The notes beneath the pieces are model-generated. The model made no database searches. It was not told the DNA's origin and saw nothing but the letters and a program-made list of their open reading frames with translations. Source: Burkholderia sp. IMCC1007 (GTDB taxonomy: Bacteria; Pseudomonadota; Gammaproteobacteria; Burkholderiales; Burkholderiaceae). From it: a stretch of DNA of 64,000 nt. The position numbers were made by a program, and so were the translations under genes. Location of the stretch: assembly GCF_027257875.1 (NCBI RefSeq), contig NZ_JAPVQY010000009.1, forward strand, positions 46,119 to 110,118, written 5' to 3'. Shown here piece after piece: positions 1-64,000 of the stretch; the first letter of the stretch is position 1, and each line of letters opens with the position of its first letter.

Positions 1-65
1 TGTTGGTGGGGTGTGTTGGGCCCCGGGGGGGGGGGGGTGCGCGCCCGTTTAGCGCCACCCCCGGC
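1..65. other. Window edge with a 13-base G homopolymer
   Basis: Positions 25-37 are thirteen consecutive G residues, preceded by CCCC and by a G/T-rich stretch. No coding sequence can be supported here. Such a run at a sequence edge can be real or an assembly artefact. Confidence 0.4.
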
Positions 66-515
66 TCAGTAGCGGCGGACCGGTTTCGTCCCGAGCCACG
101 GGTAGCGGTCCGTATCGCTGCCCGCATAGTCAGGATCCAGATAGACGTGACACCGCTGGATCCTGAAATCGCGAATCTCGAACACATCACACCAGCGCCC
201 CGCGTGTGTGGCGCCTGCCTGCCAGGCCGCACCGGTTTTCAGGCTGCCGCTCGACAGCCCCTCGACGCACACGAGATCTCCGTGTTGAATGACGTTCAGA
301 CAGGAAGTCTCGTGCGAGACACCGGCCAGAATCGTCATGAGATCGCTGAACAACTGACCGATTTCCTCTTTGCCGCGTGCAACGCCCCACTTCGGGAAAT
401 ACATTTGTGCGTGGTCGTCGAACAGCTCCAGCAGGTTGCCGCCCCGGTCCAGCCGCCTGAAATACTCGAGCGCGATCGCCTTACGTTGCTCATCGTTCAT
501 CGCCTTGATCTCCAT
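66..515 (-). CDS. SnoaL-like (NTF2-fold) small protein, last gene of the catabolic operon
   Basis: The 149-residue protein has the size and general pattern of SnoaL/NTF2-like alpha+beta barrel proteins. An early helix (NDEQRKAIALEYFRRLD) is followed by the FDDHAQMYFPKWG segment and a beta-rich C-terminal half. Members act as small isomerases, cyclases or ligand-binding proteins, and no catalytic residues can be assigned here. The start is preceded by GGAG at a 6-base spacing. It lies 247 bases downstream of the NIPSNAP gene on the same strand, so it may be the last gene of the operon or have its own promoter in the AT-rich gap. The exact role is unknown. Confidence 0.7.
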   Translation of the reverse strand: MEIKAMNDEQRKAIALEYFRRLDRGGNLLELFDDHAQMYFPKWGVARGKEEIGQLFSDLMTILAGVSHETSCLNVIQHGDLVCVEGLSSGSLKTGAAWQAGATHAGRWCDVFEIRDFRIQRCHVYLDPDYAGSDTDRYPWLGTKPVRRY

Positions 516-762
516 CTCCGTCTCCTTTGACCAAAAAATTTCATGCCTGTCGAACTACATATGCATTCCTAATAAATTCAAAGGGAGAACGCCCATTGAA
601 ATTTCTCCGTCCGGAACACGCCGCGCTTATTTCATGGCGGCCGCTGCGCGTCGAAAGATCCAGGCAACGGGTTCGTCGTGCGCACTGCCCCCCGGCAGGC
701 ACAGCACCATAGGCAAAGCGGGGGCTTTCCGGCCGAGCGCATGACTGCGCTGCCGCGCTCGG
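516..762 (-). other. Gap between NIPSNAP and SnoaL genes, with an inverted repeat
   Basis: An 8-bp inverted repeat (CCGAGCGC at 733-740, GCGCTCGG at 755-762) begins right after the NIPSNAP stop codon. It could form a hairpin in the transcript. It has no following T-run, so it is at best a weak terminator or an mRNA-stabilising structure. The 540-590 part is AT-rich and could hold a promoter for the SnoaL gene, but no good -35/-10 pair was found. Confidence 0.3.
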
Positions 763-1473
763 TCATGGCTCGCTGAACAGCGGCGACATGTCGGCCACCG
801 GCGACGGCCTGAACAAAGCATGTGCGACGTCCAGCAGCACCGGAGAAAGTTCGTTCAGCAGCGACTTCCATGTGCCGGGCCAGGACTGCACCCACTGCCG
901 GGCGACCCAGGCGTCGACGCTCGGCGGGCGCGTATAGACACGCACGCGGTTCAGCGGGCCGACCATCACATTGAACGCGCCCAGCAAACCATCGACAAAC
1001 GACGCGTCGTCGGGCAGGCCCCGTTGCGCGAAAGCCTGCCAGAACCGCGGCACGCCGCCTGCGCGAAAGCTCAAGGTCGTCTCGACGACCACCGCGCGTG
1101 GCGCGGACACCGGTATCGGCGCGCCGTGTACCGGCAACCAGTCGTTGCCGTTGCCCCACATCGGCGTCGCGCGATCAACGCCCGCCGGCACGAGAAACTC
1201 GTTTTCCTGGCGCAGGATCATCGGCCGGACTCGCGCGAAATACGTGGCCAGACGCGTATCGCCGGGCAGACTGCCCAGCCGCGCTTGCCAATCCGCGAAG
1301 TCGTCGTAACGATAGAGACAAACGACCGACTCGGGCATGCCCGACACAGGCGCGAACGCGCCGATCAAACGCTGGAGGATCGGGTTCAGTCCATCGGCAC
1401 GCAACTGTTGTGCGTCCCAGAAATCACTCAGCATGCCGGGTTGCAGCGTGTAGGTACGGCGCTCGATCAGCAT
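763..1473 (-). CDS. NIPSNAP family protein
   Basis: This 236-residue protein starts MLIERRTYTLQPG and has the ferredoxin-like alpha+beta pattern of NIPSNAP proteins. Two related halves are apparent, about residues 1-100 and 110-215, each beginning with a VETTLSFRAG/ERRTYTLQPG-like strand. Bacterial members often sit in aromatic or alkane catabolic operons, but their biochemical role is unclear. The ATG at 1473 is preferred because GGAG lies 6 bases upstream; the in-frame GTG at 1485 overlaps that ribosome site. It follows the maleylacetate reductase gene by 38 bases and is probably co-transcribed with it. Confidence 0.75.
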   Translation of the reverse strand: MLIERRTYTLQPGMLSDFWDAQQLRADGLNPILQRLIGAFAPVSGMPESVVCLYRYDDFADWQARLGSLPGDTRLATYFARVRPMILRQENEFLVPAGVDRATPMWGNGNDWLPVHGAPIPVSAPRAVVVETTLSFRAGGVPRFWQAFAQRGLPDDASFVDGLLGAFNVMVGPLNRVRVYTRPPSVDAWVARQWVQSWPGTWKSLLNELSPVLLDVAHALFRPSPVADMSPLFSEP

Positions 1474-1511
1474 CGGTTTCTCCACTTCTCGGCGATGACG
1501 CCGCTATCGTG

Positions 1512-2570
1512 TTACAGGGTATCGGCGCCTTCGTAAGCGCGTTCCAGCAGCGCGCGAACCGCGTGCCGCTCGATCGGGCGAGGGTTCGGATAGGTCCTTT
1601 CGACAATCAGGTCCGCCGCACGGTCGAGGCCGTCGCGCGGCATCCCGATCTCGCGCAATGAACGCGGCGCACCGAGCGAGTCGATCAGGCCGCGCAGCCC
1701 GGCGACCGCGTCCGTCGCACCGATCGCGCGCCCTATACGCTCGAGCGCATGCGCAACGTGAGCCGCGTTATAGCGCAGCGCATACGGCAGGATGACGGTG
1801 TGGACGTCGGCATGAGGAAGATTGAACGTGCCGCCCAGCGTATGGCATATCTTGTGATGAAGGCCCATTTGGACGTTGCCGAGCACGGTCCCGCAGAGCC
1901 ATGCGCCGTAAAGCGCGTCGCCACGCGCGTCGACGTCGGAAGGCGACACGTACAGGCGCGGCAGCGCGCTCGCGAGTGCACGTATCCCCTCTTCGGCCAT
2001 CAGGCTGTATACCGGGCTGCCATCGCGCGCATACAGCCCCTCGACGGCGTGCGCGATGGCGTTCACACCGCTCGTGACGCTCAGCTTCACCGGCAACGTG
2101 AGCGTCAGCCGCGGGTCATACACGACGCACCGCGGCAGCACGCGCCAGTCCTTGCCGGTTTTCTTCACGCCCGCTTCGGTCAGCCCGTAAAGCGGCGTCA
2201 TTTCGGAGCCGGCATAGGTCGTCGGCAACGCGATGATCGGCAGATCGGCGTCGAGCGCAATGGCCTTCGCGAGGCCGATCGTCGACCCGCCGCCCGCCGC
2301 GATGCACGCATCGGCGCCGGACGCCCGCATCACCCGGACAGCCTCTCGCGCCGTCTCGATCGGGACATGCATGACCGCCTTGGCCAACACGCCCGCACTG
2401 CGCTTTCCGAGCAGATGGGCGATTTGATGCCCCAACGCCGCCTGTTCGGGCGTCGTAATCAGCAGAGCCCGAGCGACGCCCAGCGAGTCGAGAATTGCGG
2501 GAAGGGTTTCCAGGCTGCCGCTGCCGAATACGACCCGACCGCCGTGGCTTTCATGGTTGAACGACTGCAT
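1512..2570 (-). CDS. Maleylacetate reductase (iron-type alcohol dehydrogenase family)
   Basis: This enzyme reduces maleylacetate to 3-oxoadipate with NAD(P)H, the step that sends hydroquinone- and hydroxyquinol-type ring-cleavage products into the beta-ketoadipate pathway. The approximately 350-residue sequence shows the family order: N-terminal nucleotide-binding half with GGGSTIGLAKA and PTTYAGSEMT, then an all-helical half with DPRLTLTLP, SGVNAIAHAVEGLY and GLHHKICHTLGG, the metal and substrate pocket region. The ATG at 2570 fits family N-termini (MQSFNHESHGGRVVFGSG); the GTG at 2621 would add 17 unlikely residues. It sits directly downstream of a ring-cleavage dioxygenase and an esterase, which supports the assignment. 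Close relatives in the iron-dehydrogenase family are excluded mainly by this context. Confidence 0.88.
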   Translation of the reverse strand: MQSFNHESHGGRVVFGSGSLETLPAILDSLGVARALLITTPEQAALGHQIAHLLGKRSAGVLAKAVMHVPIETAREAVRVMRASGADACIAAGGGSTIGLAKAIALDADLPIIALPTTYAGSEMTPLYGLTEAGVKKTGKDWRVLPRCVVYDPRLTLTLPVKLSVTSGVNAIAHAVEGLYARDGSPVYSLMAEEGIRALASALPRLYVSPSDVDARGDALYGAWLCGTVLGNVQMGLHHKICHTLGGTFNLPHADVHTVILPYALRYNAAHVAHALERIGRAIGATDAVAGLRGLIDSLGAPRSLREIGMPRDGLDRAADLIVERTYPNPRPIERHAVRALLERAYEGADTL

Positions 2571-2617
2571 GATGTGATTCGATTCCTGCTCAAAGGGGTA
2601 TCCGGCGCGCGACTGGA

Positions 2618-3253
2618 TCACGCGTCGAGCGTGCGTCTCGCATATTCGATTTCCGCATCACGTATGCCGTGCTCAGTCGCCGGATCGACGTGCAGTGTGA
2701 CGGCGGCACCGGCCGCTTCGAACAGGGCCGCCGACCGGCGGACGTATTCCACCGGGACATGAGGATCGCGCTCCCAGGTGGAAAACAGCGCCGGCATGCC
2801 TGAAAAATCGCGCGCCGCCGGAGCGCGCTGCAGTTCCGGCGGCCCGATCAACGCTCCAGTGAAGGACATCAACGCACGGTACCGCCGCCGGTTGCGCCAC
2901 ACGAACTCGCTGCACAGGCAGGCGCCTTGCGAGAACCCCATCAGCACCTGCGACGCATACGGTACGCCCTGCAGCCGCAGCCGCTCGGACAGCGCGTCCA
3001 GACACGCGAGCGCGTCGGAAAGACGGGGCTCGTTCAATTCGACGGGAACCAGAAAGCGCTCCGGGTACCACGATGCGCCGTCTGCCATGGGCGCCCGCCA
3101 CGCAAGGTCCGGCCGACCGAATCGGCGCACGACGTGATCGTGCATCCAGTCCGCCGACTGACCACGCCCGTGCACGAGAATCACCGTTGCAGCGGCACGA
3201 TCGAGCGGCGCGCCATAATCGGTCACCGGCTGTTCGAGATGTGTATTCGTCAT
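2618..3253 (-). CDS. Alpha/beta hydrolase (phospholipase/carboxylesterase family)
   Basis: This 211-residue serine hydrolase belongs to the small YpfH/carboxylesterase type. The oxyanion-hole strand is VILVHGRGQSADW, the nucleophile elbow is MGFSQGA, the acid lies in the STWERDPHVP region and the catalytic histidine is in TEHGIRD. It is expected to cleave an ester or a thioester-like intermediate, or to release the aromatic substrate of this operon. It lies 62 bases downstream of the dioxygenase gene and 47 bases upstream of the maleylacetate reductase start, so it is part of the operon. The substrate cannot be read from the sequence. Confidence 0.8.
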   Translation of the reverse strand: MTNTHLEQPVTDYGAPLDRAAATVILVHGRGQSADWMHDHVVRRFGRPDLAWRAPMADGASWYPERFLVPVELNEPRLSDALACLDALSERLRLQGVPYASQVLMGFSQGACLCSEFVWRNRRRYRALMSFTGALIGPPELQRAPAARDFSGMPALFSTWERDPHVPVEYVRRSAALFEAAGAAVTLHVDPATEHGIRDAEIEYARRTLDA

Positions 3254-3315
3254 GAGATCGACGCTTCCAGACCATCGCAGCAGGCGGCACGTCGCCGCCC
3301 GGCCTGCTTGTCGTT

Positions 3316-4275
3316 TCAATAATTGAGGGCTTCCAGCGATTCCAGGATCACCGCGCGCTGACTTTCGAACTGCGGCGCAAGCTGCACCGTCTGCCCCATC
3401 TCCTCGTACGGTTCGTCGATCAGGAACGCATCCGGCTTCGAAACGGTCGCCTCGAACATCGCACCGCTCGGCGTGCGAACGTAGATCGATTCGAAGTAGC
3501 CGCGGTCCTTGCGCTCCGACGTATCGGTAAAGCCGAGACCTTCGAGATTGGCCTTGACCCGATCCTGTACCGAGCGGTCGGCGACCTGAAACGCGCAGTG
3601 ATGCACGATCCCCTCGCCGTAAGTCCAGCTCGCCTGACGCATGTCCGGCTCGAGCGCGTAATCGACAAACTTGCCGGAGCCGCCGTCGCCGAATGCATAG
3701 CGCGCGAACTTGCCATCCTTGTCGACCTCGTGCGCCGACCAGCCCTGCTGCATGAATTCCTGCGAAGCCTCCATGTCGCGCACGTTCACGCCGATCGTAT
3801 GCAGGCCGCGAATCGCCAGCTCGGCCGGCACGTCGCCGTTCGAATAGGGCTTGCGTGCGTCGTCGGCAATGCCGATCAGCTCGTACGGGATGCCGCACGG
3901 ATGGCAAAACGACAGGACCTGCTCGCCGAAACGTTCCGACCGACGGACCTCGAATCCGTGCGCGGCAAGCCGTCGTTCCCAGAACGGAATCGCCGATACA
4001 GGAACAGACAGCGACAGGCCGCCGATCTGCCCCGCGCCGCGATGCCCCTTGCGCCCGAAATGCGCGACCGGAAAGCAGGTAATCAGCGTGCTTTCCTCGC
4101 CGAGATCATTACCGTAGTAAAGGTGGTAAAACGGCGCCATGCCGTCGTAGATGAGCGTCTTCTTCACGCTTTTCAGCGACAGCACCTTCGTATGGAAGTC
4201 ATAGTCCTGTTGCGCGGTACCGACGCACAGCGTGATGTGATGGTGGCGCATGATCGCCTGGTTGATCTGGGTCAT
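3316..4275 (-). CDS. Hydroquinone-type ring-cleaving dioxygenase (VOC family, PcpA/LinE/MhqA-like)
   Basis: This 319-residue, two-module VOC protein opens hydroquinone-type rings using Fe(II) and O2. The pattern matches the PcpA/LinE group: RHHHITLC near residue 12 gives the first His ligand, GIVHHCAF the second His, and RTPSGAMFEAT the Glu ligand. YHLYYGNDLGEESTLITCFP and DRGYFESIYVRTP are also shared with that group. The start at 4275 is preferred because GGAG lies 8 bases upstream; the upstream ATG at 4290 overlaps it. With the downstream maleylacetate reductase it forms the core of a ring-cleavage pathway. Whether the natural substrate is hydroquinone, a chloro- or methyl-hydroquinone, or another para-diol is not visible. 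Confidence 0.87.
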   Translation of the reverse strand: MTQINQAIMRHHHITLCVGTAQQDYDFHTKVLSLKSVKKTLIYDGMAPFYHLYYGNDLGEESTLITCFPVAHFGRKGHRGAGQIGGLSLSVPVSAIPFWERRLAAHGFEVRRSERFGEQVLSFCHPCGIPYELIGIADDARKPYSNGDVPAELAIRGLHTIGVNVRDMEASQEFMQQGWSAHEVDKDGKFARYAFGDGGSGKFVDYALEPDMRQASWTYGEGIVHHCAFQVADRSVQDRVKANLEGLGFTDTSERKDRGYFESIYVRTPSGAMFEATVSKPDAFLIDEPYEEMGQTVQLAPQFESQRAVILESLEALNY

Positions 4276-4339
4276 GTGTGTCTCCTTCATGGAATCGAAT
4301 GCGATACAAATTCGCGGCGGGCGGGAACCGGCCGACGTA

Positions 4340-5101
4340 CTAACCGGTCATCGCGTCGTCGACGAGTTGCCAGATGAAGCGCCCCGACGGACGCTTCTGC
4401 TCTTCCGCGATATGCGCGATCAATCCGGCCGCGCGACTGAGCACGGCGAAGCCGCGCATCAACGACGGGGGAATGCCGAGATCGCCGAGCAGTGCCGCGA
4501 TCGCGCCGGTCGCATTGATCGTGACGTGCTTGCCGGCGGCGGCATCGACTTCCGCAGCCAGCATCTCGAGCGCTTCGCAATGGGCGCCATACGTACCGGC
4601 ATCGCGCGCGAGCGCAAGCAATGCGATGGCACGCGGATCGTCCGGCCGGTGCAGATGGTGCCCAAATCCCGGAACGGGCTCGTGCCGCGCGCGGTATTCA
4701 CGTGCCACGTCCGCGGCCTCGCGCGGCCCGTTCTCCTGGGCCGCGACAATCCTCGCGAGCAGCTCCGCGGCCGGCTCCATCGTGCCGACGAAACGGCTGG
4801 CCACCGCGAGCAGGCCCGCGGCGACGCCCGCCTGAAGATTCTCGGGCGAACTCGAGTACACCATCCGCGTCGCGATGGCACTGGGCGTCATGCCATGCTC
4901 CATCAGCGTCACGAGAATCGCATCGACGACACGTCGCTGGTGCTGCGCGAGCGCGATACCGAAGGTCTGCTGCATGAATACGTCGATGAAACCGGCGTTG
5001 CCGATCAGGTCGTCGACGAGATTGCTGTCGCCGTAGTACACCGCATCCGCGGTGTAGCGACAGAGCCGGCTATCCGGCACATCGGCCTTGCCCGCCATCA
5101 C
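4340..5101 (-). CDS. Citryl-CoA lyase-like protein (C-terminal citrate synthase fold)
   Basis: The 253-residue protein corresponds to the catalytic part of citrate synthase without the N-terminal domain. It has LMEHGMTPSAIATR (the His274-type region), VPGFGHHLHRPDDPRA (the His320-type region) and the ATGAIAALLGDLGIP helix. Short proteins of this type are annotated as citryl-CoA lyases, which break or make C-C bonds next to a CoA thioester. The start codon overlaps the stop of the acyl-CoA ligase gene by 4 bases, so translation is probably coupled and the two enzymes likely act in sequence on one acyl-CoA. The true substrate is unknown, and citrate is unlikely in this context. Confidence 0.78.
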   Translation of the reverse strand: MMAGKADVPDSRLCRYTADAVYYGDSNLVDDLIGNAGFIDVFMQQTFGIALAQHQRRVVDAILVTLMEHGMTPSAIATRMVYSSSPENLQAGVAAGLLAVASRFVGTMEPAAELLARIVAAQENGPREAADVAREYRARHEPVPGFGHHLHRPDDPRAIALLALARDAGTYGAHCEALEMLAAEVDAAAGKHVTINATGAIAALLGDLGIPPSLMRGFAVLSRAAGLIAHIAEEQKRPSGRFIWQLVDDAMTG

Positions 5102-6594
5102 TGCCCCCTTGTTCCGAGGATCGCATCGCGAACCGCCGGCTTGAGCACCTTGCCGACCGCGCTACGCGGCAATGCATCGAAAAAATGAACGACCTTCGGC
5201 GTCTTGACCGAACCGAGCTCGCGCTTGACGAACGCGATCAGTTCGTCCGTGTGTACGCTTGCGCCCGGGCGCAGTTGCACCGCGGCATGTACCGCTTCGC
5301 CCCATTTGTCGTCCGGAACGCCGACCACCGAGCAGTCCGCGACGGCCGGGTGCCCCGACAGGACCACTTCGACGTCTCCGGGATAGACATTGAATCCGCC
5401 GGTGATGATGACGTCGCGCATGCGGTCGCGCAGAAACAGATAGCCGCGCTCGTCGAACACGCCCGCATCGCCGGTACGCAGCCAGCCGTCGATCAGGGTC
5501 TTGCGCGTTTCTTCTTCCGCATTCAGGTATCCGCTCATGACGAGGCCGCCACGCACGGCGATCTCGCCCTCCTCGCCCGGCGGCAGCGGCACTCCGTCCT
5601 TGCCGATGATCGCCACCTGCGTCAGCAGCGTCGGTCGTCCGACCGACGCGAGGTTCTCGCCCGTCATGTCGGTCGGCGGCAGGAACGTGATGATTTGCGG
5701 TGCTTCGGTCTGCCCGAACGACGTACAGACGACCGGACCGAACACGGCTTGCGCATCGCGAATCTGCTCGGGCCGCATCGGCGCGCCGCCGTAGACCAGA
5801 TAGCGCAGCGCGCCGAGCGAGCGCGGCGCGCTGCGCTGTTCTTCAGCGAGCGCCTGGATCAGCGTGGGCGGCGCAAAGAAGACCGTCACGTCGTGCGCGC
5901 TCGCGTGATCGAGCAACGCTCCCGGCTTCGCGTGGTCGGGAAAGACGAGCGCACCGCCGGAGCCGAGGATCGGCAGCATGTACGTCGATGTGCCGTGCGT
6001 GAGCGGGGCCGCGACGAGATAACGGTCATTCGGCTGCAACCCGAGCTCATGAATCTGCGTCGCGATGCTCGTGGTCCACGCGCGCAGCGGCTGGATCACC
6101 CCTTTCGGGAAACCCGTCGTCCCGCCGGTAAATTTGATGGCCTGCGCGTCGTCCAGCGGAATGCCGGCGCGCGAGCGCGGGCCCATCGCGAGCGCGTCGC
6201 GATTGCCGGTCTGACGAGCCAGCGCATCGAGCGGCTGCAATGGGGCATCGATCGGCTCGAGACGTTCCAGCATCGCCGTATCGGCGAGTACCAGCGACGG
6301 TTTGACGAAATCGACGATGCGGTGCAACTCGGGATCGCCGTTGCGCGGATTGAGCGGCACCCAGACCTTGCCGGCCGCGAGAATCGCGAGAATGGCCACC
6401 AGATGGTCGACCGAATTCGCGGCGCCCACGCAAACACGGCTGCGCGGCTGCGGATCGATGCGATCGAGCGCGGCGGCGCGATCGAGCACGATGTCCGCGA
6501 GCGCGGCGAACGTCAGATCGCCCTGCGGGCTGATCACCGCGAGACGGTCGGGATGCCGCTGCACGGCACGCCACAAATAGTCGATTGGATACAT
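5098..6594 (-). CDS. Acyl/aryl-CoA ligase (ANL superfamily), first gene of the catabolic operon
   Basis: This 498-residue AMP-forming ligase activates a carboxylic acid to its CoA ester with ATP. Landmarks in order are the P-loop KFTGGTTGFPKGV, the A4/A5 region YGGAPM and TSFGQTEAPQ, the hinge RTGDAGVFDERGYLFLRDR, IITGGFNVYPGDVE, and the catalytic lysine region PRSAVGKVLK. The ATG at 6594 is chosen because GGAG lies 7 bases upstream and MYPIDYLWRAVQRHPDR resembles family N-termini; extending to 6756 would run through the regulatory region. It overlaps the next gene by 4 bases. Being first in the operon and divergent from a GntR gene suggests its product or substrate is the inducer. The acid it uses is unknown. 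Confidence 0.88.
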   Translation of the reverse strand: MYPIDYLWRAVQRHPDRLAVISPQGDLTFAALADIVLDRAAALDRIDPQPRSRVCVGAANSVDHLVAILAILAAGKVWVPLNPRNGDPELHRIVDFVKPSLVLADTAMLERLEPIDAPLQPLDALARQTGNRDALAMGPRSRAGIPLDDAQAIKFTGGTTGFPKGVIQPLRAWTTSIATQIHELGLQPNDRYLVAAPLTHGTSTYMLPILGSGGALVFPDHAKPGALLDHASAHDVTVFFAPPTLIQALAEEQRSAPRSLGALRYLVYGGAPMRPEQIRDAQAVFGPVVCTSFGQTEAPQIITFLPPTDMTGENLASVGRPTLLTQVAIIGKDGVPLPPGEEGEIAVRGGLVMSGYLNAEEETRKTLIDGWLRTGDAGVFDERGYLFLRDRMRDVIITGGFNVYPGDVEVVLSGHPAVADCSVVGVPDDKWGEAVHAAVQLRPGASVHTDELIAFVKRELGSVKTPKVVHFFDALPRSAVGKVLKPAVRDAILGTRGQ

Positions 6595-6667
6595 GGACAG
6601 ACTCCGGGTTTCGGGGCGCACTCGAAGCGAGTGCATCAGTACGTGGCTGAACTTTATTAATTGTTCA

Positions 6668-6681
6668 AATGTTCGAACATT
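6668..6681. promoter_or_regulatory. Perfect 14-bp palindrome, candidate operator of the GntR regulator
   Basis: AATGTTCGAACATT is a perfect palindrome 74 bases upstream of the acyl-CoA ligase start. The core GAACATTCG recurs at 6743-6751 near the GntR gene. Two such sites in a divergent intergenic region fit binding by a dimeric GntR/UTRA protein that represses both directions. No binding data are implied. Confidence 0.55.
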
Positions 6682-6740
6682 CGGATATACCCGAGGGCCA
6701 TGCGATGCGTCCCCAACACAACCGAAGCGACACGTTCCGG

Positions 6741-6778
6741 ACGAACATTCGAACAAAGGCCCAACCGCCCGCTATACT
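6741..6778 (+). promoter_or_regulatory. Second GntR-type half-site pair and -10 box of the gntR-like gene
   Basis: The sequence ACGAACATTCGAACA at 6741-6755 repeats the core of the palindrome at 6668-6681. It ends 17 bases before TATACT at 6773-6778, a good -10 box 29 bases upstream of the GntR start codon. The site thus covers the expected -35 region, which predicts autoregulation. Confidence 0.45.
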
Positions 6779-6807
6779 GAAAGCCGCTCAATCATGCGTC
6801 GTCGCCA

Positions 6808-7581
6808 ATGAACGCCCCCGTCCCAGCGTCCGATACCGTCTCGCTCGAGTCCCCCCAGCCCCGTCATGTCGACTTGGCCCGCACGCTGATGCACGACATC
6901 GGCAGCGGCCGATACCGGGTCGGAGACATGCTGCCGACGGAAGCCGAGCTGTGCGCCCAATGGAACCTCAGCCGCTATGCCGTGCGCCAAGCCATTCTGA
7001 AGCTGTGCGAACTTGGCCTGATCAGCCGCCAGGCAGGGATCGGCACCCGCGTGATCGCGAGTCATCCACACACCCGCTACGTGCAGTCGATGGATTCGTT
7101 ATCGGATCTCGCCCGTTACGCGCAAGGCACACGACTCGATGTCGTATCGCGCAGCGTCCGCCCCGCGAGCGATGCCGAATCCGGCCTCCTGCACTGCGCA
7201 CCCGGGACCAAGTGGTTGCATATCGCCGGCATTCGCCACGATGTATCGGGCGCAGCCGAGCCGATCGCGCTCGTCGACCTGTATGTCGCGGAGCGCTACA
7301 GTCGCCTGAAAGGCGTGGGAGAAACGCTCGATACACCGATACACACGATGCTCGAGCAACAGTTCGGCATCAAGGCGACGCGCGTCGAACAGCAGATCCA
7401 GGGGCTGCTGCTCGTCGGCGACCAGGCAGTCGCATTGCGGGTGCCGGACCAATCGGCCGGGCTACGTATCGTGAGAACCTATTACGCTCAAGACACTGTG
7501 ATCGAGGTCACGTCGGGCATTCATCCTGCAAGCCGCTTCAGCTATTCGATGACGTTTCAGCTGACGCATACATCGAGCTGA
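6808..7581 (+). CDS. GntR family regulator with UTRA ligand domain (HutC subfamily)
   Basis: This 257-residue transcription factor has an N-terminal winged helix (about residues 20-88, with GRYRVGDMLPTEAELC, LSRYAVRQAILKL and GLISRQAGIGTRV) and a C-terminal UTRA effector-binding domain (about 100-250, with SRSVRPASDAESG and SRFSYSMTFQL). The family usually represses a divergent catabolic operon and is released by a pathway metabolite. It is divergent from the ligase-led operon, with palindromic sites in between. No strong ribosome site precedes the ATG. Effector unknown. Confidence 0.9.
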   Translation: MNAPVPASDTVSLESPQPRHVDLARTLMHDIGSGRYRVGDMLPTEAELCAQWNLSRYAVRQAILKLCELGLISRQAGIGTRVIASHPHTRYVQSMDSLSDLARYAQGTRLDVVSRSVRPASDAESGLLHCAPGTKWLHIAGIRHDVSGAAEPIALVDLYVAERYSRLKGVGETLDTPIHTMLEQQFGIKATRVEQQIQGLLLVGDQAVALRVPDQSAGLRIVRTYYAQDTVIEVTSGIHPASRFSYSMTFQLTHTSS

Positions 7582-7973
7582 TATTCGAACTCGCGCCGCG
7601 TGCTGCGTCGAACGAATGCGTCGCGTGCGTTCGACAAAAATGCTCCGTTCGACCATCGTGTCTGCCGCGCTTGCAGCGACTCGCTTGACGTAGCGTTGAA
7701 ATTCGCCGGCTGCCGCGCGATGCCGCTTGCCGCGTTCCGGCTCGTTCGCGCGACATGGCCCTCTCGATGATCTTTCCTACGATCATGCGCGCAATATCGA
7801 CGGGGCACGCATCGCGCTCGACGGCGGCCTCGCGGTGAGCGCAAGGTACGCAGTCGATCCGCCCGATCGTCGACGATGCATGCGACCCAACAGGCCCGGT
7901 GTATCCAGTCCCGGCGCCATCTCCCCGGATCACTTATCATACCGGCCAAGAAATTCGCGACGAAAGGCAGATC
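7582..7973. other. 392-bp gap between the GntR gene and the riboflavin-synthase-like gene
   Basis: No intact gene can be supported here. It contains a short stretch resembling the end of a short-chain dehydrogenase (separate entry). TATCAT at 7934-7939 could be a -10 box for the following gene. No FMN-riboswitch-like consensus was seen, despite the riboflavin-related gene downstream. Confidence 0.5.
7760..7843 (+). pseudogene. Possible remnant of a short-chain dehydrogenase C-terminus
   Basis: Read in the plus frame, this stretch gives YDHARNIDGARIALDGGLAV, which resembles the conserved end of SDR proteins (xITGxxIxVDGGxxxS). No N-terminal SDR motifs are found in the 180 bases upstream in any frame. 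If it is real, only the tail remains. The match is short and could be chance. Confidence 0.25.
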
Positions 7974-8687
7974 ATGTTTACAGGCATTGTTCAGGGTATT
8001 GGCGTCATCGAGGCCATCAAGGATCACGGCGAGCTGCGCACGTTCAGCATCGCATTCCCCGAGGGCTTCACCACCGACATCGAGATCGGCGCGAGCGTGT
8101 CCGTCGACGGCGTCTGTCTGACCGTGACGACGATCCATTCTCCGGCCCTGATCGACTTCGACGTGATGCTGCCGAGCCTGCGCATCACCACGCTCGCCGG
8201 CCTCACGACCGGCGCGCGCGTCAACGTCGAGCGGGCCGCCAAGGACGGCGCGGAAATCGGCGGGCATCCGCTGTCCGGCCACGTCGACTTCATGGGGACC
8301 ATCGCGAACATCGCGTCGTCCGAGCACAACCGGATGATCCGGATCGCCGTGCCGGCCGATTTCAAGCGCTATGTGTTCGCAAAGGGCTATATCGCGATCA
8401 ACGGCTGCAGCCTCACCGTGGCGGACGTCAACCGCGACGAAGGCTGGTTCGAGGTCTGGCTGATTCCCGAAACGCGCCGCGCCACCACCTTCGATGCGAA
8501 GGGCGTCAACGACAAGGTCAACATCGAGATCGAGCGCAGCACGCAGGTCGTCGTCGATACGATCCGCGAGTCGGTCAAGGAAACGCTCGGCGAACTGACC
8601 GGCGTCGTCACGACGTTGCTCGCGGAAAAGGGCATCGACATCGAGGAACTGCTCGCGCGCAACGTCGCGAAGCTACCGAAGGCGTAA
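7974..8687 (+). CDS. Riboflavin synthase alpha-chain-like protein
   Basis: The 237-residue protein shows the two-barrel plan of riboflavin synthase, which makes riboflavin from two 6,7-dimethyl-8-ribityllumazine molecules. The first barrel has MFTGIVQG, VDGVCLTVT and GGHPLSGHVD; the second has INGCSLTVADV and IPETRRATT. Catalytic-region residues appear kept, so it may be active, although close relatives include non-catalytic lumazine-binding proteins. The C-terminus (after about residue 200) is longer than in E. coli RibC/RibE. The start at 7974 has AAGG 6 bases upstream. No other rib gene is near, which suggests a second copy or a specialised role. Confidence 0.82.
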   Translation: MFTGIVQGIGVIEAIKDHGELRTFSIAFPEGFTTDIEIGASVSVDGVCLTVTTIHSPALIDFDVMLPSLRITTLAGLTTGARVNVERAAKDGAEIGGHPLSGHVDFMGTIANIASSEHNRMIRIAVPADFKRYVFAKGYIAINGCSLTVADVNRDEGWFEVWLIPETRRATTFDAKGVNDKVNIEIERSTQVVVDTIRESVKETLGELTGVVTTLLAEKGIDIEELLARNVAKLPKA

Positions 8688-8698
8688 CGCCCGCGTTC

Positions 8699-8721
8699 CC
8701 GGTGATCCACGGGATCACCGG
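8699..8721. terminator. 10-bp perfect hairpin between convergent genes
   Basis: CCGGTGATCC and GGATCACCGG pair perfectly around a 3-base loop, 12 bases after the riboflavin-synthase-like stop codon and 71 bases beyond the stop of the convergent CLC gene. There is no T-run, so efficiency is uncertain, but the position suits a terminator for the plus-strand gene. Confidence 0.55.
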
Positions 8722-8792
8722 TTCAGGCTGCCGTGGACCCGATCCGGTCGTCCGCGTCGCCCACCGCCACACCCGCCGGCTTCATGCCGGCT

Positions 8793-10034
8793 TCACTCCG
8801 CCTCCGCCTGCGCGCCCTTCCCCACCGCCACCCGCTGCGACCGATAGATCCCCGCGTGCCCGGAGAACAGATACGCGACCACGCAAGCAACGATCGCATA
8901 CACGCCGATATCCGCGCCGAACAGTTCGATCGCCATGATCGTCGATGCGATCGGCGTGTTGGCCGCGCCCGCGAACACCGCGACGAAGCCGAGCCCCGCG
9001 AGCACCGGCACGGGCAGCGCGAGCACCGGTCCGAGCGCGTTGCCGAGCGTCGCGCCGATGTAGAACAGCGGCGTCACCTCACCGCCCTTGAATCCCGACG
9101 CCAGCGTGACGACGGTAAACGCGAACTTGCCCGCGAAATCGTAAGCCGGCAGCGGCCCGTGAAACGCGGCCTCGATCGTCGGAATCCCGAGGCCGAGATA
9201 CTGCGGCACGTTCAGCACGGTCGCGGCCACGGCGACGAGCAGGCCGCCGAGCACCGGCTGCAGCGGCGCGTAGCGCACGATCCGCCGAAACCATGCCGTC
9301 AGCCCGTGCGTCGCATACGCGAACAGCCGACCGACGACACCGAACGCGACACCCGCGACCACCGTCGCGGCAAGCCCCGCCGCCGACACGGCCGGCACGA
9401 ACGGAATCGCATACACGGTGTGATGCACGCCCCACGCGCGGCACACGACGTCCGCGACGATCGCCGATGCCACGCAGGTCAACAGCGCGTCGTACCGCAA
9501 GCGCCCGATCGCGAGCACCTCGAGCCCGAACACGGCACCGGCGAGCGGCGTGCCGAACACCGACGAGAACCCGGCCGCGATACCGCCCATCAGCAGCACG
9601 CGCCGATGCTCGCGATCGAGACGGAACACGTGCGTGACGCGATCGGCGAGCGCGCCGCCCATCTGCACGGCCGTGCCCTCGCGGCCGGCCGACCCGCCGA
9701 ACAGGTGCGTGACGACGGTCGCGACGAGCACGAGCGGCGCCATCCGTTTCGGCACGAGCGCCTTCGGGTCGTGGATCTCGTCGATCAACAGGTTGTTGCC
9801 GCGCGCGACCGACTGGCCGAACCGGTGATAGATCCAGCCCGTCGCGAAGCCGGCGGCCGGGAGCCCCCACAACAGCCACGGATGCGCGACGCGCGTGCCG
9901 GTGGCCCAGTCGAGCGCGATCAGGAACACCGCGGAAGCCGAGCCGGCCAATGCGCCGAGCAGGGCCGAAAGCGCGAGCCAGCGGCACACGTAGCGGACGG
10001 TCGCGAAAAAATCGGCAGAAGTCGAAAAAAACAT
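8793..10034 (-). CDS. CLC-type antiporter, probably fluoride-exporting CLC-F
   Basis: This 413-residue, multi-pass inner-membrane protein of the CLC family has GNNLLIDEIHDPK near residue 75, SAGREGTAVQMGGALAD (GREGT, not the GREGP of chloride-type CLCs), LGLGIPT and GGEVTPLFYIGATLGNALG. The changed selectivity motifs and the fluoride riboswitch in the leader point to the CLC-F (EriC-F) F-/H+ antiporter subgroup, which expels fluoride. It lacks the cytoplasmic CBS domains of longer CLCs. The ATG at 10034 gives the natural N-terminus MFFSTSADFFATVRY; upstream extension would enter the riboswitch. The selectivity call is inference from motifs and context. Confidence 0.85.
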   Translation of the reverse strand: MFFSTSADFFATVRYVCRWLALSALLGALAGSASAVFLIALDWATGTRVAHPWLLWGLPAAGFATGWIYHRFGQSVARGNNLLIDEIHDPKALVPKRMAPLVLVATVVTHLFGGSAGREGTAVQMGGALADRVTHVFRLDREHRRVLLMGGIAAGFSSVFGTPLAGAVFGLEVLAIGRLRYDALLTCVASAIVADVVCRAWGVHHTVYAIPFVPAVSAAGLAATVVAGVAFGVVGRLFAYATHGLTAWFRRIVRYAPLQPVLGGLLVAVAATVLNVPQYLGLGIPTIEAAFHGPLPAYDFAGKFAFTVVTLASGFKGGEVTPLFYIGATLGNALGPVLALPVPVLAGLGFVAVFAGAANTPIASTIMAIELFGADIGVYAIVACVVAYLFSGHAGIYRSQRVAVGKGAQAEAE

Positions 10035-10089
10035 GATTTCCAGATTCGACGGAACATCGAACCCTGGGCGGCAGAACACCGCGTGGACG

Positions 10090-10125
10090 GCCTGCGACCT
10101 CCTGACGACCCAGGAACACGCAGGC
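10090..10125 (-). promoter_or_regulatory. Hairpin overlapping the 3' end of the fluoride aptamer (expression platform)
   Basis: GCCTGCG, the last bases of the aptamer, can pair with CGCAGGC downstream, with an inner TCCTG/CAGGA stem. The arm contains AGGAGG. Formation would compete with the aptamer, so this is the likely switching element. There is no T-run after it, so whether it works by termination or by sequestration cannot be read from the sequence. Confidence 0.5.
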
Positions 10126-10212
10126 ATCATCAGCCGGGCAGACCGGCGGTTGAGGGCCGAACCGTGCGCGCAACGCGCCGGGATCGACCGCAGGGAGGCA
10201 TGCCATCTCCGC
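10119..10212 (-). promoter_or_regulatory. Fluoride riboswitch (crcB motif)
   Basis: On the minus strand the leader reads GGAGATGGCATGCCTCC, then after about 42 bases AACCGCCGGTCTGCCC followed by GGCTGATGATGCCTGCG. This matches the conserved parts of the crcB fluoride aptamer (GGAGAUGGCAUUCCUCC and GCUGAUGAUGCCUAC, as in the Pseudomonas syringae eriC RNA) and can form the same pseudoknot (GGCAT with ATGCC). The extra 42 bases contain a GGCGCG-TT-GCGCGC-like hairpin and look like an inserted peripheral stem. Fluoride binding would switch on the downstream CLC gene. Confidence 0.85.
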
Positions 10213-10220
10213 TGGCGGCA

Positions 10221-10250
10221 ATTGTACGCGACGCGCGACACGGCGCGCAA
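10221..10250 (-). promoter_or_regulatory. Promoter of the riboswitch-CLC transcript
   Basis: On the minus strand TTGCGC (10245-10250) and TACAAT (10221-10226) are spaced by 18 bases. The predicted start of transcription is at about 10213, directly before the first base of the fluoride aptamer. This agreement supports both calls. Confidence 0.55.
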
Positions 10251-10321
10251 TGCGGCTCCGGTCAGGGCGCGCGGGCTGCCCGGGTCGCGCGCGCGGCCCC
10301 AGCGCGCCGTCAGTCGCGCCG

Positions 10322-11341
10322 TCAGTCGCGCGGCATGCGCGCCACGCGCGAGATCAGCTGCGGCGCGATCCGCTCGAGCGGCAGGATCGCCGATGCCGCG
10401 CCGATGGCCGCGGCCGCCTTCGGCATCCCGTACACGGCGCTCGTCGCCTCGTCCTGCGCGATCGTGTAGCAGCCCTTCGCGCGCATCGCCTTCAGCCCGA
10501 GCGCGCCGTCGCGCCCCATTCCCGTCAGCAGCACGCCGAGCGCATCGCCCTGCCAGCCATCGGCCACGCTATTGAAGAACACGTCGATCGACGGCCGGTA
10601 CGGCGTCTCGGCCGGATGCCGCGTATAGCTGAGCACGCCGCGCGGCGACAGGCACAGGTGATCGTTGGTCGCCGCGAGCAGCACCTCGCCCGGCTGCGGC
10701 ACGCTGCCCTGCCGCGCGATACGCACGGGCAGCCGCGTATTGCCGTCGAGCCACTGAGCCATGCCGACCGCGAACGCCTGGTCGACGTGCTGCACGATCA
10801 CGAGCGCGGCCGGAAAATCGGCCGGCAGTGCGCGCAGCAGCGCGGTGAGCGCGGTCGGGCCACCCGCCGACGCGCCGATCGCGACGAGCGTCGGCTGGCC
10901 GCGCGCGCGTGCCGGCGCGGGCGGCACGACTGTGGCGGTGCGGTTTTCGAGCAGCCGGCCGATCTGGTCGATCTTCGCGAGCAGCGGCTGCCGCGCCCCA
11001 TCAGACGGCAGGCCGAGCGCGAGCGTCGGCGTGTCGACCGCATCGAGCGCACCGGCGCCCATCGCCTCGTACACCGACGACGTGTTCGCACTGACGCTCG
11101 CGGTCACGATCAGGATCGCGCACGGCGCGCGCGCCATGATCTGCCGCGTCGCGGCCACGCCGTCGAGCCTCGGCATCACGAGGTCCATCAGCACGAGATC
11201 GGGCGGATGCGCGACGCAGAAATCCACGGCCTCGTCGCCATCGGTCGCGACCCACAGCACCCGATGATCGGTGCGCAGCGCGATCACGCGGCGCAGCGCC
11301 TCGACGGCCAGCGGCAGATCGTTGACGATGCCGATGTTCAT
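10322..11341 (-). CDS. wspF: WspF, CheB-like methylesterase/deamidase with receiver domain
   Basis: This 339-residue protein has an N-terminal receiver (phospho-acceptor Asp53 in LMDLVMP) and a C-terminal CheB methylesterase domain with Ser158 (IGASAGG), His185 (VQHVD) and Asp278 (GMGRDGA). It removes methyl groups from the chemoreceptor WspA and resets signalling; loss of WspF locks the Wsp pathway on in Pseudomonas and gives wrinkly colonies. It is the last gene of the operon, with its start overlapping the wspE stop by 4 bases. All active-site residues are present. Confidence 0.92.
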   Translation of the reverse strand: MNIGIVNDLPLAVEALRRVIALRTDHRVLWVATDGDEAVDFCVAHPPDLVLMDLVMPRLDGVAATRQIMARAPCAILIVTASVSANTSSVYEAMGAGALDAVDTPTLALGLPSDGARQPLLAKIDQIGRLLENRTATVVPPAPARARGQPTLVAIGASAGGPTALTALLRALPADFPAALVIVQHVDQAFAVGMAQWLDGNTRLPVRIARQGSVPQPGEVLLAATNDHLCLSPRGVLSYTRHPAETPYRPSIDVFFNSVADGWQGDALGVLLTGMGRDGALGLKAMRAKGCYTIAQDEATSAVYGMPKAAAAIGAASAILPLERIAPQLISRVARMPRD

Positions 11342-13629
11342 CCGCGCGCATCCCCGATCAGGTCGTGCACCGCATCGAGCAGCGCCTCGTCGTGGAAACT
11401 GCTCTTCGCGAGGTAGTAGTCGGCGCCGGCGTCGAGCCCGCGCCGGCGATCCTCGTCGCGATCCTTGTACGACACGATCATCACCGGCACGCGCGTGAGC
11501 ATCGGATCGCCCTTGATCAGCGTGACGAGCTCGATGCCGTCCATGCGCGGCATGTCGACGTCGGTCACGACCAGGTCGAACGCGTCGCTGCGCACGGCGT
11601 TCCAGCCGTCCATCCCGTCGACCGCGACGGTCACGTCGTAGCCGCGCTTCTCGAGCAGCTTGCGTTCGAGCTCGCGCACGGTCAGCGAATCGTCGACGAC
11701 GAGCACGCGGCGGCGCCGGTCGGCCAGCGCGAGCTGCGGATCGCGCGTGAGCTTCGCGAGCTGCCCGCCGCGCACGAGCTTGTCGACCGAGCGGATCAGG
11801 TCCTCGACATCGACGATCAGCACCGGGTCGCCGTTCTCGAGCAGCGCGCCGGCCGCGATGTTCTGGATCTTGTGCAGGCGGCTGTCGAGCGGCTGCACGA
11901 CGAGCATCCGCTCGCCGAGAAAGCGGTCGACCGCGATGCCGTACAGCTCGGGCTCGCCGCCGACCACCACCACCGCCGTGCTGGACCGCGTGACGTCGGG
12001 TTCGCCCGCATCGAGCAGCTGATGCGCGGAAACGAGCCCCGCGCGCCGGCCGTCGAACGGAAAATGCGGCTGGCCTTCGAGCACGTCGATGTCTTCGTGC
12101 GCGAGTTCGAGCGTGCGCCGCACGTGGGCGAGCGGAAACGCATACGGCTCGCCGCCGACCTCGACCAGCAGGCTGCGGATCACCGACAGCGTGAGCGGCA
12201 GCTGCAGCACGAAGCGCATGCCCGCACCGGGCTCGTTGAAGATGCGCACCGCGCCGCGCACGCCGCGCACCATCTCGTGCACCGCGTCGAGGCCGACCCC
12301 GCGCCCGGACACGTCGGTCACCGCGTCGCGCATCGAGAAGCCCGGCAGCAGCAGGAATTCGAGCAGTTCGGGATCGGACAATCGCGCGGCCGTCTCGTCG
12401 TCGGTCAGCCGTTGGCGGACGACGGCCGCGCGCAGCGCGTCCATGTCGACGCCCGGGCCGTCGTCGATCACGCTGACGAGCAGCGAGCCGGCGCTGTGGC
12501 GCGCCTCGAGCGTCACGCTCGCTTCGGCGGGCTTGCCGCGCGCGCGCCGCGCGTCGGGCGACTCAACGCCATGATCGAGCGCGTTGCGCAGCAGGTGGCC
12601 GAGCGGCGCGTCGAGCAGGTCGAGAATGTCGCGGTCGACCTGCGTGCCTTCGCCGACGATCGAGAAGCGCACCTGCTTGCCCAGCGAGCGCGCGAGATCG
12701 CGGACGATGCGCGGATACGCGCGCGTCGCGTCGCCGAACGGCCGCATCCGGCACTGCAGCGCCTCGTCGTAGAGCTGCTCGGCGATGTGCGTGCTGCGGC
12801 GCTCGAAGCGGTCGAATTCATCCATCCGCTCGGCCAACGAACGCTGCAGGTCGTTCAGCATGTGCCGCACTTCGTTCACCGACGCGAGCACGCCCGCGCC
12901 GAGCTCGTCGGCAAACTGTTCGTACACCAGATCGAGCGAACGGGCCGCGTCGCGCTGCGCGCGCTTCACGCGCAGCATCGATTCGGCGAACGGCTTGAGC
13001 CAGCGCGACTCGACGAGCGATTCGCCGGACAGGCTCAACAGCCGGTTCAGCGTATCGGCACGCACGCGGCGCATCGCGCCCGCGCCGGCCGCCCGGCTGG
13101 CCTGGACCGAATCCGGCACGGCCGCCGATACGGCGAGCGGCGGCACCTCGGCCCCCGCGCCCACCGGCTCGTTCGCGGCGCCATCGTGCTCGCGAAGCGG
13201 TACGACGGACGGCGGTGCCGGCGGCGGCGTCGCTCGCGCGCCGTCCGCGCCCGTGAGCGCTGCCGCGAATGCATCGATGTCGGACGACGACACGGGCTGC
13301 GCATGCGGATCGGCGACACGCACCAGCAGGTCGACGCCCGCGAGCAGCACGTCGACGTGCGCGGCCGTCAGCGTGATGGTGCCGGCTTGCGCGGCGACGA
13401 AGCATTCCTCCATCCGCCCCGCGATGTCGATGCCGAGCGGCACGCCGACGATGCGCGCGGCCCCCTTCAGCGAATGCGCGGCGCGCATGCAGGCTTCGAG
13501 CGCGACGGAATCGGGCTCGCCCGATTCGAGCGCGAGCAGGCGCTCGGACAGCGCCTGGGTCTGCGTGCGCGTCTCCTCGCGATACAGCTCGAGCAGCGAC
13601 AGGTGGCTCAGATCGTCATCGCCGCTCAT
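11338..13629 (-). CDS. wspE: WspE, CheA-type hybrid histidine kinase with C-terminal receiver
   Basis: This 763-residue cytoplasmic kinase has, in order: an Hpt domain with His52 (AHSLKGAARIVG); a long Ala/Pro linker (about 115-190); a CheA dimerisation and ATPase domain (NALDHGVESPDARR, DGPGVDMDA, GRGVGLDAVHEMV); a CheW-like docking domain (about 490-625); and a receiver beginning at about 642 with acceptor Asp690 (VVTDVDMP). It phosphorylates the pathway response proteins in answer to WspA. The ATG at 13629 overlaps the wspD stop (ATGA). The open frame extends further upstream, but that part is antisense-frame overlap with wspD and not coding. Confidence 0.93.
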   Translation of the reverse strand: MSGDDDLSHLSLLELYREETRTQTQALSERLLALESGEPDSVALEACMRAAHSLKGAARIVGVPLGIDIAGRMEECFVAAQAGTITLTAAHVDVLLAGVDLLVRVADPHAQPVSSSDIDAFAAALTGADGARATPPPAPPSVVPLREHDGAANEPVGAGAEVPPLAVSAAVPDSVQASRAAGAGAMRRVRADTLNRLLSLSGESLVESRWLKPFAESMLRVKRAQRDAARSLDLVYEQFADELGAGVLASVNEVRHMLNDLQRSLAERMDEFDRFERRSTHIAEQLYDEALQCRMRPFGDATRAYPRIVRDLARSLGKQVRFSIVGEGTQVDRDILDLLDAPLGHLLRNALDHGVESPDARRARGKPAEASVTLEARHSAGSLLVSVIDDGPGVDMDALRAAVVRQRLTDDETAARLSDPELLEFLLLPGFSMRDAVTDVSGRGVGLDAVHEMVRGVRGAVRIFNEPGAGMRFVLQLPLTLSVIRSLLVEVGGEPYAFPLAHVRRTLELAHEDIDVLEGQPHFPFDGRRAGLVSAHQLLDAGEPDVTRSSTAVVVVGGEPELYGIAVDRFLGERMLVVQPLDSRLHKIQNIAAGALLENGDPVLIVDVEDLIRSVDKLVRGGQLAKLTRDPQLALADRRRRVLVVDDSLTVRELERKLLEKRGYDVTVAVDGMDGWNAVRSDAFDLVVTDVDMPRMDGIELVTLIKGDPMLTRVPVMIVSYKDRDEDRRRGLDAGADYYLAKSSFHDEALLDAVHDLIGDARG

Positions 13630-14357
13630 CGCATGCTCCGGGTCACGGCGTCGAACAGACGATCGTCGTCGAGCAGCCCCACCGACTTGCCGCGCCACGA
13701 CAGCACGCCGCGCGACAGGCCGGCGCTCGCGCGGCCGACCGTCGCCGGCACGGGCACCCATTCGGATGCGCCGAAGTGCAGCACGCCCTCGACCTCGTCG
13801 ACCGGAAACACCACCGGCTCGCCGTGGTGCGCGGCGACCAGCAGCCGCGTGAAGCGGCCGTCCGCGTCGCCATTGCCGTCCTTGCCAACCTTGCGATCCT
13901 TGCCGCCGTTGCCCGCATCGAGGCCGAGCAGCGCGCCGATCGAAATCGCGATGCGCAGCGTGCCGCGAATGTTGACCACGCCGCGCACGGCCGAGTGCCG
14001 ACGATGCGGCAGCGAATGGATCGGGCGTGTGCCGGCGATCTCGCGCAGCACGCCGATCGGCAGCGCGAGCCATTCGTCGGCGACGCGAAACGCCAGCGCC
14101 GCCTGGCGCGTATCGTCGTCGCCGCGCGCGCGGGTCGCGTCGAACCCGCTCATCCGGCGCGTGGCGTCGGCCATCTCGGCCGCGCCGAGCGGGCGCTCGA
14201 GCAGCTTCGCCGCGTGATACGCGTAGACCGGGCAGTTCAGGCAGCGCAGACAGTCGGCCAGCCGCTCGCACGAACGGTCGCCGCGCGTGCCGATCCGGTT
14301 CCAGCAGTCGTCGATGCCGATCGTCGTGTCGTCAGTGACAACGGCGTCGCGGTTCAT
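13626..14357 (-). CDS. wspD: WspD, CheW-like coupling protein with Cys-rich N-terminus
   Basis: A CheW-type scaffold links the receptor WspA to the kinase WspE. The N-terminal 60 residues hold DCWNRIGTRGDRSCERL followed by CLRCLNCPVY, a cysteine cluster seen in WspD proteins that may bind metal. The CheW domain (about 80-235) includes RGVVNIRGTLRIAISIG. A Gly/Lys/Asp-rich insert lies at about residues 150-165. The start at 14357 has GAGG 5 bases upstream; an in-frame ATG at 14372 is the alternative. It overlaps wspE by 4 bases. Confidence 0.87.
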   Translation of the reverse strand: MNRDAVVTDDTTIGIDDCWNRIGTRGDRSCERLADCLRCLNCPVYAYHAAKLLERPLGAAEMADATRRMSGFDATRARGDDDTRQAALAFRVADEWLALPIGVLREIAGTRPIHSLPHRRHSAVRGVVNIRGTLRIAISIGALLGLDAGNGGKDRKVGKDGNGDADGRFTRLLVAAHHGEPVVFPVDEVEGVLHFGASEWVPVPATVGRASAGLSRGVLSWRGKSVGLLDDDRLFDAVTRSMR

Positions 14358-14409
14358 TCTTTCCTCGGTCATCCCGATCTCGGCTCCAAACCCGTATTTT
14401 CATATGCGC

Positions 14410-15909
14410 TTATCCGGCCGAGCGCCGCGCACGCTCGAGCAGCCATTGCGCGCTGGCGCCATCGCCGCCGACGTCGAGCAAGGTCGCAAGATGCGTCAGC
14501 GCCTCGTGGTGCGTGGGCCGCAGATACAGCGCCTTCCGGTAGAACTCGCCGGCTTCCGCGGCACGCCCGCGTGCGTCCGCGATCAGCCCGTTCAGGTAGA
14601 ACGCGTCGGCGTGCGGCCCCACCCGCGCCGAAAACTGCGCGAGCACGCGCTCGGCCTCGTCGAACGCCCCTGCGTTCGCGAGCGCCTGTGCCTCCTCGAG
14701 CGTCGGCACGACGTTATCGCCAGCCGGCGCGGCGGCGGCGGCCGGCAGATCACCGCGCATGTCGGTCGGCATGTCGGTCCGTATTTCCGGCCGTATTTCC
14801 TGCCGCATTTCAGCCCGTATTTCCGGTCGCATTTCAGCGCGCCCGTCGGCCCCGACATCGGGACACGGCTCGACCGCTATCGGGCGCTCGGCCGCCGCGA
14901 GCCCCGCGAACGGTTGCTGCGCGACACCGATCCACGTCGGCGGCACGGCGGCCAGCGTCGGACGCTTGGCGGCTGCCGGCGCCACCGTGAAGCGCTCCGC
15001 GCGCCGGTATGGCGCAACCGCGGGCATCGGCGCCGCATGCCGGGCCGCGTAGCCGTCCGCGGCCGCAGCGCCGCGCGCCGGATGAAACGCGAACGCGAGC
15101 GGCACGCGCGCCGAGCGCATCCCGTGCCGCATCGCGACACCCGTCTCCGCCGGACCGACGAACAAGGTTCCGTCGTCGGCGAGGCAGCTTTCGAGCGAAG
15201 CGATCACGCGATCCTGCACGTCGCGACCGAAATAGATCAACACGTTGCGGCAGAACACGAAATCGTAGCGGACGCCCGTATCGGTGCCCGGTTCGACCAG
15301 GTTGGCCTGGCGAAACTGCACGCACGCGCGCACGCGCGCGTCCAGCAGCCAGCCGTCCGCGGCCTGCGTGAAGTGCCGGGCGCGAAACTCGGTCGCCGTG
15401 CCGCGAAACGCGTTGCGTCCGTAGCAGCCGAGCCGCGCCTGTTCGATCGCGCGGGCACTCAGGTCGATCGCGTCGATCGTGAAGCTGGCCGGATCGAGCC
15501 CCGCGTCGAGCAACGCCATCGCCGCCGAATACGGCTCCTCGCCGCTCGAGCACGGCGCGCTCAGCACGCGGATCACGCGCCCGGGCGTCGCGGCAACCCG
15601 TTCGGCGGCGAGCCGCGCGAGGGTCGCGAATGCCTCGCGGTCGCGGAAGAACCACGTCTCCGGCACGACGAACAGTTCGATCAGCGCGCGCCGCTCGTCG
15701 GCCGACGCGTTGAGCTGCTGCCAGTACGCGTCGAGCGCGTCCGCGGTCACGGGCGGCCGCGGCGTCGACGGCAGCCGCTCGCTGTCGCCCTGCAGCGCAT
15801 GCACGCGCTCGGTCAGCGCGCGGATCAGGAAATCGTTGCCGAGCGAATCGGGGTCGATGCCGGTCTCGCGCAACAGCCATGCGCGAAATCGCGAATCGGA
15901 CGCTCTCAT
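14410..15909 (-). CDS. wspC: WspC, CheR-like methyltransferase with TPR tail
   Basis: This 499-residue protein methylates WspA with S-adenosylmethionine. The CheR domain fills about residues 1-275, with ETWFFRDREAF, the SAM loop LSAPCSSGEEPYS, and FVFCRNVLIYF. A low-complexity linker follows (about 275-400), including a short tandem repeat of Glu-(Met/Ile)-Arg units. Tetratricopeptide repeats then run from about 405 to 490 (EEAQALANAGAFDEAERVL and AEAGEFYRKALYLRP). CheR plus TPR is the standard WspC architecture. Its ATG overlaps the wspB stop by 4 bases. Confidence 0.92.
   Translation of the reverse strand: MRASDSRFRAWLLRETGIDPDSLGNDFLIRALTERVHALQGDSERLPSTPRPPVTADALDAYWQQLNASADERRALIELFVVPETWFFRDREAFATLARLAAERVAATPGRVIRVLSAPCSSGEEPYSAAMALLDAGLDPASFTIDAIDLSARAIEQARLGCYGRNAFRGTATEFRARHFTQAADGWLLDARVRACVQFRQANLVEPGTDTGVRYDFVFCRNVLIYFGRDVQDRVIASLESCLADDGTLFVGPAETGVAMRHGMRSARVPLAFAFHPARGAAAADGYAARHAAPMPAVAPYRRAERFTVAPAAAKRPTLAAVPPTWIGVAQQPFAGLAAAERPIAVEPCPDVGADGRAEMRPEIRAEMRQEIRPEIRTDMPTDMRGDLPAAAAAPAGDNVVPTLEEAQALANAGAFDEAERVLAQFSARVGPHADAFYLNGLIADARGRAAEAGEFYRKALYLRPTHHEALTHLATLLDVGGDGASAQWLLERARRSAG
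14758..14840 (-). repeat. Short in-frame 12-bp tandem repeat within wspC
   Basis: About seven imperfect 12-bp units encode a four-residue motif, reading RAEMRPEIRAEMRQEI and on through PEIRTDMPTDMR. The repeat lies in the linker between the CheR domain and the TPRs. A repeat of this type could change copy number without shifting the frame, altering linker length and charge. Confidence 0.75.
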
Positions 15910-16418
15910 GCGGACTCCCCTTCATGGCCCGGCTGGCCTTCGAACAGATACAGGCGTGCGACGTCGTCGATCAGGTCGGCCACCGACACCTGCTGGATGA
16001 TGCCGTCGGGCGTGTTCGCGACGCGCCCGAGCCAGCGCGTGCGCGCGCTCGCGACGCCGCTCGCCTGGAACGTCGTGCGATCGATCCGCAAGGTCTGCGT
16101 CGCACGCTCGAGGATCAGGCCGATCACGCGCGCGCGCGCGGCCGGGCCGCTGCGATAGCGAACCATCACGAGCCGCGTCGAACGCAGCGCATGCGCGCGC
16201 CGCCCGAGCGCCAGCATCGGCACGTCGATCACGGGCACCGGCTGGCCGTTGCGCATCAGCAGCCCGGCGATCCATTCTGGCGCGCCCGGCACGGCCTTGG
16301 TGGCCGCGAGCGGCAGCACCTCGTCGATGTCGGCCGCGTCCAGCGCGTAGCGCTCGCCGTCGAGCTCGAACATCAGGAACAGCGCGTGCACGCCGCCGTG
16401 CGGATCGGCGCGCGTCAC
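15906..16418 (-). CDS. wspB: WspB, CheW-like coupling protein
   Basis: This 170-residue single-domain CheW protein contains [21 protein letters not shown] at its N-terminus and [19 protein letters not shown] in the middle. It couples the receptor WspA to the kinase WspE. It overlaps both neighbours by 4 bases (stop of wspA, start of wspC), so translation along the operon is probably coupled. The GLLMRNG segment replaces the more usual GxINxRG of CheW, as is common in Wsp versions. Confidence 0.9.
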
Positions 16419-18091
16419 GCGTCGACCTTGAAGCGCGACACGCTGGTGCGCAACTGGTTCGCGACGAGCGTCAGGTCGTCGATCGCCTGCGACGACTGGC
16501 GCAGCGATTCGGCCGTCTGCTGCGCGGCTTCCGACAGTTGCGACAGCGCCTGCGTGATCTGCTCGGCGCCGTTCGCCTGCGTCTGCATCCCTTCGTTGAC
16601 CATCTGGAAGCGCGGCGCGAGCGTCTGCACCTCGGCGATGATCTGCGACAGCTGGCCGCCCACCTGCTGCACGTCGAGCATCCCGCGGCGCACTTCCTCG
16701 GAGAACTTGTCCATCCCCATCACGCCCGCCGACACGGCCGACTGGATCTCCTTCACCGTCTGCTCGATGTCGTAGGTCGCCACCGCCGTCTGGTCCGCCA
16801 GGCGGCGGATCTCGGTCGCGACGACCGCGAAGCCGCGGCCGTACTCGCCGGCCTTCTCGGCCTCGATCGCAGCGTTCAGCGACAGCAGGTTGGTCTGGTC
16901 GGCCACCTTGGTGATGGTCGCGACGACCTGGTTGATGTTCAGCGCCTTCTCGTTGAGGATCGCGAGCTTCGCGTTCACCGAGCCGGCCGCGTCCATCACG
17001 CTGCGCATCGTCTCGCCCATCCGCGTGAGCCCGCTCTGGCTCACGCCCGCGAGCGTCGCCGACTGCTCGGCCACACCGGCCACCTCGTTCATCGTGCGCA
17101 GCAAGTCGCGCGACGTCGCGAAGATCTCGCGCGAGGTCGCACCGATCTCGGTGGTCGTCGCCGCGGTTTCATTCGCGGTCGCCTGCTGCTCGCGCGACGT
17201 CGCCGCGATTTCGGCCACCGACGTCGTGACCTGCAGCGACGACTGCTGCGCGCGGGAGACCAGTTCGGTCAGCTCGTCGGCCATCCGGTTGAAGCCCGTC
17301 TCGAGCGTGCCGAATTCGTCGGCGCGGCGCAGATCCAGGCGGTGCGTCAGGTTGCCGGTGCGCATCACGTCGTGCACTTCGACGAGCCGCGCCATCGGCA
17401 CGGTCACCGCGCGAAAGAGCGCGTAGCCGAGCCCGAGCGCGGACAGCAGCACGATGCCGAGCGCGGCCGCGAGGACGATCTCGGTGTCCTGCACGGACTG
17501 GCGGATCACCTTGGCGGAGTTGTCGGCGAACTTGCGGTTTTCCTGCACGAGCGTGTTCGCGTTGCGCACGACCTCGGTCCACGCGAGTTGCGCCTTCGCG
17601 TACGCGGCGACGGCCTCTTCGTGCGACACGCGATGCTTTTGCACGGCATCGTTCAACAGCGGCAGATAGCGATCGAACGACGCGCGGAACGTCGCGAAGC
17701 GCTGGCGGTCGTCGTCGCGGAACGTGGTGTTCTCGTAACCGATCGACAGCGACTCGACGTCCTTCACCGCATCGCCGATCTTCGCGAGATCGCGCTGCAC
17801 GGCTTCGGGATCGCTTTCGACGAAGGTAGCCTGCTGCAGCATCGTGAACGATTCGTTGACCGCGCCGCGCAGCGACGCCGCGAGATAGACGCCGGGCAGC
17901 GAATCGCGTTCGATGCTGACGGCTTCGCTGTTGATCGCGCGCAGACGCTCGTAGGACACGCCGGCGGTCACCAGCATCAGCACGAACAGCACGCCGAAAC
18001 TGAGCAGGATACGGTTGCCGAGCGTCAGCCGGGCAGCGCCGATCGTCGGGTGCAGGCTTTCATTGGTCGCGCGGGGCGTCACGGTGGCCAT
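16415..18091 (-). CDS. wspA: WspA, surface-sensing methyl-accepting protein
   Basis: This 558-residue chemoreceptor has a first membrane segment at about 26-46 ([18 protein letters not shown]), a helical four-helix-bundle periplasmic domain to about 205, a second membrane segment at about 207-230, a HAMP domain, and a cytoplasmic signalling domain with the conserved tip ([31 protein letters not shown]). In Wsp systems it clusters and signals on surface contact. No CheR-binding pentapeptide is present at the C-terminus (SVSRFKVDA). It lies 123 bases downstream of the hybrid kinase gene and overlaps wspB. Confidence 0.9.
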
Positions 18092-18214
18092 GTTCGTTAT
18101 GGGCTTTCTAAAATCAGCGTTGAAAAAATTCGCGCCCGCCTGCGCGCCGAACGGCGCGCCACGAGCGCATCTGGGCCGGCGGGCGATGCGGCGCCGGCAG
18201 GCCGCGCCGCGATA

Positions 18215-19348
18215 TTACCGCTCCGCTTGCGCCGGCAGGCGAAGTCCGACCATGAAACCGCGCGACGAATTGCGCATCAGGATCTGGCCGCGATGCCGCG
18301 CCGCCGTCGCGCGGACGAACGCCAGCCCGAGGCCGAAGCCGCTGCGCGCCGCGCCGTGCGCGGACTCGAGCCGCACGAACGACTCGGTCGCGGCCGTGCG
18401 CTGCTCGGGTGCGATGCCGGCGCCGGCGTCCTCGACGCCGATCAGCCACGCACCGCCGTCGTCGCTCAGCGTGCAGTGCACGTCGGTGCCGGCCGGGCCG
18501 TATTTCAGTGCGTTGTCGATCAGGTTCGCGACCGCACGCGTGAGCATCATGCGGTCGCCCATCGTCACGCACGCGGTGTCGGGCACGCTGGCCACGACGC
18601 GGCTGCCGAATCCGGCCGCCTTTTCCCACAACTGGTCGACGGCGTCGAGCACGATTTCGTTGAGACTCACGACCTCGTGCGCACGGCGTTCCGACTGCGC
18701 GCGGGTCAGGTGGATGAAGCCGTCGGCGAGCGCCAGCGCGCGGCGGGCGTGACCGGCAATGCGCTCCATGATCGGCGGCATGTGGCCGTGTTCGGCCCGG
18801 TAGACCTCGAGGAGCGCGAGGATCGACGTCTGCGGCGAACGCATGTCGTGCGACAGGAAATCCAGCGCCTCGTCGCGCTGGCGCGACATCAGGTACGAAT
18901 TCGCGTGATAGCGGATCCGCGCGGTCAGCTCCATCGCGTCCGGCAGCTTCACGAGATAGTCGTTCGCGCCGGCGATGAACGCCTCGCGCTTGACGATCGG
19001 CTCCTCCTTCGCCGACAGCACGATGATCGGCACGCGTGCGGTGCCGGCGTCCGCGCGCCACGCGCGAACGAGATCGAGCCCGTCGATTTCGGGCATCACG
19101 AGGTCCTGCAGGATCACCGTCGGCTTCACGTCGCGCGCGACCGCCATCGCCCGGTGTGCATCGGTGCACACATGCAGGTCGATATCGTGCTCGCTGCGCA
19201 ACGCGCGCCGGATTACCTCGCCGACGAAAGGCTGATCGTCGACGAGCAGGACCGACAGCCCCGATTCAAGACAATCCGGCGCATTTTCACCGCTCGATTC
19301 TTTCATAAATACCGTTTCAAACGCCAAATCTCCAATTGATTCATTCAC
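18215..19348 (-). CDS. WspHRR-type receiver-histidine kinase hybrid, first gene of the wsp operon
   Basis: The 377-residue protein begins with a receiver domain very like that of the diguanylate cyclase WspR (VLLVDDQPFVGEVIRRAL, VILQDLVMPEIDGLDLV, AGANDYLVKLPDAMELTARIR). It carries a histidine kinase where WspR has GGDEF: H-box FLSHDMRSPQTS, N-box NLIDNALKYGP, G-boxes VEDAGAGI and GFGLGLAFV. There is no membrane segment. It probably takes phosphate from WspE and passes the signal to a regulator elsewhere. Burkholderia work uses the name WspHRR for such a protein. The start is uncertain: ATG 19348 or ATG 19306, neither with a clear ribosome site. Confidence 0.88.
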   Translation of the reverse strand: MNESIGDLAFETVFMKESSGENAPDCLESGLSVLLVDDQPFVGEVIRRALRSEHDIDLHVCTDAHRAMAVARDVKPTVILQDLVMPEIDGLDLVRAWRADAGTARVPIIVLSAKEEPIVKREAFIAGANDYLVKLPDAMELTARIRYHANSYLMSRQRDEALDFLSHDMRSPQTSILALLEVYRAEHGHMPPIMERIAGHARRALALADGFIHLTRAQSERRAHEVVSLNEIVLDAVDQLWEKAAGFGSRVVASVPDTACVTMGDRMMLTRAVANLIDNALKYGPAGTDVHCTLSDDGGAWLIGVEDAGAGIAPEQRTAATESFVRLESAHGAARSGFGLGLAFVRATAARHRGQILMRNSSRGFMVGLRLPAQAER

Positions 19349-19770
19349 AGGAGTTGTTTATCTGACTTGGACGCCATCTTGATTTGGCGGCTGGGGAAAT
19401 TCCCCATTGTTGCCGAGTTGGCCTGTCGGCATTGCCTCACGGGGATTCGAACGCCGATTTCCCCCGTCGACGGTCGCATTACCTCCGCGTGCTTTCTCTC
19501 AATAAAGATAACCGGCTGATTCTAAATGAAATTAGAACACAGCATGTATCTCCTTCCGGTTTAGTGTTGCCAAATATAGTGAAAGAGCGGGATACAGATA
19601 AATCGGATCATTTCCGGATTCGAAAGACGAGAACGTTTGCGCGGGTGATGCCGCGAGGTTTGCATGCGTTGCAAGGTCGGCTCGCCGAGCATGTCGGGAC
19701 CGGTTCCGGATATGCCCGAATCGGGGATGAGGGGAAGCGGCCCGTGACGGTGGGTCGTGACGGTGGCGCT
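19349..19770. other. Upstream region of the wsp operon, with an AT-rich island
   Basis: About 420 bases with no convincing gene. The 19490-19640 part is clearly AT-richer than its surroundings. The region must carry the wsp promoter, since the operon's first gene starts at 19348, but no clear -35/-10 pair could be fixed. Confidence 0.4.
19392..19406. promoter_or_regulatory. Inverted repeat upstream of the wsp operon
   Basis: TGGGGAA and TTCCCCA flank a single A, a 7-1-7 inverted repeat 44 bases upstream of the first wsp start codon. The position suits an operator overlapping the promoter. The binding protein is unknown. Confidence 0.4.
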
Positions 19771-19875
19771 GATCGCTGATCGCTGATCGCTCGTCGCTCG
19801 TCGCTCGTCGCTCGTCGCTCGTCGCTCGTCGCTCGTCGCTGGACGCTGGACGCTGGTCGCTGGTCGCTGGACGCT
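19771..19875. repeat. Heptanucleotide tandem repeat, 15 copies
   Basis: The array holds three copies of GATCGCT, seven perfect copies of CGTCGCT (19792-19840), then GGACGCT and GGTCGCT variants (five copies). All units share the CGCT end. It is non-coding and directly joined to the next array. Confidence 0.95.
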
Positions 19876-19977
19876 GGTGCTAGTGCTAGTGCTGGTGCTG
19901 GTGCTGGTGCTGGTGCTGGTGCTGGTGCTGGTGCTGGTGCTGGTGCTGGTGCTGGTGCTGGTGCTGGTGCTGGTGCT
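19876..19977. repeat. Hexanucleotide tandem repeat GGTGCT, 17 copies
   Basis: Seventeen 6-bp units, all GGTGCT except the second and third (AGTGCT), give a perfect run of about 84 bases. A hexamer repeat keeps a reading frame, but no gene is supported here. Such a perfect run is expected to vary in length between strains. Confidence 0.95.
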
Positions 19978-19983
19978 GGTGCC

Positions 19984-20155
19984 GATGCTCACGCGGATGC
20001 CGATGCTGACGCGGATGCCGAGCCGAGCCGAGCCGAGCCGAGCCGAGCCGAGCCGATACCGATACCGATACCGATACCGATACCGATACCGATGCCGATG
20101 CCGATGCCGATGCCGATGCTGACGGATGCGCCTGCGGCTGCGGCTGCGGCTGCGT
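19984..20155. repeat. Mixed tandem repeats: 18-mer x2, GAGCC x7, GATACC x6, GATGCC x4, CTGCGG x3
   Basis: Two 18-bp units (19984-20019) are followed by seven perfect 5-bp GAGCC units (20020-20054), six GATACC units (20055-20090), four GATGCC plus one GATGCT (20091-20120), and three CTGCGG (20132-20149). The boundaries are abrupt, with each array passing into the next by a one- or two-base change. This suggests repeated slipped-strand growth of related units. Confidence 0.93.
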
Positions 20156-20230
20156 GCCTCAGATGACACCGCGCAGCAGCCACGACGGCGGCGGCGATGC
20201 GCAAACGCCCGGCCGCCGTGCGGCCGACCG

Positions 20231-21814
20231 TCAGCCGCGCGCGTGCTGCGCGGATACTTCCTGCAGATCGAGGTCGCGCTCGAGCGCGTGCAGCATCTCG
20301 TCGTGGATATGGCCCGAACGGTGCAGGCGCAGCAGCTCCGTGCGGCCCGCCGCGATCGCGGCCAGCACCACGTCGTAGTGGGTGGCACGGGCACTGTCCG
20401 GAAACGCGGGCTCGTCCTTCAGGCGCTCCGTCAGTTCCGCGCGGTAGGTGTACTGCTCGAGCAGGCGCGGATGAATCACCTTGCCGCTGTCGTCGCGCAC
20501 GAGCGGCTGGATCGCCACGAGCTGCGCGGCCTCGATCCGCGCCCATGCCTGCGGCTCGGTCAGGTGATGCGCGGCGCGCTCGTGGTGTTGCGGCAGGCGC
20601 AGCAGCCGGATCAGCGGCCCGATGGTCGTGCCCTGCAGCAGCACGGTGACGAGGATCACCGCGAACGACGCGACCAGGATCACGTCGCGCCCGGGCAGCG
20701 CCGGCGGCAGCGACAGCGCGATCGCCAGCGTCACGACGCCGCGCATGCCGGCCCAGCTCATGACCGTCGCGGCCTTCCAGTCGGGCGCGGGGCCGCGCCG
20801 CGCGATCCCGCGCACCGGCCACTTCAGCGCCTCGACCGCGTAGATCCACACGAAGCGCGACACGATCACCGCCGCCAGCACCGCGAGCACCGGCGGCACC
20901 ATCGTGGCGAGCACCTGCTCGAACCCGCCGAGCCGGTGCATCGCACCGCGCAGCGACAGCCCGATCAGCACGAACACCATCGCTTCGAGCAGGAACACGA
21001 TGACCTGCCAGAACGCGGTGCCGCGCGTGCGCACCGCAGCCGAGAACACTTCGTGCTGATGCCAGCCGACGATCATGCCGGCCGTCACCGTCGAGATAAC
21101 GCCCGACACCTCGGCCATCTCGCCCGCGATGTACGCGATCCAGCCCGCGATCACGGCGACGGTGATCACCAGATAGTCGTCGTCGAGCAGCTTCAGGAAC
21201 CACACGACGACCTTGCCGACGAGGAAACCGACCACCACGCCGCCGAGCCCGAGCTCCGCGAAGCGCACGACCGCGTGCTCGAGGCTGAACGCGCCCGTCA
21301 GCGCGGCGGCGACCGCGAAACGGAACAGCACGAGCCCGGCCGCGTCGTTCAGCAGGCTCTCGCCTTCGAGCAGCACCATCAGCCGGCGCGGCAGCGCGAC
21401 GCGTTCGAGCACCGCCTTCGCGGCGACCGCGTCGGGCGGCGACACGATCGCGCCGAGCGCGAAGCACGCGGCCCACGGCAGCGACGGCACGACCCAGTGC
21501 ACGGCGAAGCCGACCGCGAACGTCGTGAACACCACCGCACCGATCGCGAGCATCAGGATGCCGCCGACGTTGCGCTTGAACTCCTCCCACACCGAGAAAT
21601 ACGCGCCGTCCATCAGCAGCGGCGGCAGGAACACCAGCAGCACGAGATCGGGATCGAGATTGATCGGCGGCAGGCCGGGAATGAACGCGATGCCGATGCC
21701 GCCGATCAGCAGCGCGGCAGCGGGCGGCAGCCGCAGCCGCTTGGCGATGCATTCGAGCGCGACGATCGCGAGGAATGACAATAGAACCAGCTTGAATGCC
21801 GAGACGGGGGACAT
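20231..21814 (-). CDS. Na+/H+ antiporter (CPA1 family, YjcE-like)
   Basis: This 527-residue inner-membrane exchanger of Na+ (or K+) and H+ has about twelve hydrophobic segments across residues 1-410 and a cytoplasmic tail with helix-rich sequence (about 420-527). Conserved ion-site motifs are present: LPPLLMDGAYFSVW, FALGAIVSPPDAVA and GESLLNDAAGLVLF. The ATG at 21814 has AAGG 7 bases upstream and gives the hydrophobic N-terminus MSPVSAFKLVLLSFLAIV. Transcription runs leftward into the repeat block, 75 bases past the stop codon. Confidence 0.9.
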   Translation of the reverse strand: MSPVSAFKLVLLSFLAIVALECIAKRLRLPPAAALLIGGIGIAFIPGLPPINLDPDLVLLVFLPPLLMDGAYFSVWEEFKRNVGGILMLAIGAVVFTTFAVGFAVHWVVPSLPWAACFALGAIVSPPDAVAAKAVLERVALPRRLMVLLEGESLLNDAAGLVLFRFAVAAALTGAFSLEHAVVRFAELGLGGVVVGFLVGKVVVWFLKLLDDDYLVITVAVIAGWIAYIAGEMAEVSGVISTVTAGMIVGWHQHEVFSAAVRTRGTAFWQVIVFLLEAMVFVLIGLSLRGAMHRLGGFEQVLATMVPPVLAVLAAVIVSRFVWIYAVEALKWPVRGIARRGPAPDWKAATVMSWAGMRGVVTLAIALSLPPALPGRDVILVASFAVILVTVLLQGTTIGPLIRLLRLPQHHERAAHHLTEPQAWARIEAAQLVAIQPLVRDDSGKVIHPRLLEQYTYRAELTERLKDEPAFPDSARATHYDVVLAAIAAGRTELLRLHRSGHIHDEMLHALERDLDLQEVSAQHARG

Positions 21815-21993
21815 GAATCGACCTTGTGAAGAATGAATGCGCACGCCTGCGGGTGTCGTACCCGATGGCAATTTCGCGCGATTACATCACGATGCGATGC
21901 ATGCAGTCGAGCGCGTTCGGCACGCGCGGCGCGCGATGTGGCCGCGACGGTACGCGGCGGGCGGCCATCGTGCCCGGATTCGCATACCGAAAT

Positions 21994-22036
21994 GAAAAAC
22001 GGCACGCGGGCCGGCACGATCGCCAGCCCGCGTGCC
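21994..22036 (-). terminator. Intrinsic terminator of the aldehyde dehydrogenase transcript
   Basis: An 11-bp perfect stem (22001-22011 with 22026-22036) around a 14-base loop is followed on the minus strand by GTTTTTCATTT. It lies 30 bases after the aldehyde dehydrogenase stop codon. The stem plus T-run is a classic Rho-independent terminator. Confidence 0.88.
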
Positions 22037-22065
22037 GCCGTGGCAGCGCGCCGCCCGCAAACGCG

Positions 22066-23499
22066 CTAGCGGCGCCGCACGACCATCAGCCGCGGCTCGG
22101 TCATGTCCTCGATCGCGTAGCGGATCCCTTCGCGGCCGAGCCCCGAATCCTTCACGCCGCCGTACGGCATGTTGTCGACGCGGAACGACGGCACGTCGTT
22201 GATCACGACGCCGCCCACCTCCAGTTCGTCCCATGCGCGGTGCGCATGCGCGAGCGAATCGGTGAACACGCCGGCCTGCAGCCCGAAGTCGCTGTCGTTC
22301 ACGCGCGCGAGCGCGTCGTCGAAGCGGTCGAACTTCTCGAGGATCGCGACCGGGCCGAACGCTTCCTTGCGGTACAGATCCTGCTCGCGGCCGACGTTTT
22401 CCAGCAGCGTCGCCTCGAACATCGCGCCGTCGACCTTGCCGCCCGCGACGATCTTCGCGCCTGCCGCGACGGCCGCATCCATCCAGCCCGACAGCCGCCG
22501 CGACTCGGATTCCGAGATCATCGGGCCGACGAACGTCGACGGATCCTTCGGGTCCCCCATCTTCAGCGAGCGCGTCTTCGCGATCAGCTTGTCGCGCAGC
22601 GCGTCGTACACGCCTGCATGCACGAGGATGCGCTGCACGCCGATGCAGCTCTGGCCGGACTGGTAATACGCGCCGAACGCGAGACGATCGACCACGTAGT
22701 CGAGCTGGTCGCGCTGGTCGGCGTCGACGATCGCCGCCGCGTTGCCGCCGAGTTCCAGCACGACTTTCTTCTTGCCGGCCTTCTCCTTCAGCGCCCAGCC
22801 GACGGCCGGCGAGCCCGTAAACGACAGCAGCTTGAAGCGCTCGTCGGTCGTGAACAGATCCGCGCCGTCGCGATGCGCGGGCAGCACCGAGAACGCGCCC
22901 TTCGGCAAATCGGTTTCCGCGAGCACTTCGCCGATGATCAGCGCGCCGATCGGCGTGCGGCTCGCGGGCTTCAGCACGAACGGACAGCCGGCCGCCAGCG
23001 CCGGTGCGACCTTGTGCGCGGCGAGATTCAGCGGGAAGTTGAACGGCGAGATGAACGAGCACGGGCCGATCGGCACGCGCCGCGTATAGCCCGTGTAGCC
23101 TTGCGCGCGCGCCGAGATCTCCAGGTTGATCACTTCGCCGTCGATACGCACCGACTCCTCGGACGCGACGCGAAACGTGTCGATCAGCCGCGTGACTTCG
23201 CCCTTCGAATCGTTGATCGGCTTGCCGGCCTCGATGCACAGCGCTTCGGCCAGCTCGCCGAAGCGCTCGCGAAAACGGGCGACGCAATGGTCGAGCACCG
23301 CCTGCCGCCTGTAGGCCGGCAATTCGCGCAGCGGTTTTTCGGCGGCGACCGCCGCGCCGATGGCCGCATCGATCGCCTTCGCGTCGGCCAGCGCGACGCG
23401 CGTCGCGACCTTGCCGCTGAACTTGTCCGTCACCTCGAGATCGGTGTTCGCGTAGACCGCTTCGTTGGCCAGGTAGTACGGATAGGTATCCTTCAACAT
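22066..23499 (-). CDS. NAD(P)-dependent aldehyde dehydrogenase
   Basis: This 477-residue aldehyde dehydrogenase oxidises an aldehyde to its acid. The catalytic base is in LELGGNAAAIV and the nucleophilic cysteine in GQSCIGVQR; SFTGSPAVGWALKE contributes to cofactor binding and FISPFNFPLNLAAHK is the substrate-tunnel signature. NDVPSFRVDNMPYGGVKDSG near the C-terminus is typical of the succinate-semialdehyde/glyceraldehyde type. It follows a ThDP-dependent decarboxylase-like gene by 28 bases, so it probably oxidises the aldehyde that enzyme releases. The actual substrate is not known. Confidence 0.9.
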   Translation of the reverse strand: MLKDTYPYYLANEAVYANTDLEVTDKFSGKVATRVALADAKAIDAAIGAAVAAEKPLRELPAYRRQAVLDHCVARFRERFGELAEALCIEAGKPINDSKGEVTRLIDTFRVASEESVRIDGEVINLEISARAQGYTGYTRRVPIGPCSFISPFNFPLNLAAHKVAPALAAGCPFVLKPASRTPIGALIIGEVLAETDLPKGAFSVLPAHRDGADLFTTDERFKLLSFTGSPAVGWALKEKAGKKKVVLELGGNAAAIVDADQRDQLDYVVDRLAFGAYYQSGQSCIGVQRILVHAGVYDALRDKLIAKTRSLKMGDPKDPSTFVGPMISESESRRLSGWMDAAVAAGAKIVAGGKVDGAMFEATLLENVGREQDLYRKEAFGPVAILEKFDRFDDALARVNDSDFGLQAGVFTDSLAHAHRAWDELEVGGVVINDVPSFRVDNMPYGGVKDSGLGREGIRYAIEDMTEPRLMVVRRR

Positions 23500-23527
23500 G
23501 GAACGCTCCTTGCGGTGAACTGCGGAT

Positions 23528-25168
23528 TCAGAGTTGCGCCGACAGGCGCTTGATTTCGCGGTTGAGCACGCGCTCGTTGTCCGAATAGTCGATCGGCACG
23601 TCGATCACGTGCACGCCGGGCGTCGCGAAGCAGTCGCGCAAGAGCGGCTCGAGATCGTCGGCCGCTTCGACGCGATGCCCGTGCGCGCCGTAGCTCTGCG
23701 CATACGACACGAAATCGGGGTTCTTCAGCGTCATCGCGAAATCGGGGAAATTCATGTTTTCCTGCTTCCAGCGGATCATCCCGAACGCATCGTCGCGCAG
23801 GATCATCACGACGATGTCGAGCTTCAGCCGCACGGCCGTTTCGAGCTCCTGCGAATTCATCATGAAGCCGCCGTCGCCGCACACGGCGATCACCTTGCGC
23901 TGCGGATGCACGATCTTCGTCGCGATCGCCGACGGCAGGCCCGCACCCATCGATGCCAGCGCATTGTCGAGCAGCAGCGAGTTCGGCTCGTGCGCGCGCC
24001 AGTAACGCGCGAACCAGATCTTGTACATCCCGTTGTCGAGACAGACGATCCCGTCGACCGGCAGCGCGCTGTACAGATCGTTGACGATCCGCACCGGATA
24101 CATCGGGAAGCGCGGGTCGTGCTGGCCCTTCTGCAGGTGCGCGTCGAAATGCTCCTTGATCATCTTGAAGCGCTCGAAATCCCAGTGCGATTGCGGCGTG
24201 ACCGCTTCCTTCATCTGCCACACCGCATTCGCGATGTCGCCGACCACCTCGATCTGCGGGAAATAGACGGGATCGACCTGCGCGCCGAGGAAGTTCACGT
24301 GGATCACGGTTTTGTCGTCCGCGCGCATGAAGAACGGCGGCTTCTCGATCACGTCGTGGCCGACGTTGATGATGCAATCGGCATGCTCGATCGCGCGGTG
24401 CACGAAGTCGCCGTCGGACAGCGTCGCATTGCCGAGCCACAGCGGATGCGTTTCGTCGATCACGCCCTTGCCCATCTGCGTCGTGAAGAACGGGATGCCC
24501 GTCGTGTCGACGAATTCGAGCAGCATCTTGCAGGTGGTCTTGCGGTTGCCGCCCGCCCCGATCATCAACAGCGGATGACGGGCGGCCTGGATCGCGCCGA
24601 TCGCATGCGCGACCGCCTTCTCCTCGGCCACCGGCCGCCGGCTGTAGCTGCGCGGAATCGGCTTGCCGTCGCCTTCCTCGTGCGCGATGTCTTCCGGCAA
24701 CTCGAGGTGCGCGGCGCCCGGGCGCTCTTCCTCCGCGCGGCGGAACGCCTCGCGCACCGCCGACGGAATATTGCCGATCGACACGATCTGCCGCGTGAAC
24801 TTCGTGAGCGGCTGCATCATGTCGACCACGTCGACGATCTGGAAGTGGCCCTGCTTGCTGGACTTGATCGGCTTCTGCCCGGTGATCATCAGCATCGGCA
24901 TGCCGCCGAGCTGCGCATACGCGGCAGCCGTCACGAAGTTGGTCGCACCGGGCCCGAGCGTGGCGAGACATACGCCGGTGCGGCCCGTCAGGCGGCCGTA
25001 GGTGGCGGCCATGAACCCGGCTGCCTGCTCGTGCCGGGTCAGCACGAGCTTGATCTTCGATCGCCGCAGCGACTCGAGCAGATCGAGGTTTTCCTCGCCG
25101 GGAATGCCGAACACGTACTCGACGCCTTCGGCTTCCAGCGCCTTCACGAACAAATCCGATGCTTTCAT
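23528..25168 (-). CDS. ThDP-dependent enzyme of the acetolactate synthase large-subunit family
   Basis: This 546-residue protein has the three-domain plan of acetolactate synthase and 2-oxoacid decarboxylases. The PYR domain has the catalytic Glu (LTRHEQAAGFMAATYGRLTG) and ATLGPGATNFV, the central domain follows, and the PP domain has GDGGFMMNSQELETAVRLKL binding ThDP-Mg. No small regulatory-subunit gene is adjacent, as expected for catabolic AlsS-type or decarboxylase members. Pairing with an aldehyde dehydrogenase suggests a 2-oxoacid to aldehyde to acid route. Both acetolactate formation and simple decarboxylation remain possible. Confidence 0.85.
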   Translation of the reverse strand: MKASDLFVKALEAEGVEYVFGIPGEENLDLLESLRRSKIKLVLTRHEQAAGFMAATYGRLTGRTGVCLATLGPGATNFVTAAAYAQLGGMPMLMITGQKPIKSSKQGHFQIVDVVDMMQPLTKFTRQIVSIGNIPSAVREAFRRAEEERPGAAHLELPEDIAHEEGDGKPIPRSYSRRPVAEEKAVAHAIGAIQAARHPLLMIGAGGNRKTTCKMLLEFVDTTGIPFFTTQMGKGVIDETHPLWLGNATLSDGDFVHRAIEHADCIINVGHDVIEKPPFFMRADDKTVIHVNFLGAQVDPVYFPQIEVVGDIANAVWQMKEAVTPQSHWDFERFKMIKEHFDAHLQKGQHDPRFPMYPVRIVNDLYSALPVDGIVCLDNGMYKIWFARYWRAHEPNSLLLDNALASMGAGLPSAIATKIVHPQRKVIAVCGDGGFMMNSQELETAVRLKLDIVVMILRDDAFGMIRWKQENMNFPDFAMTLKNPDFVSYAQSYGAHGHRVEAADDLEPLLRDCFATPGVHVIDVPIDYSDNERVLNREIKRLSAQL

Positions 25169-25520
25169 GGGGGACCTCGGTTGATGCCGCCTGCCCGGCT
25201 TACGGACGCGCGGCGGCCGGCCTACGGCACGCGGACGCTTTACCTACAGGACACAGACCACGGCACGACACGCCGCGCGAAGCAGGATTGGCCACGCACG
25301 ACGGCACCTCCGCGAGACGGAGGGCAAACGGATCCGCCCGCGTGACAAGCACGCGCGGGCAGCAAAGACGTTTTTGATTGTAGACGGATTCGGGAAATTC
25401 CGGCCTCGGCCGGATGGCCAGGCCCGCGGCCGGAAAAGATCGGCCTGATGGCCAATCCGGCGTCAAACGACGCGCGCGGCCCTACTGTAGCGGCACGTCC
25501 ATTCATTCGACATGTGAACT
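25169..25520. other. 352-bp gap upstream of the ThDP operon and toxin-antitoxin pair
   Basis: No gene is supported. On the minus strand TACAAT (25377-25382 region) is a good -10 box with a poor -35, which would give a leader of about 200 bases before the ThDP enzyme start. A hairpin GCCCGCGTG/CACGCGCGGGC (one 2-base bulge) lies within that leader. The part beyond 25400 contains several GGCCGG/GGCCTGATGGCC-like repeats of unknown meaning. Confidence 0.4.
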
Positions 25521-25859
25521 ATGGTTGACACACTGCGATTCATGCCCTACAGTGCCCCTACATTCAGCATCCGGACCACCGACGTCTTCGACGCGTGGTT
25601 CGCCGGGCTGCCCGACCGTGTCGCGAGGCGCCGCATCCAGGCGCGCATCGACCGCCTGTCGATGGGCAATCCGGGCGACTGGAAATCCGCCGGCGCACCC
25701 ATCGTCGAAATGCGTATCGACCACGGGCCCGGTTATCGCGTCTACTACGTGCGGCGCGGAACGATATGGGTGATCCTGCTGTGCGGCGGCGACAAGTCGA
25801 CGCAACAGGCGGATATCCGCGCCGCGCACGCGATGCTCGCGCGGCTCGACCTGGAGTGA
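25521..25859 (+). CDS. HigB/RelE-type toxin (phage Gp49-like)
   Basis: This protein of 112 residues or slightly fewer matches the HigB/Gp49 family of RelE-fold mRNA interferases: FDAWFAGLPDRVARRRIQAR, DRLSMGNPGDWK, VEMRIDHGPGYRVYYVRRG and ILLCGGDKSTQQADI. Such toxins cut mRNA on the ribosome. The antitoxin gene follows after 3 bases, giving the toxin-first order of hig modules. Two ATG codons are possible (25521 and 25542), and neither has a ribosome site. Family members usually begin only a few residues before FDAW, which favours the shorter form. Confidence 0.85.
   Translation: MVDTLRFMPYSAPTFSIRTTDVFDAWFAGLPDRVARRRIQARIDRLSMGNPGDWKSAGAPIVEMRIDHGPGYRVYYVRRGTIWVILLCGGDKSTQQADIRAAHAMLARLDLE
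25525..25553 (+). promoter_or_regulatory. Near-consensus sigma70 promoter overlapping the start of the toxin frame
   Basis: TTGACA (25525-25530) and TACAGT (25548-25553) are spaced by exactly 17 bases. The predicted transcript would start near 25560, downstream of both candidate ATG codons of the HigB-like gene (25521 and 25542). Either the promoter is fortuitous or the toxin start is further in. Confidence 0.45.
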
Positions 25860-25862
25860 CGG

Positions 25863-26162
25863 ATGGACAAGATCAAGACCCGGCCGTGGGATTCGGCCGA
25901 ACACCTGAAAACCGACGACGACATGGCCGAGTACTTCGACGCGTGCCTGCGGGAAGCCGGCGACGATCCGGCCTTCATCGCGCATGCGCTCGGCGTGATC
26001 GCCCGTGCACGCGGCATGTCACAGGTCGCGCGCGACGCGGGCCTGTCGCGCGAAGGGCTGTACAAGGCGCTGTCGCACGACGGCAATCCGAGCTTCGGCA
26101 CGATCCTGAAGGTCATCAAGGCACTCGGCCTGCAACTGCACGGCACCAAGGCGCACGCGTGA
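25863..26162 (+). CDS. HigA-type antitoxin (XRE/Cro-like DNA-binding)
   Basis: The 99-residue protein is typical of the putative addiction-module antitoxins that pair with Gp49-like toxins. An N-terminal part (WDSAEHLKTDDDMAEYFDAC) may wrap the toxin, and a helix-turn-helix (ARGMSQVARDAGLSREGLYKALS, then GNPSFGTILKVIKALGLQL) should bind the module's own promoter. It starts 3 bases after the toxin stop codon. It probably neutralises the toxin and represses the pair. Confidence 0.87.
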   Translation: MDKIKTRPWDSAEHLKTDDDMAEYFDACLREAGDDPAFIAHALGVIARARGMSQVARDAGLSREGLYKALSHDGNPSFGTILKVIKALGLQLHGTKAHA

Positions 26163-26210
26163 TCCGGCCGCACGCGGCGGTGTGCCGCCGGCGCCATGTG
26201 CGCGGCCGCA

Positions 26211-27497
26211 TCAATGCAACCATGCGCCGGCCCAGCGCGGCACCAGCGACACCAGATACAGCCCGAGCCCGATCAGCCCGCCGACCAGCGTGCCGTTGAT
26301 GCGGATGTACTGCAGATCCTTGCCGATGTTCAGTTCGATCTGCCGCGACATCTCGCGCCCATCCCAGTTGCGCACCGTGTCGCGGATGTGGCGCATCAGG
26401 AAATCGGCGAAATCGGGCGCCACCTCGTGCACGGCCTTCTCGATGTGCTCGTTCAGCGATGCGCGCAGCGCCGGGCTTTCCGCGAGCCGTGCACCGAGCC
26501 AGCCGCCGAGCGTCGCGGCCTGCCGGTGCAGCGCCGAATCGGGGCGTGCGAGATCGGCCTTCAGCCATGCGCGCAACTGGTCCCACAGATCGCGCACATA
26601 CTCGTTGAACGCGTCGCCGTCGCGAATGTAGCGCTTGATCTCGTCGCCTTTCGCGATGAACGCGGGATCGTGCTTCAGCCGCTCCGTCAGCCGCACGACG
26701 GTGCGATCGAAGCGCTGCCGCAGTTCGTGCTCCGGATCGTCGGCCACGCCCTCGAGCACGCGGCTCACCGCGCTTGCCAGCATGCGTGCGCCGTTCTCGC
26801 CGAACCACTGCGTCGGCATGATCTTCTCGATCTTCGGATACTGCGTCTTCAACCATTCGACGATGAAGCCCGCGATCACCTCGCGGTTCTCCTCCTTGTC
26901 GAGCACGTCGACCACCTGTTCGATCGCGTCGTCGAGCAGCGCCTGGTGGCGGCCGTCCTTCGTCAGCGTATCGAGGATCGCGCCGGCCGATTGCGACAGG
27001 TCGACCCGGTCGATCACCGCGCGGAACGCGTCGTGCACGAACGACTGGATCCGCGCGTCGTCGGTCATGTCGAGCGCGAAGCTCATCAGTTTCGTCACGT
27101 AGCTGCCGAGCGCGTCGGTGTTCGCCGGCTCGCCGAGCCACGCGCCGAGCTTCCGCGCGGGATCGTGCTGGCGGATCTGCGCGGCGAGCGCGTCCGGGCC
27201 GAGAAATTTCTCGCGCACGAACACCGCGAGATTGTCGGCGATCTTGTCCTTGTTCTTCGGGATGATTTCGGTGTGGCGCGACACGAACGGGATCGGCACG
27301 CGGCGGAACAGCGCGACGACCGCGAACCAGTCGGCGAGCGCGCCGACCATCGCGGCCTCGGCCACCGCCTTGAAACCGTCGACCCACGGGTCGCGCGGCA
27401 GCAGGATCGTCGTGACGAACACCGCGACGGCGGCGAGCAGCAGCCACAGCGCGCGGCGCTTGCTTCGTTTCAGTTCGAGGGCTTTGTCTGGCGTCAT
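26211..27497 (-). CDS. DUF445 family inner-membrane protein
   Basis: This 428-residue protein resembles E. coli YjiN and other DUF445 members. A first membrane segment lies at about 16-34 (LWLLLAAVAVFVTTILL), followed by the conserved VAEAAMVGALADWFAVVALFRR; a long helical soluble part runs from about 80 to 395, and a terminal membrane segment at about 402-420 (GTLVGGLIGLGLYLVSLV). The function of the family is not established. It is transcribed alone and convergently with the HigA gene, with only 48 bases between stops. Confidence 0.88.
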   Translation of the reverse strand: MTPDKALELKRSKRRALWLLLAAVAVFVTTILLPRDPWVDGFKAVAEAAMVGALADWFAVVALFRRVPIPFVSRHTEIIPKNKDKIADNLAVFVREKFLGPDALAAQIRQHDPARKLGAWLGEPANTDALGSYVTKLMSFALDMTDDARIQSFVHDAFRAVIDRVDLSQSAGAILDTLTKDGRHQALLDDAIEQVVDVLDKEENREVIAGFIVEWLKTQYPKIEKIMPTQWFGENGARMLASAVSRVLEGVADDPEHELRQRFDRTVVRLTERLKHDPAFIAKGDEIKRYIRDGDAFNEYVRDLWDQLRAWLKADLARPDSALHRQAATLGGWLGARLAESPALRASLNEHIEKAVHEVAPDFADFLMRHIRDTVRNWDGREMSRQIELNIGKDLQYIRINGTLVGGLIGLGLYLVSLVPRWAGAWLH

Positions 27498-27815
27498 GGG
27501 TGACCGGTGAGGCGAACGATGCCGCCAATATGCACCGAGTCGGCGGCCGCCGCCACATACCCGGCCCCGTTTAACGGGCCACCCGACTTCGCCGCCGATC
27601 GATGGAGCGGGCCATGCGTTTCACCATGCGTCCGGCCGGCCTCCACGCTCGCCCTCCCCGCCGGACGACCGTCCCGACACCGCGAACCGCCCGCTCAGCC
27701 GCGCCGGCCGGGCTGTCTCTCAATGTCGCGTTTACCCGGATAGCACGACGCCATCGCGTCCGCTCAGACTGTATTCACATTTCGAGACACTGTCTCTCAT
27801 ACAGAGACGAACATC
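27498..27815. other. 318-bp divergent intergenic region before the IclR gene
   Basis: No gene is supported. It holds repeated GAGAC/GTCTC half-sites close to the IclR start (separate entry). The sequence TGTCTCTCA occurs at both 27714-27722 and 27791-27799. Confidence 0.5.
27784..27808. promoter_or_regulatory. Overlapping inverted repeats, candidate IclR-type operator
   Basis: GAGAC-ACT-GTCTC (27784-27796) and GTCTCT-CATAC-AGAGAC (27792-27808) overlap, giving three alternating half-sites just upstream of the IclR ATG at 27816. Palindromic repeats at this position usually mark autoregulation. Confidence 0.55.
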
Positions 27816-28556
27816 ATGCTCAAGACACTCAGCAGCGCACTGCAACTGATGCAGTACTTCACCGCCCAACAGGCCGCATGGGGCGTCCGCGAACTCGCGA
27901 AGGAAAGCGGCGTGCATCACGCCATCGTCCATCGCGTGCTCGCGACGTTCGCGGCCGAGGGCTATCTCGTGCAGGACGATGCGGGCCGCTACGCGCTCGG
28001 CCTGCGCTGGTTCGAAATGGGCGAGATCGTGCGGCGCTCGCTGTCGCCGTCGCAGATCGTCGAGCCCGCGCTGCACCGGCTCGCACAGCAAAGCGGCGAG
28101 ACGGTGTTCCTGTCGCTGCTCGACGGCTACGAGGGGCTGTGCCTCGACATCGCGCACGGCGATCAGCAGTTGCGCTTCTCGATCGAGGAAGGCCAGCGCT
28201 TCGCGCTGCACGCAGGCGCGCACGGCAAGGCGATCCTCGCGTTCCAGCCCGATTCGATGCGTGACGAAGTCTTCGCGCGGGCGACGAAGGCCGGCCAGGC
28301 GCTCGACCGCGCGGCCATCGAGGCGCGCCTCGACGTGATCCGCGAGAACGGCTGGGCCTACACGCGCGAAGAAGCCGCCACCGGCGTTGCAGGCCTGGCC
28401 GTGCCGCTCACGGCGAAGGGCAGCCGCTCGGTCGCCGGGTCGCTCGCGATCTCGGGGCCGATGCAGCGCCTCGACGAATCGGCCGTGCCGCGCCTGCTCG
28501 ATGCGTTGCACGACGCGCGCCGCAAGATCGAAAGCGTGCTCAGCCTGATGCGCTGA
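27816..28556 (+). CDS. IclR family transcriptional regulator
   Basis: This 246-residue regulator has an N-terminal winged helix (about 1-65: LSSALQLMQYFTAQQ, WGVRELAKESGVHHAIVHRVL, DAGRYALGLRWFEMG) and a C-terminal effector domain (about 80-245: GETVFLSLLDGYEGLCLD, LHAGAHGKAILAF, GWAYTREEAATGVAGLAVPL). IclR proteins respond to small acids or catabolic intermediates. It lies 80 bases upstream of the OPT transporter gene on the same strand and very likely controls the OPT-aminotransferase-PepE-porin-DUF1177 operon. Confidence 0.9.
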   Translation: MLKTLSSALQLMQYFTAQQAAWGVRELAKESGVHHAIVHRVLATFAAEGYLVQDDAGRYALGLRWFEMGEIVRRSLSPSQIVEPALHRLAQQSGETVFLSLLDGYEGLCLDIAHGDQQLRFSIEEGQRFALHAGAHGKAILAFQPDSMRDEVFARATKAGQALDRAAIEARLDVIRENGWAYTREEAATGVAGLAVPLTAKGSRSVAGSLAISGPMQRLDESAVPRLLDALHDARRKIESVLSLMR

Positions 28557-28636
28557 CCGCCGCGGCGACCAACGGGGCCGTCGCCGCCCCGCCCCGACAC
28601 ACCAGAACAAGCCACAGGCATCAAGAGGAGATACCC

Positions 28637-30256
28637 ATGAACGCCCTGCACGACGCGCAGGCCGGCACCCCCGCCGTGCCCGCCGCCCCTTCCGGCGCCC
28701 CGCGCGTCCGTTTCGCCGAACCCGTGCTGCTGATCGTATCGGTCGTCCTTTCCGTGCTCGGCGCGATCATCGGCATGCAGCTGATCGTGTCGCTCGGCAT
28801 TTCGGCGAACACGTCGATCATCGGCGCGCTGATCGCGATCGTGTTCTCGCGCATCCCGCTCGAACTCACGCGGCGCTTCCGCGTGCTCGAACGCCAGAAC
28901 CTCGTGCAGACGGCGATTTCGTCCGCCACGTTCGGCGCGGCGAACTCGCTGATGATCCCGATCGGCGTGCCGTACGCGATGGGCATGCCCGAGCTCGCAA
29001 CGCCGATGCTGATCGGCGCGCTCGCCGCGATGCTGGTCGACGGCACGATGCTGTATCTCTTGTTCGGCAGCCGGATCTTCCCCGCCACCGGCAGCTGGCC
29101 GTCCGGCGTCGCGACCGCCGAAGCGATCTGGGCCGGCGACCGCGGCGGCCGCAAGGCCGCGTTCCTCGGGATCGGCGTCGCGGTCGGCGTCGCCGGCGCG
29201 TGGCTCGGCATTCCGATGTCCGCGTTCGGCGCCGCGTTCCTCGGCAACCTGGCTGCGCTGACGATGTTCGGCTTCGGTCTGCTGATCCGCGGCTACTCGG
29301 TCGCGTTGACGGGCGTCGACATCGCGAAGGCGTATATCCCGCACGGCGTGATGATCGGCGCGGGCATCGTCGCGATGCTGCAGGTGTCGTCCGAAATCCG
29401 CCGTGCGCGCCGCGCGCCGGTCGACGAAGCGGGCACCGGCGACGTGTCGCCGCTGCGCGCGGGCCGCATTCTCGGCCTCGGCTACGTCGTCTACATGCTG
29501 ATCGCGCTCGTGATCGTCGGCTGCACCGGCGGCTTCTCGGAGATGTCGACCGGCATGCTGATCGTGTTCGTGCTGTATGCGGCGTTCGCGGCGTACATCC
29601 ACGAGCTGATCGTCGGCATCGCCGCCATGCACTCGGGCTGGTTTCCGGCGTTCGCGGTCGCGCTGATCACGCTGACGATCGGCATCCTGATCGGCTTCCC
29701 GGCACCCGCGCTCGCGGTACTGGTCGGCTTCTCGGCCGCGACGGGCCCGGCATTCGCCGACATGGGCTACGACCTGAAGACCGGCTTCATGTTGCGCGGC
29801 TCCGGCCAGGATCCGGCGCTCGAAATGGCCGGCCGCCGCCAGCAGTTCCTCGCGGCCACGCTCGGCTTCGTCGTCGCGGGGATCGTGGTCGTGCTGTTTC
29901 ACCACGGCTTCTTCAGCCGCGACATGCTGCCGCCCGTCGATCGCGTCTATGCGGCGTCGATCAAGGCCGGTTCGTCGTGGGACATCGCGCGCGACCTCGC
30001 GATCTGGGCCGTGCCCGGTGCGCTGCTGCAGTGGCTCGGCGGCGCGAAGCGCCAGCTCGGCGTGCTGCTGTCGACCGGCATGCTGCTCACGTCGCCGCTC
30101 GCGGGCTTCGCCGTGCTGATCGGCCTCGCGATCCGCTTCGTCGTGCTGCGCACGCGCGGCGAACGCGACATCGCCGAGATGAGCGCGTTCGCGGGCGGCG
30201 TGATCGCCGGCGATGCGCTCTTCAGCTTCACGCGCTCGCTCATCAAGCTCAAGTAA
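28637..30256 (+). CDS. OPT family oligopeptide-type transporter
   Basis: The 539-residue protein is highly hydrophobic with about fourteen membrane segments. It shows OPT/YSL features such as SSATFGAANSLMIPIGVPYAMGM, FGSRIFPATGSWPSGVATAEAIWAG and the repeated GIPMSAFGAAFLGN-like segments. OPT proteins take up peptides or metal-chelating peptides using the proton gradient. AGGAG lies 7 bases upstream of the ATG. It is the first structural gene of the operon behind the IclR gene, followed after 24 bases by an aminotransferase-type gene. The substrate is inferred to be a peptide from the peptidase downstream. Confidence 0.87.
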   Translation: MNALHDAQAGTPAVPAAPSGAPRVRFAEPVLLIVSVVLSVLGAIIGMQLIVSLGISANTSIIGALIAIVFSRIPLELTRRFRVLERQNLVQTAISSATFGAANSLMIPIGVPYAMGMPELATPMLIGALAAMLVDGTMLYLLFGSRIFPATGSWPSGVATAEAIWAGDRGGRKAAFLGIGVAVGVAGAWLGIPMSAFGAAFLGNLAALTMFGFGLLIRGYSVALTGVDIAKAYIPHGVMIGAGIVAMLQVSSEIRRARRAPVDEAGTGDVSPLRAGRILGLGYVVYMLIALVIVGCTGGFSEMSTGMLIVFVLYAAFAAYIHELIVGIAAMHSGWFPAFAVALITLTIGILIGFPAPALAVLVGFSAATGPAFADMGYDLKTGFMLRGSGQDPALEMAGRRQQFLAATLGFVVAGIVVVLFHHGFFSRDMLPPVDRVYAASIKAGSSWDIARDLAIWAVPGALLQWLGGAKRQLGVLLSTGMLLTSPLAGFAVLIGLAIRFVVLRTRGERDIAEMSAFAGGVIAGDALFSFTRSLIKLK

Positions 30257-30280
30257 TCCGTTTCACCGACAGGACTCCAG

Positions 30281-31465
30281 ATGGACATCACTGCAATTCG
30301 CGCCGATACGCCGCTGACGGCATCGACGATCTATCTCGACACGGCCGCCGCGTCGCTGCCGCCCGAGCCCGTGCTCGATACCGTCAACGACTATCTGCGC
30401 GATACCGGCCGCATCGGGATCTACCTGCCCGCGTTCCGAAAGACGACCTATGCGCGCGTCGATGCCGTGCGCACGCAGCTCGCGGCATTCCTCGGCGCGC
30501 AGGCCGACGAGATCGCATTCACGAAGAACGCGACCGAAGCGATCTCGCTCATCGCGCAAGGTCTGCGCTGGCAGCCGGGCGACGAAGTGCTCGTCGCCGA
30601 CACCGAAATGCTCAGCAACCTGCTGCCATGGAAGCGGCTCGAAGCGACGCGCGGCATCGTCGTGAAGATGATCGCGGCGAACGGCGAAGGGCTGCTCGCG
30701 CCGGACGCGTTCGCGCAGGCGATCACGCCGCGCACGCGCCTCATCACCTTCTCGCACGTGCCGAACTCGTCGGGCGCGCTGCAGGACGCCGCGGCACTGT
30801 GCGCGGTCGCGCGTACCCGCGGTGTGCTGACGCTCGTCAACGCGTCGCAAACCATCGGGATGGTCGCCACGGACGTGCGCACGCTCGACTGCGACTTCCT
30901 CGCGGGCTGCGGCCGCAAGGCGCTGCGCGCGACGGAAGGCTCGGGCTTCCTTTATGTGCGGCGCGCGTGCATCGACACGCTCGAACCGGTGCTCGCCGGG
31001 TGGTGGAACGGCACGTACGATCGCGCGAGCGGCGCGTTGTCGTTCGTCGCCGGCGCGAAGCGTTTCGAGGCCGGCTGCCCGATCGTGCCGGCGATCCTCG
31101 GCCTGGGCGCCGCGCTCGACTATGCGCAACGTATCGGCATCGCGCGGATCGAAGCGCGCGTGCGCGAGCTGACGGCCCATGCGGTCGCCACCTTCTCGAC
31201 GCTGCCCGGCTTCGAGCTGTACGGCCCGCGCGATGCCGCGCAACGCATCGGCATCGTGCCGTTCAATCTGCGCGGCATCGATCCCGCGACGATCGTCGCG
31301 GCGCTCGAGGCGCAGCACTGCATCATCGAGGCCGGCAACTTCATGGCCGATGCGATCCTCGCGCGCTATGGCGTGTCGACGATGGCGCGCGTGTCGCTGC
31401 ACTATTTCAATACCCGCGAAGAAATCGACCGCGTCGCCGAACTGATCCGCGCGGCGGCCCGCTGA
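30281..31465 (+). CDS. Class V aminotransferase family protein (NifS/isopenicillin-epimerase-like)
   Basis: This 394-residue, PLP-dependent fold-type I enzyme begins with the substrate-site motif IYLDTAAASLPPEPV, then KNATEAISLIAQG and LITFSHVPNSSGALQ; the Schiff-base lysine is in GCGRKALRATEGSGFLYV. The sequence is like the aminotransferase class V branch (epimerases, lyases, desulfurases) rather than true cysteine desulfurases, since the Cys-loop of those enzymes is not evident. It stands between a peptide transporter and peptidase E, so it probably processes an amino acid or modified residue freed from the peptide. Confidence 0.85.
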   Translation: MDITAIRADTPLTASTIYLDTAAASLPPEPVLDTVNDYLRDTGRIGIYLPAFRKTTYARVDAVRTQLAAFLGAQADEIAFTKNATEAISLIAQGLRWQPGDEVLVADTEMLSNLLPWKRLEATRGIVVKMIAANGEGLLAPDAFAQAITPRTRLITFSHVPNSSGALQDAAALCAVARTRGVLTLVNASQTIGMVATDVRTLDCDFLAGCGRKALRATEGSGFLYVRRACIDTLEPVLAGWWNGTYDRASGALSFVAGAKRFEAGCPIVPAILGLGAALDYAQRIGIARIEARVRELTAHAVATFSTLPGFELYGPRDAAQRIGIVPFNLRGIDPATIVAALEAQHCIIEAGNFMADAILARYGVSTMARVSLHYFNTREEIDRVAELIRAAAR

Positions 31466-31495
31466 CCCCACCCGACAACCGACACAGGAGCCACC

Positions 31496-32251
31496 ATGAA
31501 TCAACGCTTTCTGCTGATGAGCAGTTCCCGCAAGGACGCACTCGGCTATCTCGAACACGCGACCGAACAGATCCACGCGCTGTTCCGCCACGAAGCACGC
31601 AAGATCGTGTTCGTGCCGTATGCCGGCGTGTCGTTCAGCTTCGACACGTACGAAGGCATCGTGAAGCCGGTGTTCGAGAAGCTCGGCTATGCGCTCGAAT
31701 CGCTGCATCACAGCACCGACCCGCGCAACACGATCGAGAACGCCGACGCGATCGCGGTGGGCGGCGGCAATACGTTTGCGCTCCTCAAGCGCATGTACGA
31801 CGCGAACATCGTCGATGCGATCCGTGCCCGTGTGCATGCAGGGGTGCCGTACGTCGGCTGGAGCGCGGGCAGCAATGTCGCGTGCCCGACGATCCGCACG
31901 ACCAACGACATGCCGATCGTGCAGCCGCCGACGCTGCGCGCGCTCGGCCTCGTGCCGTTTCAGATCAACCCGCACTTCATCAGCGGCAAGCCGGTCGGCC
32001 ACAACGGCGAGAGCCGCGAGGAGCGGCTCGGCGAATTCCTCGACATCAACGCGCCCGAACAGGTGTTCGCGCTGCCCGAAGGCTCGGCGCTGCTCGCCGA
32101 CGGCACGACGGGCACCGTGCTCGGCGAGCGCGGCGCGCTGCAATTCGCGAGCAAGACCGACGTGCGCACGCTCGCGGAAAACGCGACCTTCCCGCTCGCG
32201 TCGATCACGGGCCCGGTCGGCATCGACCAGTGGCCCGCGTTCCGGCAATAA
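31496..32251 (+). CDS. pepE: Peptidase E-like (alpha-aspartyl dipeptidase, family S51)
   Basis: This 251-residue peptidase of the S51 family resembles PepE, which cuts dipeptides with N-terminal aspartate. It shows FVPYAGVSFSFDTYEG, AIAVGGGNTFALLKRMYD, the nucleophile elbow GWSAGSNVACPTIRTTNDMPI, and the histidine-containing FQINPHFISG. The serine and histidine of the active site are both present. AGGAG lies 5 bases upstream of the ATG. Position after an OPT transporter supports breakdown of imported dipeptides. Cyanophycinase-like activity is a less likely alternative. Confidence 0.88.
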   Translation: MNQRFLLMSSSRKDALGYLEHATEQIHALFRHEARKIVFVPYAGVSFSFDTYEGIVKPVFEKLGYALESLHHSTDPRNTIENADAIAVGGGNTFALLKRMYDANIVDAIRARVHAGVPYVGWSAGSNVACPTIRTTNDMPIVQPPTLRALGLVPFQINPHFISGKPVGHNGESREERLGEFLDINAPEQVFALPEGSALLADGTTGTVLGERGALQFASKTDVRTLAENATFPLASITGPVGIDQWPAFRQ

Positions 32252-32305
32252 GCGCCGGGTACCCATTTTAAAAAAACCGTCCCATATCGGTTAGGAGACC
32301 TTTTC

Positions 32306-33451
32306 ATGAAGAAGCAGCTTGCCGGACTCGCGCTGTTGGCCGGCGCGACGGGCGTCGCGCATGCCCAGTCCACCGTGACGCTCTATGGCGTCATCGACGT
32401 CGCGATCGGTTACCAGACCCACACCAACGCGGCGGGAGACCGGACGATCGGCCTGCAACAGGGCAACGAGGGCTTCCTGTCCGGAAGCCGCTTCGGGTTG
32501 AAGGGCAACGAGGCGCTCGGCGACGGCTGGAAGGCCGGCTTCACGCTGGAGAACGGCTTTCTCGCGAACAACGGCAAGCTGGATCAGCAGGGCCAGCTGT
32601 TCGGCAGGCAGGCATTCGTGAAGCTCGGCCACGAGCGCTGGGGCGAGCTTGCGCTCGGCCGGCAGTACACCACCGGCAACACGATGCTGTACTACGTCGA
32701 TCCGCTCGGCGTCGGCGCCGCACCGACCAATTCGTGGCAGGTCTACCTGGTCGGCCAGCGCTACGACAACGCGCTCAGCTATACCGGCACCTACGGGCCG
32801 ATGCAGGTGATCGCCGAGTATGCGTTTGGCGGGATCGCCGGCGCGACGCGCGCACGTTCGTCGATGTCGCTCGGCGTCAAGTACGAAGCGGAGCCGGTGA
32901 CGTTGATCGGCGATGCGCAGCAGACTCGCGACACGCAAAGCCGTCGCGCGCGGATCTATCTCGCCGGTGCGAAAGCCGCGCTCGGCAGCGTGAACCTGTT
33001 CGCGAACTACCTGCACAGCGATCGCGACGCAGGCTTCGACTCATCGAACGGCGGCACGGACACCGCGTCGATCACAAGCATGGCGTCCGGCGCGCCGAGC
33101 GCTGCCGTCACGATCAACTCGGTATTCGCGTCGCATCGCCGTGACGATTTCTTCACGGTCGGCGCGAACTGGCGTGCGACGCCCGTGTGGAACTTCGTCG
33201 TCGCCGGGATGCACGACCGGACGCTCGCCGACGGCTTCAACGGTGCACGCAGCACCGTATACGGCGTCGCCGACTACAGCCTCAGCAAGCGTACCGACGT
33301 GTATGTCGCGACCTCGTACGAATGGACGCGTGGCGGCTGGTCGGGCCTGTTCGGCAATACGACGACCAACGCGGCAGCCGCGAACGGCGCCGCACTCAAC
33401 GGCCGCAACGAGCAGCTGTCCGTGCTGCTCGGCCTGCGGCACTTCTTCTGA
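32306..33451 (+). CDS. Gram-negative general porin (OmpC/OpcP family)
   Basis: The 381-residue outer-membrane porin has a signal peptide of about 20 residues (MKKQLAGLALLAGATGVAHA, cut before QSTVTLYG). The mature protein has the betaproteobacterial porin start STVTLYGVIDVAIGY, the SRFGLKGNEALGDGWKAGFTLENGF segment pattern, the constriction-loop region GRQYTTGNTMLYYV, and a C-terminal aromatic residue (LLGLRHFF). It forms a 16-strand trimeric channel by family. As part of this operon it probably lets the peptide substrate through the outer membrane. AGGAG lies 8 bases upstream. Confidence 0.92.
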   Translation: MKKQLAGLALLAGATGVAHAQSTVTLYGVIDVAIGYQTHTNAAGDRTIGLQQGNEGFLSGSRFGLKGNEALGDGWKAGFTLENGFLANNGKLDQQGQLFGRQAFVKLGHERWGELALGRQYTTGNTMLYYVDPLGVGAAPTNSWQVYLVGQRYDNALSYTGTYGPMQVIAEYAFGGIAGATRARSSMSLGVKYEAEPVTLIGDAQQTRDTQSRRARIYLAGAKAALGSVNLFANYLHSDRDAGFDSSNGGTDTASITSMASGAPSAAVTINSVFASHRRDDFFTVGANWRATPVWNFVVAGMHDRTLADGFNGARSTVYGVADYSLSKRTDVYVATSYEWTRGGWSGLFGNTTTNAAAANGAALNGRNEQLSVLLGLRHFF

Positions 33452-33530
33452 CCCACCGCGGATTCGACCGATGCTGCCCGCGACGCGGCGCACGACCGGC
33501 GCATCGGCAACCTGAATCAAGAGGCATTCG

Positions 33531-34490
33531 ATGGCACTGAAACAGACCCTCGTCATTTTCGACGCGCTCGACGGCGCGACCGTCAACGGGCAGCACATCG
33601 CCGCGCTGTTCGCGCCGTACGCGCCGCACGGCGTGACGGTCGAGGTCACCACGGTCAATAACGAACCGCCGGAAGACACGACGAAGACGACCGACTTCAT
33701 CACGATCGTGATCCCCGGCTCGCGCGGCAAGAAGGCAGGCGGCGACGCGCGCACGCTCGGCATCGTCGGCCGCAACGGCGCGATCGGCGCGCGGCCCGCG
33801 AAGTTCGGGATGGTGTCGGACGCGGACGGCCCGATCGGCTCGCTCGCGGCCGCGCTGAAGCTCGCCCAGATGAAGGCGAACGGTGACGTGCTGCCCGGCG
33901 ACGTGATCGTCACGACGCACCTGTCGACCGACGTGTCGATGAGCGAGAACAACGGCGTGCCGTTCATGGGGATGCCGGTTTCGTCGGCCACGATGAACCG
34001 CTACGAAGTGACGCCCGACATGGACGCGATCCTGTCGCTCGATGCATCGAAGGGCAACCGGATCGTCAAGCAGCGCGGCTTCGCACTGTCGCCGACCGCG
34101 ATGCAGGGCTACATCCTGCGGATGGCGCCCGACCTCGTGTCGATCATGGAATCGACGACCGGCATGCCGGCCGTCACGTTCCCGATCTCGCTGCAGGACA
34201 TCACGCCGTACGACAACGGGCTGTCGCACTTCAACAGCATCATGCAGCCGCACGTCGGCACGGACAAACCGGTGGTCGGCGTCGCGATCACCGCGCGCGC
34301 GGTCGTGGGCGGCAGCGATTCGAGCGCGAGTCACGAAGTCGATCTGGCCGAAGCGGTGCGCTTCTCGGTCGAAGTCGCGAAGCGCTACACGGCGGGGACT
34401 TGCGAGTTCTACGACGCGAACGAGTGGCGCAAGATCCGCGACGCATATCCGGACCTGAGCGTGTTCCAGGGGTACGGCAAGGCGGCCTGA
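33531..34490 (+). CDS. DUF1177 family protein
   Basis: This 319-residue soluble protein is recognised as DUF1177, a family with no established function. Visible features are TLVIFDALDGATVNGQHIAALF at the start, FITIVIPGSRGKKAGG, VIVTTHLSTDVSMSENNGVPFMGMP, and LSHFNSIMQPHVGTDKPVVGVAITARAVVGGSDSSASHE. Conserved His, Asp and Glu residues in the last two segments could bind a metal. It closes an operon with an OPT transporter, PepE and an aminotransferase-type enzyme, so a role in hydrolysis or salvage of a peptide-like substrate is the best guess. AGAGG lies 6 bases upstream of its ATG. Confidence 0.82.
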   Translation: MALKQTLVIFDALDGATVNGQHIAALFAPYAPHGVTVEVTTVNNEPPEDTTKTTDFITIVIPGSRGKKAGGDARTLGIVGRNGAIGARPAKFGMVSDADGPIGSLAAALKLAQMKANGDVLPGDVIVTTHLSTDVSMSENNGVPFMGMPVSSATMNRYEVTPDMDAILSLDASKGNRIVKQRGFALSPTAMQGYILRMAPDLVSIMESTTGMPAVTFPISLQDITPYDNGLSHFNSIMQPHVGTDKPVVGVAITARAVVGGSDSSASHEVDLAEAVRFSVEVAKRYTAGTCEFYDANEWRKIRDAYPDLSVFQGYGKAA

Positions 34491-34497
34491 CGGTCAA

Positions 34498-34549
34498 CGG
34501 CCCGGGCGACGCACGACGCGCGACGCGGACCTGGCCGATTCCCGGGCCG
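34498..34549 (+). terminator. 9-bp hairpin after the DUF1177 gene
   Basis: CGGCCCGGG and CCCGGGCCG pair perfectly across a 34-base loop, starting 8 bases after the DUF1177 stop codon. There is no T-run. It could end the operon or protect its 3' end. Confidence 0.4.
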
Positions 34550-34592
34550 CAGCGGAATGGAGCGCGGCCCCGACAGGGCGCTGCGGCAGCGC

Positions 34593-35323
34593 TTATCGTT
34601 GCCGCGCCTTCTCCATTACGGCATACCGGGCCGCGCCCTCCGGGTCGTCGCTACGATAAGCAACGTTTTGCTCCGTGCCGGTACGGCCATCCAGCCCCTG
34701 AACGGCAAGCAGCCGTTCCCGCCAGTGCCGCCGAGGTTCGACATCACGGAGCAGCGCCGAAAATATGCGTCGAGCCGGCCTTTCCCCGGGTTCCACAACT
34801 CCTCGGTAAGCGCGTCCGGATAGGCATTTTTCCGCGATGAACCCCAGTCGATCGCAATGCCGGCGCGGGGGCACAGCTCGGTATGAACCAGCAGCATCGT
34901 TCGCCCGTTGCCGTCAAGGAACGGATGGCCCCACGCAAAAGCGCCCATCACGTCGCCGGGCCCAGCCTGCCCGCGATGCATGCTGGCAGCCAGTCGGAGC
35001 CCCCACTCCACGGCCTGCTGCGACCGGTCCGCCCGCTCGAACTCAACCGCGCCGTCGCCCTTGCCGACGTGCATGCCCACTCCTAGTGGTGATCCGGTCC
35101 GTCCTGGCCCCACCGATAAAAACCGGCAAACAGCATGCGATGTACGCCCAGGAAAGTCCGGTACGTGATGTCCGGAGAACGATCCGGCGAAAGATAGTCG
35201 AGCGCTTCTTCCAGGTGAGTGGTAAAGAAAAGGTGCCCCTGGATCTTGACGATATCGAGATCCTTCAGCGCTCGATATTGCGCAGGTATCCCGCCGACTG
35301 AAAATCCCCGAATGGATCGAACA
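34593..35323 (-). pseudogene. Fic-domain (AMPylating enzyme) gene broken by several frameshifts
   Basis: A continuous Fic protein can be pieced together only by changing frame. It begins MFDPFGDFQSAGYLRNIE at 35323 and stops after 19 codons. It then resumes in another frame as LKDLDIVKIQGHLFFTTHLE and on to HRMLFAGFYRW, ending at a stop near 35090. A third frame gives GVGMHVGKGDGAVEFERADR and the intact Fic motif HPFLDGNGRT. A last shift near 34765 leads to LLRDVEPRRHWRERLLAV and the natural-looking end. Fic proteins transfer AMP to target proteins. At least three indels make this a dead gene unless the sequence is wrong. Confidence 0.85.
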
Positions 35324-35407
35324 TGCTGGTCTCTTTTTCAAATCCGGACGGCTTGCATCGCCACGGCTCGTTCGCGCGCGATCGAAGCAGCGGGCAACGC
35401 GGCCGGC

Positions 35408-36012
35408 CTACGGCTGGCCGTGGCCGGCCGTGACGGAAGACGAACCTGCTGCCAGCCCGCCATTACGCAACGCGTCATTTTCGCGCTGCTCGCGGACGTA
35501 GTTCGTCATCAGACGCGCCATCTGAGCGCTGTTGATGAGTTTTGCCTTGCCGAGCTTCACGAGCAGGCGCCCGACGGCATCGAGTTTCACGTGATCGCCT
35601 GCCGCCCGGGTCACGGCCTCCGCCCACGCATCAAGATCCGATCGACTATCTTCGATGCAGTGCGCTCGAGCAAAGGCACGCAGAAACCCGCCGACGTTCT
35701 TCGTCGGCAATTTGTCCGGATCCGACGGCATCGTGGGCGCGACGTTTCGTCGTCGGCCATGCATCCCCACGTATCTGACCGTGTCATGTCCGACTTCGAA
35801 CTGTCTGGATGAACGCGACCCGCCGGCATCGATCTGGTAGACGTAGCCGCGCTGATTCCGTTCGGCCCGCACTTGACTCTCGGCAATGCCCAGTTTGCCG
35901 AAAGGCTCCCGCACCACGACTTCGGACGGGGCGAGCAACTTCGCCTTGCCGTCGGGACCGATTCGCGCTTTCGCGAAAAACCCCTTTGTCCAGGCGCAGC
36001 TTTATTTTTCAT
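35408..36012 (-). pseudogene. Frameshifted partner gene upstream of the Fic pseudogene
   Basis: The start MKNKAAPGQRGF at 36012 and the main body (FAKARIGPDGKAKLLAPSEV, then GGFLRAFARAHC and LVKLGKAKLINSAQMARLM) lie in different frames. They join if one base is added to the five-T run at about 35985. The restored protein would be about 200 residues. It is not recognised, but its place 84 bases before a fic gene on the same strand is where Fic antitoxin or regulatory partners often lie. The C-terminal half is helix-rich. Confidence 0.65.
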
Positions 36013-36154
36013 GTAATTACGGGCTCACCTCGGGCCAGCGCATCGAACGTGCCGAGCGGCGGCCGCGGTGCCGTCCACATCATCGGATGCATCGTCAATA
36101 GCAGGCCCAGCCGGGCCGACGATCCAACCCGGCAAGCCGCCCGCTTTTATCGAT

Positions 36155-37378
36155 TTATGACAGAAACGTCTTCAAATTGACCGCCGGATCCGCAAGCTTC
36201 ACCGGATCGGGCACCGCCCCTGCCGCGATCAACCGCCGCGACGCGCCGATGTCGCGCCCCAGGTTCGCCGCGGCCACCGCGACGATTTTCCCGTCGTCAC
36301 CGAGCCCGAACACCGTGAACGGCCCGCTCGCCGGGTCGCCGCGCACGACGATCGTCCGTTCGCTGCCGAACAGCCCGAGCATCTGCAGATTGCAGTCGTA
36401 CTGATCGGACCACAGCCACGGCAGCTCCGCATAGGTCTCGTCCGCGCCCAGCAGGTTCGCGGCCGCGACGGCCGGCTGGTTTTCCGCGACCTGCCACGAC
36501 TCGATCCGAACGTGCCGGCCGAGCAGCGGATTGAAGTGCATCGTCACCTCGCCCGCCGCGAAGATCGCGCAATCGTCCGTGCGGCAGCCCGCGTCGACGC
36601 GGATCCCGTTGTCGATGTCGAGCCCGGCCGCCTGCGCGAGTTCGACGTTGGGCACGACGCCGATACCGACCACGACGATATCCGCCTGCACGTCGCCGCG
36701 ATCGGTCTCGACGATCGCGCCGCCGCCCGCCGCGCGACGAATCGCACGCGGCAGCGTCGCCATCTGAAAGGTCACGCCGCGCGCGTCATGCAACCGGCGC
36801 GCATACGCGCCGACGACTTCCGGCAACGCCCGCTGCAGCAATCGCGGGGCCGGGTCGATCACCGTCACGTCGCAACCGACCTGCCGCGCGGCGGCCGCCA
36901 CTTCGAGGCCGATGAAGCCGCCGCCGAGCACCGCCACGCGTCGCCCCGGCGCGAGCTGCGCACGCAGTGCGCGCGCGTCGGCAACGGTGCGCACGTAATG
37001 CGGCACGACGCCTTCGTCGAGCGGCCCGCCGAACGCCCGCACGCGCGAGCCCGTCGCGAGCACGAGCCGCGCGTACGGCACCGTCGCGCCATCGTCGAGC
37101 CGCACCCGCTGCGCGTCGCGATCGATCGTCTCGACGCGCGTGCCGAGCCGCAGCTCGATGCGCTCGGCGTCGTACCATGCCGCGTCACGCACGAACGCGC
37201 GCTGCTCGCCGCCGTCGCCGAGCAGCGCATCCTTCGACAATGCGGGCCGGTCGTACGGCAGCTCGCGTTCCGCGCCGATCATCACGATGCGCGCGCCGGC
37301 GTCGCGCGCGCGCAGCGCCTCGGCCGTGCGCCGGGCCGCGTGACCCGCGCCGACGATCACGAACGGGTCAGTCGACAT
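36155..37378 (-). CDS. andAa: Anthranilate 1,2-dioxygenase, ferredoxin reductase component
   Basis: This 407-residue, FAD-containing, NADH-dependent reductase passes electrons to the Rieske ferredoxin AndAb. It has an FAD-binding start (FVIVGAGHAARRTAEALR), DRPALSKDALLGDGGEQ, an NADH-binding motif (VAVLGGGFIGLEVAAAARQVG), and the second FAD contact (CAIFAAGEVTMHFNPLLGR), as in oxygenase-coupled reductases. It is last in the andAcAdAbAa order known from Burkholderia cepacia DBO1 and overlaps andAb by 11 bases. The FAD-side GEV replaces the usual GDV. Confidence 0.9.
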   Translation of the reverse strand: MSTDPFVIVGAGHAARRTAEALRARDAGARIVMIGAERELPYDRPALSKDALLGDGGEQRAFVRDAAWYDAERIELRLGTRVETIDRDAQRVRLDDGATVPYARLVLATGSRVRAFGGPLDEGVVPHYVRTVADARALRAQLAPGRRVAVLGGGFIGLEVAAAARQVGCDVTVIDPAPRLLQRALPEVVGAYARRLHDARGVTFQMATLPRAIRRAAGGGAIVETDRGDVQADIVVVGIGVVPNVELAQAAGLDIDNGIRVDAGCRTDDCAIFAAGEVTMHFNPLLGRHVRIESWQVAENQPAVAAANLLGADETYAELPWLWSDQYDCNLQMLGLFGSERTIVVRGDPASGPFTVFGLGDDGKIVAVAAANLGRDIGASRRLIAAGAVPDPVKLADPAVNLKTFLS

Positions 37379-37694
37379 TGACTTCCACCTGCCCGTCGAC
37401 GACCCGGATCGGATAGACCCGCACCGGCTCGGTGATCGGCGCGCATTTCGGCGCGCCGGTGCGAATGTCGATCAGCCCCTGGTGCAGCGGGCATTCGACG
37501 CAACCGTCTTCCACATAGCCTTCCGACAGCCGCGCGTGACCATGCGAACACAGGTCGTGCATCGCGAACAGTTCGTCACCGATCCGGAACACCGCGATCG
37601 GCTTCTGGCCGGCGACACGTGCCGCCGGTTCGTCCTCGGAGAATTCGTCGAATGCGCCCAGCGGATGCCATTGCGCGAGCGTTGCTTCAGTCAT
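37368..37694 (-). CDS. andAb: Anthranilate 1,2-dioxygenase, Rieske ferredoxin component
   Basis: This 108-residue Rieske [2Fe-2S] ferredoxin has its cluster ligands in CSHGHARLSEG (Cys49, His51) and CPLHQGLIDIRTG (Cys68, His71). It carries electrons from AndAa to the terminal oxygenase. Cys65 lies close to the ligands but is not part of the standard motif. It overlaps the reductase gene, and its start is 45 bases after the small-subunit stop. Confidence 0.92.
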   Translation of the reverse strand: MTEATLAQWHPLGAFDEFSEDEPAARVAGQKPIAVFRIGDELFAMHDLCSHGHARLSEGYVEDGCVECPLHQGLIDIRTGAPKCAPITEPVRVYPIRVVDGQVEVNVD

Positions 37695-37738
37695 GTCGGT
37701 TCCTTGCTTCGTCAGATCGGTCAGGGCGGTCAGAGCGG

Positions 37739-38224
37739 TCAGATCGGCGTCGCGAGCAGCGTCTGCACGCGCGACGTGTCGTAGATCACGCGCTTGGTCT
37801 TGTAGCGCAGCCCGTCGGGCGTACGCACGACCGTGTCGTAGTACTTGCCGGCCTGGTACACGTTCGATTCGCCGTTGCTGCGCGTCTGCACGACCACGTA
37901 GTTGCTCTCGGTGTCGATCTCGCCGTCGCGCACGGCGACGATCGTCAGGCCCGACGTCATGTGCCGGTACGTATGCTCTTCATAGATGTTCGCGTGCCGC
38001 AGCGACACCACTCGGTCGCGCAGCATCCGCTGGTTCGTGCAGTGAACGATCCCGACCGGCAGGCCGAGATCCGCGTTCTCCTTCGGCACGATCTCGTACG
38101 TGCAGTCCTCGGTGAACATCTCCGGCCAGCGTTCGAGCCGGTCGTTGTCGAGGTGGCCGATGTAGCGGTTCTGGAGCATGTAAATCTCGAACCACGTCTT
38201 CATGTCTTCCGTCAGGTTTTCCAT
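37739..38224 (-). CDS. andAd: Anthranilate 1,2-dioxygenase, small (beta) subunit
   Basis: This 161-residue beta subunit of a Rieske non-heme iron oxygenase has an NTF2-like fold with a structural role in the alpha3beta3 hexamer. Typical features are the N-terminal helix with FEIYMLQNRYIGHLDNDRLERW, MFTEDCTYEIVPKEN, and the C-terminal KTKRVIYDTSRVQTLLATPI. The ATG at 38224 lies 17 bases after the andAc stop codon. The open frame continues upstream through andAc, but that part is a shadow. Confidence 0.92.
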   Translation of the reverse strand: MENLTEDMKTWFEIYMLQNRYIGHLDNDRLERWPEMFTEDCTYEIVPKENADLGLPVGIVHCTNQRMLRDRVVSLRHANIYEEHTYRHMTSGLTIVAVRDGEIDTESNYVVVQTRSNGESNVYQAGKYYDTVVRTPDGLRYKTKRVIYDTSRVQTLLATPI

Positions 38225-38241
38225 CGTTCCGCGCTCCCGCT

Positions 38242-39513
38242 TCAATAGCCCATCAGCTTCTGGTAGCCGACCCAGAACTTGCGGATCAGGCTTTCGGTGA
38301 TCACCGTGTCCTGCTGGTCCGGATTGCCGCGCGACATCTCGATCACCGACGTCGCGTCGGCATCGCGCACGGTGCCGCGCTGCACGAGTTCGGTCGCTTC
38401 CGTGTCTTCCATCGAGATATAGCCGGCCGGCCCGACGAGGTTCGCCTGCTTGATGCGCAGCGCGCGCAGCTCGGGCGTGTCGTCCGCGTAGCCGAAGAAG
38501 TGGAAGATCAGCTCGAAATTGTCCGGCCCCTTCGGCAGGATCTGCCGCGCGACCAGCGTGTTGTGGATCTGCTGGATCACGAGCTGCGGGAAGATCGGCT
38601 GGATATGGTTCGTGCAGTCCTCGTCGTATTCCGACACGAGATCGAGGATCGACTCGTCTTCCAGATGGAAGCCCTCGTCGAACGAACGGATGTTCTGCTG
38701 CTTGTATGCGGCCGACGTGTCGTCGCCCGTCTTCGTCACGGTGATGATGCTGTGCAGCCCGTGGTTCGCATCCGGAATCGAGCGCGCCTTCATCCCGACG
38801 CGGAAGATGTTGAAGGTCGTATGGAACAGATGCAGCATGCTCGCGTGATACGGGTCCTTCACGTTCTCCATGTAGAGCTTCCAGTTCGACTTCGAATACT
38901 GGCGCGTACAGCCGAGATACTCGATCGGCTTGTGGAAGATGCGGTCGATCCACGGGCGCATCTGCTCGCCGAGATAGTCGGGCAGCGGCATCACGTCGTC
39001 GCTGAAGGTCGCGAACACGAGCCCGCGATAGCTGTCGACGCGCAGCTTGCGCAGCCCGTGCTGCTTCGGATCGAAATCGGCCGGCATCCCGGTCATCCCC
39101 TTCTGGCCGCGCCGGAACGGCACGCCGAGCAGGTTGCCCTGATTGTCGAAGCTCCACTGGTGGTACACGCACGTGTGCGAACTCGCGTTGCCGCGCGACT
39201 TGCGGCACACCTGCGCGCCGCGGTGCGCGCAGCGGTTCACCCACGCGGACAGCGTGCCGTCCTCGGTGCGCGTGACGACGACCGGCGTGTCGCCGACGAA
39301 CGTGCTCTTGAAGTCGCCGGCATTCGGGATTTCCGCTTCCAGCGCGACGAAGTTCCACGTCGGCCCGCGGAAGATGCGCTCCTGCTCGCGATCGTAGACT
39401 GCCCGCGAGCTGAACACCTTGTACGGCACGCGCGAGCCGTCGTCGTGCGGAAAATGCACGTCGGACGCGTCGTCGCGCGCGGCGAATACGACGGGCGATT
39501 CTGTCTGCTCCAT
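38242..39513 (-). CDS. andAc: Anthranilate 1,2-dioxygenase, large (alpha) subunit
   Basis: This 423-residue terminal oxygenase converts anthranilate to catechol with release of CO2 and ammonia. The Rieske cluster is bound by Cys95-His97 (CAHRGAQVC) and Cys115-His118 (CVYHQWSF). The mononuclear iron site is in [18 protein letters not shown] with the distal Asp near residue 370. The start at 39513 has GGAG 8 bases upstream. Gene order and the divergent AraC gene match the three-component andA system of B. cepacia rather than antABC, whose reductase is a single protein. Confidence 0.93.
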
Positions 39514-39589
39514 GTCGGACTCCTTGTGGTTCCGTTTGGTTGATTGCATGGAGTCGATTTTTGAAAAGCTAATATTCCCCGTCTATCCG

Positions 39590-39624
39590 GAAAGTGCGAT
39601 TGCGGCAGCGCAATATCCACTTTC
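39590..39624. promoter_or_regulatory. Inverted repeat between andAc and andR
   Basis: GAAAGTG (39590-39596) and CACTTTC (39618-39624) form the outer arms, and ATTGC/GCAAT (39599-39603, 39610-39614) the inner arms, of an imperfect dyad 77-111 bases upstream of andAc. This is the natural place for AndR to bind and activate the operon in response to anthranilate. Confidence 0.45.
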
Positions 39625-39721
39625 GGCGAATTTCTGCGCTAGCATGGCGACACACACGTGCCGCAGCACGACGATCGCGACCCATTCGTCGAAGCCGGCG
39701 TCCATACCAAGGCCGATGCCC

Positions 39722-40681
39722 ATGTCCCCAACGTCGTTCGAGCCGCTTGCGCTGCGCGCGCACCGGCTGTTCGAATCCCGCGATCTCGACGAGACGCGCG
39801 AGCGCATCTCGCGCGTGATGCAGCCGCACGCGCTGCTGCCGAGCGGCCGCGTGCAAGGCGCATCGCACATGGATTTCGTCCGGCTCGGCGGCCTCGGGAT
39901 CGGTACCATCGCATTCGGCGACGCGATGCGCGTGCAGGTCGACGCCGTCGACGGCTATTACCTGCTGATGTTCTGCCTGTCCGGGCAGGCCGAAGTCCGC
40001 GCGATGGGGCGCCGGCTCGGCGTCGACGGGCAGACGGGCGTGCTGTGCGCGCCCGGCGAGCGCTTCGACGCGGTGCTGTCCGCCGACTGCGAGCAGTTCG
40101 TGCTGCGCATCGACGCGGCCACCGTCGGCGCGCTGACCGGCGACCCGCGCGCGACGCTCGACCCCGTGCTGCACATCAGCGACGCCGCGCTTGCCGCGTG
40201 GCGCCAGCAGCTGATGCTCGTCGCGCGGTCGCCGGAGCTGCTCGAACGCGCGAACGCAAACCCGCGCGTCGCGTCGCAGCTCGAGCACCTGCTGATCGAC
40301 CTGCTGATCGAAGGCCACCCGCCGTCGGCGCTGCAGGCGGCGCACCGCGACCCGGCGCCGGGCTTCGTACGGCGCGCGCAGGAATTCGTCGATGCCCAGT
40401 ACATGCAGCCGCTGCAGCTCGCCGATATCGTCCAGGCCGCCAACGTGCCCGAACGGACGCTGCGCGACGCGTTCCTGCAATTCCGCGGGATGAGCCCGAT
40501 GCAATACCTGCGCGCGACGCGCCTCGCGCACGCGCGCGAACTGCTGCGCGGCGCGGCATCCGACCGGCGGATCGCCGATATCGCGCTCGACTGCGGGTTT
40601 ACCCATCTCGGGCGGTTCGCGATCGCGTATCGGGAGAAGTTCGGCGAGTCGCCGTCCGAGACGCTCGACGCCAGGCGCTGA
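39722..40681 (+). CDS. andR: AraC family activator of the andA operon
   Basis: This 319-residue regulator has an N-terminal cupin-like effector domain (about 20-190, with [20 protein letters not shown] and [15 protein letters not shown]) and a C-terminal pair of helix-turn-helix motifs (about 215-319, with [38 protein letters not shown] and [26 protein letters not shown]). It diverges from andAc, as andR does in known anthranilate loci, and should activate it with anthranilate as inducer. AAGG lies 9 bases upstream of the ATG at 39722; a second ATG is 6 bases earlier. Confidence 0.88.
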
Positions 40682-40828
40682 AGCCGTGCGCGCACGCTCC
40701 GCGCCACGCCGCATGCGGCACTTCGCGCTTCGTCAAGCGCATCGCCATCCGCAGCATTCGCCTTCCGTTCGTGCGGGCGGCCGCGCCCTGATCGGCGGCC
40801 GGTTGCGCTCGCGCGACGCCGGCGGGAT

Positions 40829-41140
40829 CTACGCCGGCGGTCCGCGCCGCGGCACGGCGTCGCGCTCTGCATCCTCGGACGGCGGGCACGCACGGTCGAG
40901 CCGTTCCGCCGCACACGCCAGCGCCCCTTCGACCCGTTCGAGCATCGTGCGCGTGGCCTCGCTGCGCGGGCTCGCGCGCAGCAGCAGCTTCAGCCACTTC
41001 AGCCGCCGCTCGAGCATCGGCACGACGAGTGTTTGGACGATCAACCGCTGATCCCGGTCCAACGGATCGAAACGCACGCATGCGTCGACGAGCGCATCGA
41101 GGGTGAGTACCACGTAAGCAGAATGCGTCGAGCCTTTCAT
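40829..41140 (-). CDS. Small helical protein of unknown function downstream of a chemoreceptor gene
   Basis: This 103-residue protein starts MKGSTHSAYVVLTLDALVDACVRFDPLDRDQRLIV and is rich in Leu, Arg and Ala, probably all-helical. No family is recognised. GGAG lies 9 bases upstream of the ATG at 41140. It lies 44 bases after the methyl-accepting protein gene on the same strand, so it is likely co-transcribed. Codon use is like the neighbours, which supports a real gene. It might act with the receptor, but nothing in the sequence proves this. Confidence 0.55.
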   Translation of the reverse strand: MKGSTHSAYVVLTLDALVDACVRFDPLDRDQRLIVQTLVVPMLERRLKWLKLLLRASPRSEATRTMLERVEGALACAAERLDRACPPSEDAERDAVPRRGPPA

Positions 41141-41184
41141 GGGTCGATACTCCCGTCGCAGCAGGCTGCGGACCGTTATCCCGA

Positions 41185-42861
41185 TCAAAACGCCTTCCAG
41201 TCGACGGATCCGCCCGCGGCAGGCGCGCTCAGCACCACCCGCGGCGCAACGGCCGGCGGTTCCGTCCGCGCGGGCGCGAGCGCGGGCGACGCCACGGCCG
41301 GCACATCGACGGCGTCCGGGGCGAGCTTGAACGTGGCCATCGCCGCCTGCAGACGGCCGGCCTGCTCCTCGAGCGAATGCGCGGCCGCTGCCGCCTGCTC
41401 GACGAGCGCCGCGTTCTGCTGCGTGACCATGTCCATCTGCTCGATCGCCAGATTGACCTGCGAAATCCCCTGGCTCTGCTCCCGCGACGCAGCCGCGATT
41501 TCGGCGACGATATCGGACACCTGCTTGATCGCGAGCTTCACCTGCGCCATCGTCTCGCCGACGCCCGTGGCCTGCTGCGCGCTGTCCCGGATCATCGACA
41601 CCGACGCGCCGATCAGTTCCTTGATCTCCTTCGCGGCGGCCGCCGAGCGCTGCGCGAGGCTGCGCACCTCGCTCGCGACCACCGCGAAGCCGCGCCCCTG
41701 CTCGCCGGCGCGCGCGGCCTCCACCGCGGCGTTGAGCGCGAGGATGTTGGTCTGGAACGCGATGCCCTCGATCACGCCCGTGATCTCGGAAACCTGGCTG
41801 GAACTGCTGCTGATCTGCCCGATCGTCGCGACCATACCCTGCACGGCATCGTTGCCGGCATCGGCCATCCCGGTCGCGCGCGTCGCCAGCGTATTGGCCT
41901 GCTGCGCGTTGTCGGCGTTCTGCTTCACGGTCTCGGTCAGTTGCGTCATGCTCGACGCGGTTTCCGCGAGCGACGCGGCCTGCTCTTCCGTGCGGGCCGA
42001 CAGATCGGCATTGCCGCTCGCGATCTGGCGCGACGCGACCGCCACCGCTTCCGCGCTGCGCTTGATGCCGCGCACCGTCGTACCGAGCTGCCGATCCATC
42101 GTCGCCAGCGCGCCGAGCAACCGGCCGAATTCATCGTGCGAATCGATGTCGATCCGGTTGTCCAGCGACCCGCCGGCGATTTCGTCGGCCACGCGCACGG
42201 CCTTTCCGAGCGGCGTCGAGATGTGCCGCATCAGGTGCGCGGACACCCACGCCGCGACCAGCACGCCGGCGCCGATCAGGCCGATCGCAATCCATAAAAT
42301 CATCACGAAGGTCGACGCGCTGTCGTCCGCGAACGACTTCGCCTGCTCGAGGTTCAGTGCGATGTCGTCGTCGAGCGCCTGCTTGAGCGCGCCGGCGGTC
42401 GGCGCCAGCCGGTCGATCGCCGCGGCGGCCGCGTCGCGGTCGCCGCCGTCCACCGCCGCGAGCGCTTCGCCCACGCCGGTCCGGAACCGCGGCAGCAGGT
42501 CGCGGATCCGGTCCGCGATGCGGCGCTCCTTGTCGCCCGTGATCGATTCGCTGTAGTAGCGGTTCCATATCGTGTCGACACGGCGTTGCTCGGCACGCGT
42601 CGCGTCGATTCCGCTTTGGACCCGCGCGGGATCGCGCTCGGACAACGCCCCACGCACCCGAAGCTGCGTCTCGAAGGTCGCGGCGCGAACTTCCGACAAC
42701 TCGCTGATCGGCAGCGTGTTGCCCGCGTAAGCCTCATGGACGTTCGAATTCAGTCGCGACAGGCCGAATATGCCGAACACGCCGATTGCGACCATGAGCG
42801 CGACGCAGCCGGCAAGCGCGAAAAATATCCTGAACTTGATGCTTTTCCCAAATCGGTTCAC
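41185..42861 (-). CDS. Methyl-accepting chemotaxis protein (Tar-like) within the aromatic-degradation cluster
   Basis: This 558-residue receptor has a first membrane segment at about 10-34, a helical four-helix-bundle periplasmic sensor to about 185, a second membrane segment at about 187-210 ([21 protein letters not shown]), a HAMP domain, and the signalling domain with the conserved tip ([28 protein letters not shown]). The last five residues, DWKAF, resemble the xWxxF tether that recruits CheR and CheB. It stands between the andA/andR and catRBAC genes, so an aromatic acid or a breakdown product is a reasonable ligand. Confidence 0.9.
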
Positions 42862-43026
42862 GTTGCTCTCCTTGAATGTTCCGGTCGATGCGGAGCGGAA
42901 AATTCCGCTTTCAACCTGTTTACGGAGAGCGACACGACCGGTTTACCCGCCGGCGGCAGGATAGAAAAAACCACGTGCAGCAATAATCGGCACACTGGCG
43001 ATCGTTTTTCGGTCGCCGGCCAGCCG

Positions 43027-43917
43027 TCACGCCGCCGGCACGATCATCTCCCGCGCGATCGCGCAGAACGCGGCCGTCACCGCGCTTTCGCCATGCAGCC
43101 GGCGGCTCATGATGATCGGCGACGTCGCCATGGGCTCCGGCAGCCTCCGGTAGACGACGCCCTTCACGCGCACGCCCTCCACGCTTTCCGGCACGAGCGA
43201 TACCCCCATCCGCGCGGCGACGAGCCCGAGCGCCGTCTGCAGTTCGCGCACCTCGTGAACGGCCGCCGGCACGAGGCCGCCGTCGCGCAGCGCGGACAGC
43301 TGCTGGTCGGCGTAGCTCGGCCGCGGCGTGCTCGGATAGACGATCAGCGTCTCGTTCGCGATGTCCGCGAGCGTCAGCGGCCGGTCCGGATCCGCGAGCG
43401 GATGCCCGAGCGGTAGCACCGCGATCAGCTTTTCCTCGATCAGCGCCTCGCGCACGAGCTGGTCGTCGTCGAAGCGCAGGCGACCGAACCCGACGTCGAT
43501 TCGCCCGCCCTTCAATGCGCCGAGCTGTTCGAGCGTGAACATTTCGATCAGCGACAGCTCGACGGCCGGCTGCGCCTCGCGAAACGCGCGAATCACGTCC
43601 GGCAGCGCGCCATAGAGCGTCGACGGCACGAAGCCGATCACGATCCGCTCCGACAATTGCGCGAGCCGACGCGTCAGCGGGCCGAGCTCGTCGGCCTGGT
43701 CGACCAGGCGCTTCGCCTGCGCATAGAACATGCGCCCCGCGTCGGTCAGCTTCAGCGGCCGCGCGCCGCGCTCAAAGAGCGGCAAGCCGACCTCGTCCTC
43801 GATGGCCTGGAGCTGGCGGCTCAGCGGCGGCTGCGTCATGTGCAGCCGCTCCGCCGCCCGCGTGATGTTCATTTCCTCCGCGACGGCGATGAAGTAGCGG
43901 AGCTGGCGCAATTCCAT
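43027..43917 (-). CDS. catR: LysR family regulator CatR
   Basis: This 296-residue LysR protein starts MELRQLRYFIAVAEEMNITRAAERLHMTQPPLSRQLQ, the characteristic N-terminus of the BenM/CatR/CatM group. The effector domain (about 90-290) includes IVIGFVPSTLYGALP and GVSLVPESVEGV. CatR binds cis,cis-muconate and activates the divergent cat genes. The open frame extends upstream over catB, but the ATG at 43917 fits the family start. Only 91 bases separate it from catB, enough for a shared operator. Confidence 0.9.
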   Translation of the reverse strand: MELRQLRYFIAVAEEMNITRAAERLHMTQPPLSRQLQAIEDEVGLPLFERGARPLKLTDAGRMFYAQAKRLVDQADELGPLTRRLAQLSERIVIGFVPSTLYGALPDVIRAFREAQPAVELSLIEMFTLEQLGALKGGRIDVGFGRLRFDDDQLVREALIEEKLIAVLPLGHPLADPDRPLTLADIANETLIVYPSTPRPSYADQQLSALRDGGLVPAAVHEVRELQTALGLVAARMGVSLVPESVEGVRVKGVVYRRLPEPMATSPIIMSRRLHGESAVTAAFCAIAREMIVPAA

Positions 43918-44008
43918 TTCATGCCTCAAAGGTATGGAAGTAGTCGGAAAGAGTGTTGGACGACGCCGGGTCGGAATTCCTACCATGTGCACCAACAGGA
44001 GGAATCGC

Positions 44009-45142
44009 ATGATAGCAACCGCCGCCACCATCGAACGCATCGACACGCTGCTGGTCGATGTGCCGACGATCCGGCCCCACAAACTATCGGTCGCGACGAT
44101 GAATTGCCAGACTCTCGTACTCGTCCGAATTCGATGCACGGACGGTATCGAAGGCGTCGGCGAGGCGACCACGATCGGTGGTCTCGCGTACGGCGAGGAA
44201 AGCCCCGAGAGCATCAAGGTCAACATCGACACGTACTTCGCGCCGCTGCTGCAGGGCATGGACGCGACGCGCCCGGGCGCCGCGATGGCGCGGGCGCGCA
44301 AGCTGTTCCAGGGCAACCGGTTCGCGAAGTGCGCGATCGAGACCGCGCTGTTCGACGCGCAGGCGCGCCGCCTCGGCGTGCCGCTGTCGGAACTGTTCGG
44401 CGGCCGCACGACCGACGCGGTCGACGTTGCGTGGACGCTCGCGAGCGGCGACACGCAGCGCGACATCGCGGAGGCCGAGGCGATGCTGGAAGCGCGCCGG
44501 CATCGCGCGTTCAAGCTGAAGATCGGCTCGAACGCGGTCGACGACGACGTCGCGCACGTGATCGCGATCAAGCGCGCGCTCGGCGAGCGCGGCGACGTGC
44601 GCGTCGACGTGAACCAGGCATGGACCGAAACCGATGCGATCCGGGCCGGCGCACGGCTCGCGGATGCCGGCGTCAGCCTCGTCGAGCAGCCGATCGCCGC
44701 GGCCAACCGCGCGGGGCTGAAGCGCCTCACGCAGCTCGCGCAGATTCCGATCATGGCCGACGAGGCGCTGCACGGCCCCGTCGATGCGTTCGCGCTCGCG
44801 CAGGACCGCGCGGCCGACGTGTTCGCGGTGAAGATCGCGCAGTCGGGCGGCCTGCTCGGCGCGGCGGGCGTCGCGTCGATCGCGTCGGCCGCCGGCATCG
44901 ACCTGTACGGCGGCACGATGCTCGAAGGCGCGGCCGGCACGATGGCGTCCGCGCAACTGTTCAGCACGTTCGGCTCGCTGAAATGGGGCACCGAACTGTT
45001 CGGCCCGCTGCTGCTCACCGAGGAAATCCTCGTCGAGCCGCTGCGCTACGAGGATTTCAAGCTGCACCTGCCGGCGACGCCCGGCCTCGGCATCACCTTC
45101 GACTGGGCCCGCATCGAACGGATGCGACGCGACGCCCGCTGA
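44009..45142 (+). CDS. catB: Muconate cycloisomerase
   Basis: This 377-residue enolase-superfamily enzyme turns cis,cis-muconate into muconolactone. The capping domain is N-terminal, and the barrel carries the catalytic lysines in HRAFKLKIGSN, metal ligands Asp in VRVDVNQAW, Glu in LVEQPIAA and Asp in PIMADEAL, and the later Lys in DVFAVKIAQSGGL. AGGAGG lies 7 bases upstream of the ATG at 44009. It is first of catB-catA-catC, transcribed away from catR, and 36 bases before catA. Confidence 0.94.
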   Translation: MIATAATIERIDTLLVDVPTIRPHKLSVATMNCQTLVLVRIRCTDGIEGVGEATTIGGLAYGEESPESIKVNIDTYFAPLLQGMDATRPGAAMARARKLFQGNRFAKCAIETALFDAQARRLGVPLSELFGGRTTDAVDVAWTLASGDTQRDIAEAEAMLEARRHRAFKLKIGSNAVDDDVAHVIAIKRALGERGDVRVDVNQAWTETDAIRAGARLADAGVSLVEQPIAAANRAGLKRLTQLAQIPIMADEALHGPVDAFALAQDRAADVFAVKIAQSGGLLGAAGVASIASAAGIDLYGGTMLEGAAGTMASAQLFSTFGSLKWGTELFGPLLLTEEILVEPLRYEDFKLHLPATPGLGITFDWARIERMRRDAR

Positions 45143-45178
45143 TCCCACACGACACGACAACCGAAACCGGAGACACAG

Positions 45179-46081
45179 ATGAACAAGCAAGCCATCGACG
45201 CCCTGCTGAAGACCTTCGACGACGCCGCAGAAAAGCCCGGCAACCCGCGCGTGCGCGCGATCGTCAACCGGATCGTGAAGGACATCTGCTACACGATCGA
45301 GGACTTCGACGTACAGCCGAGCGAGTTCTGGACCGCACTCAACTACCTGAACGAAGCCGGCCGCGAATTCGGGCTGATCGCCGCGGGCCTCGGGCTCGAG
45401 CGCTTCCTCGACGTGCGCATGGACGAGGCCGAGCAGAAGGCCGGCATCCAGGGCGGCACGCCGCGCACGATCGAGGGGCCGCTGTATGTTGCGGGCGCAC
45501 CGGAATCGGTCGGCCATGCACGCCTCGACGACGGCACCGAGCCGGGCCAGACGCTGATCATGCGCGGCCAGGTGCTCGGCCACGACGGTGCGCCGCTCGC
45601 GAATGCGCTGGTCGAGGTGTGGCACGCGAACCATCTCGGCAACTACTCGTACTTCGACCCGTCGCAGCCCGCGTTCAATCTGCGCCGTTCGATCCGTACC
45701 GACGCCGAAGGCCGCTACAGCTTCCGCAGCGTGCTGCCGGTCGGCTACAGCGTGCCGCCGGGCAGCAAGACCGAGCAGTTGCTCGACCAGCTCGGCCGTC
45801 ACGGCCACCGTCCGGCGCACATTCACTTCTTCGTTTCCGCGGACGGATATCGTAAGCTGACGACGCAGATCAACATCGAAGGCGATCCGCACCTGTGGGA
45901 CGACTTCGCGTTCGCGACGCGCGAAGGGCTGATTCCGAAGATCAAGCAGGCCGAGGGCGCGGAAGGCAAGCCGTATGGCGTCGACGGGCAGTTCGCGCTG
46001 ATCGACTTCGATTTCTCGCTGCTCAAGGACAAGCAGGACGTGCCGGCGAGCGACGTCGAGCGGGTGCGCGCGCAGGCCTGA
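45179..46081 (+). CDS. catA: Catechol 1,2-dioxygenase
   Basis: This 300-residue intradiol dioxygenase cleaves catechol to cis,cis-muconate with Fe(III). The N-terminal helical dimerisation domain is present (about 1-100). Iron ligands are a Tyr in GNYSYFD (near 156), Tyr190 (LPVGYSVP), and His214 and His216 (HRPAHIHFF). The TIEGPLYVAGAP motif is standard. It supplies the substrate for CatB encoded just upstream and uses the catechol made by AndA. GGAG lies 6 bases before the start. Confidence 0.95.
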   Translation: MNKQAIDALLKTFDDAAEKPGNPRVRAIVNRIVKDICYTIEDFDVQPSEFWTALNYLNEAGREFGLIAAGLGLERFLDVRMDEAEQKAGIQGGTPRTIEGPLYVAGAPESVGHARLDDGTEPGQTLIMRGQVLGHDGAPLANALVEVWHANHLGNYSYFDPSQPAFNLRRSIRTDAEGRYSFRSVLPVGYSVPPGSKTEQLLDQLGRHGHRPAHIHFFVSADGYRKLTTQINIEGDPHLWDDFAFATREGLIPKIKQAEGAEGKPYGVDGQFALIDFDFSLLKDKQDVPASDVERVRAQA

Positions 46082-46123
46082 GCGGCGTCCCGTTCGACGC
46101 ATCGATCACGCAAGGAGTGCAGA

Positions 46124-46414
46124 ATGCTGTTTCATGTGGAAATGACCGTCCGTCTGCCGGCAGACATGGATCCGGTCAAGGCGGCCACGCTGAAGGCCGA
46201 AGAGAAGGCGATGTGCCAGCGGCTGATGAACGAAGGGATCTGGCGACATCTGTGGCGCATCGCGGGGCAGTATGCGAACGTCAGCATCTTCGATGTCGAA
46301 AGCGTGCAGCAGTTGCATGACCTGCTGAGCCAGCTGCCGTTGTTTCCGTATATGGAAATGGAAGTGCGCGCGCTGTGCCGGCATCCGTCCTCGGTGCGCG
46401 ACGACGATCGGTAA
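46124..46414 (+). CDS. catC: Muconolactone delta-isomerase
   Basis: This 96-residue small ferredoxin-fold isomerase turns muconolactone into beta-ketoadipate enol-lactone. It starts MLFHVEMTVRLPADMDP and has EEKAMCQRLMNEGIWRHLWRIAGQYANVSIFDV and LPLFPYMEMEV, the family hallmarks; the catalytic Glu lies in EEKA. AGGAG lies 6 bases upstream. It ends the catBAC operon, followed by two strong hairpins. Confidence 0.95.
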   Translation: MLFHVEMTVRLPADMDPVKAATLKAEEKAMCQRLMNEGIWRHLWRIAGQYANVSIFDVESVQQLHDLLSQLPLFPYMEMEVRALCRHPSSVRDDDR

Positions 46415-46425
46415 GTGCGTGTGAA

Positions 46426-46493
46426 GCGCGCCGTCACCGAACGGCGCGCGAAACACGACGCGGGCGGCCGGCGAGGTTCTCGCCTGCCGCCCG
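46426..46493 (+). terminator. Two consecutive hairpins after the cat operon
   Basis: The first stem is GCGCGCCGT/ACGGCGCGC (46426-46434 with 46441-46449, 6-base loop). The second is CGGGCGGC/GCCGCCCG (46461-46468 with 46486-46493) with a nested GGCGAG/CTCGCC stem. They lie between convergent genes. T-runs are weak, but the strength and position suit transcription termination. Confidence 0.6.
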
Positions 46494-46569
46494 TGCGCTT
46501 TGCAACGCCTGCTTCAGGAATCGCCGGGATCGCCGGGATCGCCCGCGCATCGCGCCGATGCAGCGACGA

Positions 46570-47355
46570 TTACTGCTCACACGCGAGATGCGCCGCGAAC
46601 CCGACCTGCCCCGGCGCGATGTCTGTCTTCAGCGTCAGCGCCGGAATCTCGTAGTCGCCCGCGTTCTGCCGCCGGAACGGAATCGGCTGCGCGGTCCACA
46701 GTTCGTCGAGACGCTTGCCGAGCGCCGTACGCGTTGCGTCGAAACGCGCCGCGTCCATCCGATGCGTCTGGTACAGCACGAACGGCGGCAGCACGTCGAA
46801 CCCGGGGTAATACAAGATGCCGTGCTGGATCGGAAACAGCACGTCGTCGATCGGCCCGTTGATGCCGCGCGCGCTGTAGTGCGACTCCCACCCGCCCGTC
46901 GTGACGATCACCATCGCGCGCTTGCCTGCGAACGAGCCTTCGCCGTAACGGTCGCCCCAGTGCCGGTCGGAATGCTCGCCGACGCCATACGCGAATCCGT
47001 ATGCATACACACGCTCGACCCACCCCTTCATGATCGCCGGCATCGAGAACCACCACAGCGGAAACTGCAGAATCAGCGCGTCGGCCCACCTCAGCTTGTC
47101 CTGTTCGCGCGCGATGTCATCGCGTTGCGTGCCGGCCTCGAACGCGCGCTTCGAATCGAGCGCCGGATCGAAGCGCACATCGGGCGCGCGGTCGGTCACG
47201 TCGCTCGCATCGAATGCGGCCTTCCAGTTCATCGCATACAGGTCGCTTACCTGCACGGCATGACCCGCCGCTTCCAGATGTTCGACCGCAAAGTCCCGCA
47301 GCGCGCCGTTGAGCGAGCGCGGTTCGGGATGGGCGTAGACGATCAGCACGTTCAT
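46570..47355 (-). CDS. NAD(P)H:quinone oxidoreductase-like flavoprotein
   Basis: This 261-residue flavodoxin-fold protein of the NQO1/KefF type binds FMN or FAD and reduces quinones by two electrons. It starts MNVLIVYAHPEPRSLNGALRD, with WADALILQFPLWWFSMPAIMKGWVERVYAYGFAYG in the middle and MVIVTTGGWESHYSARG near residue 150. The ATG at 47355 has GGAG 8 bases upstream. It was probably divergent from the LysR gene at 48539 before a tnpB element landed between them. Confidence 0.88.
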   Translation of the reverse strand: MNVLIVYAHPEPRSLNGALRDFAVEHLEAAGHAVQVSDLYAMNWKAAFDASDVTDRAPDVRFDPALDSKRAFEAGTQRDDIAREQDKLRWADALILQFPLWWFSMPAIMKGWVERVYAYGFAYGVGEHSDRHWGDRYGEGSFAGKRAMVIVTTGGWESHYSARGINGPIDDVLFPIQHGILYYPGFDVLPPFVLYQTHRMDAARFDATRTALGKRLDELWTAQPIPFRRQNAGDYEIPALTLKTDIAPGQVGFAAHLACEQ

Positions 47356-47376
47356 GTTGGCAACTCCGTTGATTGA

Positions 47377-47540
47377 TTGACGTCCTCCCCCGCCTAAAGG
47401 CGGAGGATTCCCACACCTGGCGATGCACGTCCGCATCGGAGAATGTTCAGCGCAGCGTTGATATCACGATCATGTTCGACACCACAGTCACTGCAGGTCC
47501 ACTCTCTTATTCGCAGTCCCGCGATACCTTTCGGCCGCGT
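47377..47540 (-). ncRNA. Predicted omega (reRNA) scaffold of TnpB at the right end
   Basis: In IS605-family elements a guide RNA overlaps the 3' end of tnpB and ends at the right-end hairpin, with the flanking genomic DNA as guide. Here the scaffold would end GGGGGAGGACGTCAA (minus strand). The guide would then read TCAATCAACGGAGTTG (positions 47376 to 47361), inside the leader of the quinone reductase gene. The 5' limit is a guess from typical sizes. This is inference from the family, not an observed RNA. Confidence 0.5.
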
Positions 47541-48446
47541 CGTGCTGTCTTTCGACCCGCACGACGAACAGGACTGGGTAGAACCGCTTTCGTCGACTTC
47601 CTCGAACGTGGCTCCGTGCGTGATCGCTTTGTAGCGGAGCTTGTTTCGGAAGGACGACCAGGATGCGTCGTAGACGCATTTCGCCATCCTGGTTCTGGCG
47701 AGTTTGACAGCCGACACGTTGCCGACCGCGATGTAATCGAAACGCCGCACCAGATCGAGCGCAAGCTTGTGCTGGAAATCGGCACGGGCATTCGCGATCT
47801 TCGCGTGCAGCTTCGCGATATGCCGCTTGTGCTTTCGCGCCCGTTGCGCTTTCGCCAGCTTTTCCGCCGCTCGTCGACCGAACTGGTCATTGGGCAGCTT
47901 CTCGCCGGTCGAAAGTGTGGCGAAGTCTTTCAGGCCGAGATCGATGCCGACGCCGGAACGGATCGGGCGAGCCTGAACATCTGGCATCTCGATCACGATG
48001 TTCAAGAACCAATTGCCGCGCGCATCCTGCGCAAAGTTGGTCCCGTCCTTGATCTTGCCTTCGGGAAACGGTCGGCTGTTGAACACGCGGAAGGTGTTGC
48101 CAGCGAAACGAAACGCGTCGCCCTCGCGCTTCAGGTCACGGCCCTTCAGCGGCACCCAGCCCAGCGATTTCCTGCCGCGATAGCGCAGGTAGGGCCGACG
48201 GCGCTGACTGCGCGACTTCGCGTATTGCTCGCACGTCGCGTTGACCGTGCCGGAGTGAATACCGAGTTCCTTGCTGCTGCCGGTCGTCAGCACGTTCAGG
48301 TCGAATCCCGTCGGCCACTTCTTGCCCCACTTCAGCGCGTGCTTCTGCGTGTCATTGCAGAAGTTCCAGACGTAGTTCACCGCACGGCTCTGCTTGTTGA
48401 GCAGTCCGTTGAGCGACTTCACCCGGTAGCGGTAGACAAGGATCAT
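47394..48446 (-). CDS. tnpB: TnpB, RNA-guided nuclease-type protein of IS605 family
   Basis: This 350-residue TnpB is an ancestor-like relative of Cas12. RuvC-I has the expected Asp (GVGIDLGLKDFATLS). RuvC-III has Asp in HDRDINAALNIL, and the zinc finger is CSSCGSK and CSDCG. The RuvC-II position, normally a Glu (IxxENL), reads YIAVGNVSAVKL with Gly instead; FEEVDESGSTQ may supply a replacement acid. Length is a little under the usual 370-410. TnpB cuts the empty donor site using its guide RNA, promoting retention of the element. Confidence 0.9.
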   Translation of the reverse strand: MILVYRYRVKSLNGLLNKQSRAVNYVWNFCNDTQKHALKWGKKWPTGFDLNVLTTGSSKELGIHSGTVNATCEQYAKSRSQRRRPYLRYRGRKSLGWVPLKGRDLKREGDAFRFAGNTFRVFNSRPFPEGKIKDGTNFAQDARGNWFLNIVIEMPDVQARPIRSGVGIDLGLKDFATLSTGEKLPNDQFGRRAAEKLAKAQRARKHKRHIAKLHAKIANARADFQHKLALDLVRRFDYIAVGNVSAVKLARTRMAKCVYDASWSSFRNKLRYKAITHGATFEEVDESGSTQSCSSCGSKDSTTRPKGIAGLRIREWTCSDCGVEHDRDINAALNILRCGRASPGVGILRL

Positions 48447-48538
48447 GCCGGTGATCCTAACCCGTGGAAGAAGCTGCTTGTCAACAGCACTTCTTTCCTT
48501 CCCGCCATCAATGGCGGGGTTTCTCGGAGCAAATTCTG

Positions 48539-49432
48539 ATGAATAATCTCAGAAGGCTCGATCTGAATCTGCTCGTCACGCTGGACGTGCTGCTCGCGGA
48601 GCACAACGTCACGCGGGCGGCCGAAAAACTGAACATGTCGCAGCCCTCGGTCAGCGTGCAACTGCAGAAACTGCGCGACGTGTTCGGCGATCCGCTGCTG
48701 CTGCCCGGGCCGCGCGGGATGCGGCCGACCGCGCGCCCGGAAGCGCTGCGCGAGCCATTGCGCGACGCGCTCGAAGCCGTCGAGCGTGCGGTGATCCCGG
48801 CCACGCCGTTCGATCCCGCGACCGCGACGAACACGTGGCGCGTGGCCGCGACCGACTACGGCGAATCGACGATCGTGCTGCCCGCGCTGCGCACGCTGCG
48901 TTCGACCGCGCCCGGCACGCGGCTGGCCGTCGTCGAACTCGTGCCGCCGCGCATCGAGCAGGACACCGAACGAAACGGCATCGACCTGGCTTTTCATCTG
49001 ACCGAAGGCGCGCCGCCCGGCATGCGGCGCCTGCCGCTGTTCGTCGAGCGTTACGTGCTGATCGGCCGCGCCGGTCACCCGAAGCTGAAGCGGTGCCCCA
49101 CGCTCGCACAGTTCGGCATGCTCGAGCACGTGATCGTGTCGCCCGACGGCGGCGGCTTCTTCGGCGTGACGGACGAAGTGCTCGCGAAGGTCGGTGCCAC
49201 GCGGCGCGTCGTGCTGTCGGTGCCGCACTTCCTGTTCGTGATGTCGGCCGTCGCGCGCACCGATCTCGTCGCGATGCTGCCCGAGCGGCTGGTGCGCGAC
49301 GTGCCGGCGCTGCGCGTGGTGGACGCACCGGTCGAGGTGCCCGGCTACGAAATGTCGATGCTCTGGCACGAGCGCGTGCCTCGCGACCTGGCCCATCGGT
49401 GGCTGCGGGAGACGATCGCGGCGGCGGTCTGA
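48539..49432 (+). CDS. LysR family regulator
   Basis: This 297-residue LysR protein of the NodD/LinR-like branch starts MNNLRRLDLNLLVTLDVLLAEHNVTRAAEKLNMSQPSVSVQLQKLRDVFGDPLLLPGPRGM. The effector domain (about 90-290) contains WRVAATDYGESTIVLPALR. The ATG at 48539 has GGAG 9 bases upstream, only about 18 bases from the left end of the tnpB element. Its likely target is the quinone-reductase-like gene on the other side of the insertion. The inducer is unknown. Confidence 0.88.
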   Translation: MNNLRRLDLNLLVTLDVLLAEHNVTRAAEKLNMSQPSVSVQLQKLRDVFGDPLLLPGPRGMRPTARPEALREPLRDALEAVERAVIPATPFDPATATNTWRVAATDYGESTIVLPALRTLRSTAPGTRLAVVELVPPRIEQDTERNGIDLAFHLTEGAPPGMRRLPLFVERYVLIGRAGHPKLKRCPTLAQFGMLEHVIVSPDGGGFFGVTDEVLAKVGATRRVVLSVPHFLFVMSAVARTDLVAMLPERLVRDVPALRVVDAPVEVPGYEMSMLWHERVPRDLAHRWLRETIAAAV

Positions 49433-49475
49433 CACGCCGGTCGCGACGCGGCTGACATTTACTGTCATCGGGGGC

Positions 49476-49511
49476 TTGAAAGTCGACCAATCACTGTATA
49501 TATTTACAGTG
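49476..49511 (+). promoter_or_regulatory. Promoter with embedded LexA (SOS) box
   Basis: TTGAAA (49476-49481) and TATATT (49499-49504) are spaced by 17 bases. The 16-bp sequence CTGTATATATTTACAG (49494-49509) fits the LexA consensus CTGT-N8-ACAG and lies within the dyad CACTGTA/TACAGTG. LexA bound here would cover the -10 box. A weaker dyad, TGACA/TGTCA, lies at 49454-49468. Confidence 0.75.
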
Positions 49512-49569
49512 TTTCTGCATCATTTGACCCGAATTCCGTCATCCCGAGACGGTCTTTAGTGAGGCGACC

Positions 49570-49974
49570 ATGTTCCAGTCATCCGCATTCGATCCCGAGC
49601 AACCCGGCTTCAACCCGGCCCACTTCGAACGCGCCGCGCAGCGGGCGGTCGTCGATCTGCAGCGTGTCGTCGGCGCCCCCGCGCAGCGCGCGCTCGGCCT
49701 GCGACGCCGCACCCATCCGGCCGCCGTCCGCACGATGAGCTGGCAGGCGCTGCTGAACGTCGAAGAACTCGCGTTCTCGAATGCCGGTTTCCTGAGCCGC
49801 AACGACCCGACGGTCGTCGACGCGTTCATCCGTCTGCGCGACAGCCGGCTGGTGGCCGCGGACGTCGAGGAACCGGTCGACTGGCGTCGCGACGACGACG
49901 ATCTGCCGGCCGTCTACCTGATCGTCAAGGCGATGCTCGAAGCGGAAGAGGAAGAGCGGGCCGAAGCGGCCTGA
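49570..49974 (+). CDS. Unknown protein, predicted SOS-regulated
   Basis: This 134-residue protein has no recognised domain. The N-terminal third is basic and helical (FERAAQRAVVDLQRVV, then GLRRRTHPAAVRTM); the middle, LLNVEELAFSNAGFLSRNDPTVVDAFIRLRDSRL, is mixed; the C-terminus is strongly acidic (EAEEEERAEAA). There is no signal peptide or membrane segment. GAGG lies 5 bases upstream of the ATG. A consensus LexA box overlaps its promoter 60 bases upstream, so it should be induced by DNA damage. It stands alone, with the next gene convergent. Confidence 0.72.
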   Translation: MFQSSAFDPEQPGFNPAHFERAAQRAVVDLQRVVGAPAQRALGLRRRTHPAAVRTMSWQALLNVEELAFSNAGFLSRNDPTVVDAFIRLRDSRLVAADVEEPVDWRRDDDDLPAVYLIVKAMLEAEEEERAEAA

Positions 49975-50135
49975 CGCGCACCGGCCGGTTGCGGGATCGC
50001 GTCGCGACGTTGCAAGGCGACGCGAGATGCGTGTTCCGTTCCGCCGGCCGAACCGGCATGACAGTCGCGAAGCGCCCCGCACGCACACTACCGCCATGCG
50101 CGGGCGCCTCGCGCCGCCCCCCGAAGCAACGCCCG

Positions 50136-52196
<2,061 letters not shown>

Positions 52197-52272
52197 TCAT
52201 CGTAGGCCGCGCGCCGCCTTGAACGTGAGGGGGCAAACAGCCATAATGCTTGTCATTTCCGGCCAAAACGAC

Positions 52273-53328
52273 ATGACCTCCCCGCCACGCAAGGACCACC
52301 TCGGGCTGCGCCGGCCGACGATTCCGGTCGCCTATACGCGCCTGCTGCTGCAGGCGCTGGCCGCGCGCGGCGTCGATCTCGCCGCGGTGCGTGCCGGCAC
52401 TGGGCTGCGCGACGCGGTGCTGGCCGAACCGGATGCGCGCGTCGCGCCGTCGCAATGGGGGCGGCTCGTGCTCAACGCAATCGAGATCGGCGGCGACGCC
52501 GGCATCGGGCTCGCGTTCGGGCTGCTGCTGAAGCCCACCGTGCACGGCTTTCTCGGCTATGCGACGCTGACCGCGCGGGACATCCGCGCCGCGCTGATCG
52601 TCACGCAACGCTACTTCCGGATGCGCAACCGTCAATATCGTCTGACCTACGCGGAGGACGAGCACGGCGCGACGCTCGAACTGCACGGCGTGCAGGCGAG
52701 CCCCGTGCTGCAGCATCACGTGATGTTCGAGTTCGTGCTGACGGGGCTCGCGCAGAATATCGCGCAGTGGTCCGGGCGCGCGTCGCCGCCGATCGCGCTG
52801 CGCTTCATGTGGCCGGAGCCCGACTATTTCGCGCGCTATCGCGGCCAGTTGCCGCCGGTCGAATTCGGCTGCCCGGCAAACGCGCTGTGGATCGCGCACG
52901 ACGTGCTCGACTGGCCGCTGCCGCTCGCCGACGAAGTCGCGCACCGGCAGGCGCTCGTGCAGGTCGAGCGCGAGTATGCGCAGGTGCGTCAGGACGAAGG
53001 CGATCTGATCGAGCGCGTGCGCGCGGAACTGGCACGCACGGCCGGCGATTATCCGGGGCCGCACACGCTCGCCGACGCGCTGCTCGTGTCGACCCGCACG
53101 CTGCGGCGCCGGCTCGAGGAAGCCGGGTCGAGCTATCGGCAACTGCTTGACGAAGCGCGGTTTCGCGACGCGAAGCAGTTGCTGTCGGCATCGGATCTCG
53201 ACCTGAAGACGATCGCCGAGCGGCTGCAATTCACCGACCCGGCGAATTTCACGCGCGCGTTCCGCAGGTGGGCCGGGCAGACGCCGAGCGCGTATCGGGA
53301 AGCCGCGGCGGGAACCGCGGACGAATGA
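52273..53328 (+). CDS. AraC family regulator divergent from the FadH-like gene
   Basis: This regulator of about 351 residues has a long N-terminal domain of the OruR/ArgR-associated type (about 20-215, with IPVAYTRLLLQALAARGVDL, MWPEPDYFARYRGQLPPVEFGCPANALW) and a C-terminal AraC DNA-binding domain (about 240-345, with TLADALLVSTRTLRRRLEEAG and LKTIAERLQFTDPANFTRAFRRWAG). The ATG at 52273 is used; ATG 52246 would add nine residues and is possible. It starts 103 bases from the FadH-like start and probably activates that gene. Confidence 0.86.
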   Translation: MTSPPRKDHLGLRRPTIPVAYTRLLLQALAARGVDLAAVRAGTGLRDAVLAEPDARVAPSQWGRLVLNAIEIGGDAGIGLAFGLLLKPTVHGFLGYATLTARDIRAALIVTQRYFRMRNRQYRLTYAEDEHGATLELHGVQASPVLQHHVMFEFVLTGLAQNIAQWSGRASPPIALRFMWPEPDYFARYRGQLPPVEFGCPANALWIAHDVLDWPLPLADEVAHRQALVQVEREYAQVRQDEGDLIERVRAELARTAGDYPGPHTLADALLVSTRTLRRRLEEAGSSYRQLLDEARFRDAKQLLSASDLDLKTIAERLQFTDPANFTRAFRRWAGQTPSAYREAAAGTADE

Positions 53329-53512
53329 CGCAACAACGCGGGCGACGCCATGCCGCCCTGCACGTGGGCCGCGTGATCGCGTGGCCCGAAATCCGACGGC
53401 TGAAGCAACCGGGCGGCAAGCGCGAGATGACAGCGGCGCGCAACGCGCTGTCGCTCGCGCCGCAAGCGTTACCGCATATTCGCTACATCTGAGCCGGCGC
53501 GCGCATCACGCG

Positions 53513-53962
53513 TCAGCCGCCGATGTCGATCCGCGCGCCGCCGTCCCCGTCGCCCGCTTCGATCCGCACGTCGGCCGTTGCAGCGACAATCGCGTCATAC
53601 ACGTCGTCCGTCACGCACACCACCGGCACCGCGATCGCATACAGCTCGGCCGCGACGATCGCACCGATCGAGATGATCAGGTCGCGCTCCTTCAGCACGA
53701 TCGCGACCGGCCCCGTGCCGTTGCGCACCGCTTCCGCCAGCACGCTGCTGCTCGAACTCGAGCCCTTCGCGTGCGGCATCACCATGATCCGGCCGGCGAG
53801 GCTCGCGCCCGCCTGCGGATGCCCGCGATCGACGATGCGCCCCGCGCCCGAATCGTAGCCGCCCCAGAAGCTGAGCGGCTTGTCGAGCACGATCGTGCGC
53901 GCGCACGCGCGGCCCGGCACGAGCGTGTCGCCCGTCAGTCCCTTCACCGTTGCTTCAGTCAT
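53513..53962 (-). CDS. Aconitase X, small (swivelling) subunit
   Basis: This 149-residue protein of the DUF126/aconitase-X swivel family contains LVPGRACARTIVLDKPLSFWGGYDSGAGRIVD, the conserved MPHAKGSSSSSSVLAEAVRNGTGP, and IVLKERDLIISIGAIVAAELYAIAVPVV. It completes the active site with the serine-rich loop. The ATG at 53962 overlaps the large-subunit stop by 8 bases, so the two are co-translated. Two separate subunits are typical of archaeal and some bacterial aconitase X enzymes. Confidence 0.9.
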   Translation of the reverse strand: MTEATVKGLTGDTLVPGRACARTIVLDKPLSFWGGYDSGAGRIVDRGHPQAGASLAGRIMVMPHAKGSSSSSSVLAEAVRNGTGPVAIVLKERDLIISIGAIVAAELYAIAVPVVCVTDDVYDAIVAATADVRIEAGDGDGGARIDIGG

Positions 53963-55202
53963 CGAATCGCACCTTTCCTTCGAACGCGGAGCGCACGCAC
54001 TCGCGCATGCTGCCGTACGCCACCGTGACGCCGATGTTCGCGGGCGCATACGATGCCCATTTCCCCGAGTTGGTCATGACGAGGCCTGACAGTTGCCTCA
54101 TCACCGGCGTGATGTACGTGCAGGTGTCGACGACGATCTGGATGCCGCGGGCCTCGAACTTCTCCGCGAGCCCGAGCTCGCCCAGTTCCCACAGGATGAA
54201 GCGGCTCGTGTTCACGTAGAAATCGCACGTCGGCTTGCCGTCGAATTGATCGAGCAGCGCGTCGAGCGTGCGGAATTCGGCCAGCGAGAAATGCGGCGTG
54301 CCGAGCGCGACCGCGACGAGCGCATCGCCGTCGGCGCCATGGTTCAGCGTGCGGCGAATCTCGTCGAGATCGGCCATCGCGACATCGACGGTCCGCCGCG
54401 CGGCACACCCGTGCAACGCGGCGTCGAGGGTCGGCGCCTCGGGCGTCACGCCCACCGCATGGAACAGCGCGACCGCGCCGCTCGATGCGGCGGCGGCGCC
54501 GAGCGCCTTGAGTTCGTCCTCGGTGGTGTCCGCGGGCAGCCCGACGATCGCGGGCACGATCGCGCCGGCGATCCTGCCGATCAACAGCCCGAGCGCCGCG
54601 AAATAGATGTCGCGCGACGAGCATCCGCCGAAGTCGGGCGCGTTGAACACGATCTGCGCGGCGCGATTCGCTTCGACGTGCAGGCCCGCATACGGCGCAC
54701 GCCCGGTGATCGCGGCGGCCAGATCGAGAAAGTCGCCGTAGCGGCTGGTGCGCGCGCCAAGCACCGAATTGGCGAACACGATCGCATTGGATTCGGCCCA
54801 CGCGATCTGCTCGCCGACGCGCGGACGATTCTTCAGCTGATACGGCGCGCACGTGAAGCTCGATTCGCAGCCGAGCTGCAGGTGCGCGTCCATCAGGCGC
54901 TGCGCGTCGCGCTGGATCGTGCGGTCGCCGTGATACAGCTCGGGATGCATCAGATCGAGCGACCCGACGTTCAGCGTGGTGGGCACCGCGACTTTCGCGC
55001 CGGTGTCGACGAAATACTCGACGAAGTCGAGGCTCGTCTGGCCGTGATACAGACAGCCGTCGATATGCGCGGACGTGATGTCGATCAGGTGCGGCGCGGA
55101 CATCACGCCGGCCGTGCGGGCGACGATCCGCATCGCGCGTGCGACGCCGTCGCCGAATGCGCCGCGCAACATCGCCTCGTCGCGCTCGCTCAACTGCAGC
55201 AT
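53955..55202 (-). CDS. Aconitase X, large catalytic subunit
   Basis: This 415-residue Fe-S dehydratase subunit has candidate cluster cysteines in LGCESSFTCAPYQLKNRP, FGGCSSRDIYFAAL and VVDTCTYITPVM. MLQLSERDEAMLRGAFGDGVARAMRIV and ISAHIDGCLYHG-like (ITSAHIDGCLYHGQTSLDF) N-terminal elements are family-typical. Characterised bacterial aconitase X enzymes dehydrate cis-3-hydroxy-L-proline; archaeal ones act on mevalonate 5-phosphate. No proline-racemase or hydroxyproline gene is adjacent, so the substrate here is open. It is first of the two-gene unit, downstream of the MarR gene on the same strand by 49 bases. Confidence 0.9.
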   Translation of the reverse strand: MLQLSERDEAMLRGAFGDGVARAMRIVARTAGVMSAPHLIDITSAHIDGCLYHGQTSLDFVEYFVDTGAKVAVPTTLNVGSLDLMHPELYHGDRTIQRDAQRLMDAHLQLGCESSFTCAPYQLKNRPRVGEQIAWAESNAIVFANSVLGARTSRYGDFLDLAAAITGRAPYAGLHVEANRAAQIVFNAPDFGGCSSRDIYFAALGLLIGRIAGAIVPAIVGLPADTTEDELKALGAAAASSGAVALFHAVGVTPEAPTLDAALHGCAARRTVDVAMADLDEIRRTLNHGADGDALVAVALGTPHFSLAEFRTLDALLDQFDGKPTCDFYVNTSRFILWELGELGLAEKFEARGIQIVVDTCTYITPVMRQLSGLVMTNSGKWASYAPANIGVTVAYGSMRECVRSAFEGKVRFDD

Positions 55203-55251
55203 GGGGTGCTCCTCGTGTCTCGTCCGGTGGATCCGGATCGCTTTTGTAATA

Positions 55252-55686
55252 CTACCGTGCGCGCATCGCCGTCACGCTGAACAACTCGCCGCGCAACGCC
55301 TCGGCGCGGTCGCGGCCGAACTGCGTCTCGAACTCGTCCTGCGCGGCCCGCCATGCGACTTTCGCTTGCGCATAGGTGCGCTCGCCGAGCTTCGTCAGGC
55401 TGAGCGCATGCGCGCGCGCATCCTGCTCCGACGCGGCCGCGGCGACGAATCCGTCGCGCTGCAGCGGCTTCAGCGCGCGCAACAGCGTCGTGCGATCCAT
55501 CACGAGCGTGTCGGCGAGTTCGCTCATCACGAGGCCGGGCCGATGCGACAGGTTCGCCATGATCGAAAACTGCGCTGGCGTCACGCCGACCGGGGCCAGA
55601 TGGCGCTCGTAAAGTTGCGTGACGAAGCGCGCCGCCTGACGCAGCGCGAGGCAATTGCAGGCCTGGGCCATCTGGATGTCGTTCAT
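55252..55686 (-). CDS. MarR family regulator upstream of the aconitase X genes
   Basis: This 144-residue winged-helix protein starts MNDIQMAQACNCLALRQAARFVTQLYERHLAPVGVTPAQFSIMANL; the recognition region is LADTLVMDRTTLLRALKPLQRDGFV and the wing AASEQDARAHALSLTKLGE. It is closely related to the MarR at 56818-57249 (same ALRQAARFxxQxYERxL and RTTLLRALKPL patterns). It is probably co-transcribed with the aconitase X genes. The predicted operator overlaps its promoter at 55701-55715. CNCL gives two cysteines near the N-terminus that could sense oxidants. Confidence 0.88.
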   Translation of the reverse strand: MNDIQMAQACNCLALRQAARFVTQLYERHLAPVGVTPAQFSIMANLSHRPGLVMSELADTLVMDRTTLLRALKPLQRDGFVAAAASEQDARAHALSLTKLGERTYAQAKVAWRAAQDEFETQFGRDRAEALRGELFSVTAMRAR

Positions 55687-55700
55687 GATCGGCAATTTAT

Positions 55701-55715
55701 ATGTGCATATGCATA
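55701..55715. promoter_or_regulatory. Candidate MarR operator, copy 1
   Basis: ATGTGCATATGCATA contains the perfect 10-bp palindrome TGCATATGCA and lies 15 bases upstream of the first MarR gene. The same 15-mer occurs at 56810-56824, directly at the second MarR start. Identity over 15 bases at two regulator promoters argues for a shared binding site. Confidence 0.65.
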
Positions 55716-55789
55716 AAGTCAATGTACACTCCGCCGTAACGGCCGGCCGCGTGCGTTCGGCGCGCCGTCATCGCGTCGAGGAGACGGAC

Positions 55790-56710
55790 ATGGACTACAT
55801 CGACAAGCTGCGCATTTTCCGGTCGGTGGTGGAGCTGCGCAGCTTCACGCGCGCCGCCGACATGCACGGCCTCGCGCGGCCGGTCGTGTCGCGGGCGGTC
55901 GCGGAGCTGGAAGCGCGCTTCGGCAGCCGGTTGCTGCACCGGACCACGCGGCAGGTCTCGCTGACCGAAACGGCCGAGCGGATCTACGAGCGCTGCGCGG
56001 CCGTGCTCGACGAACTCGATTCGCTGGAGGCGCAAGCGCAGTCGCACACGCGCGAGCCCGAGGGCCTGCTGCGCGTCGTCGCGCACACGACCGCCACGCT
56101 GAACCGGCTGGTACCGCTGATCGCCGGCTTCAAGGCCGCGCATCCGAAGGTACGCCTCGACGTCACGCTGACCGAACGCCCGGTCGATCTCGTCGGCGAA
56201 GGCTACGACATCGGCATCGTCGTGCCGTACATGCTGACGAGCGAGACGACCGTCGTGCGGGTGATCGAACGCATTCCGGTGGTGCTCGTCGCGACACCGG
56301 CATACCTGCGCGCGCATCCGCGCCCTGAAACGCCGGCCGCACTCGCCGATCATCCGTTCGTGCCGCTGTCGCCGTCGTTGCGCCGGCCCGCGCTGTCGTT
56401 CCGCGTCGACGGCGACACGCTGACCGTGCCGTTTCACTTCGACATCTCGTCGAACAGCCCCGTCTTCAACCGCGAAATGGTGCTGCACGACTTCGGCATC
56501 GGGATCGTGCCGAGAACGCTCGTCGATGCCGAACTCGCGTCGGGCGCGCTCGTGCAGCTGCTGGAAGACGCCGATCTCGTCGATGCGTTCGTGGACATCA
56601 AGCTCGCGTACGCGAACCGCGCGCTCCTGCCCGCGAAGGTGAAGGCGTTCATCGACTATACGGTCGCGTACTGCGACCGCGAAGGCCGCAGCGTTCCGGC
56701 GGCCGCCTGA
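55790..56710 (+). CDS. LysR family regulator (CrgA/PecT-like)
   Basis: This 306-residue LysR protein starts MDYIDKLRIFRSVVELRSFTRAADMHGLARPVVSRAVAELEARFGSRLLHRTTRQVSLTE. Its effector domain includes GLLRVVAHTTATLNRLVPLIAGFKAAHP and FGIGIVPRTLVDAELASGALVQLL. The ATG has AGGAG 6 bases upstream. It diverges from the first MarR gene and reads toward the efflux operon. An inverted repeat 31 bases after its stop codon could be its binding site, in which case it controls the efflux genes. Confidence 0.9.
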   Translation: MDYIDKLRIFRSVVELRSFTRAADMHGLARPVVSRAVAELEARFGSRLLHRTTRQVSLTETAERIYERCAAVLDELDSLEAQAQSHTREPEGLLRVVAHTTATLNRLVPLIAGFKAAHPKVRLDVTLTERPVDLVGEGYDIGIVVPYMLTSETTVVRVIERIPVVLVATPAYLRAHPRPETPAALADHPFVPLSPSLRRPALSFRVDGDTLTVPFHFDISSNSPVFNREMVLHDFGIGIVPRTLVDAELASGALVQLLEDADLVDAFVDIKLAYANRALLPAKVKAFIDYTVAYCDREGRSVPAAA

Positions 56711-56740
56711 CCCGGCGCGCGAGCGCGCCCGCCTGCCGCC

Positions 56741-56765
56741 GATTGGTACAGCCACGATACCAATC
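56741..56765. promoter_or_regulatory. 8-bp inverted repeat upstream of the efflux operon, LysR-type site
   Basis: GATTGGTA (56741-56748) and TACCAATC (56758-56765) are perfect arms with a 9-base spacer, fitting the T-N11-A rule within GGTA-N9-TACC. It lies 53 bases before the second MarR start. The upstream LysR gene is the natural candidate to bind it. Confidence 0.55.
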
Positions 56766-56809
56766 TGATCCCGCCCCGCCGCTCGCTCGATGCCGTCTCG
56801 CCGCCTAAC

Positions 56810-56824
56810 ATGTGCATATGCATA
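56810..56824. promoter_or_regulatory. Candidate MarR operator, copy 2
   Basis: ATGTGCATATGCATA, identical to 55701-55715, overlaps the start codon of the second MarR gene. Binding here would block its transcription or translation start directly. Confidence 0.65.
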
Positions 56825-57249
56825 CGAAAACCCTCACCGATGACGACTGCTTCGCGGTCCGGCAAGCGGCGCGACGGATCTCGCAGTTCTACGAACGCTA
56901 TCTGTCGCGCGCCGGTGTCACGCCGTCGCAGTACAGCATTCTCGCGCTGTTGCGGGAGCGTCCGGGCCTGACGATGGCGACGCTGTCGGCCGTGCTGGTG
57001 ATCGAGCGCACCGCGCTGTTGCGCGCGCTCAAGCCGCTGGTCGCCGCGGCGCTGGTGGCGGGCCGCATCGAGCCGCCGTGCCGCGGGCAGACGTTCGCAC
57101 TGACCGCGCACGGCGAAACGAAGGTCGCCGACGCGCACGTGCACTGGCTCGCCGCGCAGGAAGCGTTCGAGCGGCGCTTCGGGCCGGCGCAGGCGGCCCG
57201 CCTCAGAGACGAATTGTTCCGCATCACGCACAACCTGCCGGAACGTTAG
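56818..57249 (+). CDS. MarR family regulator of the efflux operon
   Basis: This 143-residue winged-helix protein (MHTKTLTDDDCFAVRQAARRISQFYERYLSRAGVTPSQYSI) has recognition-helix region LSAVLVIERTALLRALKPLVAAAL. It is a paralogue of the MarR at 55252-55686. The ATG at 56818 is taken; an in-frame GTG at 56812 is possible. There is no ribosome site because the predicted operator covers this stretch, so the mRNA may be leaderless or start further in. It lies 64 bases before the EmrA gene and probably represses it. Confidence 0.87.
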   Translation: MHTKTLTDDDCFAVRQAARRISQFYERYLSRAGVTPSQYSILALLRERPGLTMATLSAVLVIERTALLRALKPLVAAALVAGRIEPPCRGQTFALTAHGETKVADAHVHWLAAQEAFERRFGPAQAARLRDELFRITHNLPER

Positions 57250-57291
57250 CCCCTTCCCCGATCGACGCCCCGTCGTCGATCGCCTCAATCA

Positions 57292-57304
57292 GTGCATATA
57301 CATA
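57292..57304. promoter_or_regulatory. Related MarR-type site upstream of the EmrA gene
   Basis: GTGCATATACATA differs from the two 15-mers by one base over its length and lies 9 bases upstream of the EmrA start codon, next to its ribosome site. It may be a third, weaker operator, giving separate control of the pump genes. Confidence 0.5.
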
Positions 57305-57313
57305 GGTGAATCG

Positions 57314-58408
57314 ATGGATACGACCCAAACCGCTGCCGCATCACGCGAGGCAGCCACAATCGACCGGCCCGCGAAGCAGCGCCGCCGCGTGCCGTGGATG
57401 CGGATCGCGGTGGCCGTCGTGGCCGTCGCGGTCGCGGCCGCCGCGCTCGACTGGTGGCTGGTGCTGCGCTTCCAGGAAAGCACCGACGACGCGTACGTCG
57501 GCGGCGACGTCACGGTGCTCGCACCGAAGGTCAACGGCTTCGTCGACAAGATTCTCGTGACCGACAACCAGCGCGTGAAGGCCGGCGACGTGCTCGTGCA
57601 GCTCGATGCGCGCGACTACGACGCGAAGCTCGCGCAGGCCAGCGCCGAAGTCGACAGCGCACGCTCGGCCGTGACCGAACTCGAAGCGAAGCAGCAACTG
57701 CAATTCGCGGTGATCGGCCAGCACGCGGCGGACAAGAACGCATCGTCGGCCGAACTGACGCGCGCCGCATCGGATCGCGTGCGCTACCGCGAGCTCGTGA
57801 AATCCGATGCGGTGTCGAACCAGATCGTCGAGCGCGCGGACGCCGACTATTCGAAGGCGGGCGCCGCCGTCGAGCGCAGCGATGCCGCGCTGCTCGCGTC
57901 GAAGCGCCAGCTCGACGTGCTCGGCGCGCAGCTCGCCGATGCACGGGCGCGCGTGAACACCGCGCTCGCCGCGCAGCGCGTCGCAGCGCTGAACGTCGAA
58001 TACACGACGATCCGCTCGCCCGTAGACGGTTACGTCGGCAACCGCACAGGCCGCGTCGGGATGCTCGCGAACGTCGGCGTGCCGCTGCTGACGGTCGTGC
58101 CGGCGTCGGGGCTGTGGATAGATGCGAACTTCAAGGAAGACCAGTTGCGCAAGATGCATGCGGGCGATCGCGTCGACGTCGCGCTCGATGCATCGAGCAC
58201 GCGCCTGCATGGCCGCGTCGACAGCCTCGCGCCGGCGACCGGCGCGACCTTCAGCGTGCTGCCGCCCGAGAACGCGACCGGCAACTTCACGAAGATCGTC
58301 CAGCGCGTGCCGGTGCGCGTGCATCTCGATCCGCAGCCGGGCATCGAGCACGTGCTGCGCCCCGGCCTGTCCGCGGTCGTGACCGTGCATACCGACCACA
58401 AGAACTGA
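57314..58408 (+). CDS. EmrA-type membrane fusion protein of a multidrug pump
   Basis: This 364-residue HlyD-family protein has a short cytoplasmic start, one membrane anchor at about 29-50 (IAVAVVAVAVAAAALDWWLVL), then ESTDDAYVGGDVTVLAPKVNGFVDKILVTDNQRVKAGDVLVQLD (biotinyl-lipoyl half), a coiled-coil hairpin (about 110-210), and IRSPVDGYVGNRTGRVGMLANVGVPLLTVVP (second half). It joins the inner-membrane pump to the outer-membrane channel. AGGTGA lies just upstream of the start. The next gene, encoding EmrB, follows after 13 bases. Confidence 0.92.
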   Translation: MDTTQTAAASREAATIDRPAKQRRRVPWMRIAVAVVAVAVAAAALDWWLVLRFQESTDDAYVGGDVTVLAPKVNGFVDKILVTDNQRVKAGDVLVQLDARDYDAKLAQASAEVDSARSAVTELEAKQQLQFAVIGQHAADKNASSAELTRAASDRVRYRELVKSDAVSNQIVERADADYSKAGAAVERSDAALLASKRQLDVLGAQLADARARVNTALAAQRVAALNVEYTTIRSPVDGYVGNRTGRVGMLANVGVPLLTVVPASGLWIDANFKEDQLRKMHAGDRVDVALDASSTRLHGRVDSLAPATGATFSVLPPENATGNFTKIVQRVPVRVHLDPQPGIEHVLRPGLSAVVTVHTDHKN

Positions 58409-58421
58409 GCGGGAGCCGACG

Positions 58422-59996
58422 ATGACCACCGCATTCTCAGGCGACCCCGCGTCGCAACCGACCAGGCAGCGCGTGTTCGCGTTCGCGCTGATGTGCGTCG
58501 GCTTCTTCATGGCGACGCTCGACATCCAGATCGTCGCGTCGTCGCTGCGCGACATCGGCGGCGGGCTCTCCGCGAGCCAGGACGAACTGTCGTGGGTGCA
58601 GACCGCGTACCTGATCGCCGAGATCATCGTGATCCCGATGTCGGGCTGGCTGTCGAAGGTGATGTCGACGCGCTGGCTGTTCGCCGCGTCGGCCGTCGGC
58701 TTCACGATCACCAGCATGCTGTGCGGGCTCGCGTGGGACATCAACTCGATGATCCTGTTTCGCGGCCTGCAGGGCGCGCTCGGCGCCGCGATGATCCCGA
58801 CCGTGTTCACCACCGCGTTCGTGCTGTTCCCCGGCAAGCAGCGTCTGATCGCGTCGACGACCATCGGCGCGCTCGCGTCGCTCGCGCCGGCGATCGGCCC
58901 CGTGATCGGCGGCTGGATCACCGACCAATGGTCGTGGCACTGGCTGTTCTACCTGAACCTCGTGCCGGGCATCGCGGTGGCCGCGCTCGTGCCGCGCTAC
59001 GTGCATATCGACGCGCCCGATCTCAGCCTCGTCAAGCGCGGCGACTATCTCGGCATCGTCCTGATGTCGGGCTTCCTCGGCTGCCTCGAATACGTGCTCG
59101 AAGAAGGCCCGCGCAAGAACTGGTTCGGCGACGACGCGATCGTGATCTGCGCGTGGATCTCCGGCATCTGCGGCTTCCTGTTCATCGTGCATGCGCTGAC
59201 CGCGAAGGATCCGATCGTCGACCTGCGCGCGCTCGTCGTGCGCAACTTCGGGATCGGCAGCCTGCTGTCGTTCGTGACGGGCATCGGGATCTTCGTGACC
59301 GTGTTCCTCACGCCGCTGTTTCTCGCGCAGGTGCGTGCGTTCAGCTCGCTGCAGATCGGCATCGCGCTGCTGTCGGTCGGCGCGTTCCAGTTGGTCGCGC
59401 TGTGCGCGTATGCGTTCGCCGCGCGCTACGTCAGCATGCGTGCGCTGCTCGTGTTCGGGCTGATCTGCTTCGGCCTCGGCTGCTACCTGTACACGCCGAT
59501 CACGCACGACTGGGGCTGGCGGGAATTGCTGCTGCCGCAGGCGCTGCGCGGCATCGGCCAGCAGTTCAGCGTGCCGCCGATCGTGACGATGGCGCTCGGC
59601 TCGCTGCCGCAATCGCGGCTCAAATCGGCGAGCGGCCTGTTCAACCTGATGCGTAACCTCGGCGGCGCGATCGGCATCGCGGTGAGCGCGACGATGCTCA
59701 ACGACCGGCTGAACTTCCACTACCTGCGCCTGAACGAGCACGTGAGCGCCGGCGAACCGCAGGTCGCATCGCTGCTCGATCGCCAGGCCGCGTACTGGAC
59801 GTCGGTGGCCGGCGACACGCTGAATACCGCGCAAGCCGGCCTCGCGAACCTGCACCGGCTGATCTATCGCGAAGCGCTGACGCTGACCTACGCGGACGCG
59901 TATTACGCGCTGTCGCTGTGCTTCGTCGTCGCGCTGGTTGCCGTCGCGTTTTCCAAACCCATTACCCTGAACGCGCCGCCGCCGGACGCGCACTGA
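58422..59996 (+). CDS. EmrB-type MFS multidrug transporter (DHA2 family)
   Basis: This 524-residue transporter has fourteen predicted membrane segments. It shows MATLDIQIVASSLRDIGGGLSASQDELSWVQTAYLIAEIIVIPMSGWL at the start (the DHA2 motif with the key Asp), FRGLQGALGAAMIPTVFTTAF, and the motif-C-like LAPAIGPVIGGWITDQWSWHWLFYLN. It exports organic compounds using the proton gradient, together with the EmrA-type fusion protein and NodT-type channel encoded on either side. Substrates are unknown; the LysR and MarR regulators suggest an aromatic or phenolic inducer. Confidence 0.93.
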   Translation: MTTAFSGDPASQPTRQRVFAFALMCVGFFMATLDIQIVASSLRDIGGGLSASQDELSWVQTAYLIAEIIVIPMSGWLSKVMSTRWLFAASAVGFTITSMLCGLAWDINSMILFRGLQGALGAAMIPTVFTTAFVLFPGKQRLIASTTIGALASLAPAIGPVIGGWITDQWSWHWLFYLNLVPGIAVAALVPRYVHIDAPDLSLVKRGDYLGIVLMSGFLGCLEYVLEEGPRKNWFGDDAIVICAWISGICGFLFIVHALTAKDPIVDLRALVVRNFGIGSLLSFVTGIGIFVTVFLTPLFLAQVRAFSSLQIGIALLSVGAFQLVALCAYAFAARYVSMRALLVFGLICFGLGCYLYTPITHDWGWRELLLPQALRGIGQQFSVPPIVTMALGSLPQSRLKSASGLFNLMRNLGGAIGIAVSATMLNDRLNFHYLRLNEHVSAGEPQVASLLDRQAAYWTSVAGDTLNTAQAGLANLHRLIYREALTLTYADAYYALSLCFVVALVAVAFSKPITLNAPPPDAH

Positions 59997-60011
59997 GTCG
60001 AGGTCATCGTC

Positions 60012-61454
60012 ATGAAAAAGCTACTCGTCGCGCTGGCCGTCAGCGCATTCGCCGCCGGGTGTGCGGTGCAGCCCGCGCAGCATCCGGCGCTGAACGAATC
60101 GGTTCAGACGCTTGCGCCGACCGCGTGGGATACCGATGTGCCGCGCGCCGACATCGACGCCGCCGCCTGGTGGGCGCAGTTCCACGATCCCGTGCTCGAC
60201 CGGCTGATCGCGACCGTGCTCGACGGCAACCTCGACCTGCAGGCCGCCGCCGAACGCGTGAAGCAGGCGCAGGCGCTGACCGTGCAGAAGCGCGCGGTGC
60301 TGCTGCCCGAACTCGATGCGACCGCGCATGCGGCCGACGCGCGGCAGAACACGCCGCCGCCGCTCGGCTATGTGCGGCAGGCCGGCGCGGGGCTGGCGCT
60401 GAGCTGGTCGCCCGATGTGTTCGGCGGCGAACGGCTCGATCTGCTCGCCGCTCAAGCGGAGCTGGTCGGGCAGAAGCATGCAGAAGATGCGATGCGGCTC
60501 GCGCTTGCGGCCGATGCGGCATCCGCGTATGTCGATCTGCGCTGGGCGCAGCAGGAATTGAAGATCCTGCAGGACAACGCGAAGATCCGGCAGCATGCGC
60601 TCGAACTGACGCGCAAGCGGCAGGCGTTCGGGCTGTCGACGGAGCTCGACGTCACGCGCGCGCAGAACCAGCTCGATGCGCTCGAAGCCAGGATTCCACC
60701 GACGCAGGCGCAGATTTCACATCAGCTGAATCTGATCGCCGTGTATTCGGGGCGGACGCCGGAATCGGTCGATCGGCTCGTGCTGGCGCAGGCGGGCGAC
60801 ATTCCCGCGCCGCCGGTTGGCGCGCCGGGAACGTTGCCTTCGCAAGCGTTGTTGCGGCGGCCGGATGTGCTGACTGCCTACGCTCAAGTCGAGCGGCGTG
60901 CTGCGCAAGTGGGCGTGGCGAAGGCCGAGCGGTATCCGAAGTTTTCGTTGAATCTGACGGACGGGATTCTCGCAGCTTCGTATCTCGGGTTGCCGACGTT
61001 GACCGATAACCTGTTCAGCGCGGCGCTGAGTGCGACTAGCCCGATCTTCAACGCGGGACGCATTACCGCCGATATCTCGCAGAGCGAAAGCCGGATGCGT
61101 GAATCCGAACTCGGGTTGCGGCAGACGATGCTGCAAGCGTTGCGGGAAGTCGAGGATGCGCGCGCGAATCTCGTCAGTTCCGATGAGGCGACGCGGCGGC
61201 TCGATAGTGCATTGGCGGCTTCCGATAAAGCGCTTGGGTTGGCGAATCAGCTTTATAAGGGCGGCGCGACGGACTTTCTGGACGTGCTGTCGGCGCAGGA
61301 GGTGTATCTGCGCGATTCGGATTCGCTCAATCAGGTCAAGCGCGAGCATGCGCTGGCGGCGGTGGCGTTGTATCGGTCGCTTGGGGGTGGATGGAGCCGG
61401 AATGACGCGGCCGGCGGGCCGCCGACGGAAACCGAGGCAGTGGCAAAAAACTAG
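60012..61454 (+). CDS. NodT/OprM-family outer-membrane efflux lipoprotein
   Basis: This 480-residue protein has a lipoprotein signal peptide (MKKLLVALAVSAFAAGC, acylated Cys17). Two TolC-type OEP repeats follow (about 65-245 and 275-465), seen in LDLQAAAERVKQAQALTVQKR, ALSWSPDVFGGERLDLLAA and SPIFNAGRITADISQSESRMRE. It forms the trimeric exit channel of the EmrAB-type pump and starts 15 bases after the emrB-type stop codon. The 3' third of the gene (after about 60700) has a slightly lower GC third-position content than the rest, with more TTG and CGG-poor codons; the cause is unclear. Confidence 0.92.
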   Translation: MKKLLVALAVSAFAAGCAVQPAQHPALNESVQTLAPTAWDTDVPRADIDAAAWWAQFHDPVLDRLIATVLDGNLDLQAAAERVKQAQALTVQKRAVLLPELDATAHAADARQNTPPPLGYVRQAGAGLALSWSPDVFGGERLDLLAAQAELVGQKHAEDAMRLALAADAASAYVDLRWAQQELKILQDNAKIRQHALELTRKRQAFGLSTELDVTRAQNQLDALEARIPPTQAQISHQLNLIAVYSGRTPESVDRLVLAQAGDIPAPPVGAPGTLPSQALLRRPDVLTAYAQVERRAAQVGVAKAERYPKFSLNLTDGILAASYLGLPTLTDNLFSAALSATSPIFNAGRITADISQSESRMRESELGLRQTMLQALREVEDARANLVSSDEATRRLDSALAASDKALGLANQLYKGGATDFLDVLSAQEVYLRDSDSLNQVKREHALAAVALYRSLGGGWSRNDAAGGPPTETEAVAKN

Positions 61455-61469
61455 GCAGGATCACGATAC

Positions 61470-61497
61470 GGCGCCGGCTCCCATACTCGCCGGCGCC
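61470..61497. terminator. 9-bp hairpin between convergent genes
   Basis: GGCGCCGGC and GCCGGCGCC pair perfectly with a 10-base loop, 15 bases after the NodT stop codon and 7 bases beyond the small membrane protein stop. On the minus side a six-T run occurs about 20 bases further on. It probably works in both directions. Confidence 0.55.
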
Positions 61498-61504
61498 CTG
61501 CTCT

Positions 61505-61687
61505 TCAGCCGCACGATCCGAGACATTGGACCGTCGACAACGCAATCGAGTAAGCCACGATCCCCGCAATACCGAGCCCGACGATCACGGTGACGATACG
61601 CGTGACGAGCTTGTGCCGGAACCGGGCCGCAACGAACACGCCTGCCGCCAGCAGGAGCACCATGAGAATCGGCCAGAACACATTCAT
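61505..61687 (-). CDS. Small membrane protein of unknown function
   Basis: This 60-residue protein has two hydrophobic segments (about 3-20, VFWPILMVLLLAAGVFVAA, and 32-50, IVTVIVGLGIAGIVAYSIA) and a short tail with two cysteines (CLGSCG). No family is recognised. It starts 6 bases after the YfcF-like stop codon on the same strand, which suggests it is part of the same transcript. No clear ribosome site is visible, so translational coupling is likely if it is real. Confidence 0.55.
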   Translation of the reverse strand: MNVFWPILMVLLLAAGVFVAARFRHKLVTRIVTVIVGLGIAGIVAYSIALSTVQCLGSCG

Positions 61688-61693
61688 CGCGAA

Positions 61694-62326
61694 TTACAGC
61701 GGCGGACGCTTCAGCTTCACCCAGCGCTGCACCGACGCCCGCTCCCACTGCGCACGCGCGTAATCGGCGAGCCGCTGCGGCACCGGATCGTCGTTCAGCA
61801 CCAGACGGTTCAGCATCACCGCCAGATCGACATCGGCAATGCTCCATTCGCCGCACAGGTTCGCCGCGCCCGGCGCGAGCAGTTTGTCGGCGGCCGCGAA
61901 CAGCTTCTGCGCAGCGGCCTGCGCGAGACTCGACAGCGGCTCGCTCGACGGGCCGTAGAACAGCACTTCGGTCGACCGTTCCGTGCGGATCGGCATCAGG
62001 TCGCTGCGCAGCCACGCCTGCACCTGCCGCGCCCGCGCGCGCTGGCGGGGATCGGCCGGATAGAGCCGCGTGCCCGGGAAGGTTTCGTCGAGATACTCGG
62101 TAATCGCCGACGATTCCGACAGCGCGAAGTCGTCGTGCACGAGCGTCGGCACGCGCTGCGTCAGCGACGTCGCCGCATAGTCGGGCGCGAAATGCGCGCG
62201 GTTGCCGAGATCGACGGTCACCAGTTCGTAGGGCCGCGATTTTTCTTCGAGCGCGACGAACACGGACATCGCGTAAGGGCTCGCGTATTGCGTATCCGCG
62301 TAGAGACGGAGATGACCGGTTTGCAC
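61694..62326 (-). CDS. yfcF: Glutathione S-transferase, YfcF-like
   Basis: This 210-residue GST has an N-terminal thioredoxin-like domain (LYADTQYASPYAMSVFVALEEK, QRVPTLVHDDFALSESSAITEYL) and an all-helical C-terminal domain (RARQVQAWLRSDLMPIRTERSTEVLFYG, GEWSIADVDLAVMLNRLVL). The match to E. coli YfcF runs over the full length. The GTG at 62326 is chosen because AGGAG lies 6 bases upstream and the resulting MQTGHLRLYAD matches the YfcF N-terminus; the ATG at 62353 would add nine residues. YfcF conjugates glutathione and helps in peroxide defence. Confidence 0.87.
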   Translation of the reverse strand: MQTGHLRLYADTQYASPYAMSVFVALEEKSRPYELVTVDLGNRAHFAPDYAATSLTQRVPTLVHDDFALSESSAITEYLDETFPGTRLYPADPRQRARARQVQAWLRSDLMPIRTERSTEVLFYGPSSEPLSSLAQAAAQKLFAAADKLLAPGAANLCGEWSIADVDLAVMLNRLVLNDDPVPQRLADYARAQWERASVQRWVKLKRPPL

Positions 62327-62423
62327 TGCAGGCTCCTCATGGGTGGAGAACATGGGTAGGGAATTCGGGCGCGATGACCTGGCGCGCCGACGAACCCGGG
62401 ATGAATCGATGCGGACGGCGCGT

Positions 62424-62885
62424 TCAGCCGGCGTCGGGCCACCGGTATCCGATCACCTCGCCGACCGGATACGCGAGCTCGCGCACCGCTTCCAGCTGAT
62501 TGCCGCCGAACAGATGCACGTGTTCGGCGTCGTGGCGCAGATAGAAGCCGACGTGGCCCTTCCAGCTCGCCGGGTCGTCGCGCGTCAGGACGGCGATGCA
62601 GCCGTACACCGGGCGCTCGAGCGGGCGCCCCCATTCGAGCCACGAACGCGCGAGCGCGGAACCCGTGCCGCGAATCCCGGCATGCGTCATGCACCAGTTG
62701 ACGAACGACGAACACCACGAAATCTTGTCGTCGTAGCCGACCAGGTTCGTGTGGTTGTTGTATTCGACGATGCGCGGGTTGATGCTGCCGGGCGGGAAAC
62801 GGCGGATGCCCAGCTCGGCCAGCGCGACGGACATCCACGGCGGATGGCCGGCTTGCGGGTTGCCCTCGGGGTTCGGTCGGATCAC
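62424..62885 (-). CDS. TIGR02594-type cysteine hydrolase (CHAP/NlpC-like)
   Basis: The protein matches the small TIGR02594 family: PPWMSVALAELGIRRFPPGSINPRIVEYNNHT, the catalytic-cysteine region KISWCSSFVNWCMTHAGIRGTGSALARSWLEWG, and the histidine in WKGHVGFYLR. Such proteins look like amidases or endopeptidases of cell wall, often phage-related. The start is not certain: GTG 62885 is used, and ATG 62834 is possible. An open frame continues to 63056 but would run over the divergent LysR promoter. No signal peptide is evident. No phage genes are nearby. Confidence 0.72.
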   Translation of the reverse strand: MIRPNPEGNPQAGHPPWMSVALAELGIRRFPPGSINPRIVEYNNHTNLVGYDDKISWCSSFVNWCMTHAGIRGTGSALARSWLEWGRPLERPVYGCIAVLTRDDPASWKGHVGFYLRHDAEHVHLFGGNQLEAVRELAYPVGEVIGYRWPDAG

Positions 62886-63045
62886 GACGGTCTCGATGGA
62901 ATGCGGATGGAACGCAGGTTGAATGTCGCTCAATCTTCGCACGAATACGCGCCGGCCGGCAGCGCGTTGTCCGACATGCGGTTTCCGGCCCATACGCCCG
63001 TACGCCCGTATCATGTTGATAGCGACCTCGACCTTCACGCCCGCC

Positions 63046-63933
63046 ATGCGCATCACGCCCCTGCCGCCCCTTCAGTGCCTCGTCGCGTTCGAAGCCGCCG
63101 TGCGGCATGCCAGCTTCACGAAGGCCGCCTCCGAGCTGCACCTGACGCAAAGCGCGATCAGCCGCCAGATCCAGCAACTCGAGGAATTCCTCGGCCGCTC
63201 GCTGTTCGTCCGCGAACACCGTTCGCTGCGGCTCACGATCGCCGGCGAGCAATACGCGGCACAGGTCCAGCACCTGCTCACGCAGTGTGCGCAAGCCACG
63301 CACGACGTGATGAAGCCGTACGGCGACCTCGAACTGACGATCGCCTGCTCGTCCGGCGTCGCGGTGCTGTGGCTCACGCCGCGCCTGCCCCGATTCCGCG
63401 CCGCGTATCCGGACATCAAGCTGCGCGTGATCGTGCGCGACGGCCTCGCGTCGATGTCGCCGGCGGAGTTCGACGTCGGCGTGTACTACGTGCGCCAGCA
63501 GGCGCCGGCCGAGTACACCGCGCGCCGCCTGTTCGACGAGGAAGTCTTTCCCGTGTGCGCGCCGGACTATCTGGCCGGCCGTACGCTGAGCGCGGCCGAC
63601 CTCGCGAACGAGACGCTGCTGCGCCTGGAAGACGGCCAGCGCCAATGGATGTCGTGGTCCGAATGGTTCGACATGAACGACGTCGACCGGCAGAAGGCGC
63701 AGCCGCAGGACATCACGATCAACTCGTATCCGCAGATCGTGCAGATGACGATCCTCGGCCAGGGCGTGTCGCTCGGCTGGCGCTACATGATCGACGCATG
63801 CATCGAGGCCGGCCTGCTCGTGCGTGTGACGGAAGCCTCCGCGAGCCACGGCGGCGGCTACTACGTGATCTCGCCGCACGACCGCGCGCAGAACCAGGCC
63901 GCACGCCTGTTCTCGCGCTGGCTGTTCGAATAG
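63046..63933 (+). CDS. LysR family regulator, GcvA-like
   Basis: This 295-residue LysR protein starts MRITPLPPLQCLVAFEAAVRHASFTKAASELHLTQSAISRQIQQLEEFLGRSLFVREHRSLRLT, the pattern of the GcvA/AmpR branch. The effector domain contains LTIACSSGVAVLWLTPRLPRFRAAYPDIKLRV and GQGVSLGWRYMIDACIEAGLLV. The ATG at 63046 is used; ATG 63013 upstream is an alternative, and neither has a clear ribosome site. It diverges from the CHAP-like gene. The regulated gene may lie there or outside the window. Confidence 0.88.
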   Translation: MRITPLPPLQCLVAFEAAVRHASFTKAASELHLTQSAISRQIQQLEEFLGRSLFVREHRSLRLTIAGEQYAAQVQHLLTQCAQATHDVMKPYGDLELTIACSSGVAVLWLTPRLPRFRAAYPDIKLRVIVRDGLASMSPAEFDVGVYYVRQQAPAEYTARRLFDEEVFPVCAPDYLAGRTLSAADLANETLLRLEDGQRQWMSWSEWFDMNDVDRQKAQPQDITINSYPQIVQMTILGQGVSLGWRYMIDACIEAGLLVRVTEASASHGGGYYVISPHDRAQNQAARLFSRWLFE

Positions 63934-64000
63934 GCGGAGCAGCAGACCGCGCCCTGAACGCGATCCATGCGCTCCGCGCATGCGTGCATGCAAATCTTTC

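Follow-up and report, generated by a model that had tools for sequence, protein, structure and literature searches.

The 3-oxoadipate pathway is a main route by which aromatic compounds reach central metabolism; a CoA-transferase and a thiolase are normally assigned to its final steps. The pcp and lin lower pathways, with the ring-cleavage enzymes PcpA and LinE, handle chlorinated hydroquinones derived from pentachlorophenol or lindane. LinE-like enzymes cleave chlorohydroquinone between C1 and C2, and the mnp cluster deals with aminohydroquinone by combining a LinE-like dioxygenase, an amidase and a maleylacetate reductase (PMC5604080). Here we describe an operon of Burkholderia sp. IMCC1007 that joins hydroquinone cleavage with a CoA ligase and with a lyase resembling citrate synthase, a coupling which suggests either another finish to 3-oxoadipate degradation or an unknown form of aryl side-chain shortening.

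Organisation and regulation of the operon

The window (i.e., the whole stretch of DNA analysed, 64,000 nucleotides) carries seven minus-strand genes at positions 66-6594, with a GntR/UTRA gene running divergently from them at 6808-7581. The gene set proposed in the first-pass annotation was borne out, as all seven are intact open frames with the expected Pfam domains:

6808..7581, plus strand: GntR-family regulator with a UTRA domain (257 aa, divergent; PF00392, 2.9e-14; PF07702, 5.1e-15)
6668..6681, no strand assigned: operator-like palindrome AATGTTCGAACATT, inside the 213-base region between LIG and the GntR gene
5098..6594, minus strand: LIG, AMP-forming acyl-CoA ligase (498 aa, first gene of the operon; ATG at 6592-6594; AMP-binding, E = 8.5e-68)
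4340..5101, minus strand: CCL, citrate-synthase-fold lyase (253 aa; NCBI name citryl-CoA lyase; Citrate_synt, E = 9.1e-28)
3316..4290, minus strand: DO, predicted single-subunit hydroquinone ring-cleavage dioxygenase of PcpA/LinE type (324 aa; Glyoxalase/VOC, E = 8.4e-7)
2618..3253, minus strand: EST, alpha/beta hydrolase (about 211 aa; Abhydrolase_2 PF02230, E = 2.8e-11)
1512..2570, minus strand: MAR, maleylacetate reductase (352 aa, open frame to 2621; Fe-ADH C-terminal, E = 1.5e-42)
763..1485, minus strand: accessory NIPSNAP-domain protein (240 aa; PF07978, E = 2.1e-14)
66..515, minus strand: accessory SnoaL-like protein (149 aa; SnoaL_2 PF12680, E = 3.7e-8)

From LIG to the SnoaL-like gene, the intergenic distances are -4, 49, 62, 47, 26 and 247 bases; because of the 247-base gap, co-transcription of the SnoaL-like gene with the rest of the operon is less sure. 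A porin gene and a BON-domain gene continue on the same strand past the window edge. Pfam and NCBIfam profile searches detected no hydroquinone-producing enzyme among the seven genes, and no aldehyde dehydrogenase was found within the operon.

Both a GntR helix-turn-helix and a UTRA domain were detected in the regulator by Pfam, and its nearest NCBIfam model, HutC, scored 81.5 bits, below the cut-off of 220. The 15-base form of the palindrome, at 0-1 mismatch, occurs at a single place in the 8.57 Mb genome. Counted across related loci at up to 3 mismatches, the palindrome precedes the ligase gene in 30 of the 31 ligase-bearing loci of the operon clade (defined below) and in none of the 28 other ligase loci. 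We infer that it is a candidate operator bound by the GntR regulator; this conservation supports the earlier assignment of a single GntR regulator to the operon, and a conserved operator offers a direct handle toward the operon's substrate.

The dioxygenase, esterase and reductase core

DO aligned with the solved 2,6-dichlorohydroquinone dioxygenase PcpA (4huz) over residues 13-320 of 324 (E = 7.4e-82, 278 bits), and with MhqO at E = 1.3e-44 (156 bits). Positions H17/H18, H230/H231 and E280, which cover the two His and one Glu that we take to bind Fe(II), match their PcpA counterparts and do not vary among the 25 loci with a dioxygenase; DO is predicted to be a PcpA/LinE type I hydroquinone 1,2-dioxygenase that cleaves the ring. 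The solved chains closest to MAR include named maleylacetate reductases (3w5s, E = 9.4e-102, 344 bits; 3hl0, E = 2.1e-100, 340 bits), which separates it from other Fe-ADHs, together with two chains named merely as alcohol dehydrogenases (3jzd, 448 bits; 3iv7, 298 bits), while the next chain scored 123 bits. Dioxygenase and reductase lie in one gene run, as expected for a pathway of the mnp/lin/pcp type, and the PcpA and maleylacetate reductase matches support the route proposed at first pass, from a PcpA/LinE-type dioxygenase through maleylacetate reductase to 3-oxoadipate.

EST has a solved relative in 4h0c (E = 3.5e-38), and the NCBIfam MhqD equivalog scored 24.6 bits, below its cut-off of 325. 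A putative catalytic triad, assigned by motif, comprises Ser110 (GFSQG), Asp165 and His197 (numbered on translation P0004, which begins 2 codons ahead of the Met) and is invariant in 25/25 loci. It had been suggested that the esterase frees the hydroquinone, a role that found no support: DO and EST occur together in 25 of the 77 tabulated loci, both are absent from the other 52, and EST is found nowhere else. Because EST tracks DO, and because five operon-clade members without either gene carry an intradiol dioxygenase instead (MAR is present in four of them), EST most likely hydrolyses the ring-opened product, i.e., it would act after ring opening and not before.

The ligase and lyase pair

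The solved chains nearest to LIG are FadD8 (261 bits) and feruloyl-CoA synthetase (251 bits), enzymes which use fatty or hydroxycinnamic acids. CCL has the citrate-synthase fold of the citryl-CoA lyase module and passes the NCBIfam equivalog NF004867 (421.4 against a cut-off of 409), which confers a name and is not an assay. Its Thr198 replaces the catalytic Asp of the NVDG family motif, numbered D1026 in human ACLY; PDB titles list Asp mutants of ACLY with substrates or citryl-CoA. The same replacement is found in 70 of 71 closer relatives, and across 77 lyase rows the position is held by Thr in 73, by Asn, Ser and a gap (a broken copy) in one each, and by Glu in an ordinary citrate synthase, with Asp in none. 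Genes that the NCBI model names citryl-CoA lyase and that lack this acidic residue may therefore be misnamed, and surveys using citryl-CoA lyase counts as carbon fixation markers could be misled by them.

Despite the missing Asp, CCL retains the site histidines and arginines of citryl-CoA lyases, and Arg157, Arg223 and Arg241 are invariant in a 32-row alignment. In the lyase family such arginines bind carboxylates; their retention suggests a carboxylated substrate.

Distribution among related loci

Ligase, lyase, dioxygenase, esterase and maleylacetate reductase recur as a conserved set across Burkholderiales, in Pseudomonas and in some MAGs. In the stretches examined around the 25 dioxygenase loci, NIPSNAP was present in 18, SnoaL in 9 and a GntR relative in 22. 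MAR accompanies DO in 25/25, and since DO, EST and MAR are found together in 25 of 77 loci, the gene set is far from chance. In the lyase tree, the dioxygenase label takes four to five changes, with EST moving with DO each time. Lyases with MAR or an intradiol dioxygenase nearby form one clade, the operon clade (31 of 32 rows inside, 0 of 43 outside). Paracoccus (L024) carries consecutive genes for ligase, lyase, phenol-hydroxylase-type flavoenzyme, intradiol dioxygenase, YCII and reductase; among the 77 loci such a flavin hydroxylase is near in L022, L023 and L024 only, and inside the gene run only in L024.

Outside the clade, 25 loci have the ligase-lyase pair with no dioxygenase or reductase match in the stretch examined. 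There the pair adjoins SDRs and tripartite tricarboxylate or MFS transporter genes, and none of the aromatic genes looked for was found among these neighbours. In L095 and L076, the MFS gene next to the pair scored almost equally with 4-hydroxyphenylacetate permease (297 and 293 bits) and galactonate (315 and 309 bits) models, all below cut-off, which leaves room for an aromatic acid as the substrate at these two loci.

Proposed pathway and alternatives

The operon very probably breaks down a hydroquinone-type phenol. Our preferred explanation, with a probability of roughly 0.4, is a GntR-controlled catabolic operon in which DO, EST and MAR act first and LIG and CCL then act on an aliphatic acid. 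The substrate would be a hydroquinone bearing a ring leaving group (methoxy, hydroxy or another heteroatom). DO would cleave the ring bond that links the hydroxyl-bearing carbon to the substituted one, leaving an ester or lactone as an activated acyl product. EST would hydrolyse this to maleylacetate and MAR would reduce maleylacetate to 3-oxoadipate; we regard this order of DO, EST and MAR as quite likely. LIG would then convert an aliphatic carboxylate to its CoA thioester and CCL would cut the C-C bond adjacent to it. The acid that we infer and favour, at a little under even odds, is 3-oxoadipate, from which a hydrolytic retro-Claisen reaction would release acetyl-CoA and succinate, so that the operon would take a hydroquinone to central metabolism without a thiolase.

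Several observations fit this scheme. An esterase in the slot of the mnp amidase suits an ester or lactone ring-fission product; the gene row of L024 is one in which ligase and lyase would finish the route after 3-oxoadipate; and an aliphatic role for the pair is suggested by its occurrence outside the clade without aromatic genes and by the invariant arginines. Other observations count against it. PcaI scored above cut-off in all 28 host genomes searched and PcaF in 26, which makes another route onward from 3-oxoadipate unnecessary. The pair of LIG and CCL stands at the head of the operon, a position common for peripheral steps; an enzyme making the hydroquinone is missing from the operon; and the acids used by the ligases nearest LIG speak against the scheme. 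In LB400 (L017), LIG-CCL persists together with an operator-like site at 2 mismatches, but there is no DO, intradiol or MAR match within its 20.7 kb stretch. A LinE-like enzyme is also accompanied by an alpha/beta hydrolase in a strain from 2,6-dichlorophenol enrichment, a setting in which no ester is expected. A wider generalisation, which we consider doubtful, is that CCL belongs to a so far unstudied citrate-synthase superfamily branch that functions without the catalytic Asp and, with LIG, would cleave a 3-oxo (or 3-hydroxy) dicarboxylate in an ATP-driven reaction that needs no thiolase: here 3-oxoadipyl-CoA and water to succinate and acetyl-CoA, and other oxo acids in small genomes of the same family and in many alphaproteobacteria.

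Alternatively, though this seems to us unlikely, the pair may act upstream in side-chain removal, as suggested at first pass: LIG would activate a hydroxyaryl acid (e.g., an aryl-3-hydroxy- or 3-oxopropanoate), CCL would take acetyl-CoA off the side chain, and an enzyme encoded elsewhere would make the hydroquinone for DO, EST and MAR. The leading position of the pair and the match to feruloyl-CoA synthetase, about as near LIG as any solved ligase, agree with this, and some related clusters (L005, L013, L021, L089, L091) contain a GMC gene akin to choline dehydrogenases. In Novosphingobium, the oxidation of a lignin-derived phenylpropanoid to vanilloyl acetaldehyde is attributed to a predicted choline dehydrogenase, the later side-chain enzymes being still unknown (PMC11837543). 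Against an upstream role, a motif scan, run with no control for sensitivity, gave an aldehyde dehydrogenase in one of the 25 dioxygenase-locus stretches, outside the operon; when 4 genomes were searched with Pfam Aldedh, the matches listed included none in operon regions; no decarboxylating hydroxylase was seen; and the 25 loci outside the clade and the kept arginines also count against it.

Still less probable is a role for LIG and CCL in splitting a citramalate- or citrate-like 2-hydroxy-2-carboxy acid, either set free from the aromatic substrate or occurring alongside it, to acetyl-CoA and a 2-oxo acid, as by citramalyl- or citryl-CoA lyase. It would account for the retained fold, histidines and arginines, and for related lyases adjoining MaoC-like hydratases, some also with a family III CoA-transferase (L047, L048, L070, L071), an arrangement that presumably recalls itaconate degradation. 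The motif Asp is absent from every family row examined, and we know of no citramalate- or citrate-like acid in a hydroquinone pathway. Detoxification of quinones or hydroquinones, the function of the mhq genes of Bacillus, is very improbable here: EST matches MhqD weakly, DO matches MhqO clearly and several relatives have pirin and isochorismatase-like genes nearby, but DO is far nearer PcpA, and MAR, ligase, lyase, porins and transporters indicate carbon use.

Comparison with known systems

From the Hydrogenobacter citryl-CoA lyase and from the lyase module within ATP-citrate lyase, CCL differs in its motif Thr, an added His149, His151 for the Tyr of others, and an aromatic gene context. The pcp and lin lower pathways share the ring-cleavage family and the maleylacetate reductase step but, to our knowledge, have no ligase or lyase. 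The mnp cluster for meta-nitrophenol in Cupriavidus (MnpC, MnpE, MnpF) likewise joins LinE-like dioxygenase, hydrolase and maleylacetate reductase, in a similar gene order, but its hydrolase is an amidase for the amide formed from aminohydroquinone, entry is by a nitroreductase and no ligase or lyase features in the account consulted.

Plasmid pACHL02 of Pseudarthrobacter chlorophenolicus A6 has dioxygenase (42% identity), hydrolase (37%) and maleylacetate reductase (42%) genes close together, with monooxygenase and YceI genes and, after the reductase, a thiolase gene where our operon has ligase and lyase instead. In Cupriavidus basilensis plasmid pRK1-5 (NZ_CP062809; 2,6-dichlorophenol enrichment), a cluster of FAD monooxygenase, VOC dioxygenase, alpha/beta hydrolase and maleylacetate reductase contains the same trio (LinE-like dioxygenase 45% identical to DO, reductase 55% to MAR); it differs in its LysR genes and monooxygenase, in a hydrolase without a tblastn match to EST at E 1e-4, and in that no ligase or lyase was seen within 10.9 kb. 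Because such trios are recorded on chlorophenol-related plasmids, the DO-EST-MAR core is of a known kind, and the initial statement that no standard pathway uses the whole set holds, within the reach of our literature and sequence searches, for the ligase-lyase pair, which is the new part of the operon and consists of unstudied enzymes.

Operon layout

The window corresponds to G000:C128:46119-110118 in its host genome (G000, 8.57 Mb). The operon and its divergent regulator gene are arranged as follows.

6594-5098, minus: LIG, AMP-forming CoA ligase, first in transcription order
5101-4340, minus: CCL, citrate-synthase-fold lyase, second gene
4290-3316, minus: DO, PcpA/LinE-type dioxygenase, third gene
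3253-2618, minus: EST, alpha/beta hydrolase, fourth gene
2570-1512, minus: MAR, maleylacetate reductase, fifth gene
1485-763, minus: NIPSNAP, sixth gene
515-66, minus: SnoaL, seventh gene
6808-7581, plus: GntR/UTRA gene, divergent from the operon

LIG shares 4 bases with CCL, and the subsequent intergenic gaps measure 49, 62, 47, 26 and 247 bases; we infer that the seven operon genes are co-transcribed. A porin gene and a BON-domain gene lie just beyond the window on the same strand as the operon.

Other features were seen near the operon. Judged by eye, an ORF behind the GntR gene (7899-8687, plus) is riboflavin synthase-like, while ORFs at 10322-14271 (minus) resemble CheB and a CheA-type hybrid kinase. 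A fluoride riboswitch (RF01734; 39.3 bits vs a gathering threshold of 34) at 10114-10219 (minus) overlaps the start of a same-strand ORF (8793-10250) that looks like a ClC-type channel by eye and whose true start is probably downstream.

Conservation of the gene set

A scan for CCL in genome contigs of 84,980 species gave 57 loci, which were combined with loci from further genomes and, after removal of duplicates, tabulated in 77 rows. Left out as duplicates or fragments were L001, L059, L061-L069, L079 and L083-L087 (the window being represented by L060); among these dropped rows was L068, a 39% relative without any stand-in. L041, L056 and L057 were omitted, with at most 180 residues obtained for each. 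Because the gene caller missed some genes, presence at a locus was scored by tblastn, and absence refers to the locus stretch examined.

LIG-CCL-DO-EST-MAR recurs across Burkholderiales (e.g., Paraburkholderia, Caballeronia, Cupriavidus and Pandoraea), and it is also found in Pseudomonas and some metagenome-assembled genomes. For the lyase tree, two of the tabulated rows were left out: L058, a typical citrate synthase picked up by the scan, and L073, whose frame is broken. The maximum-likelihood tree of the other 75 grouped 32 rows, including the window, into one clade (support 96/83), henceforth the operon clade. MAR or an intradiol dioxygenase was nearby in 31 of the 32 clade rows vs 0 of the 43 rows outside. 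The operon's distribution is sporadic; the lyase was found at 65% identity or more in 16 of 398 genomes sampled from the window's family, and DO at E 1e-90 or better in G000 only, among 200 genomes of the order.

Exchange of DO-EST with an intradiol dioxygenase

DO was detected in 25 of the 77 rows and EST in exactly the same 25, all of which also carry MAR. For the DO/EST association on the 32 clade rows, Fisher p is 3e-7 (kinship ignored), and on the lyase tree the DO label changes four to five times, each time accompanied by EST. Six clade members have MAR or the intradiol enzyme without DO-EST (L005, L015, L024, L025, L089 and L091); five carry an intradiol dioxygenase (Pfam Dioxygenase_C), which was not found at L015 within its contig piece, and at L025 the enzyme is present with MAR absent from the stretch examined. 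An intradiol gene occurs alongside DO at four loci (L004, L008, L013 and L021).

Given their gene context, we read the clade intradiol dioxygenases as specific for hydroxyquinol. Such an enzyme converts hydroxyquinol directly to maleylacetate and requires no hydrolase, and for this reason the exchange fits a role of EST on the DO product. The proposed order would be DO, then EST on the ring-opened product, then MAR. EST might act on an ester, on a lactone or on some other activated acyl compound.

A shared operator-like site and its putative regulon

The LIG/GntR intergenic region contains a palindrome, AATGTTCGAACATT, 74-87 bases before LIG, which is the putative binding site of the GntR protein. 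By eye, a partial second operator-like stretch, CGAACATTCGAACAAA, lies at 6741-6758, nearer the GntR start. Allowing up to 3 mismatches within 300 bases before the ligase, the operator was found at 30 of the 31 clade loci having LIG (the exception is L025), whereas none of the 28 remaining ligase-matching loci had it; we estimate the chance rate of such a site at about 1% per locus. At 0-1 mismatch, the 15-base form of this site occurred in a single place in G000 and was present in 15 of 23 genomes searched, and a reversed control pattern in 0 of 23. A looser pattern (18 bases, 3 mismatches) was discarded as unspecific, its control having matched in 5 of 17 genomes.

Additional sites likely mark further regulon members elsewhere. 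They were found at a cluster that combines an intradiol dioxygenase gene with amidohydrolases and a 3-hydroxyisobutyrate-dehydrogenase-like gene (L004, L021, L102), at a porin-BON-amidohydrolase unit (L005, L102) and at ABC transporter genes (L102, L104). Specifically, a second locus of Paraburkholderia domus (L102:5180-13256) contains the operator twice and encodes a GntR paralogue of its own, an intradiol dioxygenase and two amidohydrolases, together with ABC transporter genes. In one Pseudomonas (L103:9851-13477), a porin-like gene and a sulfatase gene are preceded by a perfect match to the 15-base operator, on a contig other than that of the main operon, an arrangement that hints at a sulfated substrate or aryl sulfate entry. 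Downstream of the Pandoraea operon (L022) lie a sulfatase and a TRAP transporter; the two sulfatases are merely 23% alike.

We considered a flavin hydroxylase, present at L024, as the operon's missing first enzyme. Orthologues (54-67% identity) occur in 14 of 22 other genomes searched, including G000, and the family was clustered in 13 of 15 loci inspected, beside a GntR-like gene (11 loci), an FAA hydrolase (8) and a VOC enzyme (8), with two of these names taken from Pfam on one member each and GntR assigned by eye. With up to 2 mismatches allowed, the 15-base operator turned up at the flavoenzyme loci L121 and L104 only, not directly before the hydroxylase. The enzyme was set aside as belonging to a separate pathway, recruited in L024.

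Role of the ligase-lyase pair

LIG is immediately 5' of CCL in 57 of the 77 rows, and sequence comparison found the motif Asp missing from the CCL family rows examined. Outside the operon clade, the pair adjoins SDR and tripartite tricarboxylate transporter genes (in alphaproteobacteria and in genomes of about 2 Mb from the window's family), and other pairs lie beside IclR-like and MFS genes; of the aromatic genes searched for, none was found beside these pairs. Because the pair there adjoins SDR and transporter genes without aromatic ones, we suggest, with a probability of roughly 0.4, that it acts on an aliphatic, carboxylated acid, e.g., 3-oxoadipate formed after MAR. Against this, the hosts own PcaI and PcaF, LIG resembles aryl- and fatty-acid ligases, and the MFS genes are about equally like a 4-hydroxyphenylacetate permease and a galactonate one. 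Removal of an aryl-acid side chain, the role proposed for the two enzymes in the first-pass annotation, is retained as a somewhat less probable alternative; it would require further enzymes, and none was found in the operon. The idea that the pair stands in for an absent PcaIJF was rejected: all 28 genomes searched have PcaI over the cut-off, and 26 of them PcaF.

Related lyases occur in other settings. A compact TctC-LIG-CCL-SDR-SDR run is found at L077, L092 and L093, in genomes of about 2 Mb from the window's family. At L047, L048, L070 and L071 the lyase adjoins a MaoC-like (FAS1_DH) hydratase, in some cases with a family III CoA-transferase and at L071 with an acyl-CoA dehydrogenase nearby; these resemble a gene set of the itaconate type in which the lyase has the citrate-synthase fold. 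At SAR116-type loci (L040, L041, L043, L044, L046, L049-L051 and kin) its neighbours are M20 peptidases and a gamma-glutamyltransferase, and the stretches examined gave no match to the ligase.

Comparison with known modules

Among open-licence papers, we found none that connects the breakdown of hydroquinone or hydroxyquinol with a citryl-CoA-lyase-like gene. In one study, LinE-like single-subunit enzymes are described as splitting chlorohydroquinone between C1 and C2, and an mnp cluster as combining a LinE-like aminohydroquinone dioxygenase with an amidase and a maleylacetate reductase (PMC5604080). A similar gene order to that of mnp was observed in C. pinatubonensis.

A dioxygenase, an alpha/beta hydrolase or phospholipase, and a maleylacetate reductase lie close together on three plasmids: pRK1-5, whose source was an enrichment on 2,6-dichlorophenol, pACHL02 of Pseudarthrobacter chlorophenolicus A6, and one from Martelella. 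In A6, a thiolase gene comes after the reductase. Methoxyhydroquinone, initially favoured as the specific substrate because an esterase would suit a methyl ester, was dropped in favour of a heteroatom-substituted hydroquinone, since the 2,6-dichlorophenol strain has the same hydrolase slot. The dioxygenase was matched in 467 plasmid records, and neighbours were inspected in 6 of them; a hydrolase or amidase was nearby in all 6 and an annotated maleylacetate reductase in 3, and the mnp-like record has an iron-containing alcohol dehydrogenase that shares 29% identity with MAR. Given these dioxygenase-hydrolase-reductase sets on plasmids, DO-EST-MAR is an already known kind of module.
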